From Adhaeribacter arboris (GTDB taxonomy: Bacteria > Bacteroidota > Bacteroidia > Cytophagales > Hymenobacteraceae), in assembly GCF_003023845.1 (NCBI RefSeq), contig NZ_PYFT01000001.1, positions 5,642,001-5,706,000 on the forward strand: a stretch of 64,000 bases of DNA, given 5' to 3'. The notes beneath the pieces were generated by a model. The model did not search any database. It was not told where the DNA came from and saw only the letters and a list, made by a program, of their open reading frames with translations. A program made the position numbers and the translations under genes. Shown piece after piece: positions 1-64,000 of the stretch (positions are counted from its first letter, which is position 1; each line of letters opens with the position of its first letter).

Positions 1-1282
1 TTTATTCATAAGCCTAATTTCTTACCGTGGACGGAAGCAACAAACGGTTCCTTTCTTAAAAGTTATTTTCTGGCCCGCTTTAGTTTTTAAACTAATTTGT
101 GGCCTATTGGTAGGTTATCTTTACCAGCATTATTTACTTGGCGGCGATACCTTCGTGTACCAGCAACAAGCTGAAATTCTGAGCCGGTATGCTTCGCAAG
201 ACCCCAGCAATTACCTGAGTTTTTTACTAACCGGCGAGTACCAAAGCGTGTATTTGTACGATGTAATGAAGTACCGGGAGTATTCCAATTCTTTCTTTAT
301 GGTGCTGGTGCTGCATTTTTTAAATTTTGAAACCGGGTATAATTATTATTTAAATGCGGTTTACTTTTCGCTGTTTAGTTTTTATGGTTGCTGGCAACTA
401 ACGGTAACTATTACCAAGGTTTTTCCGGCTACCAAAGTAGCGGCCGCTTTGGCTTTTTTGTTTTTTCCGTCGGTCGTTTTTTGGTCGTCGGGGGTGTTAA
501 AAGAAAGTATTTTGGTGGGCAGTTCAACCTTGCTGCTCGCCGTGGTACTGCAATTTGTTTATCAACCTGGTAATCAAAAAGTAGTCTTGCGTAGCATTGC
601 CTTACTTGTGGCAGCGTTTTTTTGCTTCAAAATCCGGTTTTATTTTGCCGTGGCTTATTTTCCATTACTTGCCGGCTTCGCTCTGGTAGAATTGGCTGCG
701 CGGAGGTGGCACCTACCCAGGCAAAAAAAACTTTACTTCTATCTTGTTGCCTTACTGGTTCTAGGGATAGGAGCTTCTTTTTTGCACGAGGCGATAAATT
801 TGGATTATTTTTTCCGGGAGTTAATAAACAGTTACCAAACCTCAAAATTAGCTACTACCCGCAAAGCTTTTATCGATTTGCCCCATTTACAGCCTACTTT
901 CGCTAGTTTAATTCAATATGCCCCGAAAGCTATCGGTAGTGCTATTTTTCGGCCTTTTCTCGGTGAAATTAATTCGGTAGAGTACTGGTTAGCTGGTTTT
1001 GAAAATTTACTGGTGTTGCTGCTGGCAGTAATTAGTTTACTTTCTTTTTGGAAGCATAAATCTAATTTGCCAATTACACTCGTAGTCTCCTTATTGATTT
1101 ATATTCTGTTGCTGGCCGGCTTAATTGGTTTTTCTACCGCTAATTTGGGTTCGGTGAGCCGGTACAAGGTAGCCTTTATGCCCTTCTTGCTGTATTTACT
1201 CTTACAAACCGGAGCGAATCAAAAAATCCTAACCAGATTGGAAAACTGGGTAAATGACCTGTTAAGCAATAAAGCGAAATAA
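1..1282 (+). CDS. Polytopic membrane protein, 5' end outside window
   Basis: The reading frame is open from base 2 with no stop or convincing start, so the gene begins before the window; the first usable codon inside is TTG at 107, mid-helix, which is not a believable start. At least eight hydrophobic segments are visible, with a motif FWSSGVLKESILVG after a helix near residue 130 of the visible part. This layout resembles polysaccharide polymerase or EpsG-like integral membrane proteins of glycan loci, and the acyltransferase that follows 135 bases later fits that. The family is not recognised with certainty; role in exopolysaccharide or O-antigen assembly is inference. Confidence 0.7.
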   Translation, partial: LFISLISYRGRKQQTVPFLKVIFWPALVFKLICGLLVGYLYQHYLLGGDTFVYQQQAEILSRYASQDPSNYLSFLLTGEYQSVYLYDVMKYREYSNSFFMVLVLHFLNFETGYNYYLNAVYFSLFSFYGCWQLTVTITKVFPATKVAAALAFLFFPSVVFWSSGVLKESILVGSSTLLLAVVLQFVYQPGNQKVVLRSIALLVAAFFCFKIRFYFAVAYFPLLAGFALVELAARRWHLPRQKKLYFYLVALLVLGIGASFLHEAINLDYFFRELINSYQTSKLATTRKAFIDLPHLQPTFASLIQYAPKAIGSAIFRPFLGEINSVEYWLAGFENLLVLLLAVISLLSFWKHKSNLPITLVVSLLIYILLLAGLIGFSTANLGSVSRYKVAFMPFLLYLLLQTGANQKILTRLENWVNDLLSNKAK

Positions 1283-1416
1283 ACCAAGGGTTGGAAGCCG
1301 GTTCGGAAACCATTATCTTTGCGGATTATTCATCATAAGGTATTGGTTAGGCTTGTTTTAACAGCAATAGATAGCTTCTGGCAAGTTTAACCCGGGTACT
1401 TTTAATTTTTTCATTT

Positions 1417-2049
1417 ATGCAGAATCCTGTAATTATATTAGGTGCCCAAAAACTGGGCATTGCCGCGCTGGATATTTTTCTAAGCAACCATGTAATTGTG
1501 TACTGCTTCCTGGACGACGAAGTGAAACTGCACCAAACGGAGGTAAACGGCATTACCATAATGGGTACCACCGACGACCCGGAATTTCTAAAGATTTTGG
1601 GCAAGAAATGCGAAGTTTTTGTAGCCGCCGAAGAAACTGCCACCCGCAAGAGTTTAATTAACTTGTTAAAAGACGAGTACCAGGTCATACCGGTAAATGC
1701 CATTCACAAGTTTACGTCGGTGTCAGAGCATGCCTGGCTGGGACACGGTAATTTAATAAACGCCGGCGCCGTGGTAAATGCCAATGCCCGCATAAACAAT
1801 AATTGCATTATTCATTCTAATGCCTTAGTTGACTCCGGGGCGAAGATTGCCGATTTCGTGCAGATTGGCGCGGGTGCTAACGTGGGCTCTGACGTGGAAG
1901 TCGAGGAAAGTGCCTTTATCGGCGCGGGTGCCGTAGTAGTAGCCGGCGTAAAAATCGGGAAAAAAGCCCGGGTGGGAGCCGGCGCCGTAGTTGTAGCCGA
2001 TGTTCCGGCGAATCAAACCGTTTTCGGCAACCCGGCACAAAAAGTTTAA
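1417..2049 (+). CDS. PglD/NeuD-like sugar O-acyltransferase
   Basis: A 210-residue protein with the two parts of the NeuD/PglD family: an N-terminal nucleotide-sugar-binding Rossmann-like domain (about residues 3-85, starting NPVIILGAQKLGIAALDIF) and a left-handed beta-helix of hexapeptide repeats (about 100-205, e.g. IGAGANVGSDVEVEESAFIG). Such enzymes transfer acetyl groups from acetyl-CoA to amino-sugar intermediates of surface glycans, acting as cytoplasmic trimers. The C-terminal VFGNPAQKV tail is typical. It follows a glycan-type membrane protein on the same strand. Start ATG at 1417. Exact substrate unknown. Confidence 0.85.
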   Translation: MQNPVIILGAQKLGIAALDIFLSNHVIVYCFLDDEVKLHQTEVNGITIMGTTDDPEFLKILGKKCEVFVAAEETATRKSLINLLKDEYQVIPVNAIHKFTSVSEHAWLGHGNLINAGAVVNANARINNNCIIHSNALVDSGAKIADFVQIGAGANVGSDVEVEESAFIGAGAVVVAGVKIGKKARVGAGAVVVADVPANQTVFGNPAQKV

Positions 2050-2133
2050 TAGCTTTGTTTGGCATATTAACCAAATCAATATCCCAACATAAAGTTCAGT
2101 TATTTAATTTTAAGCTAATTGCTTGCCCGTAAA

Positions 2134-2526
2134 ATGGAAAAAGTGCTTATTGTTTTATTTACCTGCCTTGTAACTTGTTCTTTTGGTCAGACTCAAACTG
2201 AAATGAATGAAGAAGCTTATTCGAATTACCAGAAAGCCGATAAAGAATTAAATGGAGTTTATAAAAATATTCTGGTAAAATATAAAACAGACAAGGCATT
2301 TTTAGCTAATCTAAAAGCCTCTCAAAGAATCTGGATTAGTTTTAGAGATGCCGAACTAAAAATGAAATATCCGGAAAGAGAGGTTGGGTATTATGGGTCT
2401 ATTCATCCTGTTTGTCAAGCAAATTATCTGGAAAAATTAACCCGGGAAAGAACAAATCATCTCCGGACTTGGCTGAATGGGGTAGAAGAAGGAGATGCTT
2501 GTTCCGGTTCTATTCAAACGAAGTAA
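2134..2526 (+). CDS. LprI-like (DUF1311) secreted protein
   Basis: A 130-residue protein from ATG 2134 (a TTG at 2119 is less likely, since the signal peptide begins MEKVLIVLFTCLVTCSFGQ). After the signal sequence comes a helical domain with YQKADKELNGVY, KASQRIWISFRDAE and a late Cys pair (VCQANY and DACS), matching the LprI N-terminal/DUF1311 pattern. In mycobacteria LprI inhibits lysozyme; in Bacteroidota the role is unknown. Probably periplasmic. It stands alone between the acyltransferase and trhO. Confidence 0.7.
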   Translation: MEKVLIVLFTCLVTCSFGQTQTEMNEEAYSNYQKADKELNGVYKNILVKYKTDKAFLANLKASQRIWISFRDAELKMKYPEREVGYYGSIHPVCQANYLEKLTRERTNHLRTWLNGVEEGDACSGSIQTK

Positions 2527-2627
2527 CATACCCGCGGGCATTCAACCCTATTTAATATTAATCCAAACATCTAACATCCAATATCTAACATCTAACAAGA
2601 TACACTCGGTCTGAAACCAAGATTTGT

Positions 2628-3581
2628 ATGAAAAATTATAGTATTTTACTTTACTACTGTTACACCCCTATTGCTGATCCGGAAGCGTTCCGGGAAGAAC
2701 ACCACCGGCTTTGTCTGTCGTTCAATTTACGAGGCCGGATAATTGTAGCCTCCGAAGGCTTAAACGGAACAGTATCCGGCCTACGCGAAGACTGCGAAAA
2801 GTACATGGCAGTTTTAAAGGCTGATCCGCGTTTTGCTAAAATTGATTTTAAAGTAGAAGCTTCAGATAAACATGCTTTTGCCAAACTGCACGTGCGCCAC
2901 AAACCCGAAATGGTGCACAGTAAATTATACCACCTTGATCCGAATAAGCGTACCGGAATTCATCTGGAACCGGAAGAATTTAAAAAAATGAAAGACCAGG
3001 ACGACGTGGTGGTTCTGGATGTGCGCTCGGATTACGAGCATTCGGTGGGCCGGTTTAAAAATTCAGTAACTCTACCTATCGAAAATTTCCGCGATTTTCC
3101 GGAAAAAGTAGAGGAGCTAAAAGAAAAATACCCGGGCAAGAAAATATTGACCTATTGCACCGGCGGCATTAAATGCGAAAAAGCCAGCGCCTTTTTATTG
3201 GAGCAAGGATTCGAGAATGTGTACCAATTACACGGCGGCATCATTAAATACGGCCTCGAAGCTGGCGGCGAAGATTTTGAAGGCAAATGCTATGTGTTCG
3301 ATAACCGGATAACGGTAGACGTAAACAAAGTAAACCCAACGGTTATTTCTAAATGCTACGTTTGTGGCACGGCCAGCGACCGGATGGTAAATTGTGCCAA
3401 TCCGGAGTGCAATATTCATGTGCCCATGTGCCAACAATGCGGCGAAACCATGCATGGTGCCTGCTCCGATACGTGTAAAGAACACCCAAAAGTGCGGCCT
3501 TACGATGGCAGCGGTTATTACCAGAAAGAACTGAACGGTTATAATCCGCTTAAAGGTTTAAAACGAACGAAAGTAGTTTAA
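2628..3581 (+). CDS. trhO: tRNA uridine(34) hydroxylase TrhO (YceA), rhodanese-related
   Basis: A 317-residue cytoplasmic protein matching TrhO/YceA, which with molecular oxygen forms 5-hydroxyuridine at tRNA wobble position 34. The N-terminal UPF0176-type domain (about 1-110) contains SEGLNGTVSG. The rhodanese domain (about 118-215) carries DVRSDYEHSVGRF and the active-site loop YCTGGIKCEKAS with catalytic Cys177. The C-terminal tail is cysteine-rich (CYVCG, CANPECN, CQQCGETMHGACSDTC), a likely metal-binding extension common in this subfamily. Length is normal. ATG start at 2628, strong terminator directly downstream. Confidence 0.92.
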   Translation: MKNYSILLYYCYTPIADPEAFREEHHRLCLSFNLRGRIIVASEGLNGTVSGLREDCEKYMAVLKADPRFAKIDFKVEASDKHAFAKLHVRHKPEMVHSKLYHLDPNKRTGIHLEPEEFKKMKDQDDVVVLDVRSDYEHSVGRFKNSVTLPIENFRDFPEKVEELKEKYPGKKILTYCTGGIKCEKASAFLLEQGFENVYQLHGGIIKYGLEAGGEDFEGKCYVFDNRITVDVNKVNPTVISKCYVCGTASDRMVNCANPECNIHVPMCQQCGETMHGACSDTCKEHPKVRPYDGSGYYQKELNGYNPLKGLKRTKVV

Positions 3582-3593
3582 ATACAAACAAAG

Positions 3594-3635
3594 AAGTAAA
3601 ACCCGGTAAATTTTGAAACTTACCGGGTTTTACTT
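3594..3635 (+). terminator. Rho-independent terminator after trhO
   Basis: A perfect 16-bp inverted repeat: AAGTAAAACCCGGTAA at 3594-3609 and its complement at 3620-3635, with a 10-base loop and flanking A/T tracts. It lies 12 bases after the trhO stop. A-tracts on the left would also serve leftward transcription. Confidence 0.9.
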
Positions 3636-3698
3636 TTTAAACACAATTTGTCCTTACTCGTATTTTTTATTTTCATTCTAACCTAAACTTCACCCGCC

Positions 3699-4565
3699 AT
3701 GCCTATTGCCGAATCAGAATTAATTTTAAACGCCGACGGAAGTGTTTACCATTTAAACTTATTACCCGAACATATTTCGGATACCATTATTACTGTGGGC
3801 GATCCGGAGCGCGTACCGCGGATAAGCAAATATTTTGATTCGATTGAAGTAGAAATAGCCAAGCGGGAGTTCGTAACGCATACGGGCTACTATAAAGGCA
3901 AACGCTTAACGGTGCTTTCCACGGGCATGGGCACCGATAACGTAGAAATTGTAATGAACGAACTCGATGCCCTGGTAAATATTGATTTAGTTTCGCGCGA
4001 AGTTACCGACGATCCCATTTCCCTGAAAATTATCCGGATTGGTACTTCCGGTTCTTTACAGGAATCTATTCCGGTGGGCAGCCATTTGGTAACCGAATAC
4101 GCCATTGGTTTGGATCCGCTCATGCAATTTTACCCTTTCGTGCAAACCGGTTACGAAAATACCATTAGCAGCGCCCTCCAGGAAAGTCTGCAACTGGGCT
4201 ATCAACCTTACTGCGTGAAAGGATCGGATATCTTACGGGAACAACTAGGTAAAGATTTAATTACGGGTAATACGCTTACGTGTCCGGGTTTTTATGCGCC
4301 GCAAGGCCGGGTGCTGCGCCTGGAGTTAAAAGATGCCGATTTAGTAACTAATTTCAACCGGTTTAAGGTAGACGATTTCTGGTTAACTAATTTTGAAATG
4401 GAAACTGCCGGTTATTACGCATTGGGCGTAATGCTGGGGCACGAAGTGGTGTCGTTAAATGCCATTGTGGTAAACCGAATCACCAAACAATTTGACCCAA
4501 ACGCGGAACAAACGGTAGAGAATCTAATCACAAAAACCCTCGATCGCCTAGTTGCTATTTCTTAA
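3699..4565 (+). CDS. Nucleoside phosphorylase (uridine phosphorylase-like)
   Basis: A 288-residue cytoplasmic enzyme of the PNP/UDP family, phosphorolysing nucleosides for salvage. Visible signatures are the phosphate-binding IITVGDPERV near residue 30, STGMGTDNVEIVMNEL near 70, IRIGTSGSLQ near 110, and FEMETAGYYALG near 230, the ribose/base-site region with the conserved MET. The N-terminus, YHLNLLPEHISDTIITVGDP, is typical of the Bacteroidota uridine-phosphorylase-like branch. Monocistronic: terminator upstream, a gap of about 270 bases downstream. Nucleobase preference is not proven by sequence. Confidence 0.88.
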   Translation: MPIAESELILNADGSVYHLNLLPEHISDTIITVGDPERVPRISKYFDSIEVEIAKREFVTHTGYYKGKRLTVLSTGMGTDNVEIVMNELDALVNIDLVSREVTDDPISLKIIRIGTSGSLQESIPVGSHLVTEYAIGLDPLMQFYPFVQTGYENTISSALQESLQLGYQPYCVKGSDILREQLGKDLITGNTLTCPGFYAPQGRVLRLELKDADLVTNFNRFKVDDFWLTNFEMETAGYYALGVMLGHEVVSLNAIVVNRITKQFDPNAEQTVENLITKTLDRLVAIS

Positions 4566-4839
4566 TTTGAGAAAAAAACAAGATGTTATTCAAGTAAAAG
4601 ATTAAAATTCTTTTAAAATACAAAAGGCTCTTGTTTTTGGTATAGGCTTTTACTATTCAAGAATTTAGTGGAAGGAAAGTCTAGGGTCTCGTGTCTTAAT
4701 ACTTTTGTCTCTTTACTTATAGTAATGCAGAACATTTCTTTAAACTGTTACCAGAATCGTTGTAAATATTTTTATGACAGTAACTTGAATTATTTCATTT
4801 TTATTTTTTATTATTAAGGCATAAACAAGACTCAACTTT

Positions 4840-5484
4840 ATGAAAAAATTCTTACAACTTATTCTGGCTTTTACGATAGTAGTTTGCCTGGCCTCGTGCA
4901 AAGGCGAAGATGGTAAAGATGGCGCTCCCGGACCAGCCGGGCCAGCTGGTCCAACGGGCCCAACGGGTCAACAGGGACCTCCCGGTGCTTCCGCCGATTC
5001 AGCCCGTGTATTTGATATTCAAGCGCCAAATTTTGCTCCTAATGCTAACGGTGAATATCTGATTGCTTTGGAATACGCAGCTAATGAAATTGAGGTAGGA
5101 GAGAATGATGTAGTTTTGGCCTATCTGCTTACTAGAGTAGCTCAAAATAACGGTCAGAATATTCCGTTCTGGAGTGCCTTACCACAAACCTATTACGTAG
5201 ATGGATTACCTATTACCTTTAATTTTGCTTATTCGAATGTGGCCTTGCTTTTAACTCTGGAAGCTGGATTTAATTTGGCTGAACCAGGCAAAGATTACAC
5301 TCGCTTTACGAATGAGAATATATATCGACTGGTTATCATTCCAGGTAGAGCAGGCAGAACGGCGGGTGCACCTTTAACCAAAGCGGACCTTAGCATGTAT
5401 CCCATTGATTTGAAAAATTATAAAGAAGTAGTAAAGTATTTCAAACTTAATGATACAAGCGTGAAAAAAATCACGCTTAAGTAA
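4840..5484 (+). CDS. Collagen-like lipoprotein
   Basis: A 214-residue protein with a lipoprotein signal (lipobox LASC, Cys about residue 20) followed immediately by ten uninterrupted Gly-X-Y triplets (residues about 22-51, e.g. GPAGPAGPTGPTGQQGPPG). A 160-residue globular domain follows. Collagen-like lipoproteins with one short triple-helix stretch occur widely in Bacteroidota; the rod could trimerise and hold the C-terminal domain off the outer membrane. The C-terminal domain is not recognised. Monocistronic, with its own terminator 66 bases downstream. Confidence 0.8.
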   Translation: MKKFLQLILAFTIVVCLASCKGEDGKDGAPGPAGPAGPTGPTGQQGPPGASADSARVFDIQAPNFAPNANGEYLIALEYAANEIEVGENDVVLAYLLTRVAQNNGQNIPFWSALPQTYYVDGLPITFNFAYSNVALLLTLEAGFNLAEPGKDYTRFTNENIYRLVIIPGRAGRTAGAPLTKADLSMYPIDLKNYKEVVKYFKLNDTSVKKITLK

Positions 5485-5549
5485 TAAAATCAAAAATTAA
5501 GCTGGCTGACTGATATGTAAATTCAAGCATTATTTCAGCGGTGAAATAG

Positions 5550-5583
5550 AAAAACCCGTAAGAAGAAACACTTACGGGTTTTT
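5550..5583 (+). terminator. Rho-independent terminator
   Basis: A 13-bp inverted repeat, AAAAACCCGTAAG at 5550-5562 with complement at 5571-5583 followed by T residues. It ends the collagen-like lipoprotein transcript and lies 23 bases before the next gene. Confidence 0.9.
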
Positions 5584-5605
5584 TCGTGCTTAAAACAGAA
5601 TAAAG

Positions 5606-6394
5606 ATGAAAGGAGTAGATCCACAAACTGTTTCGGATTCCGGTGGTTCGGGCAAGGTACTGGTGTTTTTACATGGCTTTTGCGAAAGTAAAGAAGTTTG
5701 GAACGCTTTCTGTCAGCCTTTCCGGGAAACGTACCGGGTAATTGCCCTAGATTTGCCGGGTTTTGGTAAAAATATAGCGCCGCAGCCAGGTTATTCTATG
5801 GAAGAAGCGGCAGCCTACGTTCATAAAGTTTTGAAAGCGTTGGAAATTAAAAAATGCGCCCTAATTGGACATTCCATGGGTGGTTACGTAGCCCTAGCCT
5901 TTGCCGAAAAACATGGCAATATGGTGAATGGCTTGTGTCTTTTTCATTCCAGCGCTTTACCCGATTCTAAAGAAAAGAAAGCTATCCGCACCAAGAGCAT
6001 AAAATTTATTAAAAAGAATGGCGTTTCGGTTTTTATGGATGCTTTTACGGCGCCCTTGTTTTCGCCGGTAAATCGTAAGTACTTCGCGAAAGAAATAAAA
6101 ATGCTCACCGCTATGGGCAAAGAAACCCCACCAGAGGCCGTAATGGGCGCCATGAAAGGCATGCGTGACCGGAAAAAACGAATTAAAGTTTTGAAAGATG
6201 CCCGGTATCAGGTATTATTTATCGCCGGGAAAGATGATCAGGCAATAACGCTGGAACAAACCTTGGCGCAATGTTATTTACCGGCTTATTCTAGTGTGCT
6301 TTTCCTGGCAAAAACCGGTCACCAGGGTATGTTCGAAAAGCCGCTGGAAACCCGTAATGCCTTGCGCAGCTTTGCCGAAAATAGTATAATCTGA
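5606..6394 (+). CDS. Alpha/beta-fold hydrolase
   Basis: A 262-residue protein with the alpha/beta hydrolase layout: oxyanion motif FLHGFCESKEVW near residue 20, nucleophile elbow GHSMGGY (Ser near 94), a helical cap around 120-190, the acid region FIAGKDDQAI near 212, and catalytic His in KTGHQGMFEKP near 242. Probably cytoplasmic; substrate unknown (esterase, lipase or peroxidase-like). ATG start at 5606 shortly after a terminator. Convergent with asd. Confidence 0.88.
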   Translation: MKGVDPQTVSDSGGSGKVLVFLHGFCESKEVWNAFCQPFRETYRVIALDLPGFGKNIAPQPGYSMEEAAAYVHKVLKALEIKKCALIGHSMGGYVALAFAEKHGNMVNGLCLFHSSALPDSKEKKAIRTKSIKFIKKNGVSVFMDAFTAPLFSPVNRKYFAKEIKMLTAMGKETPPEAVMGAMKGMRDRKKRIKVLKDARYQVLFIAGKDDQAITLEQTLAQCYLPAYSSVLFLAKTGHQGMFEKPLETRNALRSFAENSII

Positions 6395-6628
6395 ATCGCG
6401 GATTTTCGCGGATTATAAATTACCAGAATTGGAAGGTAAAGTTTGAATAATAGCATTAAAAAGCTCCCTGCCTCCGAAAAACTGGGCGATCTGGTTTTAA
6501 CAGGATAACTATTTTGGCAAGTATGGTAATCATTCCAAGCTCATTCTATGCTTTCAAATTCTTCTATCCGTGATTCAGATAAAATCAAGGCAATCCTTTA
6601 ATCTTACAAATCAAGGTTCAGACAATAT

Positions 6629-6660
6629 AAAAAGCCCCAACGCTTCTGCCGGGGCTTTTT
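6629..6660. terminator. Bidirectional terminator between hydrolase and asd
   Basis: A perfect 10-bp inverted repeat, AAAAAGCCCC at 6629-6638 and GGGGCTTTTT at 6651-6660. A-tract and T-tract on both sides allow termination in both directions, as expected between convergent genes. The rest of the 392-base gap 6395-6786 shows no gene; part of it (6679-6780) resembles 14362-14450. Confidence 0.9.
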
Positions 6661-6786
6661 ATAACTTTATAAATGTAAGTACTTCAACGAAAATAGTTTA
6701 GACTATAATTTATTATAAATTCTTAATTTTAAAAATTTACTAGTCGAGCAACAAGCAACTACTAACGAACAACTACTTATTTGCTA

Positions 6787-7776
6787 TTACACTAAATCAT
6801 GCGCCAGTAAATATTCGGCAATTTGTACCGCGTTGGTAGCGGCGCCTTTGCGCAGGTTGTCCGCCACAATCCACATATTTAACGTGCGATCCTGGGTTTC
6901 ATCTAAGCGCACGCGGCCTACCAATACCTCATCTTTCTGGTGAGCATCTTTGGGCATCGGATATTTCAAATTTTTTACGTCATCCACTACCACTACTCCC
7001 GGAGTTTTTTCTAATAGAGCATACACCTCTTCTAAAGTAAAATCTTTTTCAAATTCCACATTCACCGATTCGGAGTGCCCGCCCATTACCGGAATCCGGA
7101 CGGTAGTAGCCGTAACTTTTACGCTATCGTCGCCGAAGATTTTCTTGGTTTCTTTCACCATTTTCATTTCTTCTTTGGTGTAGCCGTTTTCGGTAAATAC
7201 ATCAATGTGCGGAATTACGTTTAAATCAATCTTATAGGGGTAAGCCATTTCGCCTTCTTTACCGGCGCGCTCGTTCATCAGCTGGTCCACGGCTTTTTTA
7301 CCGGTACCTGTTACAGATTGATACGTAGAAACCACAATTCGCTTAATTTTAAAAGCTTTATGCAGTTCATTCAAAGCCACCACCATCTGAATGGTAGAGC
7401 AATTGGGGTTGGCAATTATTTTATCTTCTTTCGTTAATTCCTGGGCGTTTATTTCGGGTACAACCAATTTCTTGGTGGGGTCCATCCGCCAGGCCGAAGA
7501 ATTATCAATTACCGTAATGCCAGCCGCGGCAAAATTAGGAGCCTCGGCTAAAGAAGTGCTGCCTCCCGCCGAAAAAATTGCAATCTCCGGTTTTGCCGCA
7601 ATCGCATCTTTTACGCCCATTACAGTCAGTTCCTTACCCTTAAAAGTTTTCTTGGTACCAATGGATTTTTCAGAAGCTACTAATAATACTTCGTCCACGG
7701 GGAAATTTCTTTCCTCCAATACTTTTAAGATTTCACCGCCTACCAGGCCGGTGGCACCTACTACTGCTACTTTCAT
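6787..7776 (-). CDS. asd: Aspartate-semialdehyde dehydrogenase
   Basis: A 329-residue cytoplasmic enzyme reducing aspartyl phosphate to aspartate semialdehyde with NADPH, the branch point to lysine/diaminopimelate, threonine and methionine. NADP-binding GATGLVGGEILKVL is at residues 8-21, the catalytic nucleophile in NPNCSTIQM is Cys126, and the acid-base His lies in the VMGGHSESV region near 236. Length is normal. Monocistronic, convergent with the hydrolase and divergent from the lamin-tail protein. Confidence 0.95.
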   Translation of the reverse strand: MKVAVVGATGLVGGEILKVLEERNFPVDEVLLVASEKSIGTKKTFKGKELTVMGVKDAIAAKPEIAIFSAGGSTSLAEAPNFAAAGITVIDNSSAWRMDPTKKLVVPEINAQELTKEDKIIANPNCSTIQMVVALNELHKAFKIKRIVVSTYQSVTGTGKKAVDQLMNERAGKEGEMAYPYKIDLNVIPHIDVFTENGYTKEEMKMVKETKKIFGDDSVKVTATTVRIPVMGGHSESVNVEFEKDFTLEEVYALLEKTPGVVVVDDVKNLKYPMPKDAHQKDEVLVGRVRLDETQDRTLNMWIVADNLRKGAATNAVQIAEYLLAHDLV

Positions 7777-7924
7777 GGGGTTTAATTGAATTAAAAAAAA
7801 TAAAAAATGTTAGCTATACGTTGCTGAAAACCAGATTCAAGTCAAATAACAGTTGTTTAGTGACTTAAAACTTTTTCAAAACGAGGCGCAAATAAAATAT
7901 ATTTTTCAAGACTAACTTCTTTCT

Positions 7925-10519
7925 ATGCGAAAAATTTTACTTTTCTTTTTCTTATTTTACAGATTTATCAGCTTCGCGCAGTTACAGGAAGATTTTACGG
8001 ATGGAAATTTTTCGCAAAATCCGGTTTGGCAAGGTAACGTGGAAGCTTTTATTGTTAACCCGGCGCAGCAGTTACAGAGTAATGGCCCGGCGGTTACCGG
8101 TACCCAACTGCAATTAACTACGGCTTCGCCCTCGGCGGTAGATGTGTCCTGGGAATTTTGGGCGCAGCTTAATTTTGCTACTTCTTCCAGCAATTACGCC
8201 GATGTTTATTTGTTATCTGATTCCACCAACTTGGCCGGTAAAAACAGCGGTTATTTTGTTCGGCTTGGCGGCACCGCCGACGAAGTAAGCCTGTTCCGGA
8301 AAGATGCGGGCAAAACACCCGTGAACATTATTAACGGAACGGATAAAACCCTGGCAAGCAGTACAGCAAATACGGTAAGGGTAAAAGTAACGCGTAGTGT
8401 AGCCGGTCAATGGGAACTGGTCGCTGATTTTTCGGGGAAAGGCACTAACTTTGAATCGCAGGGAACCACTACCGATAGCACCTACCGGCGAGCCGCTTTT
8501 TTCGGTATTTTAGTAAAGTACTCCTCGGCTAATTCTAAAAAATTCTTCTTCGACGATATCCGAATCCGCGATACCAAAGCTCCTTCGTTGCTGGCTATTA
8601 ATCGAACAGGCCCTCAGACCATAGACGTAATTTTTAGTGAAGCAGTAGAATTAGCGTCCGCCGAAGCAATTGGAAATTATATTCTTAACCCAACCAACGT
8701 GCATCCGCTTACTGCTACCCGCGACCCTGGCAACGAAAGTTTAGTGCATCTTACATTCGCTGATGAATTCACCAATGATACCAATACTTTAACGGTAAAT
8801 AATGTCCGCGATTTGTACGCGAACGCTCAAACGGGGCCGGAGAGCCGTGCTTTTACTTATTCGCGACCGGTGATAGCCCTGCCCGGCGACGTGCGCATCA
8901 CCGAAATTCTGGCGGATTATTCCCCAGCTGTAGAGTTACCGGAAAGTGAGTTTTTTGAGATGTATAATACCAGTGCTAAAACCTTTAACCTGGCCGGATG
9001 GAAGTACTCCGATGCTACCACCTCTGCCGGAACATTTCCGGCATTTTCTCTGCGTCCGGGGGAGTACGTCATTGTGTGCCGGACTACCGATACTTTAGAA
9101 TTTAAAACTTTCGGTAAAGTAGTAGGATTAAAAACTTTTCCGGCTTTAAACGATGGCGGCGATGCCGTTGAATTGTTTGATCAAACGGGTAAATTAATTG
9201 ACAAAGTAAATTTTACCCCAGCTTGGTACCGGGAGGCCAGCAAAGCGGAAGGCGGTTGGAGCCTAGAAATGATTGATTTGCAAAATCCCTGCGTTTCGAG
9301 TAACAATTGGGTAGCTAGTACCCATCCGGACGGCGGCACTCCCGGTAAAGAAAATGCGGTAAAAGCCAATAACCCCGATAACTTACCACCTACCTTGCTG
9401 AAAGCGCAAATCAAGTCGGCTAGGGAACTCATTCTTACCTTCAACGAAAAACTAGACAGTGCTCTTTCGGTACAACCCTCTTATTATACTAGTAATCTCG
9501 GTTTAAAGGTAGATAAAGTAGTTGTTTTAAGTCCGGATTTTACCACGGTAGAGTTAACATTTAACGCGGATTGGCAGCCGGGAAAAATGTATGAAATACA
9601 GGTAGCGAATATTCGCGATTGCAGTGGTAATATTTTAGCCAATCCGGTAAAAACTACTTTTATGTTGCCCGAAGCCGCTGCACCGGGTGATATTGTTATC
9701 AATGAAATTCTTTTTAACCCAAAGAGCGGCGGCGTTGATTTTGTGGAATTGGTAAACCGATCGGTTAAATATATCTCTTTACAAAACTGGCAAATTGGGA
9801 ATATGAAGGCTGATTCGGCCCTTGATGCTCGGGCCATTACTTCTGAACCAATGATACTGGCTCCGCAGCAATATTTAGTAATCACTACGCGTCCAGACAT
9901 TGTGCAGCAGCATTATCCTAAGGCAAAATCAGAAACCTTGTTTAAAGTAAGCAGTTTGCCTTCTTTCCCCGACGAAGCCGGTACAGTTGTATTATTAACA
10001 TCAGATAAACAAGAAATAGATCGGGTTACTTACCACGAAGACATGCACTTTAAACTGATAAATGATGTAAACGGGGTGTCGTTGGAACGGATTCGGTTAG
10101 AGGGTCCGAGTATAGCCAGTAATTTCTATTCGGCAGCCAGTAATGTAGGGTACGCAACGCCTGGTTACCGCAACTCGCAGGTACAAGAACCGGCCACCGC
10201 GGCGCAGGTATTTTCCATTAAACCTAAAGTATTTACCCCGGATGGCGACGGCGATCAGGATTTTACTACCATTAACTACGCGGCGGCTAAAGTTGGCCAG
10301 GTAGCCAATATTACCGTTTATGATGCAAACGGTCGGTTAATCAAAAACCTGGTAAAAAACGAATTACTCGCCAATCAAGGTTTTTTTCAGTGGGATGGTA
10401 CGAATAATCAACAGCAAAAAGCGCCCATTGGCTACTATGTTTTATTTATTCAGCTGTTTAACCTGCAAGGCAACGTTCAAACTTTTAAAGAAACGGTAGT
10501 AGTAGGAGGGCGGCTTTAA
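7925..10519 (+). CDS. Secreted lamin-tail-domain protein with gliding-motility-type C-terminus
   Basis: An 864-residue exported protein. Signal peptide MRKILLFFFLFYRFISFAQ; then a beta-rich N-terminal region, an Ig-like segment (about 230-315), a lamin-tail domain starting GDVRITEILADYSP (about 321-440), another Ig-like segment, a second lamin-tail domain starting GDIVINEILFNP (about 589-720), and a C-terminal module with FTPDGDGDQDFTT and YDANGRLIKNL (about 772-864). That module resembles FlgD-like/CHU_C-type ends of type IX secretion cargo, though the last residues are not a textbook sorting tail. Cell-surface localisation is inferred. Monocistronic. Confidence 0.82.
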   Translation: MRKILLFFFLFYRFISFAQLQEDFTDGNFSQNPVWQGNVEAFIVNPAQQLQSNGPAVTGTQLQLTTASPSAVDVSWEFWAQLNFATSSSNYADVYLLSDSTNLAGKNSGYFVRLGGTADEVSLFRKDAGKTPVNIINGTDKTLASSTANTVRVKVTRSVAGQWELVADFSGKGTNFESQGTTTDSTYRRAAFFGILVKYSSANSKKFFFDDIRIRDTKAPSLLAINRTGPQTIDVIFSEAVELASAEAIGNYILNPTNVHPLTATRDPGNESLVHLTFADEFTNDTNTLTVNNVRDLYANAQTGPESRAFTYSRPVIALPGDVRITEILADYSPAVELPESEFFEMYNTSAKTFNLAGWKYSDATTSAGTFPAFSLRPGEYVIVCRTTDTLEFKTFGKVVGLKTFPALNDGGDAVELFDQTGKLIDKVNFTPAWYREASKAEGGWSLEMIDLQNPCVSSNNWVASTHPDGGTPGKENAVKANNPDNLPPTLLKAQIKSARELILTFNEKLDSALSVQPSYYTSNLGLKVDKVVVLSPDFTTVELTFNADWQPGKMYEIQVANIRDCSGNILANPVKTTFMLPEAAAPGDIVINEILFNPKSGGVDFVELVNRSVKYISLQNWQIGNMKADSALDARAITSEPMILAPQQYLVITTRPDIVQQHYPKAKSETLFKVSSLPSFPDEAGTVVLLTSDKQEIDRVTYHEDMHFKLINDVNGVSLERIRLEGPSIASNFYSAASNVGYATPGYRNSQVQEPATAAQVFSIKPKVFTPDGDGDQDFTTINYAAAKVGQVANITVYDANGRLIKNLVKNELLANQGFFQWDGTNNQQQKAPIGYYVLFIQLFNLQGNVQTFKETVVVGGRL

Positions 10520-10600
10520 GTGCATCTACCACATGGCAACGAAGTAAAATAATGCGTTTTAATTAATCTTGGTGGAGCCGAACAAATTTTACTAAAGCTG

Positions 10601-11179
10601 TTATACGACTTGTAAGTCAACTGTTGCACTATAAATTTCTTCTACCGTTAATTTATAAGGAATACTGTTGAAGATGACATTATCTTCTGGCTGTTTATAA
10701 TCCGTAAGTATCCAATGATTATCCGAATTACGAGTATATTTTTCGATTAATCGGTATTGCGAATCAATTAAGATATACTCCTGCAGCGAAGAAATACTCC
10801 GGTAAAGCATAAATTTTTTACCCCGATCGTACTTCTCGGTAGATGGGGAAAGAATTTTAAAAAATATTAATGGGTTAATAATGGTATCTTGTTGTGGATC
10901 TAAAAACTCTGGTTTCCCGCAGATAATAGTTACATCCGGGTAAGTGTAAAGGCTGTTAAGCGGAATATGCAGGCGTAAATCACTACCGAAAGCTTGGCAG
11001 CCATTTTTTCGCAAGCCAAATAATAATCCTAACAAATTCGCGGCTATCACATTATGATTATAACTATCGCCCAAAATCGCAAATACTTCTCCTTGGTAAT
11101 ATTCGCTTTTAAATTATGCTTCTCTTTCTGCAACAAGGTATTCTTCCGGGGTAATGTAGTTTTTGGTTTGAACGGCCAT
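10601..11179 (-). pseudogene. Uma2-family (PD-(D/E)XK) endonuclease gene, broken by an in-frame TAA
   Basis: Translating from ATG 11179 gives MAVQTKNYITPEEYLVAERE and Ala21, then TAA at 11114-11116, then FKSEYYQGEVF and a normal Uma2 body to 10601 in the same frame; total would be 192 residues, the usual family length. The family normally has a sense codon (Glu or Gln) at the stop. The nuclease core also looks damaged: in the motif normally ending E-V-LSPST the acidic residue is Lys (FFKILSPST). The distal fragment could start only at TTG 11074. DYRGKKF-type and YPDV motifs remain (YTYPDVTIICG, YDRGKKF). Uma2 proteins are mostly of unknown function. Confidence 0.82.
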
Positions 11180-11416
11180 ACAATTCTGCTTTTAAACAAA
11201 TACAAGAAAACACCTCTTCGTTTGTTACCCCTATAATTTGTTTTATAGGGTTTCGCTTAGCCGGTCAAGGAAAAATTAAATTTATCTGATCTGCTTATTC
11301 GTTTTTGTAAAGCGTTTGGGAAGTCCATGAAAAAGAATCATTCCGGGCAAAAGTGAAAATATGCTTACTTTTACGGCGCCTTGTTCGTGTAAGAGCAGGC
11401 TTAAAAGAAGACTCTT

Positions 11417-12184
11417 TTGGAAATACTTTACCTTTGTTTTTTTGCTTTTCTGGCGGGTTTTATTGATTCGATAGTAGGAGGCGGCGGCCTGATCCAAACG
11501 CCGGCCATGCTCATTTTACTGCCCCAGGTACCGATTGCCAGTTTGCTGGGCACCGGTAAATTAGCCGGAATTTCAGGTACTACCGCGGCATTATTGCGCT
11601 ATCGCCGGAGCGTACAAATTAAATGGAGCAACATTTTACCTACGGCGGTAGCGGCATTTATTTTTTCTTTTGTCGGAGCGCGTACGGTGAGTGCTATTCC
11701 CACGGATATGCTGCGCCCGGTAATTTTAGTCTTATTAATTGGAGTAGCCGGTTATACCTTTCTGCGGAAAGATTTTGGTAGCTTTCATGCTCCTCGTTTA
11801 TCGGAAAATAAGGAAAAAATATACGGGGTAATGGTAGGTTTACTAATTGGTTTTTACGACGGCTTTTTTGGCCCTGGCACTGGCAGTTTTTTGATATTTA
11901 TTTTTATCGGCTTATTCGGGTTTAATTTTTTAGCCGCTTCGGCTTCGGCAAAGGTAGTAAATGTAGCCACTAACCTTTCGGCTTTGCTATATTTTGCTTT
12001 TACGAACCAGGTTTTATATCAAATTGGTATTCCGATGGCTATTTGCAATATTTTAGGATCAACGCTCGGTTCCCGGCTGGCTATACAAAAAGGTACTGGT
12101 TTTATCCGGGTGTTTTTTCTGATAGTGGTTATAGCTATCATCGGTAAATTTGCTTACGACAGCTTCTTTAAGGAATTCTACTAA
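11417..12184 (+). CDS. TSUP (TauE/SafE) family transporter
   Basis: A 255-residue membrane protein with the two homologous halves of the TSUP family: LAGFIDSIVGGGGLIQTPAM near residue 15 and the echo LLIGFYDGFFGPGTGSFLIF near 145, each starting a bundle of helices. Family members export or import sulfite, sulfoacetate or other organic anions; the substrate here is unknown. The start must be TTG 11417, because TAA lies in frame at 11402-11404 and no earlier ATG exists; the next ATG would remove the first motif. Confidence 0.87.
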   Translation: MEILYLCFFAFLAGFIDSIVGGGGLIQTPAMLILLPQVPIASLLGTGKLAGISGTTAALLRYRRSVQIKWSNILPTAVAAFIFSFVGARTVSAIPTDMLRPVILVLLIGVAGYTFLRKDFGSFHAPRLSENKEKIYGVMVGLLIGFYDGFFGPGTGSFLIFIFIGLFGFNFLAASASAKVVNVATNLSALLYFAFTNQVLYQIGIPMAICNILGSTLGSRLAIQKGTGFIRVFFLIVVIAIIGKFAYDSFFKEFY

Positions 12185-12367
12185 TCATTTAAATTAATAC
12201 ACAAGCAGTAAAAGAGCTGTCGATTACTATCTCCTTTAACTTTTGTTAAAACGCGACAATCAGTACATTCTAACGGACTCCTTAAAAACTATATTTTACT
12301 TATCGCAATCCGGATAGCGGTGGTGCCCGTAGGTTTGGTCATGTTCTTTATAAACCAACAACCTATT

Positions 12368-12931
12368 ATGAAAAAGTTAATTACGGCCAGTGCCTTTATG
12401 CTGGCGATCTGTGCTCTGTCTTCTTCCGATGTTGCCGCGCAAACCATGGCCAAAGCTAAAATGGCGAAAGCAGGTTCTGAAAAAGGAGTGATGGTAGGCG
12501 GTGCCATGATGGTGCCTTCTAAAAACATCGTGGAAAATGCATTGGGCTCCAGCGACCATACCACTTTAGTAGCCGCTGTAAAAGCAGCTGGTTTAGTAGA
12601 AACCCTTAGCGGAACCGGACCTTTTACGGTGTTTGCTCCTACTAACGCGGCTTTCGAGAAATTACCTGCCGGCACCGTCGACGAGCTGGTAAAACCGGAA
12701 AGCAAAGAAAAATTAACGTCTATCCTTACGTACCACGTGGTGCCGGGAGCTTTACGCGCCAAAGATTTAAAAGATGGACAAACCTTGAAAACGGTAAACG
12801 GCGAAATGCTTACGGTAAGTAAAAAAGGCGGTAAAGTAATGATTAACGGGGCAAATGTTTCTACTCCGGATGTTATTTCCAGCAACGGCGTTACTCATGT
12901 GGTAGATACCGTTATTTTACCAACTAAATAA
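12368..12931 (+). CDS. Secreted fasciclin (FAS1) domain protein
   Basis: A 187-residue protein from ATG 12368 ([17 protein letters not shown]); the upstream GTG at 12320 is not needed. Signal peptide ending DVAAQ, a Met/Lys-rich linker, then one FAS1 domain (about 55-187) with the diagnostic [19 protein letters not shown] and [10 protein letters not shown], and a final [13 protein letters not shown]1 domains mediate adhesion; single-domain secreted forms are common in Bacteroidota. Monocistronic, terminator 38 bases after the stop. Confidence 0.92.
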
Positions 12932-12969
12932 TTTCAACTATTCCGAATTTTCCATTGTTCCTGTTTTGC

Positions 12970-12999
12970 AAAACGCCTGCTCCTTTGAGCAGGCGTTTT
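12970..12999. terminator. Bidirectional terminator
   Basis: A 13-bp inverted repeat AAAACGCCTGCTC at 12970-12982 and its complement at 12987-12999 with a 4-base loop and T-tract. It separates the convergent fasciclin and HD/Pycsar-type genes. Confidence 0.9.
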
Positions 13000-13106
13000 T
13001 GTTTAATTGCATTTTGTTTTCCAGCGTATTTATTAAAAATAAGCTTTTAATAGGGAGTAGCTTCTATGGATTTCAATAGTCTAACCTTTAAAAGCTACTC
13101 CGTAAG

Positions 13107-14315
13107 TTACCGGCTAATCGCAATCACAAAGGCAATTACGGTAAGGATTAACCCAATCATGAAAATAGTGTAGGAAATGCGCAATAGCCGGTATTTTTTG
13201 GCCAGTACATCGCCCAGGTAATAGATATCGGTAATCATGTTGGTATACAAGGCGTCTTTCTCGCGCATAATTTCGTACATGCCCGCCTGAAAATCTTCGA
13301 GCGGCAGCTTGGTAAAGTTGCCGAAGAACAACAAGTTTATTTTTTTACTTTGTACTTTATTGGGCTTAATGTTAAAACTAGTTACTTCGGGCTGCGCCGA
13401 CATTATGGCCGATACCACCGAACCCAAAGTGGTTAATAATAAAATGCCCACCGGAATCATGAGAATAGGATTGCGGGTAAACTCCGTACCAATAACCGAG
13501 GTTTTAGCCCCTAAATAAGTTATAATCACCGACATAATAATCGCATTGAGGCTTATCATCATATTGGCTTTATTATCCGCAATGGAACTCAGGTTCATGT
13601 GGTTGCTGTACGTGCTCTGAAACATGGTTTCAATGCCGCGTTTGGGCTGGGCAAACGTTTTACGCTTTTTCTTTTCGGCCTTTTTCTCTTTTTTGGTGCT
13701 TTCTACCAGAATATCGCGTTGTTCTTGTATATTTTTAGCTAACTGGTCGTTGTACCGGCGTTGCGCGGCTTCGGTATGAAACTGAGTAGCTTGTAAAAAG
13801 TCGAGCTGGTATTGCGCCCATTCCGCATCGGTATAAAAATTATTCAAGAAGATTTCCCATTCGGCTCGCAGCAATTCTGCATTCGGGAAAAAAGTTTTTT
13901 TGCCAATATTCGAAATATCCGCATCTACCAAAATTTCTTCTAACAAATTGGCGGGTTTTACGCTGGCTTTGGTAGCTAAAATGCAAGAGCTAATACGTTG
14001 AATTTGAGCGGGCGGGTAATTTTCTTGTTGCAGAAAAGCGGTAGCTATTTCCACGCTGCGTTCTTCGTGACCTTGGTAAATATCTAAATAGCCCGTATCG
14101 TGAAACCAGGCGGCTAAAAGCAAAATTTCTTTTTCTGATTCCGGTAGTTGGTACGCATCGGCCAGAATACTAGCTTCCTGCACGATATCCGAAGTATGTT
14201 TATAATTGTGATAAACGTATTTCTTAGAAAGTTTTTCTTTAAAAAGCGCCAAAACATAGTTATTCGCTTTCTTAATAATTTCTTGTTCTATTTTTAAAGT
14301 AAGTGGCGTTTCCAT
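13107..14315 (-). CDS. HD-domain protein fused to Pycsar-effector-type transmembrane domain (DUF5706-like)
   Basis: A 402-residue protein. Residues about 1-200 are an HD-superfamily metal phosphohydrolase: YHNYKHTSDIV, the HD doublet in AAWFHDTGYLD, EERSVEIA and the late Asp in LVDADISN. A Lys-rich linker (205-220) leads to the membrane part (about 230-402): SSIADNKANMMISLNAI, helices near 250-270, 280-305 and 380-400, and the MSAQPEVTSF segment. This C-terminal layout matches the PycTM effector domain of Pycsar anti-phage systems, where cCMP or cUMP triggers membrane disruption. No pyrimidine cyclase gene is adjacent, so a defence role here is inference; HD plus this domain is also found as a stand-alone protein in Bacteroidota. 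Confidence 0.78.
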   Translation of the reverse strand: METPLTLKIEQEIIKKANNYVLALFKEKLSKKYVYHNYKHTSDIVQEASILADAYQLPESEKEILLLAAWFHDTGYLDIYQGHEERSVEIATAFLQQENYPPAQIQRISSCILATKASVKPANLLEEILVDADISNIGKKTFFPNAELLRAEWEIFLNNFYTDAEWAQYQLDFLQATQFHTEAAQRRYNDQLAKNIQEQRDILVESTKKEKKAEKKKRKTFAQPKRGIETMFQSTYSNHMNLSSIADNKANMMISLNAIIMSVIITYLGAKTSVIGTEFTRNPILMIPVGILLLTTLGSVVSAIMSAQPEVTSFNIKPNKVQSKKINLLFFGNFTKLPLEDFQAGMYEIMREKDALYTNMITDIYYLGDVLAKKYRLLRISYTIFMIGLILTVIAFVIAISR

Positions 14316-14910
14316 AAAGTAATAACGGGGCGCATAAATGAATAAAGGATAAGGGTGGTAAATACTTCGACGAAATTAGTTTAGCCTACCATTTAAAGTA
14401 GCTGACTGATTACCAAATAATTATTAGTCGAACAACGAACAACTACTTATCAAGCTCTGTAAACCAGTAAAACGCTAATTATTACCGTAAGGTTAACTTA
14501 ACGTTTCGGAGGCAGCAAAAGGAAGCTATTTACCTAACTAAATTAACTTTTTTTCGAGAATTACCAGTAAGTATTTGGCTTTTATATTGGGTGAATCATA
14601 AACAGAACTTTATTTTCCGGATTAATAATTCAGTGGTTAGGGGTAGCACAGTTTGTTTGCTTTTGCCGGTACTAAAAACTGTAAAGGCATCTTTATTATT
14701 TTACCAACCTACCTTCCGGTAATGTATCAAACAATACATTTCTGGCAAAATAAATTGTTTATCCTGCACTGGCTAATGAGTAACAGCATTTGGTGGTGAA
14801 TAATATAGCTTAATAATAAAGATTGTAGCTCAAAATCAGTATATTAGGTGCGTTTTACGCGAAAGTATTTATAAGTAAAGCCTTCGATAACTTACCTAAC
14901 TGATACGAAA
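14316..14910. other. Gene-free stretch with a repeat-like segment
   Basis: No ORF with recognisable content in this 595-base stretch. 14362-14450 shares two near-identical words with 6679-6780 (see findings). The remainder presumably contains the divergent promoters of the HD/Pycsar-type gene and the DoxX gene, but I cannot place them with confidence. Confidence 0.6.
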
Positions 14911-15345
14911 ATGAGTACTACTTCTTTACCAAACACAAAATCCTCGAAAGGATTACACATTGTTTTATGGATTTTGCAAGTGGCCCTGGCCGGTATGTTT
15001 ATTATGGCCGGATTCATGAAACTGACTACTCCCGTAGAACAATTAGGAACTCAAATGGCTTGGGTGAAAGATGTATCCGCTGGCCTGGTACGTTTTATTG
15101 GCGCTTCCGAATTGCTCGGCGGGCTAGGGCTGGTATTGCCTTCTTTACTCAGAATTAAGCCTTGGCTAACTCCTTTAGCGGCTATCGGCCTTGCTTTAAT
15201 TATGTTCCTGGCCGCCATTTTTCACATTTCACGAGGCGAAACCGGTGCGCTGGGCATAAACTTTATTTTGGCGGCGCTTGCTATTTTCATAGCTTGGGGC
15301 CGCTCTAAAAAGGCTCCTATTCATACAAGAAACCTCCAGGCTTAA
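14911..15345 (+). CDS. DoxX family membrane protein
   Basis: A 144-residue protein with four hydrophobic helices (about 18-38, 62-82, 90-108, 114-132) and the DoxX signature at its start: FIMAGFMKLTTPVEQLG, then GASELLGGLGLVLP. DoxX-like proteins are inner-membrane redox or quinone-linked proteins of unclear function. ATG 14911 gives the natural N-terminus. No partner genes nearby. Confidence 0.85.
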   Translation: MSTTSLPNTKSSKGLHIVLWILQVALAGMFIMAGFMKLTTPVEQLGTQMAWVKDVSAGLVRFIGASELLGGLGLVLPSLLRIKPWLTPLAAIGLALIMFLAAIFHISRGETGALGINFILAALAIFIAWGRSKKAPIHTRNLQA

Positions 15346-15841
15346 ATCAAGAATTGTTTCTCATAACAAATCAGGGCAATGCTTTAAATTATATTTTTAG
15401 CTTTCATTAAAACCAGAAATTTGCCTGATTCTCAAACCAGATTAATTTTTGGTTTTGCTCTCTTTCATAGATAAATAAATAAAATACAGGAAAGTAGAAT
15501 TACTTGCCTCAGCTTTTTAGCTTGTTATTTTCTAGAACATCTTCGAAACAAAATCTCCTGCTTTACTCCATTCGGTCACGCTGCTTTCTTAATCTTGAGC
15601 GTAATATTCTGTTGAAAACGCGTTATTAGAAGAAAATATTTTTGCCATCCTATACATCAGGTAGGATAATGCGTATACTCTTTCCAACTGACCCAAAAAC
15701 ACCTTTTTATTTTCCCTGAAGGAAGCTCTGGCTGGTAAGTAGCCGGAAAAGCTGCTGCTGATTGGTTGAATGGGCCGGCTGTTCATTTTTAAACAAATAG
15801 GTTCTCTCCGAAGTATTTGTTTCGGGATTTATCCGGTTTCT
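15346..15841. other. Gene-free stretch
   Basis: 496 bases with no supported gene, repeat or terminator between DoxX and the large phosphoesterase gene. A 65-codon minus-strand frame here (15589-15786) has no recognisable features. Confidence 0.5.
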
Positions 15842-18800
15842 ATGCATAAAAATTACCTGAGTAGTTTACTTTACTGGCTTTTTCTTTTTTTTCTATCCGC
15901 CTGCGCGGTTCACCCACCTTATTACCGGCAAGATGTAGCCAACTGGCGGCAAAATACCCCTCCGGCACCCAGCCAATTAAATTATAGCATTTTTCTGATT
16001 GGAGACGTGGGAGCGCCCGCCCGCAACCCATTGGAACCTTCGCTGAATTTGCTGCACCGGCAAATTATGGCAGCCGGCGAAAAAAGTGCCGTTGTTTTTT
16101 TAGGAGATAATATTTATTCCTACGGTCTAACGGAGCCAGGCAGCCCCGGCCGGAAAACCGACGAAGAGCGCATGCGCACCCAACTGGATATTTTTAAAGG
16201 TTACCAAGGCGAAAAGTACATGATTCCGGGCAACCACGACTGGGCTCAGGGTCAACCCGGCGGTTTGCAATCGGTTATTCGGCAGGAAGCTTTTGTGGAA
16301 GAATACCTGCAGGATACTGCCGCGGTGAGTGGGGGAAACTTTTTCGTGCCCGACGAAGGCTGTCCGGGTCCGTACGAGGTTTTTCTGCAGGAAGATATGG
16401 TGTTAATTGCGCTTAATTCGCAGTGGTGGCTGCAAAGCGAAGAACGCCCTTACGGTCCTAATAATTACTGCAACGTTTCCGACGAAGCCGAGGTGCTGGT
16501 GCAACTGGAAGATATTATCAGCAAGAACAGCGGCAAAAACATTATGGTGGTGGGGCACCATCCTTTGCAGACCAACGGTACCCACGGCGGTAATTTCCGG
16601 TTAACCGACCATCTTTTTCCATTAACCATGTTAAATCCTTGGTTGGTAATTCCGCTGCCCATAATTGGTTCTATTTACCCTTGGGCGCGTCGGTACGGGG
16701 GTATTAGTCAGGATATTCCGCATCCCAAGTACCAGGCCTACGTGAACGGTTTAATGAATATTTTTAATAAATACCCAAACGTAGTGTATGCGGCCGGACA
16801 TGACCATAACTTACAATACTTTAAAACAAATAATGTACGCGCTATTGTGAGTGGCTCGGGCTGCAAAACGCAATACATGAAACGGGGTGGCGGCCAAGCG
16901 CAGTTTGGGCACGAGGAAAAAGGGTATGCCCTGGTAAATTATTACAACAACGGCGAAGCCTGGCTCGAATTCTGGGAACCGAAAGGCAACGGCGACCAAG
17001 GGGAACTAATGTTCCGGACTAAATTGTATGAGCGCCAGAATGCTGCCCCGGTTAAGGAAATACCCGTAGTAACATCCAATATCAGTTTTAAAGATAGCAG
17101 CATTACTGTAGCCGCGAATCCGGAGCAATACCAGGCGGGTAAAACCAAGCAATTTTTATTGGGTACGCATTATCGTCGCGAATGGGCAACGCCGGTAAAA
17201 ATGCCGCTGTTAGACTTGCAAACCGAACAAGAAGGCCTGGTGCCTTACCGTTTGGGGGGTGGTAAACAAACAACTTCGCTTCGGTTACGCAACGAGGCTG
17301 GCCGGGAGTTCTCGCTTCGATCGGTTAATAAAAATCCTTCGCCCCTACTACCCACTGATTTACGTCAAACCTTAATGCAGGACTTGCTCCAGGACCAAAT
17401 TTCGGCGCAGCATCCTTACGGTGCGTTAATATTGCCGCCTTTAGCTGATGCCGCCGGAGTGTACCACGTAAATCCCAGACTGGTATTCGTGCCCAACGAT
17501 CCGCGTTTAGGTAAATACCAGGCCATTTTTAATAACCAGGTAGCCATTCTGGAAGAAAACCCCGACGAAGACCACCGCAACGTGGCTAGTTTAGGGAATG
17601 CGAAAAATTTAGTGGGCACCGACAAAGTACTCGAACGCAAACGCGAGGATAACGATAATACGGTAAGCGAAGTAAGTTTTGCCCGCGCCCGGCTTTTTGA
17701 TATGTTAATCGGGGATTGGGACCGGCACGAAGGGCAGTGGCGCTGGATAGAACGTAAAACCGAAGATGAACGCGTTTTTGAACCGGTACCCAAAGACCGG
17801 GATGTAGTGTTTTTTAAAACCGATGGTTTTATTCCCTACTTGCTTACCCGAAAATGGGCTTTGCGGAATGTGCAGGATTTTGGCTACGAATTTAAAGATT
17901 ACATAGGCTTGAATTTAACCGCCTTCACCACCGATCGCACTTTTTTAGCCTCTGTAACCAAAGAACAATGGGTAGCCGAAGCGGAAAAAATAAAACAAAA
18001 TGTTACCGATGCCATTATCCAGCAAGCGATTCAACTCTGGCCCCCGGAAATAGCTAATCTATCGGGACCAGAAATCGCGGCCAAACTCAAATCCCGCCGG
18101 GATCGGTTACCCCAATTAGCCGCGGATTATTATACTTTTCTGTCCAAAACGGTAGATGTGGTGGGCAGCGATAAACGCGAAAAATTTACCGTAACCCGCT
18201 TAAATAACGATCAAACCCAGGTAGTAGTCAATAATATTCGCCGCGATGGTTCCCTTGGCCGACAGGTATACGACCGTACTTTCCGGACGAATGAAACCAA
18301 GGAAATCCGATTATATGGCTTGGGGGGCGACGATGTTTTTAACGTGAGCGGAAAGGTAGACAAAGGTATTCGGGTACGTATAATTGGCGGCAGCGACCGC
18401 GACAGCATTACGGATAATTCAGTGGTAAAAGGCTTAAGTCGCAAAACCATGGTGTACGATACCAAAGCCGGTAATTTCCTGGCTTTCGGACCGGAAACCA
18501 AAGATGAGACGCAGGAATACAAAGAAGTAAACCGCTACGACCGTACGGCCCCCCAGATGCCGTACTTCGGGCCCCGCTTGCCTTTGGGTTTTAACCCCGA
18601 TGATAGATTTTTCCTGGGACTTGGTTTCGTTTACCGCACGCGTAAATTCCGGCGAGAGCCTTATGCCGCCGAACATCGTTTGCAGGGTAATTACCTTTTC
18701 GCCTCTTCGTCTTATAACCTGCACTACCAGGCCGATTTTAAACGCTTATTGGGGAACTACGATGTAGGCGTAAAATCGTATTATTATGGCTTCCAGCCCT

Positions 18801-19618
18801 TATTTAATTACTTTGGCCAAGGCAACAAAACACAAGCTGATTTAAATCAAATGAAAGATTACCGGCTCCAGTTTTCGCATTTTTACTTCTCGCCTACAAT
18901 AAACAAAGATATATTTAGCTTCCTGAAATTTGGTATCGGCCCGCAATACGATAATTTCCGGATAGATTCCGCTACTTCCGGCCACCAGGCCCGTGGATTG
19001 GTACAAACCAGCGACGAATCAGTTGGCGTTTACGAAACGAATAAATACCTGGGCTTGCGGTTTTTCCTGAACCTGGAAGCGGTGAGTAGCCCCTTGAATC
19101 CGTACATTGGCATTAAGTTTTTGAACGAAGTAACCTTTAACCGCGAATTACGCCACAACCAATTGCGGTATACCAGCCTTAATTCGCAGGCGGTGTTTTA
19201 TCTTACCCCAAGTTTTCCTTTTCAGTTAACCTGGGCCGGCCGGTTAGGGGCTTCTCATAATTTTGGCGATTACCGCTTTTTTCAGGCGAATACCTTGGGC
19301 GGCACTACCAATCTGCGGGGGTACAACCGGAACCGTTTTGCCGGCCGCAGTACGGTTTACGCCAACGCCGAGGCCCGTCTTCAATTATTTAAGTTTAACC
19401 AGTATTTGTTTCCGGGTAAGTTCGGTACGCTATTGTTTTACGATACCGGCCGGGTATTTGCCGACAATGATACTTCCCAAAAATTATTTAAGGATTTGCA
19501 CCACAGCTATGGGATAGGCGCCTGGGTAGACTTTTTTAACCGGGCGGTTTTTTCCGGCACGTATTCCATTGGCGGCGAAGCTCGTTATTTTAACCTTTCC
19601 TACGGCTTTTTCTTTTAA
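15842..19618 (+). CDS. Metallophosphoesterase lipoprotein fused to outer-membrane beta-barrel
   Basis: A 1258-residue protein from ATG 15842, giving a lipoprotein signal with lipobox LSAC; the earlier TTG 15770 would spoil it. Calcineurin-like phosphoesterase domain (about 50-330) with GDVG, FLGDNIYSYG, MIPGNHDWAQG, VVGHHPLQTNGTHGG and AAGHDHN, all five metal/catalytic blocks intact. A long middle region (about 350-900) contains GDWDRHEGQWRWIE and PKDRDVVFFK. The C-terminal third (about 915-1258) is an Omp85/BamA-like barrel with LGGTTNLRGYNRNRF and GLRFFLNLEA strands. It probably anchors a periplasmic or surface phosphatase in the outer membrane. This fusion is seen in Bacteroidota; its substrate is unknown. 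Confidence 0.88.
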   Translation: MHKNYLSSLLYWLFLFFLSACAVHPPYYRQDVANWRQNTPPAPSQLNYSIFLIGDVGAPARNPLEPSLNLLHRQIMAAGEKSAVVFLGDNIYSYGLTEPGSPGRKTDEERMRTQLDIFKGYQGEKYMIPGNHDWAQGQPGGLQSVIRQEAFVEEYLQDTAAVSGGNFFVPDEGCPGPYEVFLQEDMVLIALNSQWWLQSEERPYGPNNYCNVSDEAEVLVQLEDIISKNSGKNIMVVGHHPLQTNGTHGGNFRLTDHLFPLTMLNPWLVIPLPIIGSIYPWARRYGGISQDIPHPKYQAYVNGLMNIFNKYPNVVYAAGHDHNLQYFKTNNVRAIVSGSGCKTQYMKRGGGQAQFGHEEKGYALVNYYNNGEAWLEFWEPKGNGDQGELMFRTKLYERQNAAPVKEIPVVTSNISFKDSSITVAANPEQYQAGKTKQFLLGTHYRREWATPVKMPLLDLQTEQEGLVPYRLGGGKQTTSLRLRNEAGREFSLRSVNKNPSPLLPTDLRQTLMQDLLQDQISAQHPYGALILPPLADAAGVYHVNPRLVFVPNDPRLGKYQAIFNNQVAILEENPDEDHRNVASLGNAKNLVGTDKVLERKREDNDNTVSEVSFARARLFDMLIGDWDRHEGQWRWIERKTEDERVFEPVPKDRDVVFFKTDGFIPYLLTRKWALRNVQDFGYEFKDYIGLNLTAFTTDRTFLASVTKEQWVAEAEKIKQNVTDAIIQQAIQLWPPEIANLSGPEIAAKLKSRRDRLPQLAADYYTFLSKTVDVVGSDKREKFTVTRLNNDQTQVVVNNIRRDGSLGRQVYDRTFRTNETKEIRLYGLGGDDVFNVSGKVDKGIRVRIIGGSDRDSITDNSVVKGLSRKTMVYDTKAGNFLAFGPETKDETQEYKEVNRYDRTAPQMPYFGPRLPLGFNPDDRFFLGLGFVYRTRKFRREPYAAEHRLQGNYLFASSSYNLHYQADFKRLLGNYDVGVKSYYYGFQPLFNYFGQGNKTQADLNQMKDYRLQFSHFYFSPTINKDIFSFLKFGIGPQYDNFRIDSATSGHQARGLVQTSDESVGVYETNKYLGLRFFLNLEAVSSPLNPYIGIKFLNEVTFNRELRHNQLRYTSLNSQAVFYLTPSFPFQLTWAGRLGASHNFGDYRFFQANTLGGTTNLRGYNRNRFAGRSTVYANAEARLQLFKFNQYLFPGKFGTLLFYDTGRVFADNDTSQKLFKDLHHSYGIGAWVDFFNRAVFSGTYSIGGEARYFNLSYGFFF

Positions 19619-19870
19619 GCGCTTTTCTGGGTTGAGTGAGGAGAAGGTAGGTTTTATCTATGTCTCTAAGGCTGTTTGCTAAATAGTTTAAATCATTTGC
19701 TTTATAGAGTTATATTTAATCTATCTAAAAATATTCAAGTAGATGATTGTATAATTGGTCTTCGATATATTTACTTGCGGATATTGTAGTAATGGAGAAT
19801 TTAGCCAGAATTCTGAAATTTAACAGATTCGTATTTAGCAAAAACAAAACTAATCCTCCGTACATAATGC

Positions 19871-19908
19871 AGATAACGGGAACAGTTCCTTTTATCTGCT
19901 AGTTACCT
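19871..19908 (+). other. Palindromic recombination-like site opening the left cassette block
   Basis: Contains GCAGATAA (19869-19876) pairing with TTATCTGC (19892-19899), with GGAACAGTTCC at the centre, then TAGTT and ACCT. It matches 32175-32212 read on the minus strand at 28 of 33 positions up to and including GTT, then the two diverge at once. Its GTTACCTTC (19902-19910) is repeated in reverse complement at 20413-20421. I read it as the upstream attachment site (attI- or attC-like) of an integron-like array. Confidence 0.6.
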
Positions 19909-19917
19909 TCAATTTTA

Positions 19918-20400
19918 ATGATAACAGATAAAGAAGGAATAAATGGTAGCCAAAACTGGTTCAACGGCTATATCGACAAAATTGAGAAGGCTACAGGCCA
20001 AAATCATAAAAAATTTGGCGACTTCTTTCTCTGCCCTTGTTGCGGCTACCCAACTTTGACGGAAAGAGTAGCTTGGGATATATGCGTTCTATGCCACTGG
20101 GAAGATGACGGACAAGATGACCCGCATGCGCATGAAGTCTGGGGAGGGCCTAACTCAAACTACTCACTTTCGGAAGCACGCGAGAACTTCAGGAAACACT
20201 ACACTATGTATCGACCTTCTGACGAACGTGCTTTCAGTAACGGGAGAGTAAGAAAGAGCTCATCAGGTAAACTATTACTAGATAAGGTTGCCCTGAAGAA
20301 ATCAATAATAGAGAGGTACCAGCAACTCTTCAACACAACAGATGAAAAGCAGATACAGAACCTGTGGCGGGAGATTGAAAAGCTTGAGAAGAAACTATAG
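19918..20400 (+). CDS. CPCC-type cysteine-rich protein
   Basis: A 160-residue protein with the CPCC domain: FFLCPCCGYPTLTER, then ICVLCHWEDDGQDDP and HEVWGGPNSNYSLSEARENF. The CPCC plus C-x-x-C cysteines probably bind zinc. The C-terminal 40 residues are charged and helical. CPCC proteins are small, often solitary accessory genes of unknown function. ATG 19918 lies 16 bases after the upstream recombination-like core GTT, and the stop lies 15 bases before the downstream attC-like site, as in a promoterless gene cassette. Confidence 0.85.
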   Translation: MITDKEGINGSQNWFNGYIDKIEKATGQNHKKFGDFFLCPCCGYPTLTERVAWDICVLCHWEDDGQDDPHAHEVWGGPNSNYSLSEARENFRKHYTMYRPSDERAFSNGRVRKSSSGKLLLDKVALKKSIIERYQQLFNTTDEKQIQNLWREIEKLEKKL

Positions 20401-20412
20401 AAAGAAAAAACA

Positions 20413-20482
20413 GAAGGTAACAACACCTAAACGTCAGTCTCGGCCGACGGCCTCGCCCGTCGTTTAGCCCAGTACGTTACCA
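20413..20482 (+). repeat. attC-like site A (68-bp class)
   Basis: Outer boxes GGTAAC (20416-20421) and GTTACC (20476-20481) are complementary; inner stem CTAAACG (20427-20433) pairs with CGTTTAG (20461-20467). The loop holds a 21-nt core at 20441-20461 beginning CGGCCGACGG, shared with sites at 20866-20886 and 31642-31662 (two mismatches to the former). The core-to-GTT spacing is 14 nt in all three. GAAGGTAAC (20413-20421) is the exact complement of the cassette start at 19902-19910. The YYY/RRR positions of textbook attC are not matched. Confidence 0.7.
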
Positions 20483-20508
20483 TAAATTTTAAACATAGAA
20501 TCTTTATA

Positions 20509-20772
20509 ATGAAAAGAGCAGATATCTACAGCGTTGGTTCAAACAATTATGTTGCTTACTTGATGTTAACTGATAGTTCAAATAACAGATTCAATATTTA
20601 TGATAGTTAAAGCAATAATTACGTTGCTTATGGTAATATAAATGGTAATAACATAGTGATTTATGATTCATCTACGAACAACTACATTTCTTATGAAAGT
20701 TTAAATGGTAAACAATTTGATATTTACGATAGCCAAACAAATCAATATATTCAATATGGAATGTTTCAGTAA
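20509..20772 (+). pseudogene. Small 21-residue-repeat protein gene interrupted by TAA
   Basis: One frame from ATG 20509 to TAA 20770-20772 (88 codons) is interrupted only by TAA at codon 34 (20608-20610). It encodes an IYDS..NNY-type repeat: IYDS at residues 30, 51 and 72 (exact 21-residue period) plus a diverged first copy. The stop falls where the other copies have Ser (TCT) and Gln (CAA), so a CAA to TAA change is the simplest cause. The repeat continues on both sides without frameshift, so the gene was real. Function unknown. It occupies a cassette between sites A and B. Confidence 0.75.
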
Positions 20773-20839
20773 CCTATAAATAGAGTTCCAGACTAAGGCT
20801 AAACTACTTAATCATACTTGCCTATAACAAAAAAACTCG

Positions 20840-20907
20840 TGCCAACAATGTATAAACTTCACCCTCGGCCGACGGCCTTGCGCGTCGTTTATACGCGGCC
20901 GTTGGAA
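20840..20907 (+). repeat. attC-like site B (68-bp class)
   Basis: Outer CCAAC (20842-20846) pairs with GTTGG (20901-20905); inner GTATAAAC (20850-20857) pairs perfectly with GTTTATAC (20887-20894). The 21-nt core at 20866-20886 is shared with site A and the site at 31642-31662 (two mismatches to each). Spacings (19 nt before, 14 nt after the core) equal those of site A. It follows the 21-residue-repeat gene by 67 bases. Confidence 0.7.
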
Positions 20908-20926
20908 AGTCAAATAATAAAAAGTA

Positions 20927-21280
20927 GTGATTAGACAGCTTTACATGATTCTAAACTTCATCATTTTAATCTCTGTTAGTCAACTGTTGCTCTATCTAAT
21001 TATAGATAAACTAAATTTTAGATATGGAAAAGTTTTAATACTAACTTTAATATTAGTAGGGCATTTTTTTATTTTCCCTAAGTATTTTTACCCAGAACCT
21101 AATTCAGACGGAGTTAATTGTGGTATGCCAGTTTTAGGAATTACCTTTGCGTTTTGGGTATTTGGCAGTGCTATTACCTTGTTAGTGCATTCCATTTATT
21201 CTTTCATAAAAAATAGAATAAACCCCCTACTCACAACAATAGCTAAACACATTCAATTGTGTCTTAGTCCAGTACATTAG
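20927..21280 (+). CDS. Small membrane protein, unknown function
   Basis: A 117-residue protein with three hydrophobic segments (about 5-25, 33-55, 67-92), a periplasmic-type loop YFYPEPNSDGVNCGMP and a basic C-terminal tail. Start may be GTG 20927 or ATG 20945 (111 residues); neither has an obvious ribosome site. It follows the GTT of site B by about 25 bases, so it may be the next cassette of the array, but no closing site with the expected complement is visible after it. Not recognised. AT-rich compared with the core genes. Confidence 0.55.
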   Translation: MIRQLYMILNFIILISVSQLLLYLIIDKLNFRYGKVLILTLILVGHFFIFPKYFYPEPNSDGVNCGMPVLGITFAFWVFGSAITLLVHSIYSFIKNRINPLLTTIAKHIQLCLSPVH

Positions 21281-21321
21281 GCTCCGTCAGGAGAAACGAA
21301 AATGCGAGACAATCGATTAAT

Positions 21322-21600
21322 ATGGAGATATTTATTGCAGTTACAAACTATCTGACTTTTGTATTTATAATAATAGTTCCGATTTTACTAATCATGGTTT
21401 TGAAGAGAATCAAAATTAAAAAATTTATGATTTTCTATTTTTTAATTAGCTTGTTCGTGTCTGGGGTTCTCATTTGGTTTTCTACATGGTGGGGTTATGA
21501 ATCTGATTTAATTCTATTGAAGCAATATGGTTACAATGCGTATGGAATGAATAATGTTGAATCCTATGGAAATGTTTTCCTGAAAATATGGAACGAGTAA
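21322..21600 (+). CDS. Small two-helix membrane protein, unknown
   Basis: A 92-residue protein from ATG 21322 with two membrane segments (about 6-30 and 36-58, with IKIKK between), then a short acidic-polar tail. No family recognised. Its stop overlaps the start of the 44-residue frame that follows, suggesting translational coupling. Low GC, typical of the accessory block. Confidence 0.5.
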   Translation: MEIFIAVTNYLTFVFIIIVPILLIMVLKRIKIKKFMIFYFLISLFVSGVLIWFSTWWGYESDLILLKQYGYNAYGMNNVESYGNVFLKIWNE

Positions 21601-21722
21601 AAAGACTTGAAACAAGTATAATGGGTGTTGGGTGGCCTTTAAAAGCAATTTTCGGATTCGTAATAGTAATACCTTATTTGGTAGTGGTTTGTGTTGGAAA
21701 TATATTGATTAGCTTTAAGTAA
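21588..21722 (+). CDS. Possible 44-residue small membrane protein
   Basis: ATG 21588 lies inside the last codons of the upstream frame (13-base overlap) and reads to TAA 21720-21722: MERVKRLETSIMGVGWPLKA then one strongly hydrophobic segment (about 21-40) and a final SFK. Basic N-terminus plus a single helix is a typical small membrane peptide. The next gene starts 3 bases later, so the three frames look like one transcript. No homolog recognised; could be spurious. Confidence 0.4.
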   Translation: MERVKRLETSIMGVGWPLKAIFGFVIVIPYLVVVCVGNILISFK

Positions 21723-21725
21723 AAA

Positions 21726-22433
21726 ATGAACAATTTACTTATTTTTTATCTTACTGCTGTTTTCCTTTTTCCATTGTCAGCAGTTGGGAACTCAGCTGAT
21801 TCTGTAGCTCTTAAAGAGAATAAGTTGTATATGGGCATAGGCTTAAGCAATACTTCTTATCATATCTATTATAAGAATCCAACTACTGAAAGTGCATTTA
21901 TTGCGGGGGCTGTAGCTTCCGGGTACTTTACTCCTTTAGCCTTAAATCTAGGTTATCAAGCTAATAATAGAATAAGCCTTCAATTTGGACTCGCTTATGG
22001 AGGTAGTAAAAATCACGGCTTTTTAGCTGATGTATATGGAGTAGATTACAATTTTTACTCTAAAACTAGAGTAGTAGCAATTTCTATAACTACAAGATTT
22101 ATTGTATTAAATGCTTACAAGCGCTTTCCCATTTATGCCACTGTAAGTATAATGCCTGCTTGGGGAAAAACTACCTTAAGATCCGTTGAAAACTGCAATA
22201 CTGTTATAACCACTAAATCTGCGCAAGATGCCGGTATGAATCTATTTGCTACTGCCGGAGTAGGTTTTAATTATAAAATATGGCGGCGATTTACAGGTTA
22301 TGCGGAAGTGCTACTAGTAAAGAGCAACTTAACCGGTGAAAATTCTAGATATTATGATTGGCGGGGGGAATCTCCTCAATACATTCAGGTAATTAGCTCC
22401 TTGGCATTTGGGTTTAATTACAATTTCCGGTGA
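21726..22433 (+). CDS. Outer-membrane beta-barrel-like protein, unknown
   Basis: A 235-residue protein with a signal peptide (MNNLLIFYLTAVFLFPLSA, cleavage near SAVGNS) followed by alternating beta strands (LYMGIGLSNTSYHIYYK, ISLQFGLAYGG, TRVVAISITTRFIV, LFATAGVGFNY, GYAEVLLV) and a C-terminal strand ending in aromatic-x-x-Arg (FGFNYNFR). This is the pattern of small Bacteroidota outer-membrane barrels of the OMP_b-brl type. It starts 3 bases after the 44-codon frame. Specific role unknown. Confidence 0.65.
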   Translation: MNNLLIFYLTAVFLFPLSAVGNSADSVALKENKLYMGIGLSNTSYHIYYKNPTTESAFIAGAVASGYFTPLALNLGYQANNRISLQFGLAYGGSKNHGFLADVYGVDYNFYSKTRVVAISITTRFIVLNAYKRFPIYATVSIMPAWGKTTLRSVENCNTVITTKSAQDAGMNLFATAGVGFNYKIWRRFTGYAEVLLVKSNLTGENSRYYDWRGESPQYIQVISSLAFGFNYNFR

Positions 22434-22470
22434 AGTAGCAATAAAGTTTACTGATTTACCCTCTCCGTTG

Positions 22471-22697
22471 TGCGTAGAGTTCGCGTCAGCGGTCTCTACG
22501 TACCTACCGGAAAGCTAATCTCCTGATCAATGTCATTAAGTTAAGAAATGATAGCTTTTGGAAAATTTAATCAGATGCTGTTTGTCATCCCCCTACCCCC
22601 TTGGAAGGGGACAATTTCTCACCCAATTGGCTTAATGACATTGATCAGGAGATTGGCAGTACCAAAATGCGTAGAGCGCGTGGCTAACTCTACGCAT
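22471..22697. repeat. Nested inverted-repeat element
   Basis: Hairpin CGTAGAG/CTCTACG (22473-22479, 22494-22500); then AATCTCCTGATC at 22517 opens a 24-bp arm (22517-22540) repeated perfectly inverted at 22631-22654; a central CCCCTT/AAGGGG hairpin (22597-22610); then a second hairpin ATGCGTAGAG/CTCTACGCAT (22667-22676, 22688-22697). The whole is roughly symmetrical and fills the gap between two convergent genes. No ORF inside is convincing. It could be a MITE-like element, a bidirectional terminator or an invertible segment. Confidence 0.75.
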
Positions 22698-22801
22698 AAC
22701 ATATTTAAGCGAGCAAGTGCAAGTCTCCTCAAACAAATTGGTTTAACTAGCTATTCTCTTTCTGTGGACTATGGTCTATTGACCATCGACTATCGACTAA
22801 T

Positions 22802-23542
22802 TCACCTGCCGGCAATTTCGAGAACGTGGGTATACTTTTTAAGGGAACGCAGAATGAGAAACAGAACTGTACCTAAACCAAATACAATCTGCCAAAATTT
22901 ATCTACCTGAAAACGATGGTGCACCATTAAATGACTTAGAGCATTGAGGGCAGTAAACGAGATGACCATGGCAAACAAACCGTTGTATTCGCGTTTTAAC
23001 ACGTTACGCAACGAAAAAGGCAGGTTAGAAGAACGCCAGCCACTGAACCGGGGAAAAAAGGCCGGGGTTTGGCGCGCCCAGTTTTCGTAGGCACTAGAGT
23101 AGCTGCGGCGCAAAAACTCTTCTTCGGCAAACATTATGCGTTCGTAGTACAGCCAGTAAGCCAGAGCGCAAATTACCACAAACCACCAGATACCCATAAA
23201 CAGAAACAAGCCCAGCCACATTAAAAAATTACCTAAATACAAAGGATGGCGCACCACCGAGTAAATACCGGTATGGTTTAAACATTCGGCAATTTGTTTG
23301 TCGGTGTTGCGGCCGGAAGTACCTTTAGGCGTGTGCCCCACGGTAATGGCCCGAATAAATAAACCCACCAGCGATATAAGCAGGCAAAATGCGCCCCACA
23401 AAGTGCTGGTAACGCAGGCATAAGTTTTCTCCGGATAAAAATAAAGCAAGGCAATGGCTAACGGATAAAGTAACAGGGGCAACCAGCCTCTTCGCCGGAA
23501 TAACCAGTTACCGGAACTCTCAAATTCTTCTCTTAATGGCAT
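22802..23542 (-). CDS. Isoprenylcysteine/phospholipid methyltransferase family membrane protein
   Basis: A 246-residue integral membrane protein. After an N-terminal RRRGW stretch come helices at about 20-40, 45-65, 105-145; the SAM-binding signature of the ICMT/PEMT family is present as IYSVVRHPLYLGNFLMWLG (about 92-110) and YERIMFAEEEFLRRSYSSAY (about 133-152). The C-terminal 70 residues add two more helices. Such enzymes methylate isoprenylcysteine, phospholipids or small substrates; the bacterial substrate is unknown. ATG start at 23542. Confidence 0.8.
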   Translation of the reverse strand: MPLREEFESSGNWLFRRRGWLPLLLYPLAIALLYFYPEKTYACVTSTLWGAFCLLISLVGLFIRAITVGHTPKGTSGRNTDKQIAECLNHTGIYSVVRHPLYLGNFLMWLGLFLFMGIWWFVVICALAYWLYYERIMFAEEEFLRRSYSSAYENWARQTPAFFPRFSGWRSSNLPFSLRNVLKREYNGLFAMVISFTALNALSHLMVHHRFQVDKFWQIVFGLGTVLFLILRSLKKYTHVLEIAGR

Positions 23543-23807
23543 TCGCTCAAACTAATTACAGCAAGATAAATAACGTATCCTGCCCAACCCACACGGCTGA
23601 TTAGAACCCAAAACTAGGCAAAATACTACATAACTAAACGGAAAGTTTTTCGATTAGAGGGGTTAAAAATGAAATAAAATTAATGAGGCTAAAAATTTAT
23701 TCACGGATAGGTAAGCTGTTTGTAAGGCAAACCAGAATTTAGCCGGGTATTTTAGCGGCCTAGCTTTCTCTTCTTGTCCTCGTCCGGAAAGCAGAATTAT
23801 TACCTGT

Positions 23808-25874
23808 TTACTGGCTTGCCGCTGGTACAGATTCAACTGCCTGGTACAGGTTTTGGAGGTACGAATAAGTAGCAAATTGCGCCCGGGTTTCTTTACCATC
23901 ATTCCGCAGGTATTTATTTTGAATAGTACGGGCTTTGGTATTGTCGCGCAGTTGTAATTCGATTAGGTGGCGTACTTCCCGGCGTAAAGCTTCGTCGAAC
24001 AAAGGAAACCCAACTTCTACCCGGCGGCTCAAGTTACGGGTCATCCAGTCGGCGGAGGCAATGTACATTTTTTCGTTGCCGTTATTGCCGAAAATAAACA
24101 CGCGGGCATGTTCCAGGTAACGGTCTACGATACTGCGCACGTGAATATTCTCGCTTAAGTTTTTTACGCCCGGGTTCAGGCAGCAAATTCCCCGTACAAT
24201 TAAATCGATGCGCACGCCGGCCGCGCTGGCTTCGTATAATTTTAAAATCATAGCTTCGTCTTGCAGCGAATTCATTTTTAAGATTAAGTAGGCCGCTAAA
24301 CCTTTTTGCGCATTTTTAATTTCTTTATTAATCAGTTTTACAAACTTGTTACGCATGTTAAAGGGTGCCACCAGCAAGTGGCGGAACTGCTTATTAGAGT
24401 CGCGGTCCAGGAAAAACTGAAATACGCTTTGTACTTCTTTTGTCAGACGAACATCGCTGGTAAACAAACCGTGGTCGGCGTAAATGCGCGAGGTTTTTTC
24501 GTTGAAATTACCAGTACTTAAATACGCGTAGTCTACCGGTCCGTTTTTCTCTTGCCGCGTTACCAGGCATAGCTTACCATGCACTTTGTAGCCCGGTAAA
24601 CCCGGAATAACGGTTGCCCCGGCTTTTTCTAGTTTGCGCGCCCAATTAATATTAGATTCTTCGTCGAAGCGGGCTTTTACCTCCACTATTACCGTTACTC
24701 TTTTGCCTTTTTTGGCGGCTTTTACCAAAGCTTTGGCCACCTTCGATTTATCGGCCACCCGGTATAAAGTGGCACTTACGGCAGTAACCGCCGGATCAGC
24801 GGCGGCTTCGTTCAGAAACTGCAATACGTATTCGAAGGACTGGTACGGATAATGGAGTAAGAAATCTTGCTGGTAAATGGCCGGGAGTAATTTTTTTTGG
24901 TTGTGCAATTCCGGATGCGGTAAAGCAGGCTGCGGCAAATACTTTAAGTGCGTTAAATTAAAATCCGGAAAGCCAAAAAAATCGCGAAAATTATGGTAAC
25001 GGCTACCCCTTACCAACTCTTCGGAGGTAATATGGATCAGCCGGCAAATAGCGTCGATGAGTAAAGGAGGAGTGGCGCTGTCGTAGAGCAGGCGCGAGGG
25101 ATAACCCATTTCGCGCTTCTTCAGGCTGCGTTTAATTTTGGCTAGTAAATTCTCGGAAACTTCTTCTTCCATATCCAGTTCAGCGTCGCGGGATATTTTA
25201 ATGGCATAGGCCGTAGCTGAATCGTACTCCGGAAATAGTTGCAGTAAATTAAACCGGATCACATCGTCCAAAAACATGACAAAATGCTCGGCTTGCTGAG
25301 TAGGCAATGCTACGAAACGGCTGCCGTGTTTTTGGGTGGGTACTTCCAGAATAGCGGTAGCAGCTGGTTGCCCGGCTTGGGTAAGCTCGATTAATAAATA
25401 AAGCGTTTGATCTTTCAGGAAAAAGAAATTTACTTCTGGGGTAAGCAGCACCGGCTTTAATAATTCTTGTACTTTTAGGGCAAAATAATCCCGGACGAAG
25501 GGTTCCTGCTCCGGCCGGAGGGTTTTTTCGTCGAGTAAATATATTTTTTCGGCGCGTAAAGCGGGCAAAATCTGGTTACGGAAAGTTTCGCCTAGTTTTT
25601 CCTGCTGGCGGGCTACTTCAACTAAAACCTGGTCTAATTCTTCGCTCGGGTCTTGGGCCAATTTCTGACGGGTGCGTTTTTTAAGCTGAATTAGCCGTTT
25701 GAGCGTAGCCACGCGCACTTTAAAATACTCATCGAGGTTCGAAGAGAAAATAGCCAGAAACTGAATCCGCTCCAACAAAGGCACCGAAGCATCTTTGGCT
25801 TCCTGCAACACGCGGTAATTAAAAGCCAGCCAGCTAAGTTCGCGACTCTGAATTTTCTTATTCTCTTCCATCAC
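23808..25874 (-). CDS. ppk1: Polyphosphate kinase 1
   Basis: A 688-residue enzyme polymerising ATP gamma-phosphate into polyphosphate, normal length. The N domain begins SRELSWLAFNYRVLQEA; the middle has HVRSIVD-type and ATVIPGLPGYKVHGKLCLV with the autophosphorylated His (about residue 430); the C-terminal half shows STGNFNEKTSRIYADHGLF and a second His motif DRYLEHARVFIFGNNG. Two adjacent ATGs (25874, 25871). The histidine phosphatase gene ends 76 bases upstream on the same strand, a common pairing suggesting a phosphate/polyphosphate operon. Confidence 0.95.
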   Translation of the reverse strand: MMEENKKIQSRELSWLAFNYRVLQEAKDASVPLLERIQFLAIFSSNLDEYFKVRVATLKRLIQLKKRTRQKLAQDPSEELDQVLVEVARQQEKLGETFRNQILPALRAEKIYLLDEKTLRPEQEPFVRDYFALKVQELLKPVLLTPEVNFFFLKDQTLYLLIELTQAGQPAATAILEVPTQKHGSRFVALPTQQAEHFVMFLDDVIRFNLLQLFPEYDSATAYAIKISRDAELDMEEEVSENLLAKIKRSLKKREMGYPSRLLYDSATPPLLIDAICRLIHITSEELVRGSRYHNFRDFFGFPDFNLTHLKYLPQPALPHPELHNQKKLLPAIYQQDFLLHYPYQSFEYVLQFLNEAAADPAVTAVSATLYRVADKSKVAKALVKAAKKGKRVTVIVEVKARFDEESNINWARKLEKAGATVIPGLPGYKVHGKLCLVTRQEKNGPVDYAYLSTGNFNEKTSRIYADHGLFTSDVRLTKEVQSVFQFFLDRDSNKQFRHLLVAPFNMRNKFVKLINKEIKNAQKGLAAYLILKMNSLQDEAMILKLYEASAAGVRIDLIVRGICCLNPGVKNLSENIHVRSIVDRYLEHARVFIFGNNGNEKMYIASADWMTRNLSRRVEVGFPLFDEALRREVRHLIELQLRDNTKARTIQNKYLRNDGKETRAQFATYSYLQNLYQAVESVPAASQ

Positions 25875-25949
25875 AATTTAAGGTAAATCGCCGATAGCCT
25901 TACGCAGAAAAGCCCCTGAAGAGTTAAGTAAAAGAAGAAAATGTATAAA

Positions 25950-26444
25950 TTATTTGTGGTTTTTCGGGAAATCATAAAAAAGAAGAGCCGCATTTTCCTG
26001 ATTAATCTCTTTCCAAGAAAGGCAGGTAAAACGTAGGCTTACGACTGCGGCCGTCGGCATATCCACAATATGTTCCGGCGATAACATATTCGCCAAGTCG
26101 GAAATATCCGGGTTATGGCCGACCAGCATCAGGCTATCGACAGCATCGGACGTTTTCTGAATAATGCGGTATAATTCTTCTTTGCTGGCGCCGTAAATAT
26201 TTTCGTCGATTACCATTCTGCTGGTTTCGTAGTCTAGTTCTTTGGCTACCAGCGAGGCGGTAGTAAGCGCCCGCACCGCCGAACTGGAAATAATCAAATC
26301 CAGTTCTATGTCGCGCGATAATAATTCCCGACCGATTAAAGGAGCGTCGTGGCGGCCCCGGTTATTCAAAGGCCGGTCGTGGTCGCTGAGTTCTTCAAAA
26401 TTCCAACTCGATTTCGCGTGCCGAAGCAGGTATAAGGTTTTCAT
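25950..26444 (-). CDS. SixA-like histidine phosphatase
   Basis: A 164-residue protein from ATG 26444, directly giving MKTLYLLRHAKSSWNF with the RHG-type phosphohistidine His; the upstream TTG 26471 is not needed. Further motifs: DHDRPLNNRGRHDAP, SSSAVRALTTA and VGHNPDISDLAN with the second catalytic His. SixA-type phosphatases dephosphorylate phosphohistidine in phosphorelay proteins. It precedes ppk1 on the same strand with 75 bases between, so co-transcription is likely. Confidence 0.88.
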   Translation of the reverse strand: MKTLYLLRHAKSSWNFEELSDHDRPLNNRGRHDAPLIGRELLSRDIELDLIISSSAVRALTTASLVAKELDYETSRMVIDENIYGASKEELYRIIQKTSDAVDSLMLVGHNPDISDLANMLSPEHIVDMPTAAVVSLRFTCLSWKEINQENAALLFYDFPKNHK

Positions 26445-26844
26445 AGGCGAGGCTTTAAGGGTTGAAGGCAAGGTAAAGTGCCGGTTAAATTAGAAAATCT
26501 TATTCAAAAAGATACTACCCGCTATTGCTCTCTATACTGTTAGGGTTTAGAAATTGTTATAAAGGCAAAGAAGCAGACAACTACTAGCTAAAGAATGAAC
26601 AACTCCTTGCGGCAACCTTGTAGTAGGTTAGTTAGAAAAAAACCTTTCTTTAAATCCTGGTGTCAGCCGCATTGGTTGAATTACCCTGATAATGGTTTGT
26701 GCTTTTCTTCGGAACATTATTGCTCGTATATCCTAGCTTTTTTTTACCTAACCCTTTAATTAGCATCTATAAAAGTGGGTGATGCAGACGTGGGCTGGCC
26801 TACATCTCCCGGATGAAGCAATTGTTTTTTAATTTTATTTCACC
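26445..26844. other. Gene-free stretch
   Basis: 400 bases between the phosphatase start and the RibD-type reductase end. No ORF, tRNA or strong hairpin seen. It should hold the promoter of the phosphatase-ppk1 unit, which I cannot place. Confidence 0.5.
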
Positions 26845-27438
26845 TTAAGCGCCAACAGTTCCCGTCTTAACTTCCCCGGCTCGCTGGTAATGGGCAATAA
26901 TAACGCCCGTGGAGGTAACAGTACTTTCGGTTAAGGTAAATGCAGCCGGAATTGGACCGTTGTCAAATAATTTTTTTCCTTCGCCCAGCGTTAACGGGTG
27001 AATCATGAGCCAGAGTTCGTCGACTAAATCATGCTTTAATAGTAGCTGAATGAGCTGGCTGCTGCCCCAAACTTTCATGTCAGAACCATCGGAATTTTTG
27101 AGCTTTTCGATATCCGCCAGGCTTTCCAGGAAAACGGAGTTTTCCCAATCTGACTTTTTCAGGGTCGTGGACAAAACGTATTTTGTAACCTCATTAATAC
27201 CCGGCCAGCGATCGGCATGTTCGGGCCAGAAGTTCTCCCAAATCTCAAATGTTTGTCTGCCCAAAAGCAGATCGGCCGGTTTCATGAGTTTTTCCATGAA
27301 CTTGCCACCAACTTCGTCGCCATAAGGCGCCACCCAACCGCCGTATTGGAAGCCGCCGGAGGTGTCTTCTTCCGGTCCGCCAGGTGCTTGCATTACCCCA
27401 TCTAACGTAATCATGGATAGCACAATTATTTTTCGCAT
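26845..27438 (-). CDS. Dihydrofolate reductase-like (RibD C-terminal domain) protein
   Basis: A 197-residue protein of the RibD_C/YyaP family: MRKIIVLSMITLDGVMQAPG, LLLGRQTFEIWENFWPEH, LSTTLKKSDWENS, VWGSSQLIQLLLKHDLVDEL and IHPLTLGEGKKLF. The fold is that of dihydrofolate reductase with NADPH binding, but the substrate of stand-alone members is usually unknown. Length and both termini are normal. An IS3 element sits only 7 bases before the start codon, so its native promoter and ribosome site have been displaced. Confidence 0.85.
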   Translation of the reverse strand: MRKIIVLSMITLDGVMQAPGGPEEDTSGGFQYGGWVAPYGDEVGGKFMEKLMKPADLLLGRQTFEIWENFWPEHADRWPGINEVTKYVLSTTLKKSDWENSVFLESLADIEKLKNSDGSDMKVWGSSQLIQLLLKHDLVDELWLMIHPLTLGEGKKLFDNGPIPAAFTLTESTVTSTGVIIAHYQRAGEVKTGTVGA

Positions 27439-27489
27439 ATTATTTTGTCAGCTTCCCGTTTTTAGAACTGGGTAAAAGTATAAATTTGT

Positions 27490-28302
27490 TTAAGTGGATA
27501 ATAGTAGGTCAAGTTGTTTTTTTCTGGCGAACTCCATAGGTGCCATTCCGGCTAAAGCATCATGGGGTCTTTTATAATTGTAATCCTGTAACCACCCTGT
27601 TGTAATTTCTCTTACCTCCTCGAGGTTCTCAAATAAGTAAGCATCTAAAACATGCCGGCGAAAAGTACCGTTAAACCGTTCCACAAAGGCATTCTGCGTC
27701 GGCTTGCCGGGTTGGATAAAGACAAACTCAATTCCATGTATCTGGCTCCATTCAGTCATTAAGGTAGCCATAAACTCTGGCCCATTATCCATTCTAATCC
27801 GCTTAGGTTTTTCCCTACGTTTAATCAAATGATTCAGCACCCAGACTACCCGGTTGCTTTTTAAGGAGAAATCCACTTCCATATGCAAGGCTTCCCGATT
27901 GTAATCATCCAACACATGGAAGGAGCGGAACTTTCTGCCATTCAGTAAAGCATCACTCATAAAGTCAATCGACCAGGTATGGTTTAACTCTTTCGGCACC
28001 TGTAAAGGCTGTTGAATACGGGCCGGCAATCGCTTTTTCGCTTTGCGCCGCAGGTTTAAGCCCAAGGCTGTGTAGATGCGGTGGACCCGTTTATGATTCC
28101 AAGGCTGTCCTTCCTGGCGTAATCGTCCAAAAGCCTTCCAGAAGCCTTCTCGGGGGTGTTGCTCGGCTTTCTGCCGTAAAGCTTGCTCTACTGGCTGATC
28201 CTCTTTATGCGATTGATAGTAATACACCGACTTACTTAAGTTTAATACCCGGCACGCCCTGCTGATGCCGGCCTGAGGCTGCTGATGTACTTCTTGCACC
28301 AT
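27490..28302 (-). CDS. IS3-family transposase OrfB (DDE integrase)
   Basis: 270-residue catalytic subunit. HTH_21-type N-terminal region ([17 protein letters not shown]), then the rve integrase core with the DDE triad: first Asp in [11 protein letters not shown], second Asp in [12 protein letters not shown], Glu in [20 protein letters not shown]. Functional transposase is expected as an OrfAB fusion by -1 slippage: the -1 frame after the slippery site reads [14 protein letters not shown] into this ORF without a stop. The initiator annotated here is the first in-frame ATG and may not be used alone. Confidence 0.93.
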
Positions 28303-28322
28303 CTGGCGCTTCTGACAGGGCT

Positions 28323-28589
28323 TCAGAGCTTTTTTTCAATAATCTCCTTAGCTAGCTTCAGGTCCAAAGCTAGTTCCGCGTACATGGCTTTGAGCCGTCG
28401 GTTCTCTTCTTCTAAGTCTTTGAGCCGCTTGAGCTCGGTCGCATCCATGCCATTGTAGCGCTGACGCCACTTGTAAAAAGCCGCTTGGCTCACACCATGC
28501 TCCCGGCTAATATCAGCGGCACTTTTGCCTTCCTCAAACTCCTTGAGGATTTTGGCAATTTGTTGGGGAGTGAAGGTTTTCCTTTTCAT
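28323..28589 (-). CDS. IS3-family OrfA (helix-turn-helix) with programmed -1 frameshift site
   Basis: 88 residues: [20 protein letters not shown], helix-turn-helix ([19 protein letters not shown]) and a leucine-zipper-like helix ([20 protein letters not shown]). The last codons GAA AAA AAG CTC TGA contain the classic slippery heptamer A AAA AAG at 28335-28329; slipping back one base bypasses the stop and enters the OrfB frame. OrfA alone usually represses; OrfAB transposes. Confidence 0.93.
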
Positions 28590-28653
28590 AAATACTGTTC
28601 TAAGTTAAGATATTTTCTCTTCCGAAACAGTTCTATTTGCGGGGAAGCTGACA

Positions 28654-28991
28654 ATTTTACCTCCTCTTATAATTTATTTTAAAAAGCTTCTTTTAAACTA
28701 ATTTTAGTACGCTACAAATCTAGTTAAGAATACGTTGCCGTACGGGGGGGATGCGACAATTTTGGGGCTAAAAGCGGCAGTATGAAGAAGTAAGTTAGTA
28801 TGAAAGGATTTGTCGCCATCATGCTTTACTGCTACTATTCCAGGGGTATTGCCAAATTCAGGGTTTGGCATTCCTGAAGTAGATTAAAGTTATGTTAATT
28901 ACGAATTGTTCCTAGCTTTAAAAGTAATGCCTTTGCTATTTTTTTGTCTTATTATGCTGGCAGCAATGTTTTTGTTTCCGCTAGTTTTATG
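28654..28991. other. Gene-free stretch beside IS element
   Basis: 338 bases with no supported gene. It begins with the IS target duplication and contains a run of seven G near 28744. The native promoter of the RibD-type reductase gene was probably at the left end of this stretch before IS insertion. GTTTCCG at 28974-28980 may be a relic of a cassette boundary. Confidence 0.45.
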
Positions 28992-29474
28992 CTAGCTCAA
29001 TTGGTAAATAAATTCTTCTATCTCCGTTTTTCGGGCATTGGCAAAGCCTTTGTCTTTGCCAATTTTGACAAAACCACCTTTCTCTAAAACTTTCTGTGAA
29101 CCGAAATTGTCAAAGGCCACTCTTCCGAAAATAGGTCTTGTTTTTTCAACGTTTAAGAAATTTTTAAGGGCCTTTGTGGCCACTCCTTTATTCCAAAACT
29201 TTTTGTCAATCCAATAGGTAATTCCTGCTTCGCCTTTTATTTCAAACTTTGCTATACTTCCTGCAATAATTTTGTCGACAATTATGGTTTGCATATTCAC
29301 CGTTGGGTCGTTCCATAATTTTAAATATTTACTAATGTAGGCTGATTTGTTAGTTGGGTCTACGGAGGTAAATGCAGCTAGGTGATTGGCTTCTTCGTCC
29401 AACTGAAAAATAAAGAATGTCTCTAAATCCTTTGGTTCTGTCGGACGCAAAATAATTTCCATATCGTTTATCAT
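28992..29474 (-). CDS. GNAT acetyltransferase (RimJ/RimL-like)
   Basis: A 160-residue protein of the Acetyltransf_3 type: IILRPTEPKDLETFF at the start, central ITYWIDKKFWNKGVATKALK (acetyl-CoA pyrophosphate loop, Q/RxxGxG/A equivalent NKGVAT) and RVAFDNFGSQKVLEKGGFVKIG at the end. Start ATG 29474 or the internal ATG 12 bases later. Such enzymes are frequent in integron cassettes; this one is last in the minus-strand array, with only a degenerate site after it. Substrate unknown. Confidence 0.82.
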   Translation of the reverse strand: MINDMEIILRPTEPKDLETFFIFQLDEEANHLAAFTSVDPTNKSAYISKYLKLWNDPTVNMQTIIVDKIIAGSIAKFEIKGEAGITYWIDKKFWNKGVATKALKNFLNVEKTRPIFGRVAFDNFGSQKVLEKGGFVKIGKDKGFANARKTEIEEFIYQLS

Positions 29475-29625
29475 TTATTTAACCGGCTTATTTCGCTCTA
29501 AGTCGGTTGTCTAAGAAAACTGTCAAGGGTAACTTTAATAGTGGTTGGGAAGTTTAATATTGCTGGCCACGGCAACGTGCATGCAAAGCTTGCTCCAGCG
29601 CAGCAAGGGTTATATATACCTTTGG

Positions 29626-29925
29626 TTAAGCAGCGTTTTTCTCAAATTTTCTTGTACTTTCTAGCTCTTTCTGCTTGTTTATCATTTCTTGTTCCAAATC
29701 ATAATCATGCTGCAATCCAAGCCAAAATTTCGGAGAATTGCCGAAGTAGCGGCTTAATCTAAGGGATGTATCCGCAGTAATTCTCCTATTGCCTTTCAAG
29801 ATTTCTGATATCCTGGTCTGAGGAATATTTATGTCTTTAGATAACCGGTAAGCCGTAATGTTTAGAGGCACAAAAAATTCTTCTTGCAATACTTCTCCCG
29901 GATGAATATTAGGTAATTTTTCCAT
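29626..29925 (-). CDS. higA: HigA-family antitoxin (XRE helix-turn-helix)
   Basis: 99 residues from ATG 29925 (a TTG at 29943 would overlap the toxin stop). HigA hallmark IHPGEVLQEEFFVPLNITAYRLS followed by the HTH SKDINIPQTRISEILKGNRRIT and TSLRLSRYFGNSPKFWLGLQ. It binds its operator and neutralises HigB. It lies 4 bases after the higB stop, in the usual toxin-first order. Since higB looks broken, it may be an orphan antitoxin. Its stop overlaps the box GTTAAGCA (29625-29632), the candidate start of the cassette's closing site. Confidence 0.9.
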   Translation of the reverse strand: MEKLPNIHPGEVLQEEFFVPLNITAYRLSKDINIPQTRISEILKGNRRITADTSLRLSRYFGNSPKFWLGLQHDYDLEQEMINKQKELESTRKFEKNAA

Positions 29926-29929
29926 TTCT

Positions 29930-30211
29930 TTAATGATAGGCAATGATTTCTACTTCCGAAGATTGTCCGTTGTTCCATTTGAAGATGATTCTCCACTGAT
30001 CGTTTATTCGGATGCTGTAAAATTCCTTCAGAATACCGGACAGCTTTTCTAATCTATTAGAAGGAGGAACCTTCAAGTCCGCTATATTCTGTGAGTTGTT
30101 CAGCATCCTCAATTTACGTCTGCCAATTGCCTGGATTCCTATTTAGAGTTTAGTAACCCGTTCTCCATTCCAAATCTTCTCTGTCTCTTTTGCGCCAAAA
30201 GATATAATTAT
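29930..30211 (-). pseudogene. higB: HigB-family toxin gene, interrupted by TAA and lacking a normal start
   Basis: From 30211 the frame reads (ATA) I-I-SFGAKETEKIWNGERVTKL, then TAA at 30143-30145, then IGIQAIGRRKLRMLNNSQN and a normal HigB C-terminus (VPPSNRLEKLSG, YSIRINDQWRIIFKW, EIIAYH). Together this equals a full HigB of about 94 residues. The position of the expected initiator Met is ATA. The longest intact translation starts at TTG 30112 or ATG 30106 (58-60 residues) and lacks the first helices of this RelE-like mRNA interferase. Loss of toxin activity is inferred. Confidence 0.8.
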
Positions 30212-30292
30212 ACTTCTGCTTTACGATAGTAATGCTAAAAGTAAATATTGTTCTCTGATTTATATTCTGGAAGATAGGTTTTCTTAAATAAT

Positions 30293-30344
30293 GCCTAACG
30301 TTTCTGCTAGGGCACGTTTTAATGTGCTTTAGGTTTTGTTGGGC
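30293..30344 (-). repeat. attC-like site 1 (52-bp class)
   Basis: On the minus strand: R'' GCCCAAC, 5-nt spacer, L'' CTAAAGCAC, loop ATTAAAAC, L' GTGCCCTAG, 7-nt spacer, R' GTTAGGC. R'' fits RYYYAAC and R' fits GTTRRRY, the textbook integron attC boxes; L''/L' pair over 9 positions with two G-T pairs. It starts 11 bases after the lipoprotein stop at 30355. Length and spacing equal site 2. Confidence 0.75.
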
Positions 30345-30354
30345 GCTGATTTGT

Positions 30355-31053
30355 TTAATATACTTTTACTGTATCTTTTCCTATTAAGAAAATACCACCT
30401 CTATTGTACATCCACTTTCTTCCTTTTGCGTCTTTCACAAATTCTTTTCTTATCCATGGGTTTGGAGATTCTTGGCTGTTTGAAATAGAATCAACGATTG
30501 TCCACTTAAGTTCTGAGCTGGTATCTACCAATTTATAAATCTTGTTATTATAGTCAATTATCTTCAATGGCTCATTTGGTTGAGAATAAAAGTCTGCTGG
30601 AAATAACTCTTTGGTATCTAATTCATATGTGATCCAGCTTCTGCCTTTATTATTAGATAAATATAAAGTACTCCGGTCTGCTTCATGTATGCCTTGCCAG
30701 CTATGAATCCCCCATATACGTCCCTCAACGTCTATAGTCATCTTGATGATTAATCCAGGTGTTGCTACTTCATTCCAAGTTTTTCCAGCATCCATTGTCA
30801 GCACCAACCCATTGTACTGTGTTGCGGCAATTAGAGTGTCCTTAGTTATTGGTAGAAGGTCATAAGTTGCAGAGGGATACTTCTTTTTAGCTAATTTCCT
30901 TATTCGAGCAGATTCCTCAATTCTTCTCTTTTCCCATTCTTTACTCCCATAAACTATAATCTTAGAATTAATCTTGTCCTCATCATTTTTCTTTTTGCTA
31001 TTACAGCTAAAAAGAAATAATGTGGTGAAAACCCAAAAGAATATTCCTTTCAT
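30355..31053 (-). CDS. Lipoprotein with BNR-like repeats
   Basis: A 232-residue lipoprotein (MKGIFFWVFTTLFLFSC, lipobox LFSC) with a basic-charged linker and a beta-propeller-like body: GLVLTMDAGKTWNEVATP and LYLSNNKGRSWITYEL are BNR/Asp-box-like (S-x-D/N-x-G-x-x-W). Only two boxes are clear, so this is a partial propeller or a small sensor-like protein. No enzymatic residues identifiable. It is the cargo of a cassette between attC-like sites 2 and 1, with its ATG 13 bases after site 2. Confidence 0.65.
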   Translation of the reverse strand: MKGIFFWVFTTLFLFSCNSKKKNDEDKINSKIIVYGSKEWEKRRIEESARIRKLAKKKYPSATYDLLPITKDTLIAATQYNGLVLTMDAGKTWNEVATPGLIIKMTIDVEGRIWGIHSWQGIHEADRSTLYLSNNKGRSWITYELDTKELFPADFYSQPNEPLKIIDYNNKIYKLVDTSSELKWTIVDSISNSQESPNPWIRKEFVKDAKGRKWMYNRGGIFLIGKDTVKVY

Positions 31054-31065
31054 AATTTAATTAAC

Positions 31066-31117
31066 GCCCAACGTTTTGGCTAAAAGGCGTTTTAATGCTT
31101 TTTAGTTAGTGTTGTAG
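31066..31117 (-). repeat. attC-like site 2 (52-bp class)
   Basis: On the minus strand: R'' CTACAAC, 5-nt spacer, L'' CTAAAAAGC, loop ATTAAAAC (identical to site 1), L' GCCTTTTAG, 7-nt spacer, R' GTTGGGC. Same 52-bp length and spacing as site 1. R'' overlaps the last codons of the 165-residue gene (CTA CAA CAC TAA). R' continues as GTTGGGCGTTAATT, complementary at 12 of 14 positions to the R'' side of site 1. Confidence 0.75.
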
Positions 31118-31603
31118 GTAGTTGTTTTTATTATTTACTTGGATAATGGATTCAAATTTATTCACCAGTCTTCTGGTTGCTCTACGCATTTCAAAATATA
31201 GAATGAAATTGAAGAAGGGCAATAATATTAAAACAAGACCTTTAGGAACTTCTAAAAAAGTGTCAATCCCGAAAAGTTCACCCAAAAAAAGAATAGTGAT
31301 TATGTAAAAGAAGAAGATAAGAACAATGTTAGGTCGACATTTTACCAAAATGCTTGTACCATTTTCCTCTTGTTTTAGCTTTCCGTTTAAATAGGCAGGT
31401 TTAGAACCGAAGCTTCCACTGCCTATTATCATAAAGTTGAAAAAGGTAGTAAACTCAAAGGTGTCATTACTTTTGAAACTTCCTGTAAGGTTATCTGAGT
31501 ATTCGAACCATTTTTTCTCCGCAATAGCTTTGATCCTCGCTCTTACAGTTCCTATAGATTCACGAATTTTATATTCTTCTCTCTCAGTAAATAAAATATC
31601 CAT
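31106..31603 (-). CDS. Small membrane protein, unknown (cassette gene)
   Basis: A 165-residue protein: N-terminal polar domain (1-85, EYKIRESIGTVRARIKAIAE, FEFTTFFNFMIIGSGSF), two membrane helices in succession (about 92-112 and 120-138) and a basic C-terminal helix (EMRRATRRLVNKFES). No family recognised. ATG 31603 lies about 18 bases after site 3 and the stop is inside site 2, an almost gap-free cassette. Confidence 0.6.
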   Translation of the reverse strand: MDILFTEREEYKIRESIGTVRARIKAIAEKKWFEYSDNLTGSFKSNDTFEFTTFFNFMIIGSGSFGSKPAYLNGKLKQEENGTSILVKCRPNIVLIFFFYIITILFLGELFGIDTFLEVPKGLVLILLPFFNFILYFEMRRATRRLVNKFESIIQVNNKNNYLQH

Positions 31604-31620
31604 TTACTTGTTATAATTTC

Positions 31621-31690
31621 CTATAACGGTCTCGTGCATGAGACGTGCAAGGTCGTCGGCCGTAGCATGACTTATGCACTTTGTTGTGGG
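31621..31690 (-). repeat. attC-like site 3 (69-bp class)
   Basis: On the minus strand: outer CCCACAAC (31690-31683) and GTTATAG (31627-31621), inner GTGCAT/ATGCAC stem (31679-31674, 31639-31634), and the 21-nt core at 31662-31642 starting CGGCCGACGACC, two mismatches from site B. Distances from core to boxes are 20 and 14 nt. It follows the 140-residue gene stop by 14 bases. Confidence 0.7.
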
Positions 31691-31704
31691 TAGTGATTCT
31701 TTTC

Positions 31705-32127
31705 CTAAAGCAATCCATTAAATTCACACCCTAAAAACTTTCCTCCTTTTAGCAAGACAGTAACTGTTGGTCCAATTAAAAATATAATCAAAGGGAGTAA
31801 AACTATTAGGCTATAAAGAATGAACTTATTTATTCTTTTCCCTTTATATTTTTTTACCAAATCATAAATGTGCTTATTTCTAATGTACTTTTTATAAACT
31901 ATATAAATTAATAATCCTAAAATGCAGAATATAGTGATGGTCAAGACACTCTTATCATAAGCTAATGAGTTATTGAAGCACAGTTTGTTTACAACTTCAC
32001 TTACAGGAAGATATATACTGAAGAGTAATAGGAAGTAGAAAAAGCTTATGTATAGCGTAATATTAAGTTCCGCAGGCTCTTTCTTCTTTTTATATTCTTC
32101 AAATAGCTTAGCGAAGAAAAAGTCCAT
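31705..32127 (-). CDS. Small membrane protein, unknown (first cassette of right block)
   Basis: A 140-residue protein with an N-terminal charged stretch (LFEEYKKKKEPAEL) and three membrane helices (about 24-45, 60-80, 104-124) separated by basic loops (YKKYIRNKHIYDLVKKYKGKRINK). No family recognised. ATG 32127, 48 bases after the GTT of the opening palindromic site; closing site 3 follows the stop. Confidence 0.55.
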   Translation of the reverse strand: MDFFFAKLFEEYKKKKEPAELNITLYISFFYFLLLFSIYLPVSEVVNKLCFNNSLAYDKSVLTITIFCILGLLIYIVYKKYIRNKHIYDLVKKYKGKRINKFILYSLIVLLPLIIFLIGPTVTVLLKGGKFLGCEFNGLL

Positions 32128-32174
32128 GTATCAGTATTAAGCTAATATAAGTTTCTAAAATTTATTTTCATTAC

Positions 32175-32270
32175 CCACAACTACCGGATATACGGAACTG
32201 TTCCGGTTATCGGCAATATAATTTAGCTACTTATTCCATATATCCGCCCAAAAACAACCGATAACCGGAA
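32175..32270 (-). other. Palindromic recombination-like site opening the right cassette block, inside a larger dyad
   Basis: Minus strand 32212-32175 matches 19871-19908 at 28 of 33 positions up to GTT, including GGAACAGTTCC and the closing TAGTT. Its CCCACAAC (32174-32181 on +) repeats as the complement of site 3's outer box. The same sequence is part of a larger dyad: TTCCGGTTATCGG (32201-32213) with its complement 32258-32270, and CGGATATA (32185-32192) with TATATCCG (32239-32246). Confidence 0.6.
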
Positions 32271-32379
32271 TAGATCTTATATACTTTTAAATGTACCGAA
32301 AGCTTTACAGACTAATAAAGTTTAAAATATATGGCAGTAAAAAGTTTCTAAAAATAAAAGTGCCAACTAGATCCGCAAC

Positions 32380-33525
32380 TTATTGCTTAATACCATACTT
32401 ACGCAAGTCGGCGTCGATGCGGCTGTTCCAGGCTTCTTGGGCCCCAGAGTTGGTGCCGTGGCCGGTTTCACCATCGTACTTTTCCTGCATCCGGTTCATT
32501 TCCCGGAACGATTCGATAAATTTGTACTGCACCATGCTGTTATAATCGTTCAGGGTTAAACTATCGGGTTGAATTTTGCGCTTGAAGCGCTCGGCTACCA
32601 GTTTTACAATATCGAAGTGCCGTTGTTCGTGGTTTAAGCTGTAGGCATCGCGGGCGGCATCTTTCACCCACGACGAGCTCCGGATTACGTATACTTTTAC
32701 GGTTAAATTCAACTGAATCACGCCGTTTACTACTTCGCTGCCCCCTTGGTAAGCAAAACTCGGGAAAACCAAGGCGGCATATTTCCCGCCGCGAGGCGTA
32801 GCCGTAAAATCATTCCACTTTAAAGGGCGGTTAGGCGTGTAAAAAACGGTATCATCTTCGGCGTCGCGAATGTAATCCGTAAAATTCACCTGAATACCGG
32901 TGGCGAGTTTTTCATTTCGGCCGGCTTCCTGGTCCATCCAAATGTTAATGTACCTTATTCCGGCAATTAACGACTGGCGCAAAGTTGGTTCTATCACCGA
33001 AAAAGAATTTGCCGGCCGGCTGTAACGAGCGCCGCCCCGGTATTCTACCAAGTGCACCGGTTTACCTTCGCGCCGGTAATCATAAGCCAGCGCAATAGTA
33101 ATTTTACCCTCTACCCGGCCTTTCGTAGCACCAGGAGTTTCTACCACTTTACATTCTTTCAGGCGAATAATGAGAGGGCGTAGTTTATTGTTCTGAGACC
33201 AACTGCGCTGAATAAATTCGCGGATTCCTGCCAGGCCACCTCCTTGTAAATCTACGGGTTGGGGAGTGGTAGGCAAAGGTAAACCGGGCGAGGCCGGAGT
33301 TGGTATTAAATACGCAACCGCTTTGCGGTCTTCGCGTTCGTCTTTTACTTCGGCAATATAAAATTCTTTGGGAGTAAACGGTAGGGGCGCGGGGCGTAAA
33401 ACAATAGGCGCCATTTTTACGGTAGGTTGCCGGGCAGCGCCGCAAACCAAGGTAAGTACTATAAGTAACCAGGTGGCAATTCTATAACGAGCGATTAATA
33501 CGTTTGTCCTTTTCTGTAGCAACAA
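32380..33525 (-). CDS. DUF922 family putative secreted zinc protease
   Basis: A 381-residue exported protein: N-terminal hydrophobic segment (about 10-30, IATWLLIVLTLVCGAA), a beta-rich domain of about 150 residues with an RxLKWNDF motif (RPLKWNDFTATP), and a C-terminal DUF922-type domain with the putative zinc-binding HEQRH in LNHEQRHFDIVKLVAE, plus LTLNDYNSMVQYKF. DUF922 proteins are predicted Zn-dependent proteases; activity is not proven. Periplasmic or lipid-anchored location is likely. Monocistronic, divergent from pta. Confidence 0.75.
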   Translation of the reverse strand: MLLQKRTNVLIARYRIATWLLIVLTLVCGAARQPTVKMAPIVLRPAPLPFTPKEFYIAEVKDEREDRKAVAYLIPTPASPGLPLPTTPQPVDLQGGGLAGIREFIQRSWSQNNKLRPLIIRLKECKVVETPGATKGRVEGKITIALAYDYRREGKPVHLVEYRGGARYSRPANSFSVIEPTLRQSLIAGIRYINIWMDQEAGRNEKLATGIQVNFTDYIRDAEDDTVFYTPNRPLKWNDFTATPRGGKYAALVFPSFAYQGGSEVVNGVIQLNLTVKVYVIRSSSWVKDAARDAYSLNHEQRHFDIVKLVAERFKRKIQPDSLTLNDYNSMVQYKFIESFREMNRMQEKYDGETGHGTNSGAQEAWNSRIDADLRKYGIKQ

Positions 33526-33826
33526 GGTAAATTTATTTTTAAATAGATATGTCGTTTATAACGAAAATGCCGGAAGAATAATCTTATAACTCAAGCAAAT
33601 AAACGCGTGCCATCTTATTCGGGTCCGGCGACTTAAAAACATTTACGGCTTTAATTCGGTTCGTTCCTGTAAACTTGCCCGGTGGCGATGATGGATTATA
33701 TTTATTTGGGAAAAATCAGCCTTGGGTCATTCATTAAAACTAGTTCGCTAAAAACTAAAAAGACTTTAACGTAGTATGAAGCCATATTCTTACTATTGCC
33801 GCTATTATGTCTAAACGATCAGCTCT
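33526..33826. other. Divergent intergenic region
   Basis: 301 bases between the divergent DUF922 and pta genes. It must carry both promoters; no clear repeat, hairpin or RNA motif was seen. Confidence 0.5.
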
Positions 33827-35917
33827 ATGACTAAATCCATTTTTATTGCGTCGGCCGAACCTTACAGTGGTAAATCGTTGGTAGCACTAGGTTTGGTGAA
33901 CATGCTGCTGGGGAAAGCGCAAAAAATCGGTTATTATAAACCAATTATTCAGTCCAATCCGGCCGAGAAGAAGGATGTGCATATCCAAACCATTGTGAAT
34001 TATTTTAATCTGCCGGTACAATACTCCGATACTTTTGCTTTTACGGGTCAGGAGGTACTGCGCCTGATTGAAGCGGATAACGAAGGAGAAATTATTGATA
34101 CCATTATCGGTAAGTTTAAGCAGTTCGAAGAAAACTACGATTTTACGGTAGTAGAAGGAACCGACTTTGTGGGCGAAGGAACGGCGTTTGAGTTTGATAT
34201 CAATGTAATGGTAGCCAAAAACCTGGGCATTCCAATTATTTTGGTGGTGTCCGGCGAACGTAAAACGACGGCTCAGGTAATTAATTCGGTATTAACTACT
34301 TTGCGCAATTTTGAGGCACGGGAACTGCAAATTATAGCCCTCATTGCCAATAAAGTGAACCCGGAGCAAGCTACGGATGTGCGCGAATTATTACAGGATC
34401 AGTTACCTCCCGGTTTAATAGTTACGGTAATTCCGGACGATATAAGTTTAAAAAACCCGACCATGCGGGAAATTCACGAAAACCTGGGCGGCAAATTACT
34501 TTTTGGGGAAGAGCAACTCACCAACCAGGTAGATAATTTTGTGACCGGAGCGATGCAAGTGCCGAATTTTTTGAAACATATAAAAGATAACGTACTCATT
34601 GTTACCCCCGGCGACCGCGGCGACATTATTATTTGCGCCTTGCAGGCCAATCTCTCGGCTAATTATCCCCGCATTGCCGGAATTGTGCTTACCGCCGGCT
34701 CCGAACCCGAAGAACCTATTTTGCGCTTGATCGAGGGGTTACAAACCGTAGTACCTATAATTGCGGTAAAAACCGGTACTTTCCAAACCACCACCGAAGT
34801 AGGAGCTATTAAATCACAGATTACCCCGGATAATACCAAAAAGATTGAACTGGCCATTGATACTTTCGAGAAATACGTGGATGTGGCCGCCCTGGATCAA
34901 AAGATCATCACGTTTACGCGCGAAGGTATTACGCCGCACATGTTTCAGTACCAATTGGTGAAATGGGCCAAAAGCCAGAAGAAACACATTGTGCTGCCCG
35001 AAGGCAACGACGACCGCATTTTGCGGGCCGCCGCCAGACTGATTAACCAGGAAATTGTGGATTTAACTATCCTGGGCAATGCGGCCGAAATGGCCGCCGC
35101 CGTAAAACGCATGGGCTTGCCCTTGGATATGAGCCGGGTGCGGATTATTGATCCGGCGGAATCGGAATACTACGAAGAATACGTGCAGACTTTATACGAA
35201 CTCCGGAAAAATAAAAACGTGGAGCTGGAAATGGCTTACGACCTGATGACGGACGTTTCGTATTTCGGTACCATGATGGTGTACAAAGGCCACGCCAACG
35301 GGATGGTTTCCGGGGCGGTGCATACTACTTTGCATACCATTCGGCCAGCCTTGCAGTTCGTGAAAACCAAACCCGGAGTTTCCATTGTGTCGTCGGTGTT
35401 TTTTATGTGTTTGCCCGACCGGGTATCCGTTTTTGGGGATTGTGCCGTTAACCCGAACCCTACCGCCGAACAACTAGCCGAGATTGCCATTTCATCCGCC
35501 GAAAGCAGTCAACGTTTTGGGATTGAGCCGCGGATAGCCATGCTCTCGTATTCGTCGGGTACTTCCGGCGAGGGCGAAGAAGTAGAAAAAGTGCGCCGGG
35601 CTACCGAAATAGTGAAGCAAAAACGTCCTGATTTAAAAGTTGAAGGACCTATTCAATACGATGCGGCCGTAGACCCGGTAGTGGGCAAACAAAAATTGCC
35701 CAATTCTGAAGTAGCGGGCCAAGCCAGTGTACTCATTTTTCCGGATTTAAACACGGGTAATAACACCTACAAAGCTGTGCAACGCGAAACTGGTGCTCTG
35801 GCCATTGGCCCCATGCTGCAAGGCCTGAACAAACCGGTAAACGATTTAAGCCGCGGCTGTACCGTGGATGATATTTTTAACACGGTGGTGATTACCGCGA
35901 TTCAAAGCCAAGGATAG
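33827..35917 (+). CDS. pta: Phosphate acetyltransferase (long form)
   Basis: A 696-residue enzyme interconverting acetyl-CoA and acetyl phosphate. Long-form layout: N-terminal P-loop dethiobiotin-synthetase-like domain (SAEPYSGKSLVALGL at 8-22), DRTGG domain (about 215-330), and the catalytic PTA_PTB domain (about 365-690) with IVLPEGNDDRILRAAARL, NPTAEQLAEIAISSAES, SYSSGTSGEGEEVEKV and VDPVVGKQKLPNSEVAGQA. ackA follows 325 bases later on the same strand, separated by an inverted-repeat element. Together they form the acetate overflow/acetyl-phosphate pathway. Confidence 0.95.
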   Translation: MTKSIFIASAEPYSGKSLVALGLVNMLLGKAQKIGYYKPIIQSNPAEKKDVHIQTIVNYFNLPVQYSDTFAFTGQEVLRLIEADNEGEIIDTIIGKFKQFEENYDFTVVEGTDFVGEGTAFEFDINVMVAKNLGIPIILVVSGERKTTAQVINSVLTTLRNFEARELQIIALIANKVNPEQATDVRELLQDQLPPGLIVTVIPDDISLKNPTMREIHENLGGKLLFGEEQLTNQVDNFVTGAMQVPNFLKHIKDNVLIVTPGDRGDIIICALQANLSANYPRIAGIVLTAGSEPEEPILRLIEGLQTVVPIIAVKTGTFQTTTEVGAIKSQITPDNTKKIELAIDTFEKYVDVAALDQKIITFTREGITPHMFQYQLVKWAKSQKKHIVLPEGNDDRILRAAARLINQEIVDLTILGNAAEMAAAVKRMGLPLDMSRVRIIDPAESEYYEEYVQTLYELRKNKNVELEMAYDLMTDVSYFGTMMVYKGHANGMVSGAVHTTLHTIRPALQFVKTKPGVSIVSSVFFMCLPDRVSVFGDCAVNPNPTAEQLAEIAISSAESSQRFGIEPRIAMLSYSSGTSGEGEEVEKVRRATEIVKQKRPDLKVEGPIQYDAAVDPVVGKQKLPNSEVAGQASVLIFPDLNTGNNTYKAVQRETGALAIGPMLQGLNKPVNDLSRGCTVDDIFNTVVITAIQSQG

Positions 35918-35997
35918 TTAAGTTGCCGGTTGGAAAGTTAGAAAGTGGAAAGGTTGTGGACTTTACAGAAATTAAGTAATCTACCTACCACCTGCTG

Positions 35998-36133
35998 GCG
36001 AGCGTCTTCGCTCGTGTCTATTATGTGGCAGGCCTCTGGCCGGGCGAACAGATAGACTTTTCTAAAAGAAAATTTAGTTGAATTCCTACCGGCCAGAGGC
36101 CGGACGATGGGTATCACGAGCGAAGACGCTCGC
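35998..36133. repeat. Nested inverted-repeat element between pta and ackA
   Basis: Outer 19-bp perfect arms (GCGAGCGTCTTCGCTCGTG at 35998-36016, complement 36115-36133), each itself a small hairpin, and inner 13-bp perfect arms (GGCCTCTGGCCGG at 36031-36043, complement 36089-36101). GC-rich unlike the surroundings. Looks like a dispersed REP/MITE-type element. It fills most of the 324-base pta-ackA gap and could form a strong hairpin in the pta-ackA transcript. Confidence 0.85.
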
Positions 36134-36241
36134 GATAGTGGAGGTTATTATTTTAACAAGTAGGATGTTAAATGAAAGGGAGATCTATTCCAAAAAACGT
36201 ATAACCTACTACGTAAAACCTAATCCGTAAATAAAAACTAC

Positions 36242-37447
36242 ATGAACATATTTGTTGTAAACGCCGGCAGCAGTTCGATTAAATACCAATTATTTAAAAT
36301 GCCTTCCGTGCAGCCCATCTGCAGCGGTCTGATTGAACGCATTGGCTTGGAAGATGCCGTTATTACCCACCGGATATTTACTACCCAACCGGAAAAAGTA
36401 ATTCGCTTAACGTTAGATTTACCCGATCACGCGGCGGGTTTGCAGGAAGTAGAACGGTTGTTAACTGATCCGGAAACCGGCGTGATTCAGAATCCGGACG
36501 AGATTGAAGTGGTCGGCCACCGGGTTGTGCACGGCGGCGAAACTTTTGCCGCGACTACCATTATTACCCCGGAAGTAAAAGCCGAAATTAAAAAATTGTT
36601 CCCGCTGGCGCCTTTACACAATCCTTCTAATTATCTGGGCATTGAAGTAGCCGAAAAAACTTTCCGGAAAGCCCGGCAAGTTGTTGTTTTTGATACGGCC
36701 TTTCACCAAACCATGCCCGAATACGCTTTTCGGTATGCCTTACCCGAATCTTTTTACACCGATTTAGGCATCCGGGTGTATGGTTTTCATGGTACCAGCC
36801 ATAAGTACGTAGCCGAGCAAGCCGTGGAATATCTAGGTAAACCCGATGCCAAACTTATTACTATTCACCTGGGAAATGGCTGCAGTATTACCGCGGTAAA
36901 AGGGAATCAAGCCCTGGATACCAGCATGGGTTTCGGACCTTTAAGCGGTTTAATCATGGGAACGCGTTCCGGCGACATTGACCCCTCGGTTATTTTTCAT
37001 TTGGTAAACCAATTAGGCTACGACCCGGAGCAGGTAAATGCTTTGCTCAACAAACGCAGCGGCATGCTGGGCTTAACCGGCTTCAGCGACATGCGCGATA
37101 TTACCCAAGTCCTACAAGAAGGAAATACGGCGGCTAATTTAGCGTACGATTTGTACGCGTACCGGATTAAAAAATACATCGGTGCCTACGCGGCCGTGTT
37201 AAATGGTTTGGACGCTGTAGTTTTTACCGCTGGCGTAGGCGAAAACGACCCGGACGTACGCGCCCGTGTATGCCGCAACCTGGATTTTCTGGGAATCCAA
37301 CTTAACGAAGAAAAAAACCAAATCCGCTCAAAAGAACTCCGCGAAATTAATTACCCGGCATCGCCGGTGAAAGTATTGGTCATTCCTACGAACGAAGAAC
37401 GGGAGATAGCGAAGCAATGCTTTGAGTTGTTAACGGAAACAGCTTGA
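36242..37447 (+). CDS. ackA: Acetate kinase
   Basis: A 401-residue enzyme converting acetyl phosphate plus ADP to acetate plus ATP. ASKHA fold motifs: VNAGSSSIKYQLFKMPS at the N-terminus, VVGHRVVHGGETF, VFDTAFHQTMP, YGFHGTSHKYVAEQA (acetate kinase signature), LITIHLGNGCSITAV and FTAGVGENDPDVR. Length is standard. ATG 36242. Functional partner of pta upstream; whether the repeat element between them uncouples expression is unknown. Confidence 0.96.
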   Translation: MNIFVVNAGSSSIKYQLFKMPSVQPICSGLIERIGLEDAVITHRIFTTQPEKVIRLTLDLPDHAAGLQEVERLLTDPETGVIQNPDEIEVVGHRVVHGGETFAATTIITPEVKAEIKKLFPLAPLHNPSNYLGIEVAEKTFRKARQVVVFDTAFHQTMPEYAFRYALPESFYTDLGIRVYGFHGTSHKYVAEQAVEYLGKPDAKLITIHLGNGCSITAVKGNQALDTSMGFGPLSGLIMGTRSGDIDPSVIFHLVNQLGYDPEQVNALLNKRSGMLGLTGFSDMRDITQVLQEGNTAANLAYDLYAYRIKKYIGAYAAVLNGLDAVVFTAGVGENDPDVRARVCRNLDFLGIQLNEEKNQIRSKELREINYPASPVKVLVIPTNEEREIAKQCFELLTETA

Positions 37448-37584
37448 GAGAAAAATATTATCGCTTAATTTTAATTGTCAGACAATTATCCCGTTGTCTT
37501 AGTAAAGAAAAAATTTGAATTTACGTTCGTAGTTACCCTAAGCCTTATAAAGGTAGAATATAGAGGAAAAAAGGCAGAAGAAAG

Positions 37585-38226
37585 CTAAGAAGTAACTAAT
37601 TTAAGGGAAGAACGGCTTAGCAGAGCGGCTATTTCCGGTCGTTGCCGGATGTTGGTTAAGGCCCGCTGGGTGTAGTTCAACACCGATTGGTAACTCAAAT
37701 CCATTAATTGCGCTATCTCCGTCAGACTTAAATCTTCGTAAAACCGCAGGTAAAGTACTTCGCGCTGGCGTTTGGGCAAACTGTTCAACAGAAAAATTAA
37801 TTTTTGCGCTATTTCGTGATCTGCTTCGGAACGCATGGTTATTTCTTCGGCGGAGAAAACAATGGCGGGGTCTTGGTTAAAAAACGGATGAAGTAGTTTT
37901 TGCTGCTTTTTTATATGCAGCAAAACAAGGCGCCGGTAAGAAGTAAATAAATAAAATTTAACCGACTGCACCGCACTAATCTGTTGCCGGGTAGCCCACA
38001 AATTAGCGAATAAATCCTGAAGGCAGTCTTCACTAATGGCCGCGTTTTGGCTCAACTTAACCCCGTACCGGAAAAGGCTTTTATAATACGTTTTATGTAG
38101 TTGGGCAAGTGCCGCTTCGTCTCCCTGACGCATTCCTTCCCAAATCTCCGGCTCGGTAAGATTGGCGACCTGCGGGCAGGAAGAGGATGGTATTGCTGAT
38201 ATGGGTATAATCAAAGCCATAAACAC
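37585..38226 (-). CDS. ECF-type RNA polymerase sigma factor (Bacteroidota SusCD/FecR-linked)
   Basis: A 213-residue sigma-70 family ECF factor. Region 2: GDEAALAQLHKTYYKSLFRYG and EDCLQDLFANLWATRQQI; region 4: LPKRQREVLYLRFYEDLSLTEIAQLMDLSYQSVLNYTQRALTNIR. The N-terminus before residue 30 is atypical, so a later start (for example Met3) is possible. It is divergent from fecR and the SusC/SusD genes, the classic arrangement where FecR holds the sigma factor until TonB-dependent uptake signals. Confidence 0.9.
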   Translation of the reverse strand: MFMALIIPISAIPSSSCPQVANLTEPEIWEGMRQGDEAALAQLHKTYYKSLFRYGVKLSQNAAISEDCLQDLFANLWATRQQISAVQSVKFYLFTSYRRLVLLHIKKQQKLLHPFFNQDPAIVFSAEEITMRSEADHEIAQKLIFLLNSLPKRQREVLYLRFYEDLSLTEIAQLMDLSYQSVLNYTQRALTNIRQRPEIAALLSRSSLKLVTS

Positions 38227-38581
38227 TTGAAAAAGCTATCCGGATATAAAAAGTAAAATTTATCGCTTTAAATCAAACCAAACTTGAGAGCAGGGTAGAA
38301 AATGAAAAATCTGGTGAAATCCAGTTCTAATACTACTAAATTATTTTGGAAAATGATAATTCTAAAATCAATAAAATAAGGCAATTACAAAATCTATTTT
38401 CCTTTGTTTAACAGTCTAGTATATTATTTAAGTAACAATTTGCTTTATTGTATTTTTTACAATAATATCTTCTAAAAAATGATAAAAATGTAAATTTTAC
38501 AAATACTTGAATTTTACTGGGTAGAAATTGACCGGTTTTCTCTCTTTAAATAAAAAGAAAACAACAGGCGTGAAGTATCCC
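38227..38581. other. Divergent control region of the sigma/FecR/SusCD locus
   Basis: 355 very AT-rich bases between the divergent sigma-factor and fecR genes. No hairpin or operator was recognised. Promoters for both directions should lie here, including the one used by the ECF sigma factor. Confidence 0.5.
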
Positions 38582-39622
38582 ATGGATTTGCCAGACTTTA
38601 CCATTGAAGAACTTCTCCAGGATTCATCCTTTCAGCATTGGGTCTACAAAACCGACGTTGCTGCGGAAGTAAAATGGGATACTTTTCTGGCGGCTCACCC
38701 CGAGCAATTGGTTGTTGCCGAGCAGGCCGCTTTGTTACTGGCGGGTATTTCTTTTACCCCAATGGTTATACCGGAGGTACAGGAGCAGGAAAGCTGGCAG
38801 CGTTTAAAATACCGGCTTGCCTTTCAGGAAAATGCCGCACCCCTACAGCCAGTTAAAATTACTAATCGCTCCTATCCGCAATGGTCAAAATGGGCCGCTG
38901 CTGTAATTTTATTTTGCCTGGGAAGCACTTTATTTTACTATGCTGCACTTAAGCAAAAGCAACAAGTTTACCGCACCAATTACGGCGAAACAGCTACTCT
39001 TATTCTGCCCGATTCTTCTACGGTTGTATTAAACGGCAACACTACCTTGCGTTACATGGCTAACTGGCGCTCCAACGAGAGCCGGGAAGTTTGGCTCGCC
39101 GGCGAAGCCTTTTTTAGTGTACTCCAGAAACCTGGCCGGGGTAATGCCAAGTTTATTGTGCATACTCCCGAGGTAAACGTGCGGGTATTAGGTACGCGCT
39201 TTAATGTTACTAACCGGCGCCAAACAACCAGAATCGTTCTTAACTCGGGCAAAGTTTGTCTGTCCGTCAATAATAGTATTAATGAAAAGGTAACGGAGAC
39301 TCTGAAGCCCGGCGAAATGGCGGAATTATTACCCGTCGAACAAAAATTTACCAAGCGCCGGGTAAACCCCGAGCTTTATTCTTCCTGGACGCATAAGAAA
39401 CTCATTTTTGAAGCTACACCTCTGGCAGATATTGTGACTTTACTCGAAGAAAATTATGGCTTTACGGTAAAAGTAAGCGATCCCCGGATTGTAACCCGCA
39501 AAATCACCGGCGAAATCTATATCGACGATGTCAATACCTTACTGTTAGCGCTTTCTACTTCCTTTGATTTAAAACTAGAAAAACAAGGCCGGAAAACATT
39601 ACTGATCACTCCTAATAGTTAA
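38582..39622 (+). CDS. FecR-family anti-sigma factor
   Basis: 346 residues from ATG 38582 (MDLPDFTIEELLQDSSFQHW); the TTG at 38528 is a weaker alternative. Cytoplasmic sigma-binding part (1-90), one membrane helix (about 97-117, WAAAVILFCLGSTLFYYAAL), the FecR domain (about 130-230: YGETATLILPDSSTVVLNG, VWLAGEAFFSV, VRVLGTRFNV) and a C-terminal DUF4974-type domain (LIFEATPLADIVTLLEENYG). It relays the SusC-side signal to the divergent ECF sigma factor. Confidence 0.92.
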   Translation: MDLPDFTIEELLQDSSFQHWVYKTDVAAEVKWDTFLAAHPEQLVVAEQAALLLAGISFTPMVIPEVQEQESWQRLKYRLAFQENAAPLQPVKITNRSYPQWSKWAAAVILFCLGSTLFYYAALKQKQQVYRTNYGETATLILPDSSTVVLNGNTTLRYMANWRSNESREVWLAGEAFFSVLQKPGRGNAKFIVHTPEVNVRVLGTRFNVTNRRQTTRIVLNSGKVCLSVNNSINEKVTETLKPGEMAELLPVEQKFTKRRVNPELYSSWTHKKLIFEATPLADIVTLLEENYGFTVKVSDPRIVTRKITGEIYIDDVNTLLLALSTSFDLKLEKQGRKTLLITPNS

Positions 39623-39663
39623 ACTTTTGAATAATACAATTAAAAAATTAAAGCTTGTGAAAA

Positions 39664-42600
39664 ATGATTACTAACCAAAACAAAAAGCTGCTACGCAATG
39701 CCTTACTGCTGGCTTGTTTGGCTTCTATGCCCGAGGTGTACGCGCAAGACCTGCTCTTAGCGAATAATCAGCTAAATACTTCCAAGGCTACCCATGTTTC
39801 CAGTAAGAAGGTTCCGCTTACCGATGTGCTGCAGAACTTGCAGCAACAATACCACATTTCCTTTTTGTACGAAACCCAAAACTTGGAAGGTAAATTAGTG
39901 GCAGCTTCAGGTTTGCCGGCCGACAAGATGGAGAAAGGACTGGATAAATTATTAGCTACGGTAAGCCTGCGCTACGCTAAAATCAACGAGCGGACCTATG
40001 CCATTTTACCGGAAAACAAAACAGAAGGCATAAATTTACCTAATGCTTTTCAGCCATTAACAACCGCTTCAACTGATAATAATAGTAACAGTCCGTCTCC
40101 GGTTCGGCTTGCGGGTAGCCGGCCCGAAAAATTACCGCTTTATGTGGTTGCCAAAGCGCCGGAGTGGCAGATTACCGGTAAAGTTACCGGCGCTAACGGC
40201 GAAGGTTTACCTGGGGTAACGGTATTGTTAAAAGGAAGTACCACAGGTGCCACCACCAGCCCTGATGGTACTTTTAGCATTAGTATTCCGGAGCAGGCTG
40301 GTACCTTGGTTTTTTCGTTTATTGGTTATAGTACGAAAGAAGTCTCGGTTTCGGGGCCTGGCCCGATAACAGTGGCACTGGTGGAAGATACCAAAGCCTT
40401 AGAAGAAGTAGTGGTAGTAGGTTACGGTACCCAGAAAAGAGAGTCGGTAACGGGCGCTATTAGTTCCGTATCGGCCAAGCAAATTTCGGAGTTACCGGTT
40501 CCGAGTGTAGCCCAGGCTTTACAAGGCCGGGCGGCCGGCGTAACGGTAGTAAATACGGGTACACCGGGTACCGCGCCCATTGTTCGCATCCGGGGGATAG
40601 GTTCCGTTAGTTTTAGCTCCGAGCCCTTGTACGTAGTAGATGGCATTCCTACGGGTGGGTTAACCGGTATCGACACGAAAGATATTGCTTCCGTAGAAGT
40701 TTTAAAAGATGCAGCGGCTACCGCTATTTACGGTTCCAGAGCAGCGAACGGGGTAGTTATTATTACTACTAAATCCGGCGGCAAAGACGGTAAAATGCGG
40801 GTTACCATTGATTCAAACGTAGGCACGCAGGCTGCTACTAAAAGGCTCGATCTGTTAAATACCGAGCAATACGTGCAGTATGCTACCATGTTAATTAAAA
40901 ATGCCGACCCGAATGCCAATCTGCCTACTCGTTTAAGCCCAACTGAATTTAATAAACCTATTTACGAAGGCGCTACCCAAACCTACGCGCAAACGAATAC
41001 CGATTGGCAAGACGAGCTTTTTAAATCCGGACTGATTACACAAAACAACATAAGCTTATCCGGTGGTAACGAAAGATCGCAGTTTTTTACAAACGCGGGT
41101 TATTTTAAGCAAGAGGGTATTATGCAGGGAGTTGGTTTCGACCGGTATAACTTACGGGTTAATTCCAACCATAATATCAGCAAATTTGTAACCGTAGGCC
41201 AGAATTTAATGGGTTCTTACGGCACGCAGAACTACGATCCATCGGGCAACAGAACCCGGCTAGTTAATGCGATTCGGTCGCAGCCTTATATGCCAGTGTA
41301 TGACCCTACCAAATTAGGCGGCTTCCGGGAATCGGATGCTTTAGATAGCTCTGACCCTACCAACCCTATCCGGGAAGCTTTATTGGAGGACTACGAAAAC
41401 CGCGATGTAAAAATACTGGGCAACCTGAACATAGAATTAAAGTTTACCAACTGGCTGCGCTTTAAAACTACCGGCGGCGTAGATTATTTTAATAATTTAA
41501 ACTACATCTATCAACCCATTTATAATGCGGGTGGTGCCGTTACCCGGCCAAATGCTACTATCCAGAATAACCGTTCTACCGGTCGTTCTTTAATTATTAC
41601 CAACCAATTAACTTTCGATAAAACTTTCGGTAGCCATTACATAAATGCCATTGCGGTACAAGAGCGGCAAGGCTTTAAAGGTATTACCGAATTTATCCGG
41701 GGTAGCCAAGCCAATAATATTGTGCAAACGCTTAATAACCCGAGTAACTTATCGGCGGGCCAGACTTACGGCGAAAATTTGCTTATTTCATATTTAAGCC
41801 GCATCAATTACGAGTACAAAGGTAAGTACTTATTAAGTGCTTCTTTCCGGCGCGATGGCTCCTCTAAATTTGCTCCCGGTAATAAATGGGGTAATTTCCC
41901 GGGTGCCTCCATTGGCTGGCGCGTAACCGAAGAACCGTTCATGAAATCTGTAAGAGCTCTCTCTGACCTTAAATTAAGAGCCAGTTACGGTAAAGTTGGT
42001 TTTAATGGTTTAGGTGATTACGATTGGATGGTGTTAGCCTCCGTAAACGGGGCGGCTTATCCTTTTACCACTACCGGTACGCCAGCTTCGGCATCTTTTT
42101 ATTCCGGTATTGCCAATCGTCAGCTTCGTTGGGAAATTACCAGTATGCGTAATTACGGAGTGGATTTCGGTTTTTTAAACAATAAAATTACTTTCTCAGC
42201 CGAGTATTTTGAACGCACCACCGATGATGATTATGGTTTGATTTTATCTGTACCTACTCCTAATTCTTTTGGTTTCCAGGGGGCTGGGGTAAGAGCCAAC
42301 GTAGGTAAAATGCAAAACCGAGGCTGGGAATTCCAAGCAGGCTACAACGAAACGGAAAACGAATTTAAATGGAATGTAAATGCCAATGTTAGCCGTATCC
42401 GGAACGAAGTGGTAAGTTTAACGGCGGCTAGCCCGACCATTGATGCCGGCGGAAACGCCGATTTCGGTGGGGACCAAATTACCCGTACCGCCGCTGGTCA
42501 GCCCATTCAGTCTTTCTACGGCTGGCAAGTAGATCGTATATTTCAAAATGCCGATGATGTGAAAAATTCACCTAAACAAGAAAACGGTACGGCCGCCGGC

Positions 42601-43185
42601 GATATAAAATTTAAAGATTTAAACGGCGATAACGTGATTAACGCGCTGGACAAAACTTTCTTGGGTAATTACCTGCCTAAATTCAGTTACGGTTTAAATG
42701 CCTCGGCTAATTTCCGGAATTTTGATGCTACCTTGTTTTTCCAAGGCGTGCAGGGGAACAAAATATACAATGCCAGCCGGGTAATTATTGAAGGTGGTCA
42801 GCGTTTATTTAATGCCGGTACGCAAGTATTAGATGCCTGGACGCCGACCAACACCGATACGGCTATTCCGCGCATGGTAGCCGGTGATCCTAACCGAAAT
42901 AACCGGGTTTCCGACCGGTTCTTAGAAGATGGTTCTTATCTCCGTTTGAAAAACTTAGTAATCGGCTATACCCTACCAACTGGTACGATGCAGTCGTTTG
43001 CCGGAGGTAAAATTAGCGGTTTAAGAATTTATTTTTCTTCGCAAAACCTGTTCACCATTACCAAATACAAGGGCTTAGATCCGGAAGTAGGTACTTTAAA
43101 CGGGGGCTTGTTACAAAATGGAGTTGATTTCGGGCAATATCCTACCGCCAGAACTTTCCTGGGAGGTATTCAGATTACGCTGTAA
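39664..43185 (+). CDS. SusC/RagA-type TonB-dependent outer-membrane receptor with STN signalling domain
   Basis: 1173 residues. Signal peptide ending VYAQD; STN domain (about 45-125, VPLTDVLQNLQQQYHISFLY) that contacts FecR in the periplasm; a low-complexity linker (about 128-165); CarboxypepD_reg-like domain (about 170-240, ITGKVTGANGEGLPGVTVL); TonB box/plug (EEVVVVGYGTQKRESVTGAI, plug ending YVVDGIPTGG); then a 22-strand barrel to the end (FLGGIQITL). It imports large glycan or peptide ligands together with the SusD lipoprotein. Directly downstream of fecR (41 bases), clearly one operon. Confidence 0.96.
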   Translation: MITNQNKKLLRNALLLACLASMPEVYAQDLLLANNQLNTSKATHVSSKKVPLTDVLQNLQQQYHISFLYETQNLEGKLVAASGLPADKMEKGLDKLLATVSLRYAKINERTYAILPENKTEGINLPNAFQPLTTASTDNNSNSPSPVRLAGSRPEKLPLYVVAKAPEWQITGKVTGANGEGLPGVTVLLKGSTTGATTSPDGTFSISIPEQAGTLVFSFIGYSTKEVSVSGPGPITVALVEDTKALEEVVVVGYGTQKRESVTGAISSVSAKQISELPVPSVAQALQGRAAGVTVVNTGTPGTAPIVRIRGIGSVSFSSEPLYVVDGIPTGGLTGIDTKDIASVEVLKDAAATAIYGSRAANGVVIITTKSGGKDGKMRVTIDSNVGTQAATKRLDLLNTEQYVQYATMLIKNADPNANLPTRLSPTEFNKPIYEGATQTYAQTNTDWQDELFKSGLITQNNISLSGGNERSQFFTNAGYFKQEGIMQGVGFDRYNLRVNSNHNISKFVTVGQNLMGSYGTQNYDPSGNRTRLVNAIRSQPYMPVYDPTKLGGFRESDALDSSDPTNPIREALLEDYENRDVKILGNLNIELKFTNWLRFKTTGGVDYFNNLNYIYQPIYNAGGAVTRPNATIQNNRSTGRSLIITNQLTFDKTFGSHYINAIAVQERQGFKGITEFIRGSQANNIVQTLNNPSNLSAGQTYGENLLISYLSRINYEYKGKYLLSASFRRDGSSKFAPGNKWGNFPGASIGWRVTEEPFMKSVRALSDLKLRASYGKVGFNGLGDYDWMVLASVNGAAYPFTTTGTPASASFYSGIANRQLRWEITSMRNYGVDFGFLNNKITFSAEYFERTTDDDYGLILSVPTPNSFGFQGAGVRANVGKMQNRGWEFQAGYNETENEFKWNVNANVSRIRNEVVSLTAASPTIDAGGNADFGGDQITRTAAGQPIQSFYGWQVDRIFQNADDVKNSPKQENGTAAGDIKFKDLNGDNVINALDKTFLGNYLPKFSYGLNASANFRNFDATLFFQGVQGNKIYNASRVIIEGGQRLFNAGTQVLDAWTPTNTDTAIPRMVAGDPNRNNRVSDRFLEDGSYLRLKNLVIGYTLPTGTMQSFAGGKISGLRIYFSSQNLFTITKYKGLDPEVGTLNGGLLQNGVDFGQYPTARTFLGGIQITL

Positions 43186-43236
43186 TTTTTTTCGGATATT
43201 ATCAGAAGAGCATTTGTTATTTAATTATTGGCAATT

Positions 43237-44781
43237 ATGAGAAAAATATATGTATCAGCTTGTTTGTTAGGGGCTTTACTTCTTTCAAACTGCCACGACG
43301 ATTTAGATAAAGTTAATCCCAACAGTCTTACCTCTGAATCTTATTTTAAAACGGCCAATGAGCTGGAACTGGCAGTAAATAGTATCTATGCTACGGCACA
43401 CTCCAACTTGTTAGTGGCCCGCGAGTGGTTCTTTACGCACTCCTTGCGCAGCGGAGATTTTGCTACCGGCGGAGCGCAACTAGAAGCCCCCCGGGCGCAA
43501 ATCTTGAACGGTAATACCACCCCGGATAATGGCGTCAGTGGTTCCGTCTGGAATGGCTTCTACACCGTTATTCACCGGGCAAATACCGTAATTTTAAACG
43601 GACCACTGGCCAGCGGCGATGCGACCAAAAAAGATTTAATGGTAGCCGAAGCCCGGTTTTTACGCGCCTGGGCTTATTACGAGCTAGTAAACTTTTTTGG
43701 CGCCGTGCCGCTTTACACCGAACCGGTAACGGCCGTAGATGCTTTTCAGGCTCGCACCAAGCCCGAAGATATTTACAAAGTGGTACTAGAAGATTTAAAA
43801 GCGGCTCAGGCGGGTTTGCCTCCTACTCGTTCCGGCGGTGATTTAGGCCGCGCTACTTCCGGCGCCGCTACGTTCCTGTTGGGTAAATCGTATATGCAGC
43901 AAGGCGACTACACCACTGCTAAAACCGAACTGGAAAAGCTAGTGGGTAAATATACGCTTACGGCCAAATACAACGATAATTTCCGGGAAGAAACCGAGTA
44001 CAATTCCGAGTCAATCTGGGAAATTGGTTTTCAGGGCCGGAGCGATAACGGTTACAACTGGGGGTCGGGCGATGGCCCGAACGAAGCGCAATCTTCGGTG
44101 CGTAACCAGGAAATTAATCCGATTTCGTGGCGTAACCTAATTCCGTCGGATAAATTATTGAACGAGTACGAAACACCGGAAAACGGCGCGGCGAAAAGAG
44201 ACCCGCGGTTAGATTATACCGTATTTTTCCCGGGCGATAAGTTTAATAACGACACCAAAGTTTTAACCGAAGCTTTGCAAGGCGGAGCGGGTACTTCTAC
44301 CCTGAACGGACAACCCATTAAAGTTAGCTGGGAAAAATACACTAATCTTTACAAAACGGATTCCGGATTCAATCCGGCCGGTATTAATACCCGGGTAATG
44401 CGTTACGCCGAAGCGCTTTTATTACTGGCAGAATGCGAAAACGAATTGGGCAACCAAACAGCCGCCGTAAGTTATTTAAATCAATTGCGCGATCGGGCCG
44501 ATGTAATGATGCCCCATTATCCAACGGCGAAGTTTCCGGTTGGGTCTAAGGGAGAAGTTTTTGCGGCTATTGTGCACGAAAGTGCGGTAGAGCGCGGCGG
44601 CGAAGAAGGCCGGGATTTTGATGTATTGCGTTGGATAAAGGCGAGTAAAATAACGCCACCTTTTACGACTTACAGCTTCAATCCGAATCGCGACTTTGTT
44701 TTACCTGTTCCGCAGGACGAAATCAACCGTAATCCGCAATTGGGAGCGGCCGGTATCTCCGCTCAGAATCCTAATTATTAA
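43237..44781 (+). CDS. SusD/RagB-family nutrient-binding outer-membrane lipoprotein
   Basis: 514 residues from ATG 43237 (MRKIYVSACLLGALLLSNCH, lipobox SNC); the TTG at 43228 is not needed. SusD N-terminal TPR region (LDKVNPNSLTSESYFKTANE, VAEARFLRAWAYYELVNFFG) and C-terminal SusD/RagB domain (RYAEALLLLAECENELGN, EVFAAIVHESAVERGGEEGRDFDVLRW, FVLPVPQDEINRNPQL). It forms the lid of the SusC transporter. 51 bases after susC; terminator just after. Confidence 0.95.
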   Translation: MRKIYVSACLLGALLLSNCHDDLDKVNPNSLTSESYFKTANELELAVNSIYATAHSNLLVAREWFFTHSLRSGDFATGGAQLEAPRAQILNGNTTPDNGVSGSVWNGFYTVIHRANTVILNGPLASGDATKKDLMVAEARFLRAWAYYELVNFFGAVPLYTEPVTAVDAFQARTKPEDIYKVVLEDLKAAQAGLPPTRSGGDLGRATSGAATFLLGKSYMQQGDYTTAKTELEKLVGKYTLTAKYNDNFREETEYNSESIWEIGFQGRSDNGYNWGSGDGPNEAQSSVRNQEINPISWRNLIPSDKLLNEYETPENGAAKRDPRLDYTVFFPGDKFNNDTKVLTEALQGGAGTSTLNGQPIKVSWEKYTNLYKTDSGFNPAGINTRVMRYAEALLLLAECENELGNQTAAVSYLNQLRDRADVMMPHYPTAKFPVGSKGEVFAAIVHESAVERGGEEGRDFDVLRWIKASKITPPFTTYSFNPNRDFVLPVPQDEINRNPQLGAAGISAQNPNY

Positions 44782-44807
44782 AGCAGAATTTTAATTGAAT
44801 ACGTAAT

Positions 44808-44836
44808 AGGCCGCAAACTTCACCTGTTTGCGGCCT
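44808..44836 (+). terminator. Terminator after susD
   Basis: 11-bp perfect inverted repeat AGGCCGCAAAC (44808-44818) and its complement (44826-44836), loop of 7, followed by GTTTTAT. It probably ends the fecR-susC-susD transcript, so the VCBS gene needs its own promoter. Confidence 0.85.
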
Positions 44837-44980
44837 GTTTTATGTTAACACGAAATCTAAGAACTTACGGCAGTAATTGCTTAACAGATATAATCAAATA
44901 CAATTTGAAAAGAATATAAGTGGTTAGCAAATTTCTGTTAGATGATGATAGAAAGACAGTAGCTAAGAAAAACAGACACC

Positions 44981-45153
44981 CGTTTGGCTAAGGATGGCCT
45001 TCTAAGGTTCCGGTGTGCCGAGGAACGAACAAAGGAAGCTTAGACCCGCCCGGAAGAGCCAAACGAGGCCCACCGGCCAGGAGGCAAACAGGTTACTCAT
45101 CAAACTAGATAGCACCAGTGCCTGGAGACGGGAAAAGGCTCCAAAGATAAACC
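44981..45153 (+). ncRNA. Candidate structured RNA between susD and the VCBS gene
   Basis: A GC-rich island in an AT-rich gap with contiguous helices: P1 CGTTTGGCT (44981-44989) with AGCCAAACG (45057-45065); inside it hairpin AAGG/CCTT (44990-45001), stem CTAAG/CTTAG (45002-45006, 45039-45043) enclosing GTTC-CGG/CCG-GAAC (45007-45026). After P1 come GGCC/GGCC (45067-45078), TGGAG/CTCCA (45123-45127, 45139-45143) and GGTT/AACC (45091-45094, 45150-45153). Helices abut with no spare bases, as in folded RNAs. It does not match a riboswitch, RNase P, SRP, 6S, tmRNA or group II domain V that I know. Strand and function unproven; 127 bases lie before the VCBS start. Confidence 0.45.
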
Positions 45154-45279
45154 ACCCTTAGTACCTCTTTTAGATTTCAATCTGGTATAAAACTTTCGTT
45201 GGATACACATGAACCAATACCTATCCTGAAAATTGCTTATATTAGTTACTTTACTTGTGCTTTGCGAATCATTTAGATA

Positions 45280-48200
45280 ATGAAAATTAAGTTTTTACTG
45301 CCATTTACTCTCTTCATTTGCCTGTTACCAGGTTGTCATTTATTTAAACAAGAAAAGCTGTTATTTACCTTACTAGAACCCGGCGAAACGGGCATTACCT
45401 TCCATAACACCATCACCGAAACGGATTCTTTAAACGTGCTAACCTACGGGTACATGTACAATGGCGGCGGGGTAGCCGTGGGAGATGTTAACAACGATGG
45501 CTTACCCGACCTTTACTTTTCGGGAAATATGGTTTCGAGCAAATTATACCTGAACAAAGGCAATTTCCAATTCGAAGATATTACAGTTTCTTCCGGCACG
45601 GCTACTAATCTATGGGTAAACGGTGTAACCATGGTAGATATAAACCAGGACGGTTTTTTAGATATTTATGCCTGTACCGTCAACCCAATAGCCGGAAAAC
45701 CACAAACGCCCAACGTATTATTTATCAATAAAGGCTTAAATGCGGCTGGTAAACCTTTTTTTAAAGAAGAAGCTAAAGCCTATGGTTTAGCGGAAGCCGG
45801 TTACAGTACCCAGGCCGTTTTCCTGGATTATGATAAAGATCAGGACCTGGATATGTACTTGCTGCGTAATGCTCCCGAAGGCACGAGTAATCCCAATGTT
45901 CCCCGCCCCAAAATAACTAATGGCACTTCCCTGAGTACAGATAAATTGTTCCGGAACAATGGCAATAATACCTTTACTGATGTATCAAAAGAGGCGGGTA
46001 TTTTGATAGAGGGTCGGGGTTTAGGTGTAGCGGTTAGCGATATTAACCAGGACGGCTGGCCCGATATTTATACCGCTAACGATTTTTTAAGCAACGACCT
46101 GCTTTGGATAAATAACCGGAACGGCACTTTTACGAATAAACTGAACCAATACCTCAAGCACACCAGCTACAACGGCATGGGCACTGATATTGCCGATTAT
46201 AATAACGACGGGCTACCGGATATTGTGGAAATGGACATGATGCCGGAAGATAATAAGCGGCAAAAGCTAACTATGGAAGCACCTAACTACGAACGCTTTC
46301 AATTAAACAAGCGCTTAGGGTACGATATTCAATACGTCCGGAATACGCTGCAGATAAATAATGGCAACAATACTTTCAGCGAAATCGGGCAACTGGCCGG
46401 AGTGTATGCTACCGATTGGAGTTGGAGCGCTTTACTCGCCGATTACGACAACGATGGCTGGCGCGATTTATTTATTACCAATGGCTACTTAAAAGACATG
46501 ATTAACTTGGATTACATGCACTACCAATCGGAGCAGGCAATGTTTGGTACCCAAGAAGCCATGGAAGCAAAACTGAAGAAAGAATTTAAGAAGCTGGAGA
46601 GCGTTATTGTGCCGAATTACATCTACCAAAATAAACACGATTTAACGTTTGCGAACAAAACAACTGATTGGGGCTTAGAAAAGCCGTCTACTTCTAACGG
46701 GGCCGCTTACGCGGATTTAGATAAGGATGGTGATTTAGATTTGGTGGTTAATAACCTCAACAGTCCTGCCTTTGTGTATCGCAACAACGCGGAAACTATC
46801 TTACAAACGCACTTTTTGAAAATACAATTGCAAGGGCAAGTACCCAACCGGGATGGTATTGGCGCTACTATCCAACTTAAAAGTAAAGGCCAGCAACAAT
46901 TCTACGAGCATTACTTAACTCGGGGATACCAGTCATCGTTAGATAAAAGTATTCATTTTGGTTTAGGCAACACCACCTTAATTGATTCACTGGAAATTAC
47001 CTGGCCCGACGGCAGCTATCAACTACTTACCAAGGTGCCCGCAAACCAAACCCTGACGCTGAAGCAGCAAAATGGTATTTTACGTAAACTGGTAGTGAAA
47101 CCGGCGCCAAAACCACTTTTCAAAAAATTAATACCGCCTACGGAATTGCTTTTAAACACGAAGAAAACGACTACGTTGATTTTAAAAATCAGCCTTTGCT
47201 GCCGCATAAATACTCTCAAAGTGGACCCGGTTTAGCCGTTGGCGATGTAAATGGCGATAACCTCGACGATTTTTACGTGGGCGGTTCCGGTAATTATACA
47301 GGTACTATTTTTTATCAGACAAAACAAGGACGTTTCCAAAGTAAACCGCTAACCAAAACGCGAAATCGGGCGGATGATACGGGAAGCTTGTTTTTCGATG
47401 CGGACGGGGATAATGATCTGGATTTGTACGTAGTAAGCGGAGGCAACGAGTTTAAAGCTGCTTCTGACCAATACCAGCACCGCTTGTACCAGAACGACGG
47501 AAAAGGAAATTTCACGCTCGATAGTTTGGCCTTACCCCGAATGGTAGCCAGCGGCTCCTGCGTTACCGCCACTGATTTTGATAAAGACGGTGACCTGGAT
47601 TTGTTTATTGGGGGCCGAAACGAACCGCAGAAATACCCCTTACCCGGACAAAGCTGTATTTTACGCAACCAAAATGGCCGTTTTACTAACGTTACCCAAC
47701 AAGTATGCCCCGAGCTGGAGCGAGCCGGTATGGTAACCGCCGCCCTCTGGACGGATTTTGATAACGATAATCAAATTGATTTAATTCTAACCGGGGAGTG
47801 GATGCCTGTTTGCTTTTTTAAAAATCAAAAAGGAAAACTTACCAATGTAACTTCTGCTACGGGCTTAAAAAATACCAACGGTTGGTGGAACAGTTTAACG
47901 GCCGGCGATTTCGATAACGATGGCGATATGGACTATATAGCCGGTAATTTAGGGCTTAATTCAAAGTACAAAGCCAGTCCGGAACAGCCCGTAAGTGTAT
48001 TCGCCAAAGATTTTGATAAAAACGGCAGCATCGACCCGGTTATTAGTTATTTTATTCAGAATACCAATTATCCGGCTCCCGCGCGCGATGCGCTTACCGA
48101 CCAGATGGTAGCCATGCGCCGCCGGTTTCCCCGGTACGCCGATTACGGCGCCAGTACCACGGAAAGTCTTTTTACCGAGGAGGAATTAAAAGATGCTTAT

Positions 48201-48791
48201 ACCTATAAGAGTTACACCTTTGCCAGCAGTTATATCCAGAACAATGGCCACGGAAAATTTACGCTCCAAGCTTTGCCCCTAACAGCTCAATACGCGCCGG
48301 TTTTTGGAATGAACGTGGCCGATTTTAATTACGATGGCAATTTAGATGTTTTATTAGTCGGTAATTCTTTTGCTTCGGAAACGGCCGTAGGTTATTACGA
48401 TGCCTTTAATGGTGTTTGCTTGCTGGGCAACGGAAAAGGTAAATTCAGGACCTTACCGCCCAAAGCAACCGGTTTAAAAGTTTCCGGCGATGCCAAAGCT
48501 ATGGTTAGGCTAATAACAATTAATAAGCAGCCATTAGAAATAATAAGCTGCAACGCGGACAGCCTGCAGGTTTATCAGGGATTAAATCCAATCGGTAAAG
48601 ATTCGATTATCCGCCTCAGACCAACCGATGCTTATGCCGATCTGCTATTTAAAAATGGTAAAAAACGCCACGAAGAATTTTTCTACGGTAGTGGTTATTT
48701 GTCTCAATCTTGTCGGGCACTATTTGGTACCGGATTAGAAACAATCATTATAACGGATTTTAGCGGCAAGCAAAGGCAAGTTAAGTTGTAA
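45280..48791 (+). pseudogene. VCBS/FG-GAP repeat protein with ASPIC/UnbV domain, single-base frameshift
   Basis: Two overlapping frames, 45280-47235 and one ending 48791, form one lipoprotein of about 1170 residues. The first part has a signal with lipobox PGC, many FG-GAP calcium-type repeats (DVNNDGLPDLYFSGN, DYNNDGLPDIVEMD, DYDNDGWRDLFITN) and the ASPIC/UnbV domain (RDGIGATIQLKSKG to LEITWPDGSYQLL). After KPLF near 47118 the frame must shift by -1 to read QKINTAYGIAFKHEENDYVD and continue into LLPHKYSQSGPGLAVGDVNG. An extra T in TTTT (or slippage at the adjacent A6 run) restores one ORF. Such proteins follow SusCD in Bacteroidota. Decay, sequencing error or recoding cannot be separated here. 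Confidence 0.85.
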
Positions 48792-48811
48792 TTTATACCC
48801 ACTTAAGATAA

Positions 48812-48839
48812 AGGCAGTACCCGGTTGCAGATACTGCCT
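48812..48839. terminator. Terminator between convergent genes
   Basis: 8-bp inverted repeat AGGCAGTA (48812-48819) and TACTGCCT (48832-48839) with a 12-base loop, then GTATTTTC. It separates the VCBS gene and the NIPSNAP gene. Confidence 0.7.
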
Positions 48840-48897
48840 GTATTTTCAATCCTTTTAGTACTCGTAACTTTTAATATTCAGCTAAGCAGGTTTAATT

Positions 48898-49698
48898 TTA
48901 TATCTGCGAATAGGAGGTAGGTATTAAAAAAGTACGGGTAATATTCGATACAATTTTAGCGTCGGCGTATTCCGGCATGCCGCTTATCTTTTTCCATTCG
49001 GGGTCGCTGCCAAAGGTTTTCCAGTTACGGTCGTGTTCGGCCATATCGTCGAAGGTAAGCAGGTAGGTTAAGTTAGGACGCATTTCGCCAATAATTGCTT
49101 CACCAAAAAATACGGGCGTTAAACCTACCCGCTTAAATATGGCAATTTCGCCTTTGTTAAACATTTCCATCTTCTTTTTACCGGCGGCTTCGCTAGCGCT
49201 TTCGTAACGGCGAAGTTCAAATATGCGCGGCTGATTAGCGGGTATTTCCAATTTGGGCATACCCGTAAAGGCTTCCAGCAAAGAACTTTCAATGCGTTCG
49301 TAGGCTGGTTCCGTAGCCGGAGCGTTTAAATAAGCCGCCCCTGCCTGCTGAAAGGGGGCATCTGCCAGCAAACGTTCATTCGTTTTGGTAAAATCTTCCA
49401 ACGACTTATACGGAATAATAACGTAAATTTTGGTTTGACCGGTAGGTTGCTGCTCCGTGAACACGCCTACATTTTTACTGCCCAAGCGATTAAGGGCCGG
49501 AATGGCCGCATTCTGAAAATAGTCTTCTACCAGTTTTTGCTGCGTTTCGTTTTTTAACGAGTATACCCGCAATTCGTAGTACTCTGGTTTACTAGCTTTT
49601 TGTTTAACTGAACCAAATGCTGGATTTAAAAAAGGAACGGTGCTGGATAAACAGCCGCTCAGGAGCGAAGCTTTTACAAAGGTGCGTCGTTTCATCAT
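48898..49698 (-). CDS. Secreted NIPSNAP-family protein
   Basis: 266 residues with a Tat-like/Sec signal (MMKRRTFVKASLLSGCL, twin Arg RR) and two ferredoxin-like NIPSNAP repeats: YYELRVYSLKNETQQKLVEDYF (about 38) with LNRLGSKNVGVFTEQQ, and PRIFELRRYESASEAAGKKKMEMF (about 160) with IFKRVGLTPVFFGEAIIGE and YLLTFDDMAEHDRNWKTFGSDPEW. The twin-Arg signal suggests folded export. Function of bacterial NIPSNAP proteins is unknown. ATG pair at 49698. Confidence 0.88.
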   Translation of the reverse strand: MMKRRTFVKASLLSGCLSSTVPFLNPAFGSVKQKASKPEYYELRVYSLKNETQQKLVEDYFQNAAIPALNRLGSKNVGVFTEQQPTGQTKIYVIIPYKSLEDFTKTNERLLADAPFQQAGAAYLNAPATEPAYERIESSLLEAFTGMPKLEIPANQPRIFELRRYESASEAAGKKKMEMFNKGEIAIFKRVGLTPVFFGEAIIGEMRPNLTYLLTFDDMAEHDRNWKTFGSDPEWKKISGMPEYADAKIVSNITRTFLIPTSYSQI

Positions 49699-49911
49699 GG
49701 AATAAAAAATCTGATATTTTAAATGAAATACTAATTATAGGGTAATAAGGAGAAAAGACTAAAATAAGTTAAATGGATACAAGTCTTTTATCTGGTGGTA
49801 AGTTAATTGTAGGTCGATGGGTGTTATAAATTGTAATTACTCACAAATCAACTAATTAAAAGTATGGACTATGGACTAAACACTAGTATCTAACCACTAA
49901 AATTCCGTGCT

Positions 49912-50604
49912 TTATTTTAAGTAAGCCAACATTTGTTCCGCTACTAAGCGGTTACCCGCGGCATTTAGGTGTACCCGGTCGGTAGTTAAAATACCTTGTT
50001 CGGCATTTTCGGTATTTTGCTCTTTCAGGTGTTTGAGAAAGGCGGTGCGTAAATCGCAGAGTTTTACTTTGGTTTCGCGGGCTACTTTCCGGCTAATAGT
50101 GGCGTACTGCTCCAGCATGGCATCTTCGGCGTTGCTGCCATCCGGTTTTTCTCCAATTACACTGGGCGTACATAAAACTACTTTTGCCCCAGTAGCTTTA
50201 ATTTGATTAATGATATCTTTCAGGCCGGTTTCGTATTGCCCAACAGGCGTACCACCGGCTTTATCTTTGCAGCACGGATGCGTAAAATGCCACACGTCGT
50301 TAATGCCAATATAAATAAATACTAAGTCGGGTTTTTTGGCGAGCACATCGGTAGCTAAGCGCTTTTGTAAATCGGGTACTTTGTTGCCGCTTATACCCGC
50401 ACCTACCAAGTTAAAGCGCGAACTTTTGCCGCTTTTAGTCAGCTCCTGATTCAACACATCAATGTAGCCACCCGGTTTTACGGCCGCTTGGGTTATTGAA
50501 TCGCCAAAAAATACCACGGTTTTCGTTTTAGGAGCCGGGATAAAGGCGAGTAAAAGCCCAATTACAAAGAAAGAAATAAGTGCTAAGAAGCGGGTTTGTT
50601 TCAT
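49912..50604 (-). CDS. SGNH/GDSL-family hydrolase, exported
   Basis: 230 residues from ATG 50604 (MKQTRFLALISFFVIGLLLAF), which gives a clean signal anchor; the frame is open to 50727 but that adds an unlikely N-terminus. SGNH blocks: FFGDSITQ (nucleophile Ser), GAGISGNKV (Gly), YIGINDVWH (Asn), DRVHLNAAGN (Asp-x-x-His). Probably a periplasmic esterase acting on lipids or acetylated glycans. Monocistronic and divergent from the LytTR regulator. Confidence 0.9.
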   Translation of the reverse strand: MKQTRFLALISFFVIGLLLAFIPAPKTKTVVFFGDSITQAAVKPGGYIDVLNQELTKSGKSSRFNLVGAGISGNKVPDLQKRLATDVLAKKPDLVFIYIGINDVWHFTHPCCKDKAGGTPVGQYETGLKDIINQIKATGAKVVLCTPSVIGEKPDGSNAEDAMLEQYATISRKVARETKVKLCDLRTAFLKHLKEQNTENAEQGILTTDRVHLNAAGNRLVAEQMLAYLK

Positions 50605-50824
50605 AAAAAAATGGTGTAGAGAAGAAGTTTTACAATAGTATCTTTTTAGCTGTTCCATCACGTTTATCAACTTAAATAACTGCTGGAGCAGAATCCTGAA
50701 TTTGATTCTTTTTTTGTAGCAAAACAAATTTGTCTTTCTTATAATTTTTTATGTTTTGGTTTATAAGAAAAGAATGCTCGGGAACAAAATGAAATATAAA
50801 TAGTTTATATACTTGAAATAAGAA

Positions 50825-50864
50825 GCTAATTATCCGAAAAGTACCTACTTTTCGGATAATTAGC
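50825..50864. promoter_or_regulatory. 40-bp perfect palindrome in a divergent promoter region
   Basis: GCTAATTATCCGAAAAGTA (50825-50843) and its exact complement (50846-50864) separated by two bases. It lies 42 bases upstream of the LytTR regulator start and 220 bases from the divergent SGNH gene start, so no transcript needs to end here and there is no T-tract. The 302-base region 50605-50906 holds no gene. An operator, possibly for the LytTR protein itself, or a leader hairpin are the options. Confidence 0.65.
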
Positions 50865-50906
50865 CCTATTGATTTTAGTTATTAATAGCTATTAAAAACT
50901 ACGTTC

Positions 50907-51632
50907 ATGCTCGCGCCACTGGTTGTTCATTCTCCTTTTAAATGTAAATGCTTAATTATAGACGACGATATTTTTTCGACGAAGATTATTCAAAAGTTTA
51001 TCTCGAATACGGATTTCCTGGAATTAATGGGTACGGCAAGCGGAGGCATTGAAGCTTCCCGCATTTTAAGGGAAACGGCCGTAGATATATTGTTTCTGGA
51101 TATGGAAATGCCGGATATGTCGGGGCTGGATCTGCTGAGTACTATCAGCAACAAAGATTTACTTGTAATTGTAACCAGTGCCAGCCGCGATTATGCCGTA
51201 GAAGCTTTTGAAAAGAACGTGATTGATTACCTGGTAAAACCCATTACGTACCCCCGTTTTCTGATTGCCGCTCAAAAAGCGTATGATAAATTAAACCAAC
51301 GCCAGCACACCAATACCTCCGCCGATTTCACTTTTGTAAAAGTAGAGCAAAAGCTGATAAAAATTTATTTTGCCGATATTCAATACATAGAAGCGCTCGG
51401 CGATTACGTGCACATTGTGTCTAACAACAAAAAAACAATTGTGTACGCCACCATGAAATCTATTGCCAACCGTTTCCCGGTAAATAAATTTATCCGGGTA
51501 CATCGTTCTTTTATCGTTAATTTAGATGCTATAACGGCCGTAGAAGATAATAACGTAACGATTGGTTCTAAATTTATTCCTATTGGCGCTACCTACGCCA
51601 AAGGTGTATTGCAACTGCTTAGCAAGTTTTAA
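50907..51632 (+). CDS. LytTR-family response regulator
   Basis: 241 residues. Receiver domain (about 13-130): CLIIDDDIFSTKIIQKFI, phospho-acceptor Asp65 in LFLDMEMPDMSG, Lys111 in DYLVKP. LytTR DNA-binding domain (about 143-240): KVEQKLIKIYFADIQYIEA, DYVHIVSNNKKTIVY, KFIRVHRSFIVNLDAI. Such regulators usually work with a membrane 7TMR/His_kinase partner; none is adjacent. Convergent 4-base overlap with the creatininase gene. A 40-bp palindrome lies in its upstream region. Confidence 0.93.
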   Translation: MLAPLVVHSPFKCKCLIIDDDIFSTKIIQKFISNTDFLELMGTASGGIEASRILRETAVDILFLDMEMPDMSGLDLLSTISNKDLLVIVTSASRDYAVEAFEKNVIDYLVKPITYPRFLIAAQKAYDKLNQRQHTNTSADFTFVKVEQKLIKIYFADIQYIEALGDYVHIVSNNKKTIVYATMKSIANRFPVNKFIRVHRSFIVNLDAITAVEDNNVTIGSKFIPIGATYAKGVLQLLSKF

Positions 51633-52432
51633 ATACTCTGATTTCTTTCGTACAAATTATTTAAATCGGCGTGGGCCAGTTCCACCAAATAGCTGGCAAT
51701 ATTAGCAGAAGTAGCCTCTATAAATTTCTTACCTTTTTCAGGAGTAGAGCGGGCCGGATTACCGACGCCGGTGTCGTTGGTGGCTTTGGTCCAGGCGCGG
51801 GGAGTCCAGGCCCAACCTTCCTGATGCGCCTTTAGCTTTAATTTGTTGCTTTTACCCAATCCCGCTTCCGATAAAGGTAATACCCAATCCGGGTTTACGT
51901 GCATTACGGCGCTGGTTTCGAGTTCGCCGGCATGGTCGCCGGGTTCGTCAAAAAAGTCGGTGTCTTTGGCAGTTCGCCACCAGTTAACCGTAGAAATAAA
52001 CATATCCGGATGGCTACCCTGTAATTCCCGGATCATCTGCCGAAAATCGTTGCCGCCGTGGGCATTCAAAACTACCAGTTTTTTAATATTCTGTCCGGAT
52101 AAGGAATCTACAATGTCGCGCAGCACCAGAGCCTGCGTTGCCGGGTTCATATTAATGGTAAATGGAATATCTAACTGACCGGTATTAACGCCAAAGGCTA
52201 TGGAAGGCAGCACCATTACTCTGGTATCTTGTTCCCAGGTCAACCGGGCCGCCTCTGCTGCCACGTGCTCGGCCAGAATAGTGTCGGTAGCGTAAGGCAT
52301 ATGATAATTGTGGGCTTCGGTAGCGCCCCAGGGCAAAACGGCTACTTTGTAGCGGGTATCTTTAACAGTTTTCCAGTTGGTTTCGGATAGAATATAAGGT
52401 CTGGGCAACATAGCTTTCGGAAATTTGGTCAA
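51629..52432 (-). CDS. Creatininase-family amidohydrolase
   Basis: 267 residues. Metal-binding and catalytic blocks of the family: LPWGATEAHNYHMPYATDTILAE (Glu, His, Asp ligands), LNAHGGNDFRQMIRE, and PGDHAGELETSAVMHVNPDWV. Members include creatininase and the formamide hydrolase ArfB; the substrate here is unknown. Its stop overlaps that of the LytTR gene by 4 bases in convergent orientation. Confidence 0.9.
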   Translation of the reverse strand: MTKFPKAMLPRPYILSETNWKTVKDTRYKVAVLPWGATEAHNYHMPYATDTILAEHVAAEAARLTWEQDTRVMVLPSIAFGVNTGQLDIPFTINMNPATQALVLRDIVDSLSGQNIKKLVVLNAHGGNDFRQMIRELQGSHPDMFISTVNWWRTAKDTDFFDEPGDHAGELETSAVMHVNPDWVLPLSEAGLGKSNKLKLKAHQEGWAWTPRAWTKATNDTGVGNPARSTPEKGKKFIEATSANIASYLVELAHADLNNLYERNQSI

Positions 52433-52556
52433 AGTGCTGAGCTGATTAAAAGGCCAAATTATAAATTTTGCTTTACGTTATGCTCGGGTATTGGTTAAAA
52501 TGTTTTCCGAAAGTTGCGGTTGTTGTATTTGAAGAGCCAATAGCGAGTTTTAATTT

Positions 52557-52957
52557 CTATAACTTTTCGTACTGCATTACTGCGCCATCTAAGGAAATAT
52601 CAGCGCCCCAATAAATAGTTAATTTTCCATTCCTAATTTCTAGAAATTGCATGGATGCATTTATATCATCATCATCGTAAATAATTCGCTCCATTAATTC
52701 ACCATTAAAAGATTTTCCTGAAATCAGCGTGTACGTGCCGTTTTTAGTGAGTTGCCCATTAGAATACTTGGAATAATTAGTATCCTCAAACTTTAAAATA
52801 TTACCATTGCCGGGAGTGTATTTAGGATGAACCATTAAGCCGCCCACAACTGAACGAAGTTCCCAAGTACCGGTTAAGGTATTATCAATTTTTCTTTCCG
52901 GCAACCAAGAGTACAAGTAAGATTAAGCAGAATAAAGAATAGAACCAATTTCTTCAT
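52557..52957 (-). pseudogene. Lipocalin-like lipoprotein gene with a one-base frameshift after the lipobox
   Basis: ATG 52957 opens MKKLVLFFILLNLTCTLGCR, a lipoprotein signal, which then runs into an early stop. The frame -1 to it encodes IDNTLTGTWELRSVVGGLMV and continues to 52557 (KLTIYWGADISLDGAVMQYE), a small lipocalin-like/DUF domain that by itself lacks a signal. Adding one A to the A5 run (52893-52889 on the minus strand) joins RKEK to IDNTLTG. A real pseudogene, a phase-variable run or a sequencing error are all possible. Confidence 0.7.
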
Positions 52958-53038
52958 GGGATTTAAAATATATAATTAGATGACCCATGCAGAGAGCTTT
53001 TGGTTGTATATAGATAGTAAAATTAGCATATAACTTTT

Positions 53039-54028
53039 TTACCTATTGTTATTCAGTTCAAAATGAATCCGGTCGGCTTCTATTAGTTGAATTAACTCTT
53101 CTTCCTTAGGTAGATATAAGCGGTATTTGCTCGCAAAGAGCTGTTCGTTTTCGGCTAGCACCGAGTATTTTACAATCGTTTCGTCTTTTTCCGTGCACAA
53201 AATAATGCCAATCGTGGGATTATCGCCTTCGCTGCGTTTTAAGTCGTTGTACATGCGCACGTACATATCCATCTGCCCAATGGCCGCATGTGTAAGCTTA
53301 TCCGTTTTAAGATCAATCAGCACAAAGCATTTGAGATAATAATTGTAGAAAACGAGATCAATATAAAAGTCGGAGGTATCGGTTACAATATGTTGCTGCC
53401 GGGCAACAAAGGCAAAGCCTTTTCCCAATTCCATTAGAAATTGCTGCAAATGATTGATGAGTGAGGTTTCTATTCTGCTTTCGCTTACGGCTGTATTGTA
53501 GGGTAATCCTAAAAACTCGAAAATATACGGGTCTTTTAACAATTGCTGAGCTTTTGGTATTTTGCCGGCGATACTAGAATCCAATATGCGGCCAATGTAT
53601 TGCGTTTTTATATTTCGCTGTAGAGTACGGGTGTCCCAGTTACTCTCTACGGCGTGTTGTAGATATTTTTCTCTAAGACCTTCACTTTCTAGCCGACTGA
53701 GAATACGGTAATGCGTCCAGCTCAATTCGTGACGCAGCGCGTCACGAATTGGAAAAGCTATATAAAATTGGCGAATGTTACGCAAGTTACTTTCGTCGAA
53801 ACCTTTGCCAAATTCGAGAGTAAGCTGCCGGGAGAGATTTTTGAGCACTTCTTTGCCATAAGCAGCTTTTGCTTTGCCTTGTTGCTCGTCTTCCACGATA
53901 AGCTTGCCTATTTGCCAATACATCTGAAGCAAAATAGAATTATTGTTTTTAAAGGCCAAGCTTTTGGCTTGAATGATAATTTCCTTTACTGCCGTAAGAA
54001 GTTCTTTTCCCGTTTGAATACTGTTCAT
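53039..54028 (-). CDS. YhcG/DUF1016 family PD-(D/E)XK nuclease
   Basis: 329 residues. N-terminal DUF1016_N (about 10-150: LLQMYWQIGKLIVEDEQQG, LSRQLTLEFGKGFDESNLRN, LSWTHYRILSRLESE) and C-terminal nuclease domain (about 170-320) with FYIDLVFYNYYLKCFVLIDLK, the D...ExK-like site (here D and D-L-K), IGIILCTEKDETIVKYS and YRLYLPKEEEL. YhcG-type proteins often sit in defence or restriction loci, but here no such neighbours exist. A 29-base near-perfect palindrome (53723-53751) lies inside the gene. Confidence 0.88.
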   Translation of the reverse strand: MNSIQTGKELLTAVKEIIIQAKSLAFKNNNSILLQMYWQIGKLIVEDEQQGKAKAAYGKEVLKNLSRQLTLEFGKGFDESNLRNIRQFYIAFPIRDALRHELSWTHYRILSRLESEGLREKYLQHAVESNWDTRTLQRNIKTQYIGRILDSSIAGKIPKAQQLLKDPYIFEFLGLPYNTAVSESRIETSLINHLQQFLMELGKGFAFVARQQHIVTDTSDFYIDLVFYNYYLKCFVLIDLKTDKLTHAAIGQMDMYVRMYNDLKRSEGDNPTIGIILCTEKDETIVKYSVLAENEQLFASKYRLYLPKEEELIQLIEADRIHFELNNNR

Positions 54029-54131
54029 TTTTTGTCAATCATTCTTTTAACTTGGTACGCATGAGTACTAAATGGCCGGTTTCAATATAATAAAATAAAC
54101 GGGCTAGTAAGGATAAAAGAAAGGGTAAATT

Positions 54132-54980
54132 CTAGGCTACTGATACTGATTTTTCTCCGGCAGGAGCGGTTGTTGATTTAGGCTCGATATCGAAGAGGAA
54201 GTGGTTGAGCTTAGAACGCAAATCGGCGGCCGCGAGGTTGCGGTATACTTGCCCATTTCGAACCAAGGCTATTTGGCCGGTTTCTTCTGAAACTACCAAC
54301 ACCACACTATCGGTTACTTCGCTTAAGCCAATAGCGGCCCGGTGCCGCAAACCCATGGAGGCGGGTACATCCGTATTTTCGGTAACGGGTAAAATACAAC
54401 GCGCTGCTTTAATCCGGTTATTGGCAATAATTACGGCCCCATCGTGTAGCGGGCTGGTTTTATTAAAAATAGAAAGCAGTAAACGTTTAGAAACTACCGC
54501 ATCAATCGTGTCGCCGGAATCAGCGTAAAATTTTAGCTCGGAGCTGCGGGCAAAAACAATTAGAGCACCAATATTTTTGCCCGCCAATGATTTAGCCGCT
54601 TCAATAAAAGGCGTCAAATTAATGCGATTTTCGTTCTCGGATTTGCGCCACGGAAAGCCCAGGAAAAATTTATCGCTGTTAAAAGGGGTGCTTTTGCCAA
54701 TCATCATCAGGAAGCGCCGGATTTCCTGCTGAAACAAAATAATCATGGCAAGTACGCCCACTCCCATAAATTGCCCCAGAATAATCGTAAGCAATTCCAT
54801 ACCGGCTGCTTTTACTACCAGGTACAAGAGGTAAATAGAAAGCAAACCCACAAAGATTTTAAGCGCCACGCTCCCGGTAAGCACTTTATACAACTGGTAC
54901 AGCAATACCGTTACCAGCAAGATATCCGCGATATCGAGCCAGTTTATTTCCAAAAAGCCAATGGTAAATAACGGTATCAA
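54132..54980 (-). CDS. cdaA: Diadenylate cyclase CdaA
   Basis: 282 residues with three N-terminal helices (about 12-30, 38-60, 66-90) and the DisA_N/DAC domain (about 115-250) with the catalytic motifs DGAVIIANNRIKAARCILP and MGLRHRAAIGLSEVTD. It makes the second messenger c-di-AMP, which controls cell-wall and potassium homeostasis. Same strand as folP, 285 bases downstream of it, the gap occupied by an inverted repeat; this folP-cdaA order is common in Bacteroidota. Confidence 0.95.
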   Translation of the reverse strand: MIPLFTIGFLEINWLDIADILLVTVLLYQLYKVLTGSVALKIFVGLLSIYLLYLVVKAAGMELLTIILGQFMGVGVLAMIILFQQEIRRFLMMIGKSTPFNSDKFFLGFPWRKSENENRINLTPFIEAAKSLAGKNIGALIVFARSSELKFYADSGDTIDAVVSKRLLLSIFNKTSPLHDGAVIIANNRIKAARCILPVTENTDVPASMGLRHRAAIGLSEVTDSVVLVVSEETGQIALVRNGQVYRNLAAADLRSKLNHFLFDIEPKSTTAPAGEKSVSVA

Positions 54981-54985
54981 ATTAG

Positions 54986-55286
54986 TTTCAGGTTACAGGT
55001 TGCAAATTATTTTAAGTTACAACTTACAGATTGCAAGTTGATTTAATATTTATTTCGTTATGGTTAAAGTCAAAGATTAAGCAACGTCTATTTTTAATAT
55101 TTATTTTTGGTTAAGGTTGCAAACGTTTTATTTCCGTATCAACTATAATCAAACTATAAAAAATCATAAATTTTGGTTGCCTAGAGCATCATAATCAAGC
55201 GATAAACAATTTGTCAACTGGCAATCTGTAACCTGCAACTTAATGCGACTTGCAACCTGTAACCTTCAACCTGCAACCTGTAACCT
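54986..55286. repeat. Imperfect inverted repeat between cdaA and folP
   Basis: A segment at about 54986-55042 and one at about 55196-55255 are diverged inverted copies built from words such as TTGCAACCTGTAACCT. TGCAACCTGTAACCT also occurs as direct copies at 55251-55265 and 55272-55286. The last copies overlap the folP 3' end and encode its final RLQVAG residues. About 150 bases of AT-rich DNA separate the arms. Confidence 0.7.
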
Positions 55287-56129
55287 ACTCACCAATTTAA
55301 TGGTTTGTACGGCTTCTTTCACGTCGTGAACCCGCAAAATGCTGGCGCCTTGGAGCAAAGCCAATGTGTTTAGAGCAATAGTGCCCGGCAGGGCCTCCGT
55401 AGCTTCTATGCCTAAGGTTTTGTAAGTCATCGATTTGCGCGAAAGACCTGCCAAAACCGGTAGTTCAAATAAGCTAAACTCGTGTAGGTTTCGCAGTAAC
55501 ATAAAGTTTTGCTCTATGGTTTTGGCGAAACCAAAGCCAGGATCAATAATAATATCTACTACTCCGGCCGCGCGTAATTGGGCCACTTTTTGCTCAAAAT
55601 ACGTCACCAATTCCAATAGCAAATTATCGTAATTAGTTAGCTGCTTCATGGTTTGGGGCGTACCCCGCATGTGCATTAAAATATAAGGCGCTTTTAAAGC
55701 CGCGGCTTTCGCAAACATAGCTTCATCCAGGCTACCTCCCGAAATATCGTTGATAATAGAGGCTCCGGCTTTTACGGCCGCTTCGGCTACCTGGGACCGG
55801 AAAGTATCAATCGAAATAAGAGTGCCCGGCAGAGCTTTTCGGATAGCTTCAATAGCCGGTATAACCCGGTCCATTTCTTCGGTCACCGAAATATCCTCGG
55901 CTCCCGGACGCGACGAATATCCGCCAATGTCCAGGATATCTGCTCCTTCGGCCAACATTTTTTCGGCCTTAGCTACTACCTGATCGAGGCTAATGAGCCG
56001 GCTGCCCTCGTAAAAAGAATCAGGCGTTACATTTAAAATCCCCATGACTACCGGGGTGGCCAGCGAAAGGATTTTTCCGTGGCAGTTAAGAGTGCTCTTT
56101 TTGTAAAAAAACGTATCTTTCGCCTTCAA
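55266..56129 (-). CDS. folP: Dihydropteroate synthase
   Basis: 287-residue TIM-barrel enzyme of folate synthesis joining pABA to the pterin pyrophosphate. Motifs: VVMGILNVTPDSFYEGS, ILDIGGYSSRPGAEDIS, LISIDTFRSQVAEAA, IINDISGGSLDEAM, IDPGFGFAKTIEQN and LAGLSRKSM. Normal length, but the C-terminus is written by the intergenic repeat. 43 bases separate it from the divergent DUF1599 gene. Confidence 0.95.
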   Translation of the reverse strand: MKAKDTFFYKKSTLNCHGKILSLATPVVMGILNVTPDSFYEGSRLISLDQVVAKAEKMLAEGADILDIGGYSSRPGAEDISVTEEMDRVIPAIEAIRKALPGTLISIDTFRSQVAEAAVKAGASIINDISGGSLDEAMFAKAAALKAPYILMHMRGTPQTMKQLTNYDNLLLELVTYFEQKVAQLRAAGVVDIIIDPGFGFAKTIEQNFMLLRNLHEFSLFELPVLAGLSRKSMTYKTLGIEATEALPGTIALNTLALLQGASILRVHDVKEAVQTIKLVSRLQVAG

Positions 56130-56172
56130 ACCGGGATATCTGTTTACGATTCTCTAAAATAAGCCTAAAAAG

Positions 56173-56730
56173 TTGATTAATCAAACGCTGTCGGAATATA
56201 AACGGGTAATTAGTGCCTGTCAGGAAATTTTTATTAAAAAAACTAGTGATTACGGTACGGCCTGGCGCATTTTACGCTTGCCTTCCATTACCGATCAAAT
56301 TTTTATTAAAGCCCAACGCATCCGGTCCATTCAGGAAAAGGGGGTGCAGAAAGTGCCCGAAGATATTACGTCGGAGTTTGTGGGAATTATAAATTATTGC
56401 GTGATTGCTCTCATGCAAATGGACCTGGCCGATGAAACCGAACTGGAAATTCCTGCTGCAAAGGTAGCTGCCTGGTACGAAGCGCACATCGAAAAAAACA
56501 TTCAATTGTTATTAGCTAAAAACCACGATTACGGCGAGGCCTGGCGCGATATGCGCGTTTCGTCTATCACCGATATCATTTTAATGAAACTTTACCGAAC
56601 TAAGCAAATTGAAGACAATCAGGGGCAAACCTTGATTTCGGAAGGAGTGGAGGCGAACTACCGCGACATGATTAACTACGCCGTTTTTGCCTTGATAAAA
56701 CTAAATTTTAACAGCCATGAGACTAATTAG
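56173..56730 (+). CDS. DUF1599 domain protein
   Basis: 185 residues with two copies of the DUF1599 (nucleotide-modification-associated) domain: SDYGTAWRILRLPSITDQIFIKAQRIRSIQ (about 25) and HDYGEAWRDMRVSSITDIILMKLYRTKQIE (about 115), each with the D-Y-G-x-A-W-R signature and an all-alpha fold like MazG-type enzymes. The likely start is TTG 56173, since no ATG precedes the conserved region. It overlaps the next gene by 14 bases, so they are translated together. The gene pair beside folP is conserved in Bacteroidota. Confidence 0.88.
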   Translation: MINQTLSEYKRVISACQEIFIKKTSDYGTAWRILRLPSITDQIFIKAQRIRSIQEKGVQKVPEDITSEFVGIINYCVIALMQMDLADETELEIPAAKVAAWYEAHIEKNIQLLLAKNHDYGEAWRDMRVSSITDIILMKLYRTKQIEDNQGQTLISEGVEANYRDMINYAVFALIKLNFNSHETN

Positions 56731-57814
56731 CAGATTAAGCTGGCTTTTTGTAGGTGGCTTGTTTATTTTTTCGGGCCTGATTAAAATAAACGACCCCGTT
56801 GGCACCGCCATTAAACTGGAAGAATATTTTGATGTATTTGCCGCCGATTTTTCGTCGTTTTTTTTAATTTTTAAACCTTATGCGCTTTTTTTATCTATTT
56901 TTTTGAGTGCGCTGGAAATAATATTGGGCGTGGCTTTGCTGCTGCGCTGGCGTTTGCGACAAATTCTGCGGGGTTTGTTGGTTCTGATTATTTTCTTTAC
57001 GTTTCTCACTTTTTACTCGGCTTACTTTAACAAAGTAACCGATTGCGGTTGTTTCGGTGATGCCATTAAACTCACGCCTTGGCAGTCGTTTTCGAAAGAT
57101 ATTTTATTGCTGCTATTAATTGTGGTATTGCTGGCTACGCGCCGGTATTTGCCCGAAACCAAAACGGCCAGAGTAGCGGGAGTTTTGGTAGCCCTTACGG
57201 CTATTCTTTCGTTTGGAATCGGAATTTACGCTTATAACCACGAGCCATTCATTGATTTCCGGGCGTATAAAGTAGGCAATAACATTCCGGCATTGATGAA
57301 ACCTTCTTCGCCGTTGCGTTACAAATATATTATGGCAAGAAATGGCCAGGAAAAAGAGTTTACGCAGTATCCCACCGACTCTACCTGGAAATTCAAACAA
57401 ATGGTAGCCATAAATCCGGAAGATGGGCCTAAGATTACCGATTTTAATGTGTGGAACGATCAGGGCGATTTTACCCAGGAAGTATTTAGCGGTAATAAGC
57501 TGCTTATTCTGGTGCAGGACGTAAGCAAAGTGAACCCCAAAAAATTTGCGGATATTAATAACCTGATTGTGGCCGCCGAAAAGTCAAGTAAAAACATTAA
57601 ACCGGTGGTTGTTACCGCCAGCAGCACCCAGGATTTTGACGTTTTCCGGCACGAAGCAAATTTAAGCGCCCCGTATTATTTTGGCGATGCCACCGTGCTT
57701 AAAACTATGATGCGGGCGAACCCCGGTATTATGTTATTAAAAAATGGTCAGGTAGTAGGTAAGTGGCATTATAACGATACGCCCGGTATTCAAACCGTAG
57801 AGCGGCAATTATGA
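56717..57814 (+). CDS. DoxX-domain membrane protein with thioredoxin-like C-terminus (BT_3928-type)
   Basis: 365 residues. N-terminal DoxX/MauE-like half with four helices (GLFIFSGLIKINDPVGTAIK, the DCGCFGDAIKLTPWQSFSKDI motif with a Cys pair near 115) and a C-terminal half (about 190-365) with a thioredoxin-like fold (KFADINNLIVAAEKSS, VVVTASSTQDF, RANPGIMLLKNGQVVGKWHYND), but without a CxxC there. It may pass electrons through the CGC pair. It overlaps DUF1599 by 14 bases and the next gene by 4 (ATGA), so all three form an operon. Confidence 0.85.
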   Translation: MRLISRLSWLFVGGLFIFSGLIKINDPVGTAIKLEEYFDVFAADFSSFFLIFKPYALFLSIFLSALEIILGVALLLRWRLRQILRGLLVLIIFFTFLTFYSAYFNKVTDCGCFGDAIKLTPWQSFSKDILLLLLIVVLLATRRYLPETKTARVAGVLVALTAILSFGIGIYAYNHEPFIDFRAYKVGNNIPALMKPSSPLRYKYIMARNGQEKEFTQYPTDSTWKFKQMVAINPEDGPKITDFNVWNDQGDFTQEVFSGNKLLILVQDVSKVNPKKFADINNLIVAAEKSSKNIKPVVVTASSTQDFDVFRHEANLSAPYYFGDATVLKTMMRANPGIMLLKNGQVVGKWHYNDTPGIQTVERQL

Positions 57815-58869
57815 ACGGGCTGCGCTTCGTTGGGCAAAGGTTAGCGCACGGCCTGCTGATAATGTTAGGAGTGGTGGTGGCTGTGTTTTTTTTGTTTAAC
57901 GTTTTGCCCGGCGACCCGGTAGCGATGCTGGCTGGTCAGCGGAACGATATTGCTACCCGCGCGGCTATTATTGCCGACTTAGGTTTGGATAAACCGTTAC
58001 CTGCGCAACTGCTCTATTACCTGAATGATATTTCGCCAATATCCGTACACCCAGATACCCCCGATAATCAGCAAAAATATAATTACCAACGCTTATTTAC
58101 ATTCGGTAACCAGGCCGTAGTACTTAAATGGCCATATTTGCGCCGTTCGTTTCAGAGTAATAAACCAGTAACCGAAATTCTATTAGACCATTTAGTAGGT
58201 ACCCTTTGGCTGGCAGGCGCGGCTATGGTGCTCGCCACCTTTTTCGGAATACTACTGGGCATGGCAGCGGCTCTTAAACCGCATAGCTTTCTGGATCATG
58301 CCTTTATTACCTTATCGGTGCTGGGAATTTCGGTGCCCTCATTTGTGGCCGCTATAATTATCGCTCTTACGTTTGGCTTTTACTGGAGCAATTTTACCGG
58401 CCTGAGCCTTACCGGTCAACTCTACGAAGTGGATGCTTTTACGGGGCGGCATTTAGTTTGGCAAAATTTATTATTACCGGCCTTGGCGTTGGGTATTCGG
58501 CCGTTGGCCGTTATTATGCAGCTAACCCGGGCCTCTATGATCGACGTACTCACCCAGGATTTTATTCGTACTGCCCGGGCAAAAGGCTTGTCTTCTAAGC
58601 AGGTTATCTGGCGGCACGCCTTAAAAAATGCTTTAAACCCTGTTATTACGGCTGTTTCGGGTTGGCTGGCTTCGCTCATGGCGGGCGCTTTTTTTATCGA
58701 GTATATTTTTAACTGGAAAGGCCTGGGCTCCGTTACGCTGCACGCCGTCGAAAACCTGGATTTTCCGGTGGTAATCGGCGCTACCCTGCTCATTGCTTTT
58801 CTGTTTATTTTAATTAATATTCTCGTTGATTTGCTTTACGCGGTGGTAGATCCGCGGGTAAAGCTGTAA
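57811..58869 (+). CDS. ABC transporter permease, dipeptide/oligopeptide (DppB/OppB) type
   Basis: 352 residues with six membrane helices. N-terminal DppB signature VVVAVFFLFNVLPGDPVAML, an extra loop of about 60 residues at 65-125, and the BPD_transp_1 domain (about 130-345) with the EAA loop DFIRTARAKGLSSKQVIWRHALKN. No ATPase, second permease or binding protein is adjacent, so partners are elsewhere. Start ATG overlaps the previous stop (ATGA). In related genomes this position may be held by other genes, so the linkage is noteworthy. Confidence 0.92.
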   Translation: MNGLRFVGQRLAHGLLIMLGVVVAVFFLFNVLPGDPVAMLAGQRNDIATRAAIIADLGLDKPLPAQLLYYLNDISPISVHPDTPDNQQKYNYQRLFTFGNQAVVLKWPYLRRSFQSNKPVTEILLDHLVGTLWLAGAAMVLATFFGILLGMAAALKPHSFLDHAFITLSVLGISVPSFVAAIIIALTFGFYWSNFTGLSLTGQLYEVDAFTGRHLVWQNLLLPALALGIRPLAVIMQLTRASMIDVLTQDFIRTARAKGLSSKQVIWRHALKNALNPVITAVSGWLASLMAGAFFIEYIFNWKGLGSVTLHAVENLDFPVVIGATLLIAFLFILINILVDLLYAVVDPRVKL

Positions 58870-58870
58870 A

Positions 58871-58919
58871 CCCCACCGCCTACGGCACCTCCCCTGTTTT
58901 TAGGGGCGGTGCAGTGGGG
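58871..58919 (+). terminator. Hairpin after the ABC permease gene
   Basis: Nested complementary runs: CCCCAC/GTGGGG (58871-58876, 58914-58919), CACCGCC/GGCGGTG (58874-58880, 58905-58911) and inner CCCCT/AGGGG (58891-58895, 58902-58906). It follows the permease stop by two bases. There is no T-tract, so it may be a repeat rather than an efficient terminator. Confidence 0.5.
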
Positions 58920-59057
58920 TAATATAGTAATAGCTTAAATGAAGAAATAAGGGCAACTAACTGAGCCCATTACTGCGTAAAAATAAAACTTATCCCTTTC
59001 TTTCTGGCTTGCTACCGAAACTCTTAATACTTTTACACCGATATTTAGATAATATTT

Positions 59058-59591
59058 GTGACTGATAGCCGTATTTATTTAGTTGGTATGCCGGGCTCGG
59101 GTAAAACCACTTTAGGCCGCCAACTAGCCACGCATTTACATTTGCCTTTTATTGATTTAGACCATTATATTGAGCGCAAAGAAGGTAAAAGCGTCCGGAA
59201 AATATTTGAAAAAACCGGTGAGTCGTGGTTCCGTAAAACCGAGGCATTGGCGCTGCGGCAAGCTACCGAAGAAAACGAGCAAGCTGTAATTGCTACCGGG
59301 GGCGGTACTCCTTGCTTTGAAGGAAACATGGATTTTATTAATCGCCATGGCCTAAGTGTTTACCTGCAGGTGCCGGTAAACGAAATATTATCCCGGATGA
59401 AAGCCGAAGGCATTGCTGTAAGGCCTTTATTAGCCGGAAAAACAGATGAACAGTTGTATCAGTTTTTTTCTGAAACATTAACCAGCCGTCAACAGTTTTA
59501 CACGAAGGCAGTTTTAACCTACGCAAGTTTAAATCCTACGGCCGCTGAAATATTTCATTTAGTAGATAACTGGCGGCTAAAAAAGGTATAG
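59058..59591 (+). CDS. aroK: Shikimate kinase
   Basis: 177 residues. Walker A GMPGSGKTTLG (10-20), shikimate-binding DLDHYIERKEGKSVRKIFE and GESWFRKTEALAL, ATGGGTPCF, and lid Arg in GIAVRPLLAG. It phosphorylates shikimate with ATP in aromatic amino-acid synthesis. The initiator is GTG 59058: it gives the normal N-terminus and no ATG lies nearby. 188 bases after the permease; not in an aro operon. Confidence 0.94.
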   Translation: MTDSRIYLVGMPGSGKTTLGRQLATHLHLPFIDLDHYIERKEGKSVRKIFEKTGESWFRKTEALALRQATEENEQAVIATGGGTPCFEGNMDFINRHGLSVYLQVPVNEILSRMKAEGIAVRPLLAGKTDEQLYQFFSETLTSRQQFYTKAVLTYASLNPTAAEIFHLVDNWRLKKV

Positions 59592-59665
59592 CACCAGGTT
59601 GTTACCTTATTAAAAAGAATCTTTATTAATTTAGTTGTACGTTTAATCAATCGTTTATTAAAGAG

Positions 59666-60277
59666 ATGAAACCAAATCATAAAGGCTCCGCCCAACTTTT
59701 TAAAAATCCGGTTCTGGAAAAATTGACTCATACGCATATTGCGTTGCCTATTTCCATTTTCATTGTAATTGCAACGGGTCTTATTTATTATGGCTTAACC
59801 CACGGCTTTATAACAGTTTTATCCGCTTTAGGGCTTTTTATGGTGGGTTGGTTTATTTTTACTTTTGTGGAGTATATGGCGCACCGGCATGTTTTTCACA
59901 TGGAAACCGACACTGAGGTAAAGAAAAACATTCAGTATACTTTTCACGGGAACCACCACGATTATCCAAAAGATAAGTCGCGGCTAGCCATGCCTCCCAT
60001 TGTTAGTTTATTTATTTCATCGTTCTTCTTTTTTGTGTTCAAGCTAATTTTTGGTTCGGCTGTATTTGGTATTTTGTCCGGCTTTTTATTTGGCTACGCC
60101 GTTTATTTATTTGTGCACTACGCGGTACACGCTTACGCGCCACCGAAAAATTTCTTAAAAATATTGTGGGTACACCACAGCATTCACCATTACAAACACG
60201 ACGATAAAGCCTACGGAGTATCGTCGCCGCTTTGGGATTGGATTTTAGGAACCATGCCACCGGAAAAATCTAAATAA
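59666..60277 (+). CDS. Fatty-acid hydroxylase / sterol-desaturase family membrane enzyme
   Basis: 203 residues with four helices and the di-iron histidine clusters of the family: MAHRHVFHME, FHGNHHDYPKD, LFVHYAVHAY and WVHHSIHHYKHDD. The spacing fits the fatty acid 2-hydroxylase branch (sphingolipid-making Bacteroidota) better than carotenoid hydroxylase. Acts in the inner membrane on acyl chains; the exact substrate is unproven. Strong bidirectional terminator downstream. Confidence 0.88.
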   Translation: MKPNHKGSAQLFKNPVLEKLTHTHIALPISIFIVIATGLIYYGLTHGFITVLSALGLFMVGWFIFTFVEYMAHRHVFHMETDTEVKKNIQYTFHGNHHDYPKDKSRLAMPPIVSLFISSFFFFVFKLIFGSAVFGILSGFLFGYAVYLFVHYAVHAYAPPKNFLKILWVHHSIHHYKHDDKAYGVSSPLWDWILGTMPPEKSK

Positions 60278-60313
60278 ATTGCCAACAGTAAAGTCTTGAT
60301 TGGCATTTTTTGC

Positions 60314-60371
60314 AAAAACTCTTACAACAAAAAAGCTCCTTTTCAGGAGCTTTTTTGTTGTAAGAGTTTTT
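60314..60371. terminator. Bidirectional terminator with 27-bp perfect stem
   Basis: A 27-bp arm at 60314-60340 (ending AAAAAAGCTCCT) and its perfect complement at 60345-60371 around a 4-base loop. A-tract on the left and T-tract on the right allow termination both ways. It lies between convergent genes and ends 4 bases before the stop codon of the small lipoprotein gene. Confidence 0.9.
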
Positions 60372-60375
60372 AGTT

Positions 60376-60555
60376 TTAAACTCTCGGACCACGTATTTTG
60401 CGTAGCAGCCAAAGCACAAACAACACTACTACTACAATCCCGATAACGGCCGTCCACATGCCCGCTTTAAAAATATCGCCGATAACCTCACAACTTGTTA
60501 CGGTGAGGGCTAGGAACATAAGGAATATGGGAAAAAAGTATCTAAAATTTTTCAT
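60376..60555 (-). CDS. Small lipoprotein with one extra membrane helix
   Basis: 59 residues from ATG 60555: signal MKNFRYFFPIFLMFLALTV, lipobox TSC, then FKAGMWTAVIGIVVVVLFVLWLL, a membrane helix, and a basic end RKIRGPRV. This small two-segment lipoprotein is widespread in Bacteroidota; function unknown. The longer frame from 60612 only adds an unlikely leader. Confidence 0.7.
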   Translation of the reverse strand: MKNFRYFFPIFLMFLALTVTSCEVIGDIFKAGMWTAVIGIVVVVLFVLWLLRKIRGPRV

Positions 60556-61012
60556 GATTAGTTGGTTAATTATGACAAAGTAAATGATGTTATTTTCTGG
60601 TAATTCTACCAAAACAAGAGAATATACCCGTATATAGGAGTAATACTATAGCCAGGAAAAAAGGTTGGGTTATTCCGGCGGTAAACCCTTATTTTATATT
60701 CTTCTAATCTATTTTTTGCCACTTGGTGGTACTGCCCGATAACCAGAAAAAATACAGAATCAATTTTTTTAAAAGCTTATGGTTTGCTTTAGCTAAAAGA
60801 TAGAGGCGGTAATAATATTGAAACAAGCTTTTGGCTATTTTCTTATTGTTTATTTAATGCTCTCAATTGATTTGCATTGCTCCTCGGAACAGATTAAAAT
60901 TTATTTAATACCCGTATTCCGAAGCATAAAATACGGGCATCCAGCTCAACTTTTATCTTTGTTTGCAGTAAACTTTTATAGAACAAACCATTAATCACTA
61001 AGAGGTATTATT
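60556..61012. other. Gene-free stretch
   Basis: 457 AT-rich bases between divergent small genes. No ORF, hairpin or RNA motif is convincing. A Shine-Dalgarno-like AAGAGG lies just before the 66-residue gene (ATG 61013). Confidence 0.5.
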
Positions 61013-61213
61013 ATGTCAGACGAAAATAAAAAAGGCAAAACCATAAAAGACGCGGAAGGCCATGAATTTACGTTCGAGGAAACAGCCGAATCGAACGAAA
61101 ATGATTTACAAGTACTGGATGTAACCGATGCAGAAGCTAAAAAGAAAGATAAAGGTAAAAAAGGAGACACCGTAACCGATGAAGAACGGCAAGCTAATTT
61201 TGAAATGGATTAA
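61013..61213 (+). CDS. Small charged protein, unknown
   Basis: 66 residues, rich in Lys, Asp and Glu: MSDENKKGKTIKDAEGHEF, FTFEETAESNENDLQVLDV and a tail KKKDKGKKGDTVTDEERQ. No signal peptide, no membrane segment; probably disordered in part. ATG 61013 is preceded by an AAGAGG ribosome-site candidate. Not recognised; conserved small acidic/basic proteins like this are common, so it is likely real. Confidence 0.55.
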   Translation: MSDENKKGKTIKDAEGHEFTFEETAESNENDLQVLDVTDAEAKKKDKGKKGDTVTDEERQANFEMD

Positions 61214-61311
61214 TATTTTAGCAGCGTTGCCGCAAGAAAGCCGAATTAATTAAAAGCCGACAAATAATAATTTAGGTTTTTAATTAATTCGGCTTTTATA
61301 AATGGGCTTTT

Positions 61312-62025
61312 CTACGGTAAACTTTGGTTGAAGGAAACAGGAGTAGTTTTTTTGCTTAGTATAATAAGTTTACGAATACTGGTTAAATGGGCCAGTAAAA
61401 CCGCCGGTACAATAACGGAGGGTAACCAAACAAAAGGAAAATACAACAAGGCAATATTGGGTTGGTCGAAAGCAAACTTCTGAAAAGGCGTTGGAACCGA
61501 TAAAATAGCATTTACCACAATATTCAATAAAAGCCCCAGACAGATAAAATTCCAAATCAAGAGCAATTTTGGGGATAACCGGTTTTTTAGCAAGCCAAAA
61601 TAATAGACAAGCGGCGCGGTTAAGCCAGAGATAGTATCTAAGTTACGACCTTCAAAGGTCATTAAAGTCGGAACCATTTGGTGCAATGCCAGACTAAAAA
61701 GAGTTACTTCTACGGGTATTCTAACTACATGTAATAAGGTTAGCCATTTAAGTTGTAAACTAGCCAAAAAGTGTTGGCCCTTATTGGTGGAGAATAAAAG
61801 AATAATTCCTATTAAAGGCGGCAGTACTAAAAAAACAAATCGGGGCGGCAAAGCATTCGTATTGGTATAAAATTGCGCTAAGCCCAGAATACTTTGTAAG
61901 GCAAGCCACGAAATTCCTAAAATAATAATGGCTTTGGAACGGTTAGCTGCCCGGTACAGCAGCCAAAGAGTTAGGAGCGTGGTGCCGGCGAAGAAAAAAC
62001 TAATGTAAGCGGGTAAGTTTTCCAC
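61312..62025 (-). CDS. Seven-helix membrane protein, unknown
   Basis: 237 residues with about seven hydrophobic segments (near 6-22, 33-52, 66-84, 92-112, 135-150, 157-178, 196-216). A conserved-looking central block HVVRIPVEVTLFSLALH and FEGRNLDTISGLTAPL is present. No enzymatic family recognised. It lies 91 bases downstream of a Crp/Fnr-type regulator gene on the same strand and may be in its transcript. Confidence 0.65.
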   Translation of the reverse strand: MENLPAYISFFFAGTTLLTLWLLYRAANRSKAIIILGISWLALQSILGLAQFYTNTNALPPRFVFLVLPPLIGIILLFSTNKGQHFLASLQLKWLTLLHVVRIPVEVTLFSLALHQMVPTLMTFEGRNLDTISGLTAPLVYYFGLLKNRLSPKLLLIWNFICLGLLLNIVVNAILSVPTPFQKFAFDQPNIALLYFPFVWLPSVIVPAVLLAHLTSIRKLIILSKKTTPVSFNQSLP

Positions 62026-62116
62026 AGGGTTACGGATTAAAGTTTTATATTAACCCAAAGGAAATACTACTATAGGTTTTCTCTCTTGCCAAATGGCAGG
62101 AAATAAATTTTGAGCT

Positions 62117-62698
62117 TTATTTTTTTAAATATTCTTTGCGGATGCGGCTTAATGAGGTGTCCGTTATGCCTAGGTAAGAAGCAATATGTTTCAGGGGCGC
62201 GTGTTGAAAAATCTCCGGATTTGATTTTAGCAGTTGCCCGTAGCGTTCTTCGGCTGTTTCGGTAATGGTGGCGAGCATTCTGTTTTTAAGCCGGGTAAGA
62301 ACTTTCACCAAAATAGAACGGCCAAACTCCCGGAATTCGGGAAAGGCATGGAAAAAATGATTTAGCTGTTCGTAGGTAATATACCAGCCTTCGCAATCGG
62401 TTAAAGCTTGAATGTTTTCTTGGGAGGCAGTCCGGTTAAAAAAAGAAGATACTTCAAAAACAACGTGCGAACGAGAATAAAAACTGGTGGTAACATCGTT
62501 ACCGTGAACATCGTAGGCGAAAGCCCGCATAAAGCCCTTTTCCAGGAAAAGGTATTCGTTACAAACATGGCCTTCTTTTAATTGCAAATTATTTTTAAGA
62601 ATAGTTTTCCGCGAAAATTGATTAGCAATTTCAATTGCCTTGGATGAGGGAATAAGCTGGGTACTCTGAAGAAACTGAATCAAGCTTTCCTTCTTCAT
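62117..62698 (-). CDS. Crp/Fnr-family transcription regulator
   Basis: 193 residues from ATG 62698 (MKKESLIQFLQST; the TTG 62710 is less likely). cNMP-binding beta-roll (about 25-125: LQLKEGHVCNEYLFLEKGFM, VTTSFYSRSHVVFEVSSFFN), then a dimer helix and a C-terminal HTH_Crp-like region (about 145-190, LKHIASYLGITDTSLSRIRKEYL). The arrangement matches the common Bacteroidota Crp-like proteins whose ligand is unknown. It probably regulates the membrane protein gene that follows. Confidence 0.88.
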   Translation of the reverse strand: MKKESLIQFLQSTQLIPSSKAIEIANQFSRKTILKNNLQLKEGHVCNEYLFLEKGFMRAFAYDVHGNDVTTSFYSRSHVVFEVSSFFNRTASQENIQALTDCEGWYITYEQLNHFFHAFPEFREFGRSILVKVLTRLKNRMLATITETAEERYGQLLKSNPEIFQHAPLKHIASYLGITDTSLSRIRKEYLKK

Positions 62699-62958
62699 TT
62701 CGTTCAGCAATTAAGGTTACAGGAGAAATTGTTTACGCTCATTTACAATCAAATCGGAAAATAAGCAAAATAGCTGAGTTTTAGTAATTGCCGTCGGTTA
62801 TTTCTAAGAATAACGGGTTCTTTGAATAAAACTTTCGCCCGAAAGAACCGGCAATTGGGGCCGGACAGCTAAATCTTTCTAAGCACATTTAGGCAACCGG
62901 AACGGCCGCTTTTTTTAATAGACTTTGTAATTAGCCCGTTTGTATTGCTTAAAACTAT

Positions 62959-62984
62959 AAAAGCAGACTTTTGGGTCTGCTTTT
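62959..62984. terminator. Terminator before the MBL-fold gene 3' end
   Basis: 10-bp inverted repeat AAAAGCAGAC (62959-62968) and GTCTGCTTTT (62975-62984) with a 6-base loop and T-tract on both strands. It lies 35 bases after the MBL gene stop on the minus strand. The rest of 62699-63018 shows nothing else. Confidence 0.85.
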
Positions 62985-63018
62985 TTATATTCTCTACCAT
63001 AGCCTACTATTAGCTACC

Positions 63019-64000
63019 TCACGGATAATTATTCGTTGTTTCTTCGGAGTAGGTCGGGTAACTATCGGTATTGTCGTCGAGAGTATCTAAGAATCGTTTC
63101 GATTGTTTGCGGCGACTAATAGCTAAAACAGCCATGCCGGCCAAGGCTACCAACCCCGCTGTTACCAATGCTTTAGGTACCGCCGGGTTCGATACCGCAG
63201 GAGGCAATTTTACTACTCCTCGCTCATCGGTTACTGCGGGCTCATTCACGTAACGGCCCGAAGTGGGAACCGCTAATTGATCGAAATAATGCACCAGTTC
63301 ATCTAGTTCAAATAACATGGTTTCGCCTTGCATGGGCATGCCATGACCACTAGCCACAATCTCCGGGCGTAAATCGGCCAGCTTTTCTACCGAATTCCGG
63401 GCTGCTTCCCAATCGCTGGTATAATACGAAGGTGGTCCATGAATTTCTTTCCGGTCGGTCATAACCGCAATCGCCGATTCAGGTTCGCGGGTACTAAAAG
63501 CATCACCCACAATTAAGGTTCGGTCACTGTCGCGGAATAAAGATACGTGACCCGCGGTGTGGCCGGGTGTATGCAGCCAGCGCCAGCCCAGTAAACCGGG
63601 CACCGATCCATCCGAAGGCAAAGCTTGTACTTGTCCGGTTACATCAATGGGTTTTTTCGGATACAGCCAGGCCATATACGCCATGGCGCCCCCGCCTACG
63701 GTAGGGTCGGGTGGGGGATACGACGATAAGCCCGTTAAATAAGGCATCTCTAAAGAGTGGGCATAAATAGGTACTTGCCACTCCGCTGCTAATTCTTTTA
63801 AAGCACCTACGTGATCGAAGTGCCCGTGCGTGAGAATGATTGCCGTAGGGCGGGTTCCTTTGCCGTACAAGCCTTCCGCGATATGTTTAATTTTACCCGC
63901 TGAACCATACAAACCCGCATCTACCAATACCCAGGAGTCATCGGAGTTACTCACCAGAAACAGGTTTACAAACACAATCTTAATTCCGGTAACGCCCGGC
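63019..64000 (-). CDS. MBL-fold metallo-hydrolase, 5' end outside window
   Basis: The visible part is 327 codons, open to the right edge (upstream of GTG 63975 the frame reads PGVTGIKIV without a stop). Metallo-beta-lactamase fold: VLVDAGLYGSAGKIK, ILTHGHFDHVGAL (HxHxDH), HTPGHTAGHVSLF, IVGDAFST and ASGHGMPMQGETM. The C-terminal 70 residues add a single membrane helix (VTAGLVALAGMAVLAISRRKQ). Substrate unknown; the N-terminal motif IKIVFVNLFLV is the usual start of glyoxalase II-like relatives. Confidence 0.85.
   Translation of the reverse strand, partial: PGVTGIKIVFVNLFLVSNSDDSWVLVDAGLYGSAGKIKHIAEGLYGKGTRPTAIILTHGHFDHVGALKELAAEWQVPIYAHSLEMPYLTGLSSYPPPDPTVGGGAMAYMAWLYPKKPIDVTGQVQALPSDGSVPGLLGWRWLHTPGHTAGHVSLFRDSDRTLIVGDAFSTREPESAIAVMTDRKEIHGPPSYYTSDWEAARNSVEKLADLRPEIVASGHGMPMQGETMLFELDELVHYFDQLAVPTSGRYVNEPAVTDERGVVKLPPAVSNPAVPKALVTAGLVALAGMAVLAISRRKQSKRFLDTLDDNTDSYPTYSEETTNNYP

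Follow-up and report, generated by a model that had tools for sequence, protein, structure and literature searches.

Classical integrons are characterized by attC sites with R'' and R' boxes and by a junction of the form G^TT. The I2 helix is described, in the available part of PMC7790495, as an acquisition that let integron integrases go from double- to single-strand recombination, and surveys, according to the accessible sections of PMC9668308, recognise IntI by its IntI-specific domain. According to the accessible text of PMC8138268, conservation of the IntI insertion is incomplete within an 'integron-like subgroup' of tyrosine recombinases. Among Bacteroidetes proper, the available portion of the IntegronFinder 2.0 paper (PMC9024848) names one complete integron, that of Salinibacter ruber.

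The window, i.e. the whole stretch of 64,000 nucleotides of Adhaeribacter arboris DNA that was analysed, contains two sites which an earlier sequence-only reading had proposed to be of attC type. Both are present as described, at positions 30293-30344 and ~31066-31117, with the same length of 52 nt, spacers of 5 and 7 nt, the identical 8-nt loop ATTAAAAC and inner stems that differ in sequence. On the minus strand, site 1 reads GCCCAAC-AAAAC-CTAAAGCAC-ATTAAAAC-GTGCCCTAG-CAGAAAC-GTTAGGC and site 2 reads CTACAAC-ACTAA-CTAAAAAGC-ATTAAAAC-GCCTTTTAG-CCAAAAC-GTTGGGC. The 9-bp stems proposed for them hold on the plus (bottom) strand only, with two and one G.T wobbles, respectively, the minus strand being incompletely paired. 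Site 1 fits the consensus boxes RYYYAAC and GTTRRRY, as had been noted, and the R'' box of site 2 (CTACAAC) departs from the former. The lipoprotein gene between them (30355-31053) is separated from the sites by 10 and 12 bases and not by the 11-13 given earlier.

A generic scan of the window for boxes and stems revealed no overall excess (252 candidates versus 213-271 in five shuffles), so the generic form by itself says little; among the candidates listed, only site 1 had all 14 box letters. A search pattern derived from sites 1 and 2 occurred twice in the 7.25-Mb genome, both times at these sites, and its reversed control had no match there; it matched none of 149 other genomes of the family, being too strict. 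Thirteen short sites, sites 1 and 2 included, were used to build a covariance model. With up to 150 candidates scored in each genome, it matched all eight genomes of the genus at E<=0.1, with at least 44 matches in the present one. Further members in the Hymenobacteraceae, whose existence the sequence-only reading had anticipated, are thus found, and the model also matched stretches behind the integrase of Pontibacter, Rufibacter and Sabulibacter. Its counts are partial, attC 3, hairpin B and the attC of genome G024 having escaped it. Two other repeats were seen elsewhere in the window, namely a perfect 27-bp inverted repeat with a 4-nt loop (60314-60371) and a 69-nt inverted repeat, 77% complementary, with arms 148 nt apart (54985-55270).

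Features of the two cassette arrays in the window; coordinates are window positions, and features marked 'by eye' were assigned by inspection.
Feature	Position	Strand	Remarks
Second attI-like site, start of plus-strand array	19864..19904	+	Palindrome 19872-19896, GTT at 19902
First plus-array cassette, 160-aa CPCC-domain protein (Pfam PF14206)	19903..20476	+	Start GTTACCTTC matches R'' GAAGGTAAC
attC A	20414..20482	+	Covariance model match, 34.0 bits
attC-like hairpin B	20840..20907	+	Missed by covariance model
attC-like site, altered R' (ATTAGGC)	21230..21282	+	Covariance model match, 34.7 bits
Probable next cassette, HTH gene 29626-29943 with its upstream stretch	29626..30298	-	Starts at GTTAGGCATT of site 1
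attC site 1	30293..30344	-	3' end of lipoprotein cassette; R'' 30344-30338, R' 30299-30293
Lipoprotein cassette, 773 bp	30299..31071	-	Ends set from G^TT positions
Lipoprotein gene, 232 aa	30355..31053	-	Third cassette of array
attC site 2	~31066..31118	-	3' end of 165-aa cassette; R' (GTTGGGC) is the lipoprotein cassette start
Cassette with 165-aa protein, membrane protein by eye (31106-31603)	31072..31626	-	
attC site 3, longer loop	31621..31693	-	3' end of 140-aa cassette; missed by covariance model
Cassette with 140-aa protein, membrane protein by eye (31705-32127)	31627..32180	-	First after attI
attI-like site of minus-strand array	32182..32245	-	Core palindrome 32187-32211, then G^TT at 32181-32179

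The two sites, which flank the small lipoprotein gene, have the appearance of true mobile-cassette ends, and this is supported by the arrangement of the array on the minus strand, the cassettes of which all have the same direction. The attI palindrome is followed by GTTGTGGGTA, the 140-aa gene and attC 3 with R'' CTACCCACAAC; then come GTTATAGG, the 165-aa gene and attC 2 with R'' CCTACAAC; finally GTTGGGCG, the lipoprotein gene and attC 1 with R'' GCGCCCAAC lead to GTTAGGC. Each R'' box was compared with the start of its own cassette: that of site 3 agrees at 10 of 10 letters, that of site 2 is one letter off, and that of site 1 pairs with the cassette start at site 2 at all five variable letters. 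The R'' boxes of attC 1 and 2 are incompletely complementary to the adjacent R' box. An R'' that matches the start of its own cassette, and not the neighbouring R', is as expected from cutting and joining between G and TT. At the far end of the array, where the 3' end of the probable HTH cassette would lie, no convincing matching R'' was seen within the next 4.2 kb. In the plus-strand array, hairpin B, at the second cassette, violates the rule, as its R'' fits its own R' and not the preceding cassette start. Neither array has an adjacent integrase gene. The lipoprotein has no relatives besides itself in the GTDB contigs or the eight genomes of the genus, and only a sub-threshold Sortilin-Vps10 match in Pfam. 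Among the small genes on the minus strand, an IS3-like element (27490-28589; two ORFs, by eye) lies in the same direction, and a stretch of 1.2 kb with 82.5% identity is found 3.3 kb downstream of an attI in genome G009 (L060).

The agreement between R'' and the start of its own cassette was also assessed in bulk. From three sets of matches 139 sites were parsed, and 123 remained for the comparison once 16 without exact AAC and GTT had been dropped. Of 38 neighbouring pairs at most 1 kb apart, 32 agree at four or more of the five variable letters and 27 at all five; the control values are 14.4% against all R' boxes and 11.4% for the two boxes of one site. The agreement falls to 4/10 pairs at 1-1.5 kb and to 3/22 beyond 1.5 kb, misses that would fit undetected intervening sites. 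A cassette consists of a gene and an attC of ~50-75 nt, sometimes ~130 nt. What looks like a second, longer attC class is a common stretch of ~130-140 bp at about +649 in L046, +1108 in L060 and +5060 in L042, relative to the palindrome; loci L179, L184 and L192 contain covariance model matches of about this length.

Hairpins that directly follow stop codons and can form stems could also act as terminators of transcription or as RNA structures in the gaps of what would be a mere small-gene cluster. In that case the sense strand should carry the hairpin; the bottom strand, however, was the more stable one in 69 of 72 non-redundant sites, as calculated with DNA folding parameters. The wobble-type mismatches in the stems of 71 of these sites (one was dropped for a weak stem) point the same way, since 61 of 65 are A.C on the coding strand and hence G.T only on the bottom strand (p 4e-14), leaving four that pair on the sense strand. 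The covariance model derives from the coding strand, and any bias of its own ought to be towards G.U on that strand, opposite to what was observed. Neither the agreement of the boxes nor the copies cut at GTT described below would be explained by terminators, and Rfam gave no match at E<=1 in window positions 18000-34000. The bias in folding and wobble pairs contradicts conservation as terminators or mRNA structure, and we regard this explanation as hardly credible. Together, boxes, sequence and folding energy point to attC-type sites, i.e. single-strand folds with the bottom strand preferred. On that strand site 1 is predicted to fold into a 7-bp R stem, spacers of 7 and 5 nt, an 11-bp stem and a 4-nt loop; the lowest-energy fold of site 2 contains the inner stem and lacks the R stem. 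The extrahelical bases of classical attC sites are mostly absent: 67 of the 72 sites have at least eight of nine pairs without a bulge, a count to be read with the fact that the model used tolerates few insertions and thus favours bulge-free stems, and allowing a bulge adds two or more pairs in only two sites.

If the sites are cassette ends, cassettes should have moved with their boundaries at GTT. Twenty pairs of stretches with 94-100% identity were found among 15 loci of this genome; one of them (L110/L108, 1694 bp) looks unrelated to cassettes and was set apart. In the remaining 19, several of which share the same cassette and the ends of which were judged by eye, 16 right ends lie at GTT, give or take one letter. 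The left ends lie at GTT in 12, continue through a common attI in two and fall within ~15 bases in two more; one is cut by the limit of the compared stretch, and two lie elsewhere. The same cassette stands directly after attI in some arrays and internally in others, one attC is present in five copies, the sequence beyond GTT differing in each, and a cassette of L047 is the second behind an attI in G024 (84%). In this sister species the window locus has the same upstream gene followed by the same kind of attI-like site, at ~81-82% identity over the stretch. The alignment stops there ~20 bases past GTT, and a different cassette follows, encoding 182 aa and having its own matching R''. These comparisons indicate that the unit of movement is the cassette, bounded by G^TT junctions, some pairs ending elsewhere. 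The attC-type reading of both sites is thereby supported by box agreement, bottom-strand folding, copies cut at GTT and exchange at the orthologous attI, the same observations that contradict the reservation in the sequence-only reading that the hairpins might serve only as terminators and never mark insertion boundaries. In G003, G009, G029 and G019, no attI or cassette was seen in the ~500 bases after the orthologous gene. The covariance model found no match in the fetched orthologous stretches of G003, G009 and G029, one lone match in that of G019, 2.6 kb away on the opposite strand, and none within 1.5-kb flanks in G014 and G034.

The attI-like sites are dispersed. With up to two mismatches, the attI pattern was found at nine separate positions of this genome, including two within the window, at four each in G003, G024 and G009, at one in G034 and at none in G019 and G029; a match in G014 lies within gene-like sequence and was left out of the count. 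Inspection of 20 of these sites showed GTT within six bases in 19 and, in L056, after a second palindrome. A relaxed scan, which also returned clearly spurious matches, gave six further candidates chosen by eye (L108, L109, L110, two in L112, and L115), bringing the number in this genome to ~15. Upstream of attI at L055 and L058 of G024 lies a gene resembling, by eye, a serine resolvase, with neighbouring sequence common to both loci; this is a possible hint to the dispersal of attI.

Only one strict attI site of this genome adjoins an integrase gene, and the two have the same direction. The gene is intact and encodes a tyrosine recombinase of 480 aa (C1:6676229-6677665). Where present, the integrase gene lies directly upstream of attI in the direction of the cassettes. 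It has eight matches in six of the eight genomes of the genus, several copies being broken, and six of these matches are followed within ~200 bp by the palindrome, GTT and a gene, as judged by eye; a second integrase fragment in G029 and the decayed second copy of this genome are not. At up to four mismatches the attI pattern recognised only the site behind this genome's copy, because the palindromes differ, and the five other cases in the genus were seen by eye. A scan of GTDB contigs revealed at least 565 stretches encoding relatives of the integrase, from which 79 loci were kept, 22 with close and 57 with distant relatives. A junction [AT]AGTT[AG] stands 123-150 nt after the stop codon in 20 of the 22 close relatives, compared with 32 of 2107 control windows; of the two exceptions, L141 reads GTG at the junction and the contig of L145 ends too early. 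At the same distance, four of the 57 distant relatives have it. As to a possible cassette promoter Pc, a TATATTA-like stretch was seen by eye just after the integrase stop in many close relatives.

Cassettes themselves are also found on one side of the integrase. All 37 covariance model matches (E<=0.5) in the 79 loci lie on the integrase strand and 36 of them downstream. Linked cassette ends were further counted independently of the model in flanks of at least 600 bp (56 of 79 downstream, 77 of 79 upstream), one linked end being countable with more than one next GTT. For close integrases there were 68 in 82 kb downstream versus 3 in 114 kb upstream, and for distant ones 91 in 152 kb versus 21 in 283 kb. 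Only the upstream flanks serve as control, because the pattern reads similarly on both strands and minus-strand counts are not independent. Chains of two or more cassettes occur downstream in 11/19 close and 13/37 distant flanks, and upstream in 0/21 and 1/56, respectively; those downstream include Cesiribacter, Aestuariivivens and other Flavobacteriales. The 4/57 junctions and 13/37 chains mean that the link between integrase and cassettes is weaker in distant relatives. Outside Bacteroidota, a covariance model match of 38.6 bits was recorded in the cyanobacterium Adonisia turfae (L185, 9338-9392), on the integrase strand and downstream of a 43%-identical integrase.

The identity of this integrase was examined with curated profiles, structure and phylogeny. 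The best profiles were NF040815 (208 bits, cut-off 220) and the integron integrase TIGR02249 (201 bits in a split match, cut-off 265), and the protein falls far under the cut-offs of XerD (191 bits against 329.6) and XerC (190 against 335.15); the genome's own XerD is a separate gene. The catalytic residues R, K, H, R, H and Y are present in 46 of 46 sequences of the new family. The I2 region comprises 28-29 residues in all 46 versus 59-70 in 12 IntI sequences, and the region between the same flanking helices has 35-37 residues in XerD and 30-35 in XerC. Against the structure 2A3V the unaligned stretch is ~19 residues in the new integrase versus 62. An AlphaFold model (pLDDT 83.9) contains no helix in the IntI-specific region; the part that holds the catalytic Tyr, residues 447-463, is modelled poorly. 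In Foldseek, XerA came first by E-value, and of the top ten 2A3V scored highest by target TM-score. By sequence and by model, the IntI-specific domain with its I2 helix is absent, and the protein is not an IntI. It has an extra N-terminal half that consists of two similar repeats by secondary structure and matches no Pfam domain.

A quick tree, from which one row with a stop and seven cut rows had been dropped, separated the new family and IntI from XerC/XerD with an SH-aLRT of 100, without fixing the root or which of these two branches first; neither by clade nor by curated cut-off is the integrase a housekeeping XerC or XerD. The tree drew IntI nested inside the new family, which we do not claim, since the likelihood was 5 units higher (p-AU 0.599) with the new family constrained to one clade, and since IntI sits on a long branch. 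Relatives of the integrase that reach E<=1e-70 are present in 197 of 395 genomes of the class, which sets an upper limit on how common the system is. Among 395 sampled genomes of the phylum, 106 have a true IntI above the cut-off, and of these only this genome and G186 belong to the same class; in the family the number is 2 of 150 genomes.

One of these IntI-type genes lies in the present genome (L001, C1:1659408-1660301; 297 bits), damaged by an in-frame TAG and with Lys at the first catalytic Arg; it is syntenic with a gene of G024 (L011, 284 bits) that has the same Lys. The arrays might therefore be relics of classical integrons, attC clusters without an integrase that a decayed or distant canonical IntI had moved, with the Xer-like gene beside attI incidental. 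Classical attC sites do have the same box plan, and two genomes, G024 and G009, contain attI sites and cassettes and no match of the new integrase at E<=1e-30. Against this, the covariance model found no match (E<=0.1) in the 16 kb around L001 or in L011, genes of this type are as rare in the family as stated, the attC stems mostly lack extrahelical bases, and it is the I2-less integrase that attI or its GTT junction follows in the genus and among close relatives. As the model finds nothing around L001 and another integrase adjoins attI, the damaged gene was set aside as driver of the arrays, and we hold the relic explanation to be quite improbable.

The two sites are, on what can be read from the DNA, very probably attC sites at the two ends of a single cassette, which would belong to a chromosomal integron whose integrase is I2-less and whose attI sites are many and dispersed. 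The anatomy of the cassettes, their boundaries, the strand bias, the link with the integrase and the absence of the I2 region all argue for this reading. The tyrosine recombinase most likely excises and inserts the cassettes. As in classical integrons, it would act on the bottom strand of folded attC, cutting it between G and TT, and the cut attC would be joined to a double-stranded attI at G^TT. Strand choice may rest on the wobble pattern together with the unequal spacers. Extrahelical bases, which are said in the available part of PMC7790495 to be docked by I2, are mostly missing from the attC stems, so I2 and its ligand are absent together; from this we infer that the lineage may recombine folded attC sites without the docking of extrahelical bases on I2 that IntI uses. 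The one intact integrase would presumably serve the nine strict (~15 relaxed) attI-like sites in trans, and catalysis itself is likewise inferred.

Alternatively, attC and attI could be recombined as ordinary double-stranded sites of Xer type, the hairpin shape merely reflecting two inverted binding boxes. The protein resembles Xer recombinases in its profile matches (NF040815, XerC, XerD) and is without the region held, in the accessible part of PMC7790495, to adapt IntI to folded DNA. The bias of wobble pairs and folding energy towards one strand would then have no reason, however, and R'' and R' of one attC often mismatch (own-site match 11%). We consider double-stranded recombination unlikely and retain the folded bottom strand as the probable substrate.

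Beyond this genome, we lean slightly towards the view that a second integron lineage is widespread in Bacteroidota, with folded single-stranded attC sites without extrahelical bases, an integrase that never had or has lost I2, and one integrase for many attI sites. Judged from the published IntI definition used by IntegronFinder, as given in the available sections of PMC9668308, standard software would miss such a system. If the view is true, surveys overlook a large pool of cassettes, for which the 197 of 395 genomes of the class with integrase relatives give the upper limit. Should the new family branch below IntI, single-strand cassette recombination would have existed earlier than I2 or independently of it, contrary to the current view of how integrons originated. 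Recombination of a folded strand without I2, and the service of many attI sites by one integrase, become testable. Among the titles and abstract openings listed from the open-licence literature, preprints being outside its scope, none described such an I2-less integron system, and the system may be new.

Several described systems share parts of this organization. CALIN elements, clusters of attC sites without an integrase, resemble the window arrays in lacking an adjacent integrase; the window arrays, however, start at attI-like sites that match the integrase-adjacent one, which CALIN need not do. The reverse-orientation integrons of Spirochaetota have, on our reading of the available part of PMC9668308, an integrase co-directed with its cassettes as here, but are described there as carrying IntIs. 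The 'integron-like subgroup' in the accessible text of PMC8138268 differs in that no arrays or attC sites are tied there to members without the insertion; given its incomplete conservation, the new recombinases themselves may already have been catalogued. Xer recombinases (XerA 5hxy and 4a8e, XerD 1a0p) are, alongside IntI 2A3V, what the catalytic half matches best in sequence and in fold, and likewise have no I2, whereas the new family is linked to cassette arrays and is split from XerC/XerD, together with IntI, in the tree. With classical integrons, represented by IntI1 and the Vibrio cholerae integrase 2A3V, the system has in common the box plan, the G^TT junction, cassettes in one direction, attI beside the integrase, bottom-strand folding and a C-terminal SPL motif as in 2A3V. 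It differs from them in an integrase without the I2 region (28-29 versus 59-70 aligned residues) and with an extra N-terminal half, in the common direction of integrase and cassettes, in the many attI sites per genome and in attC stems mostly without extrahelical bases.
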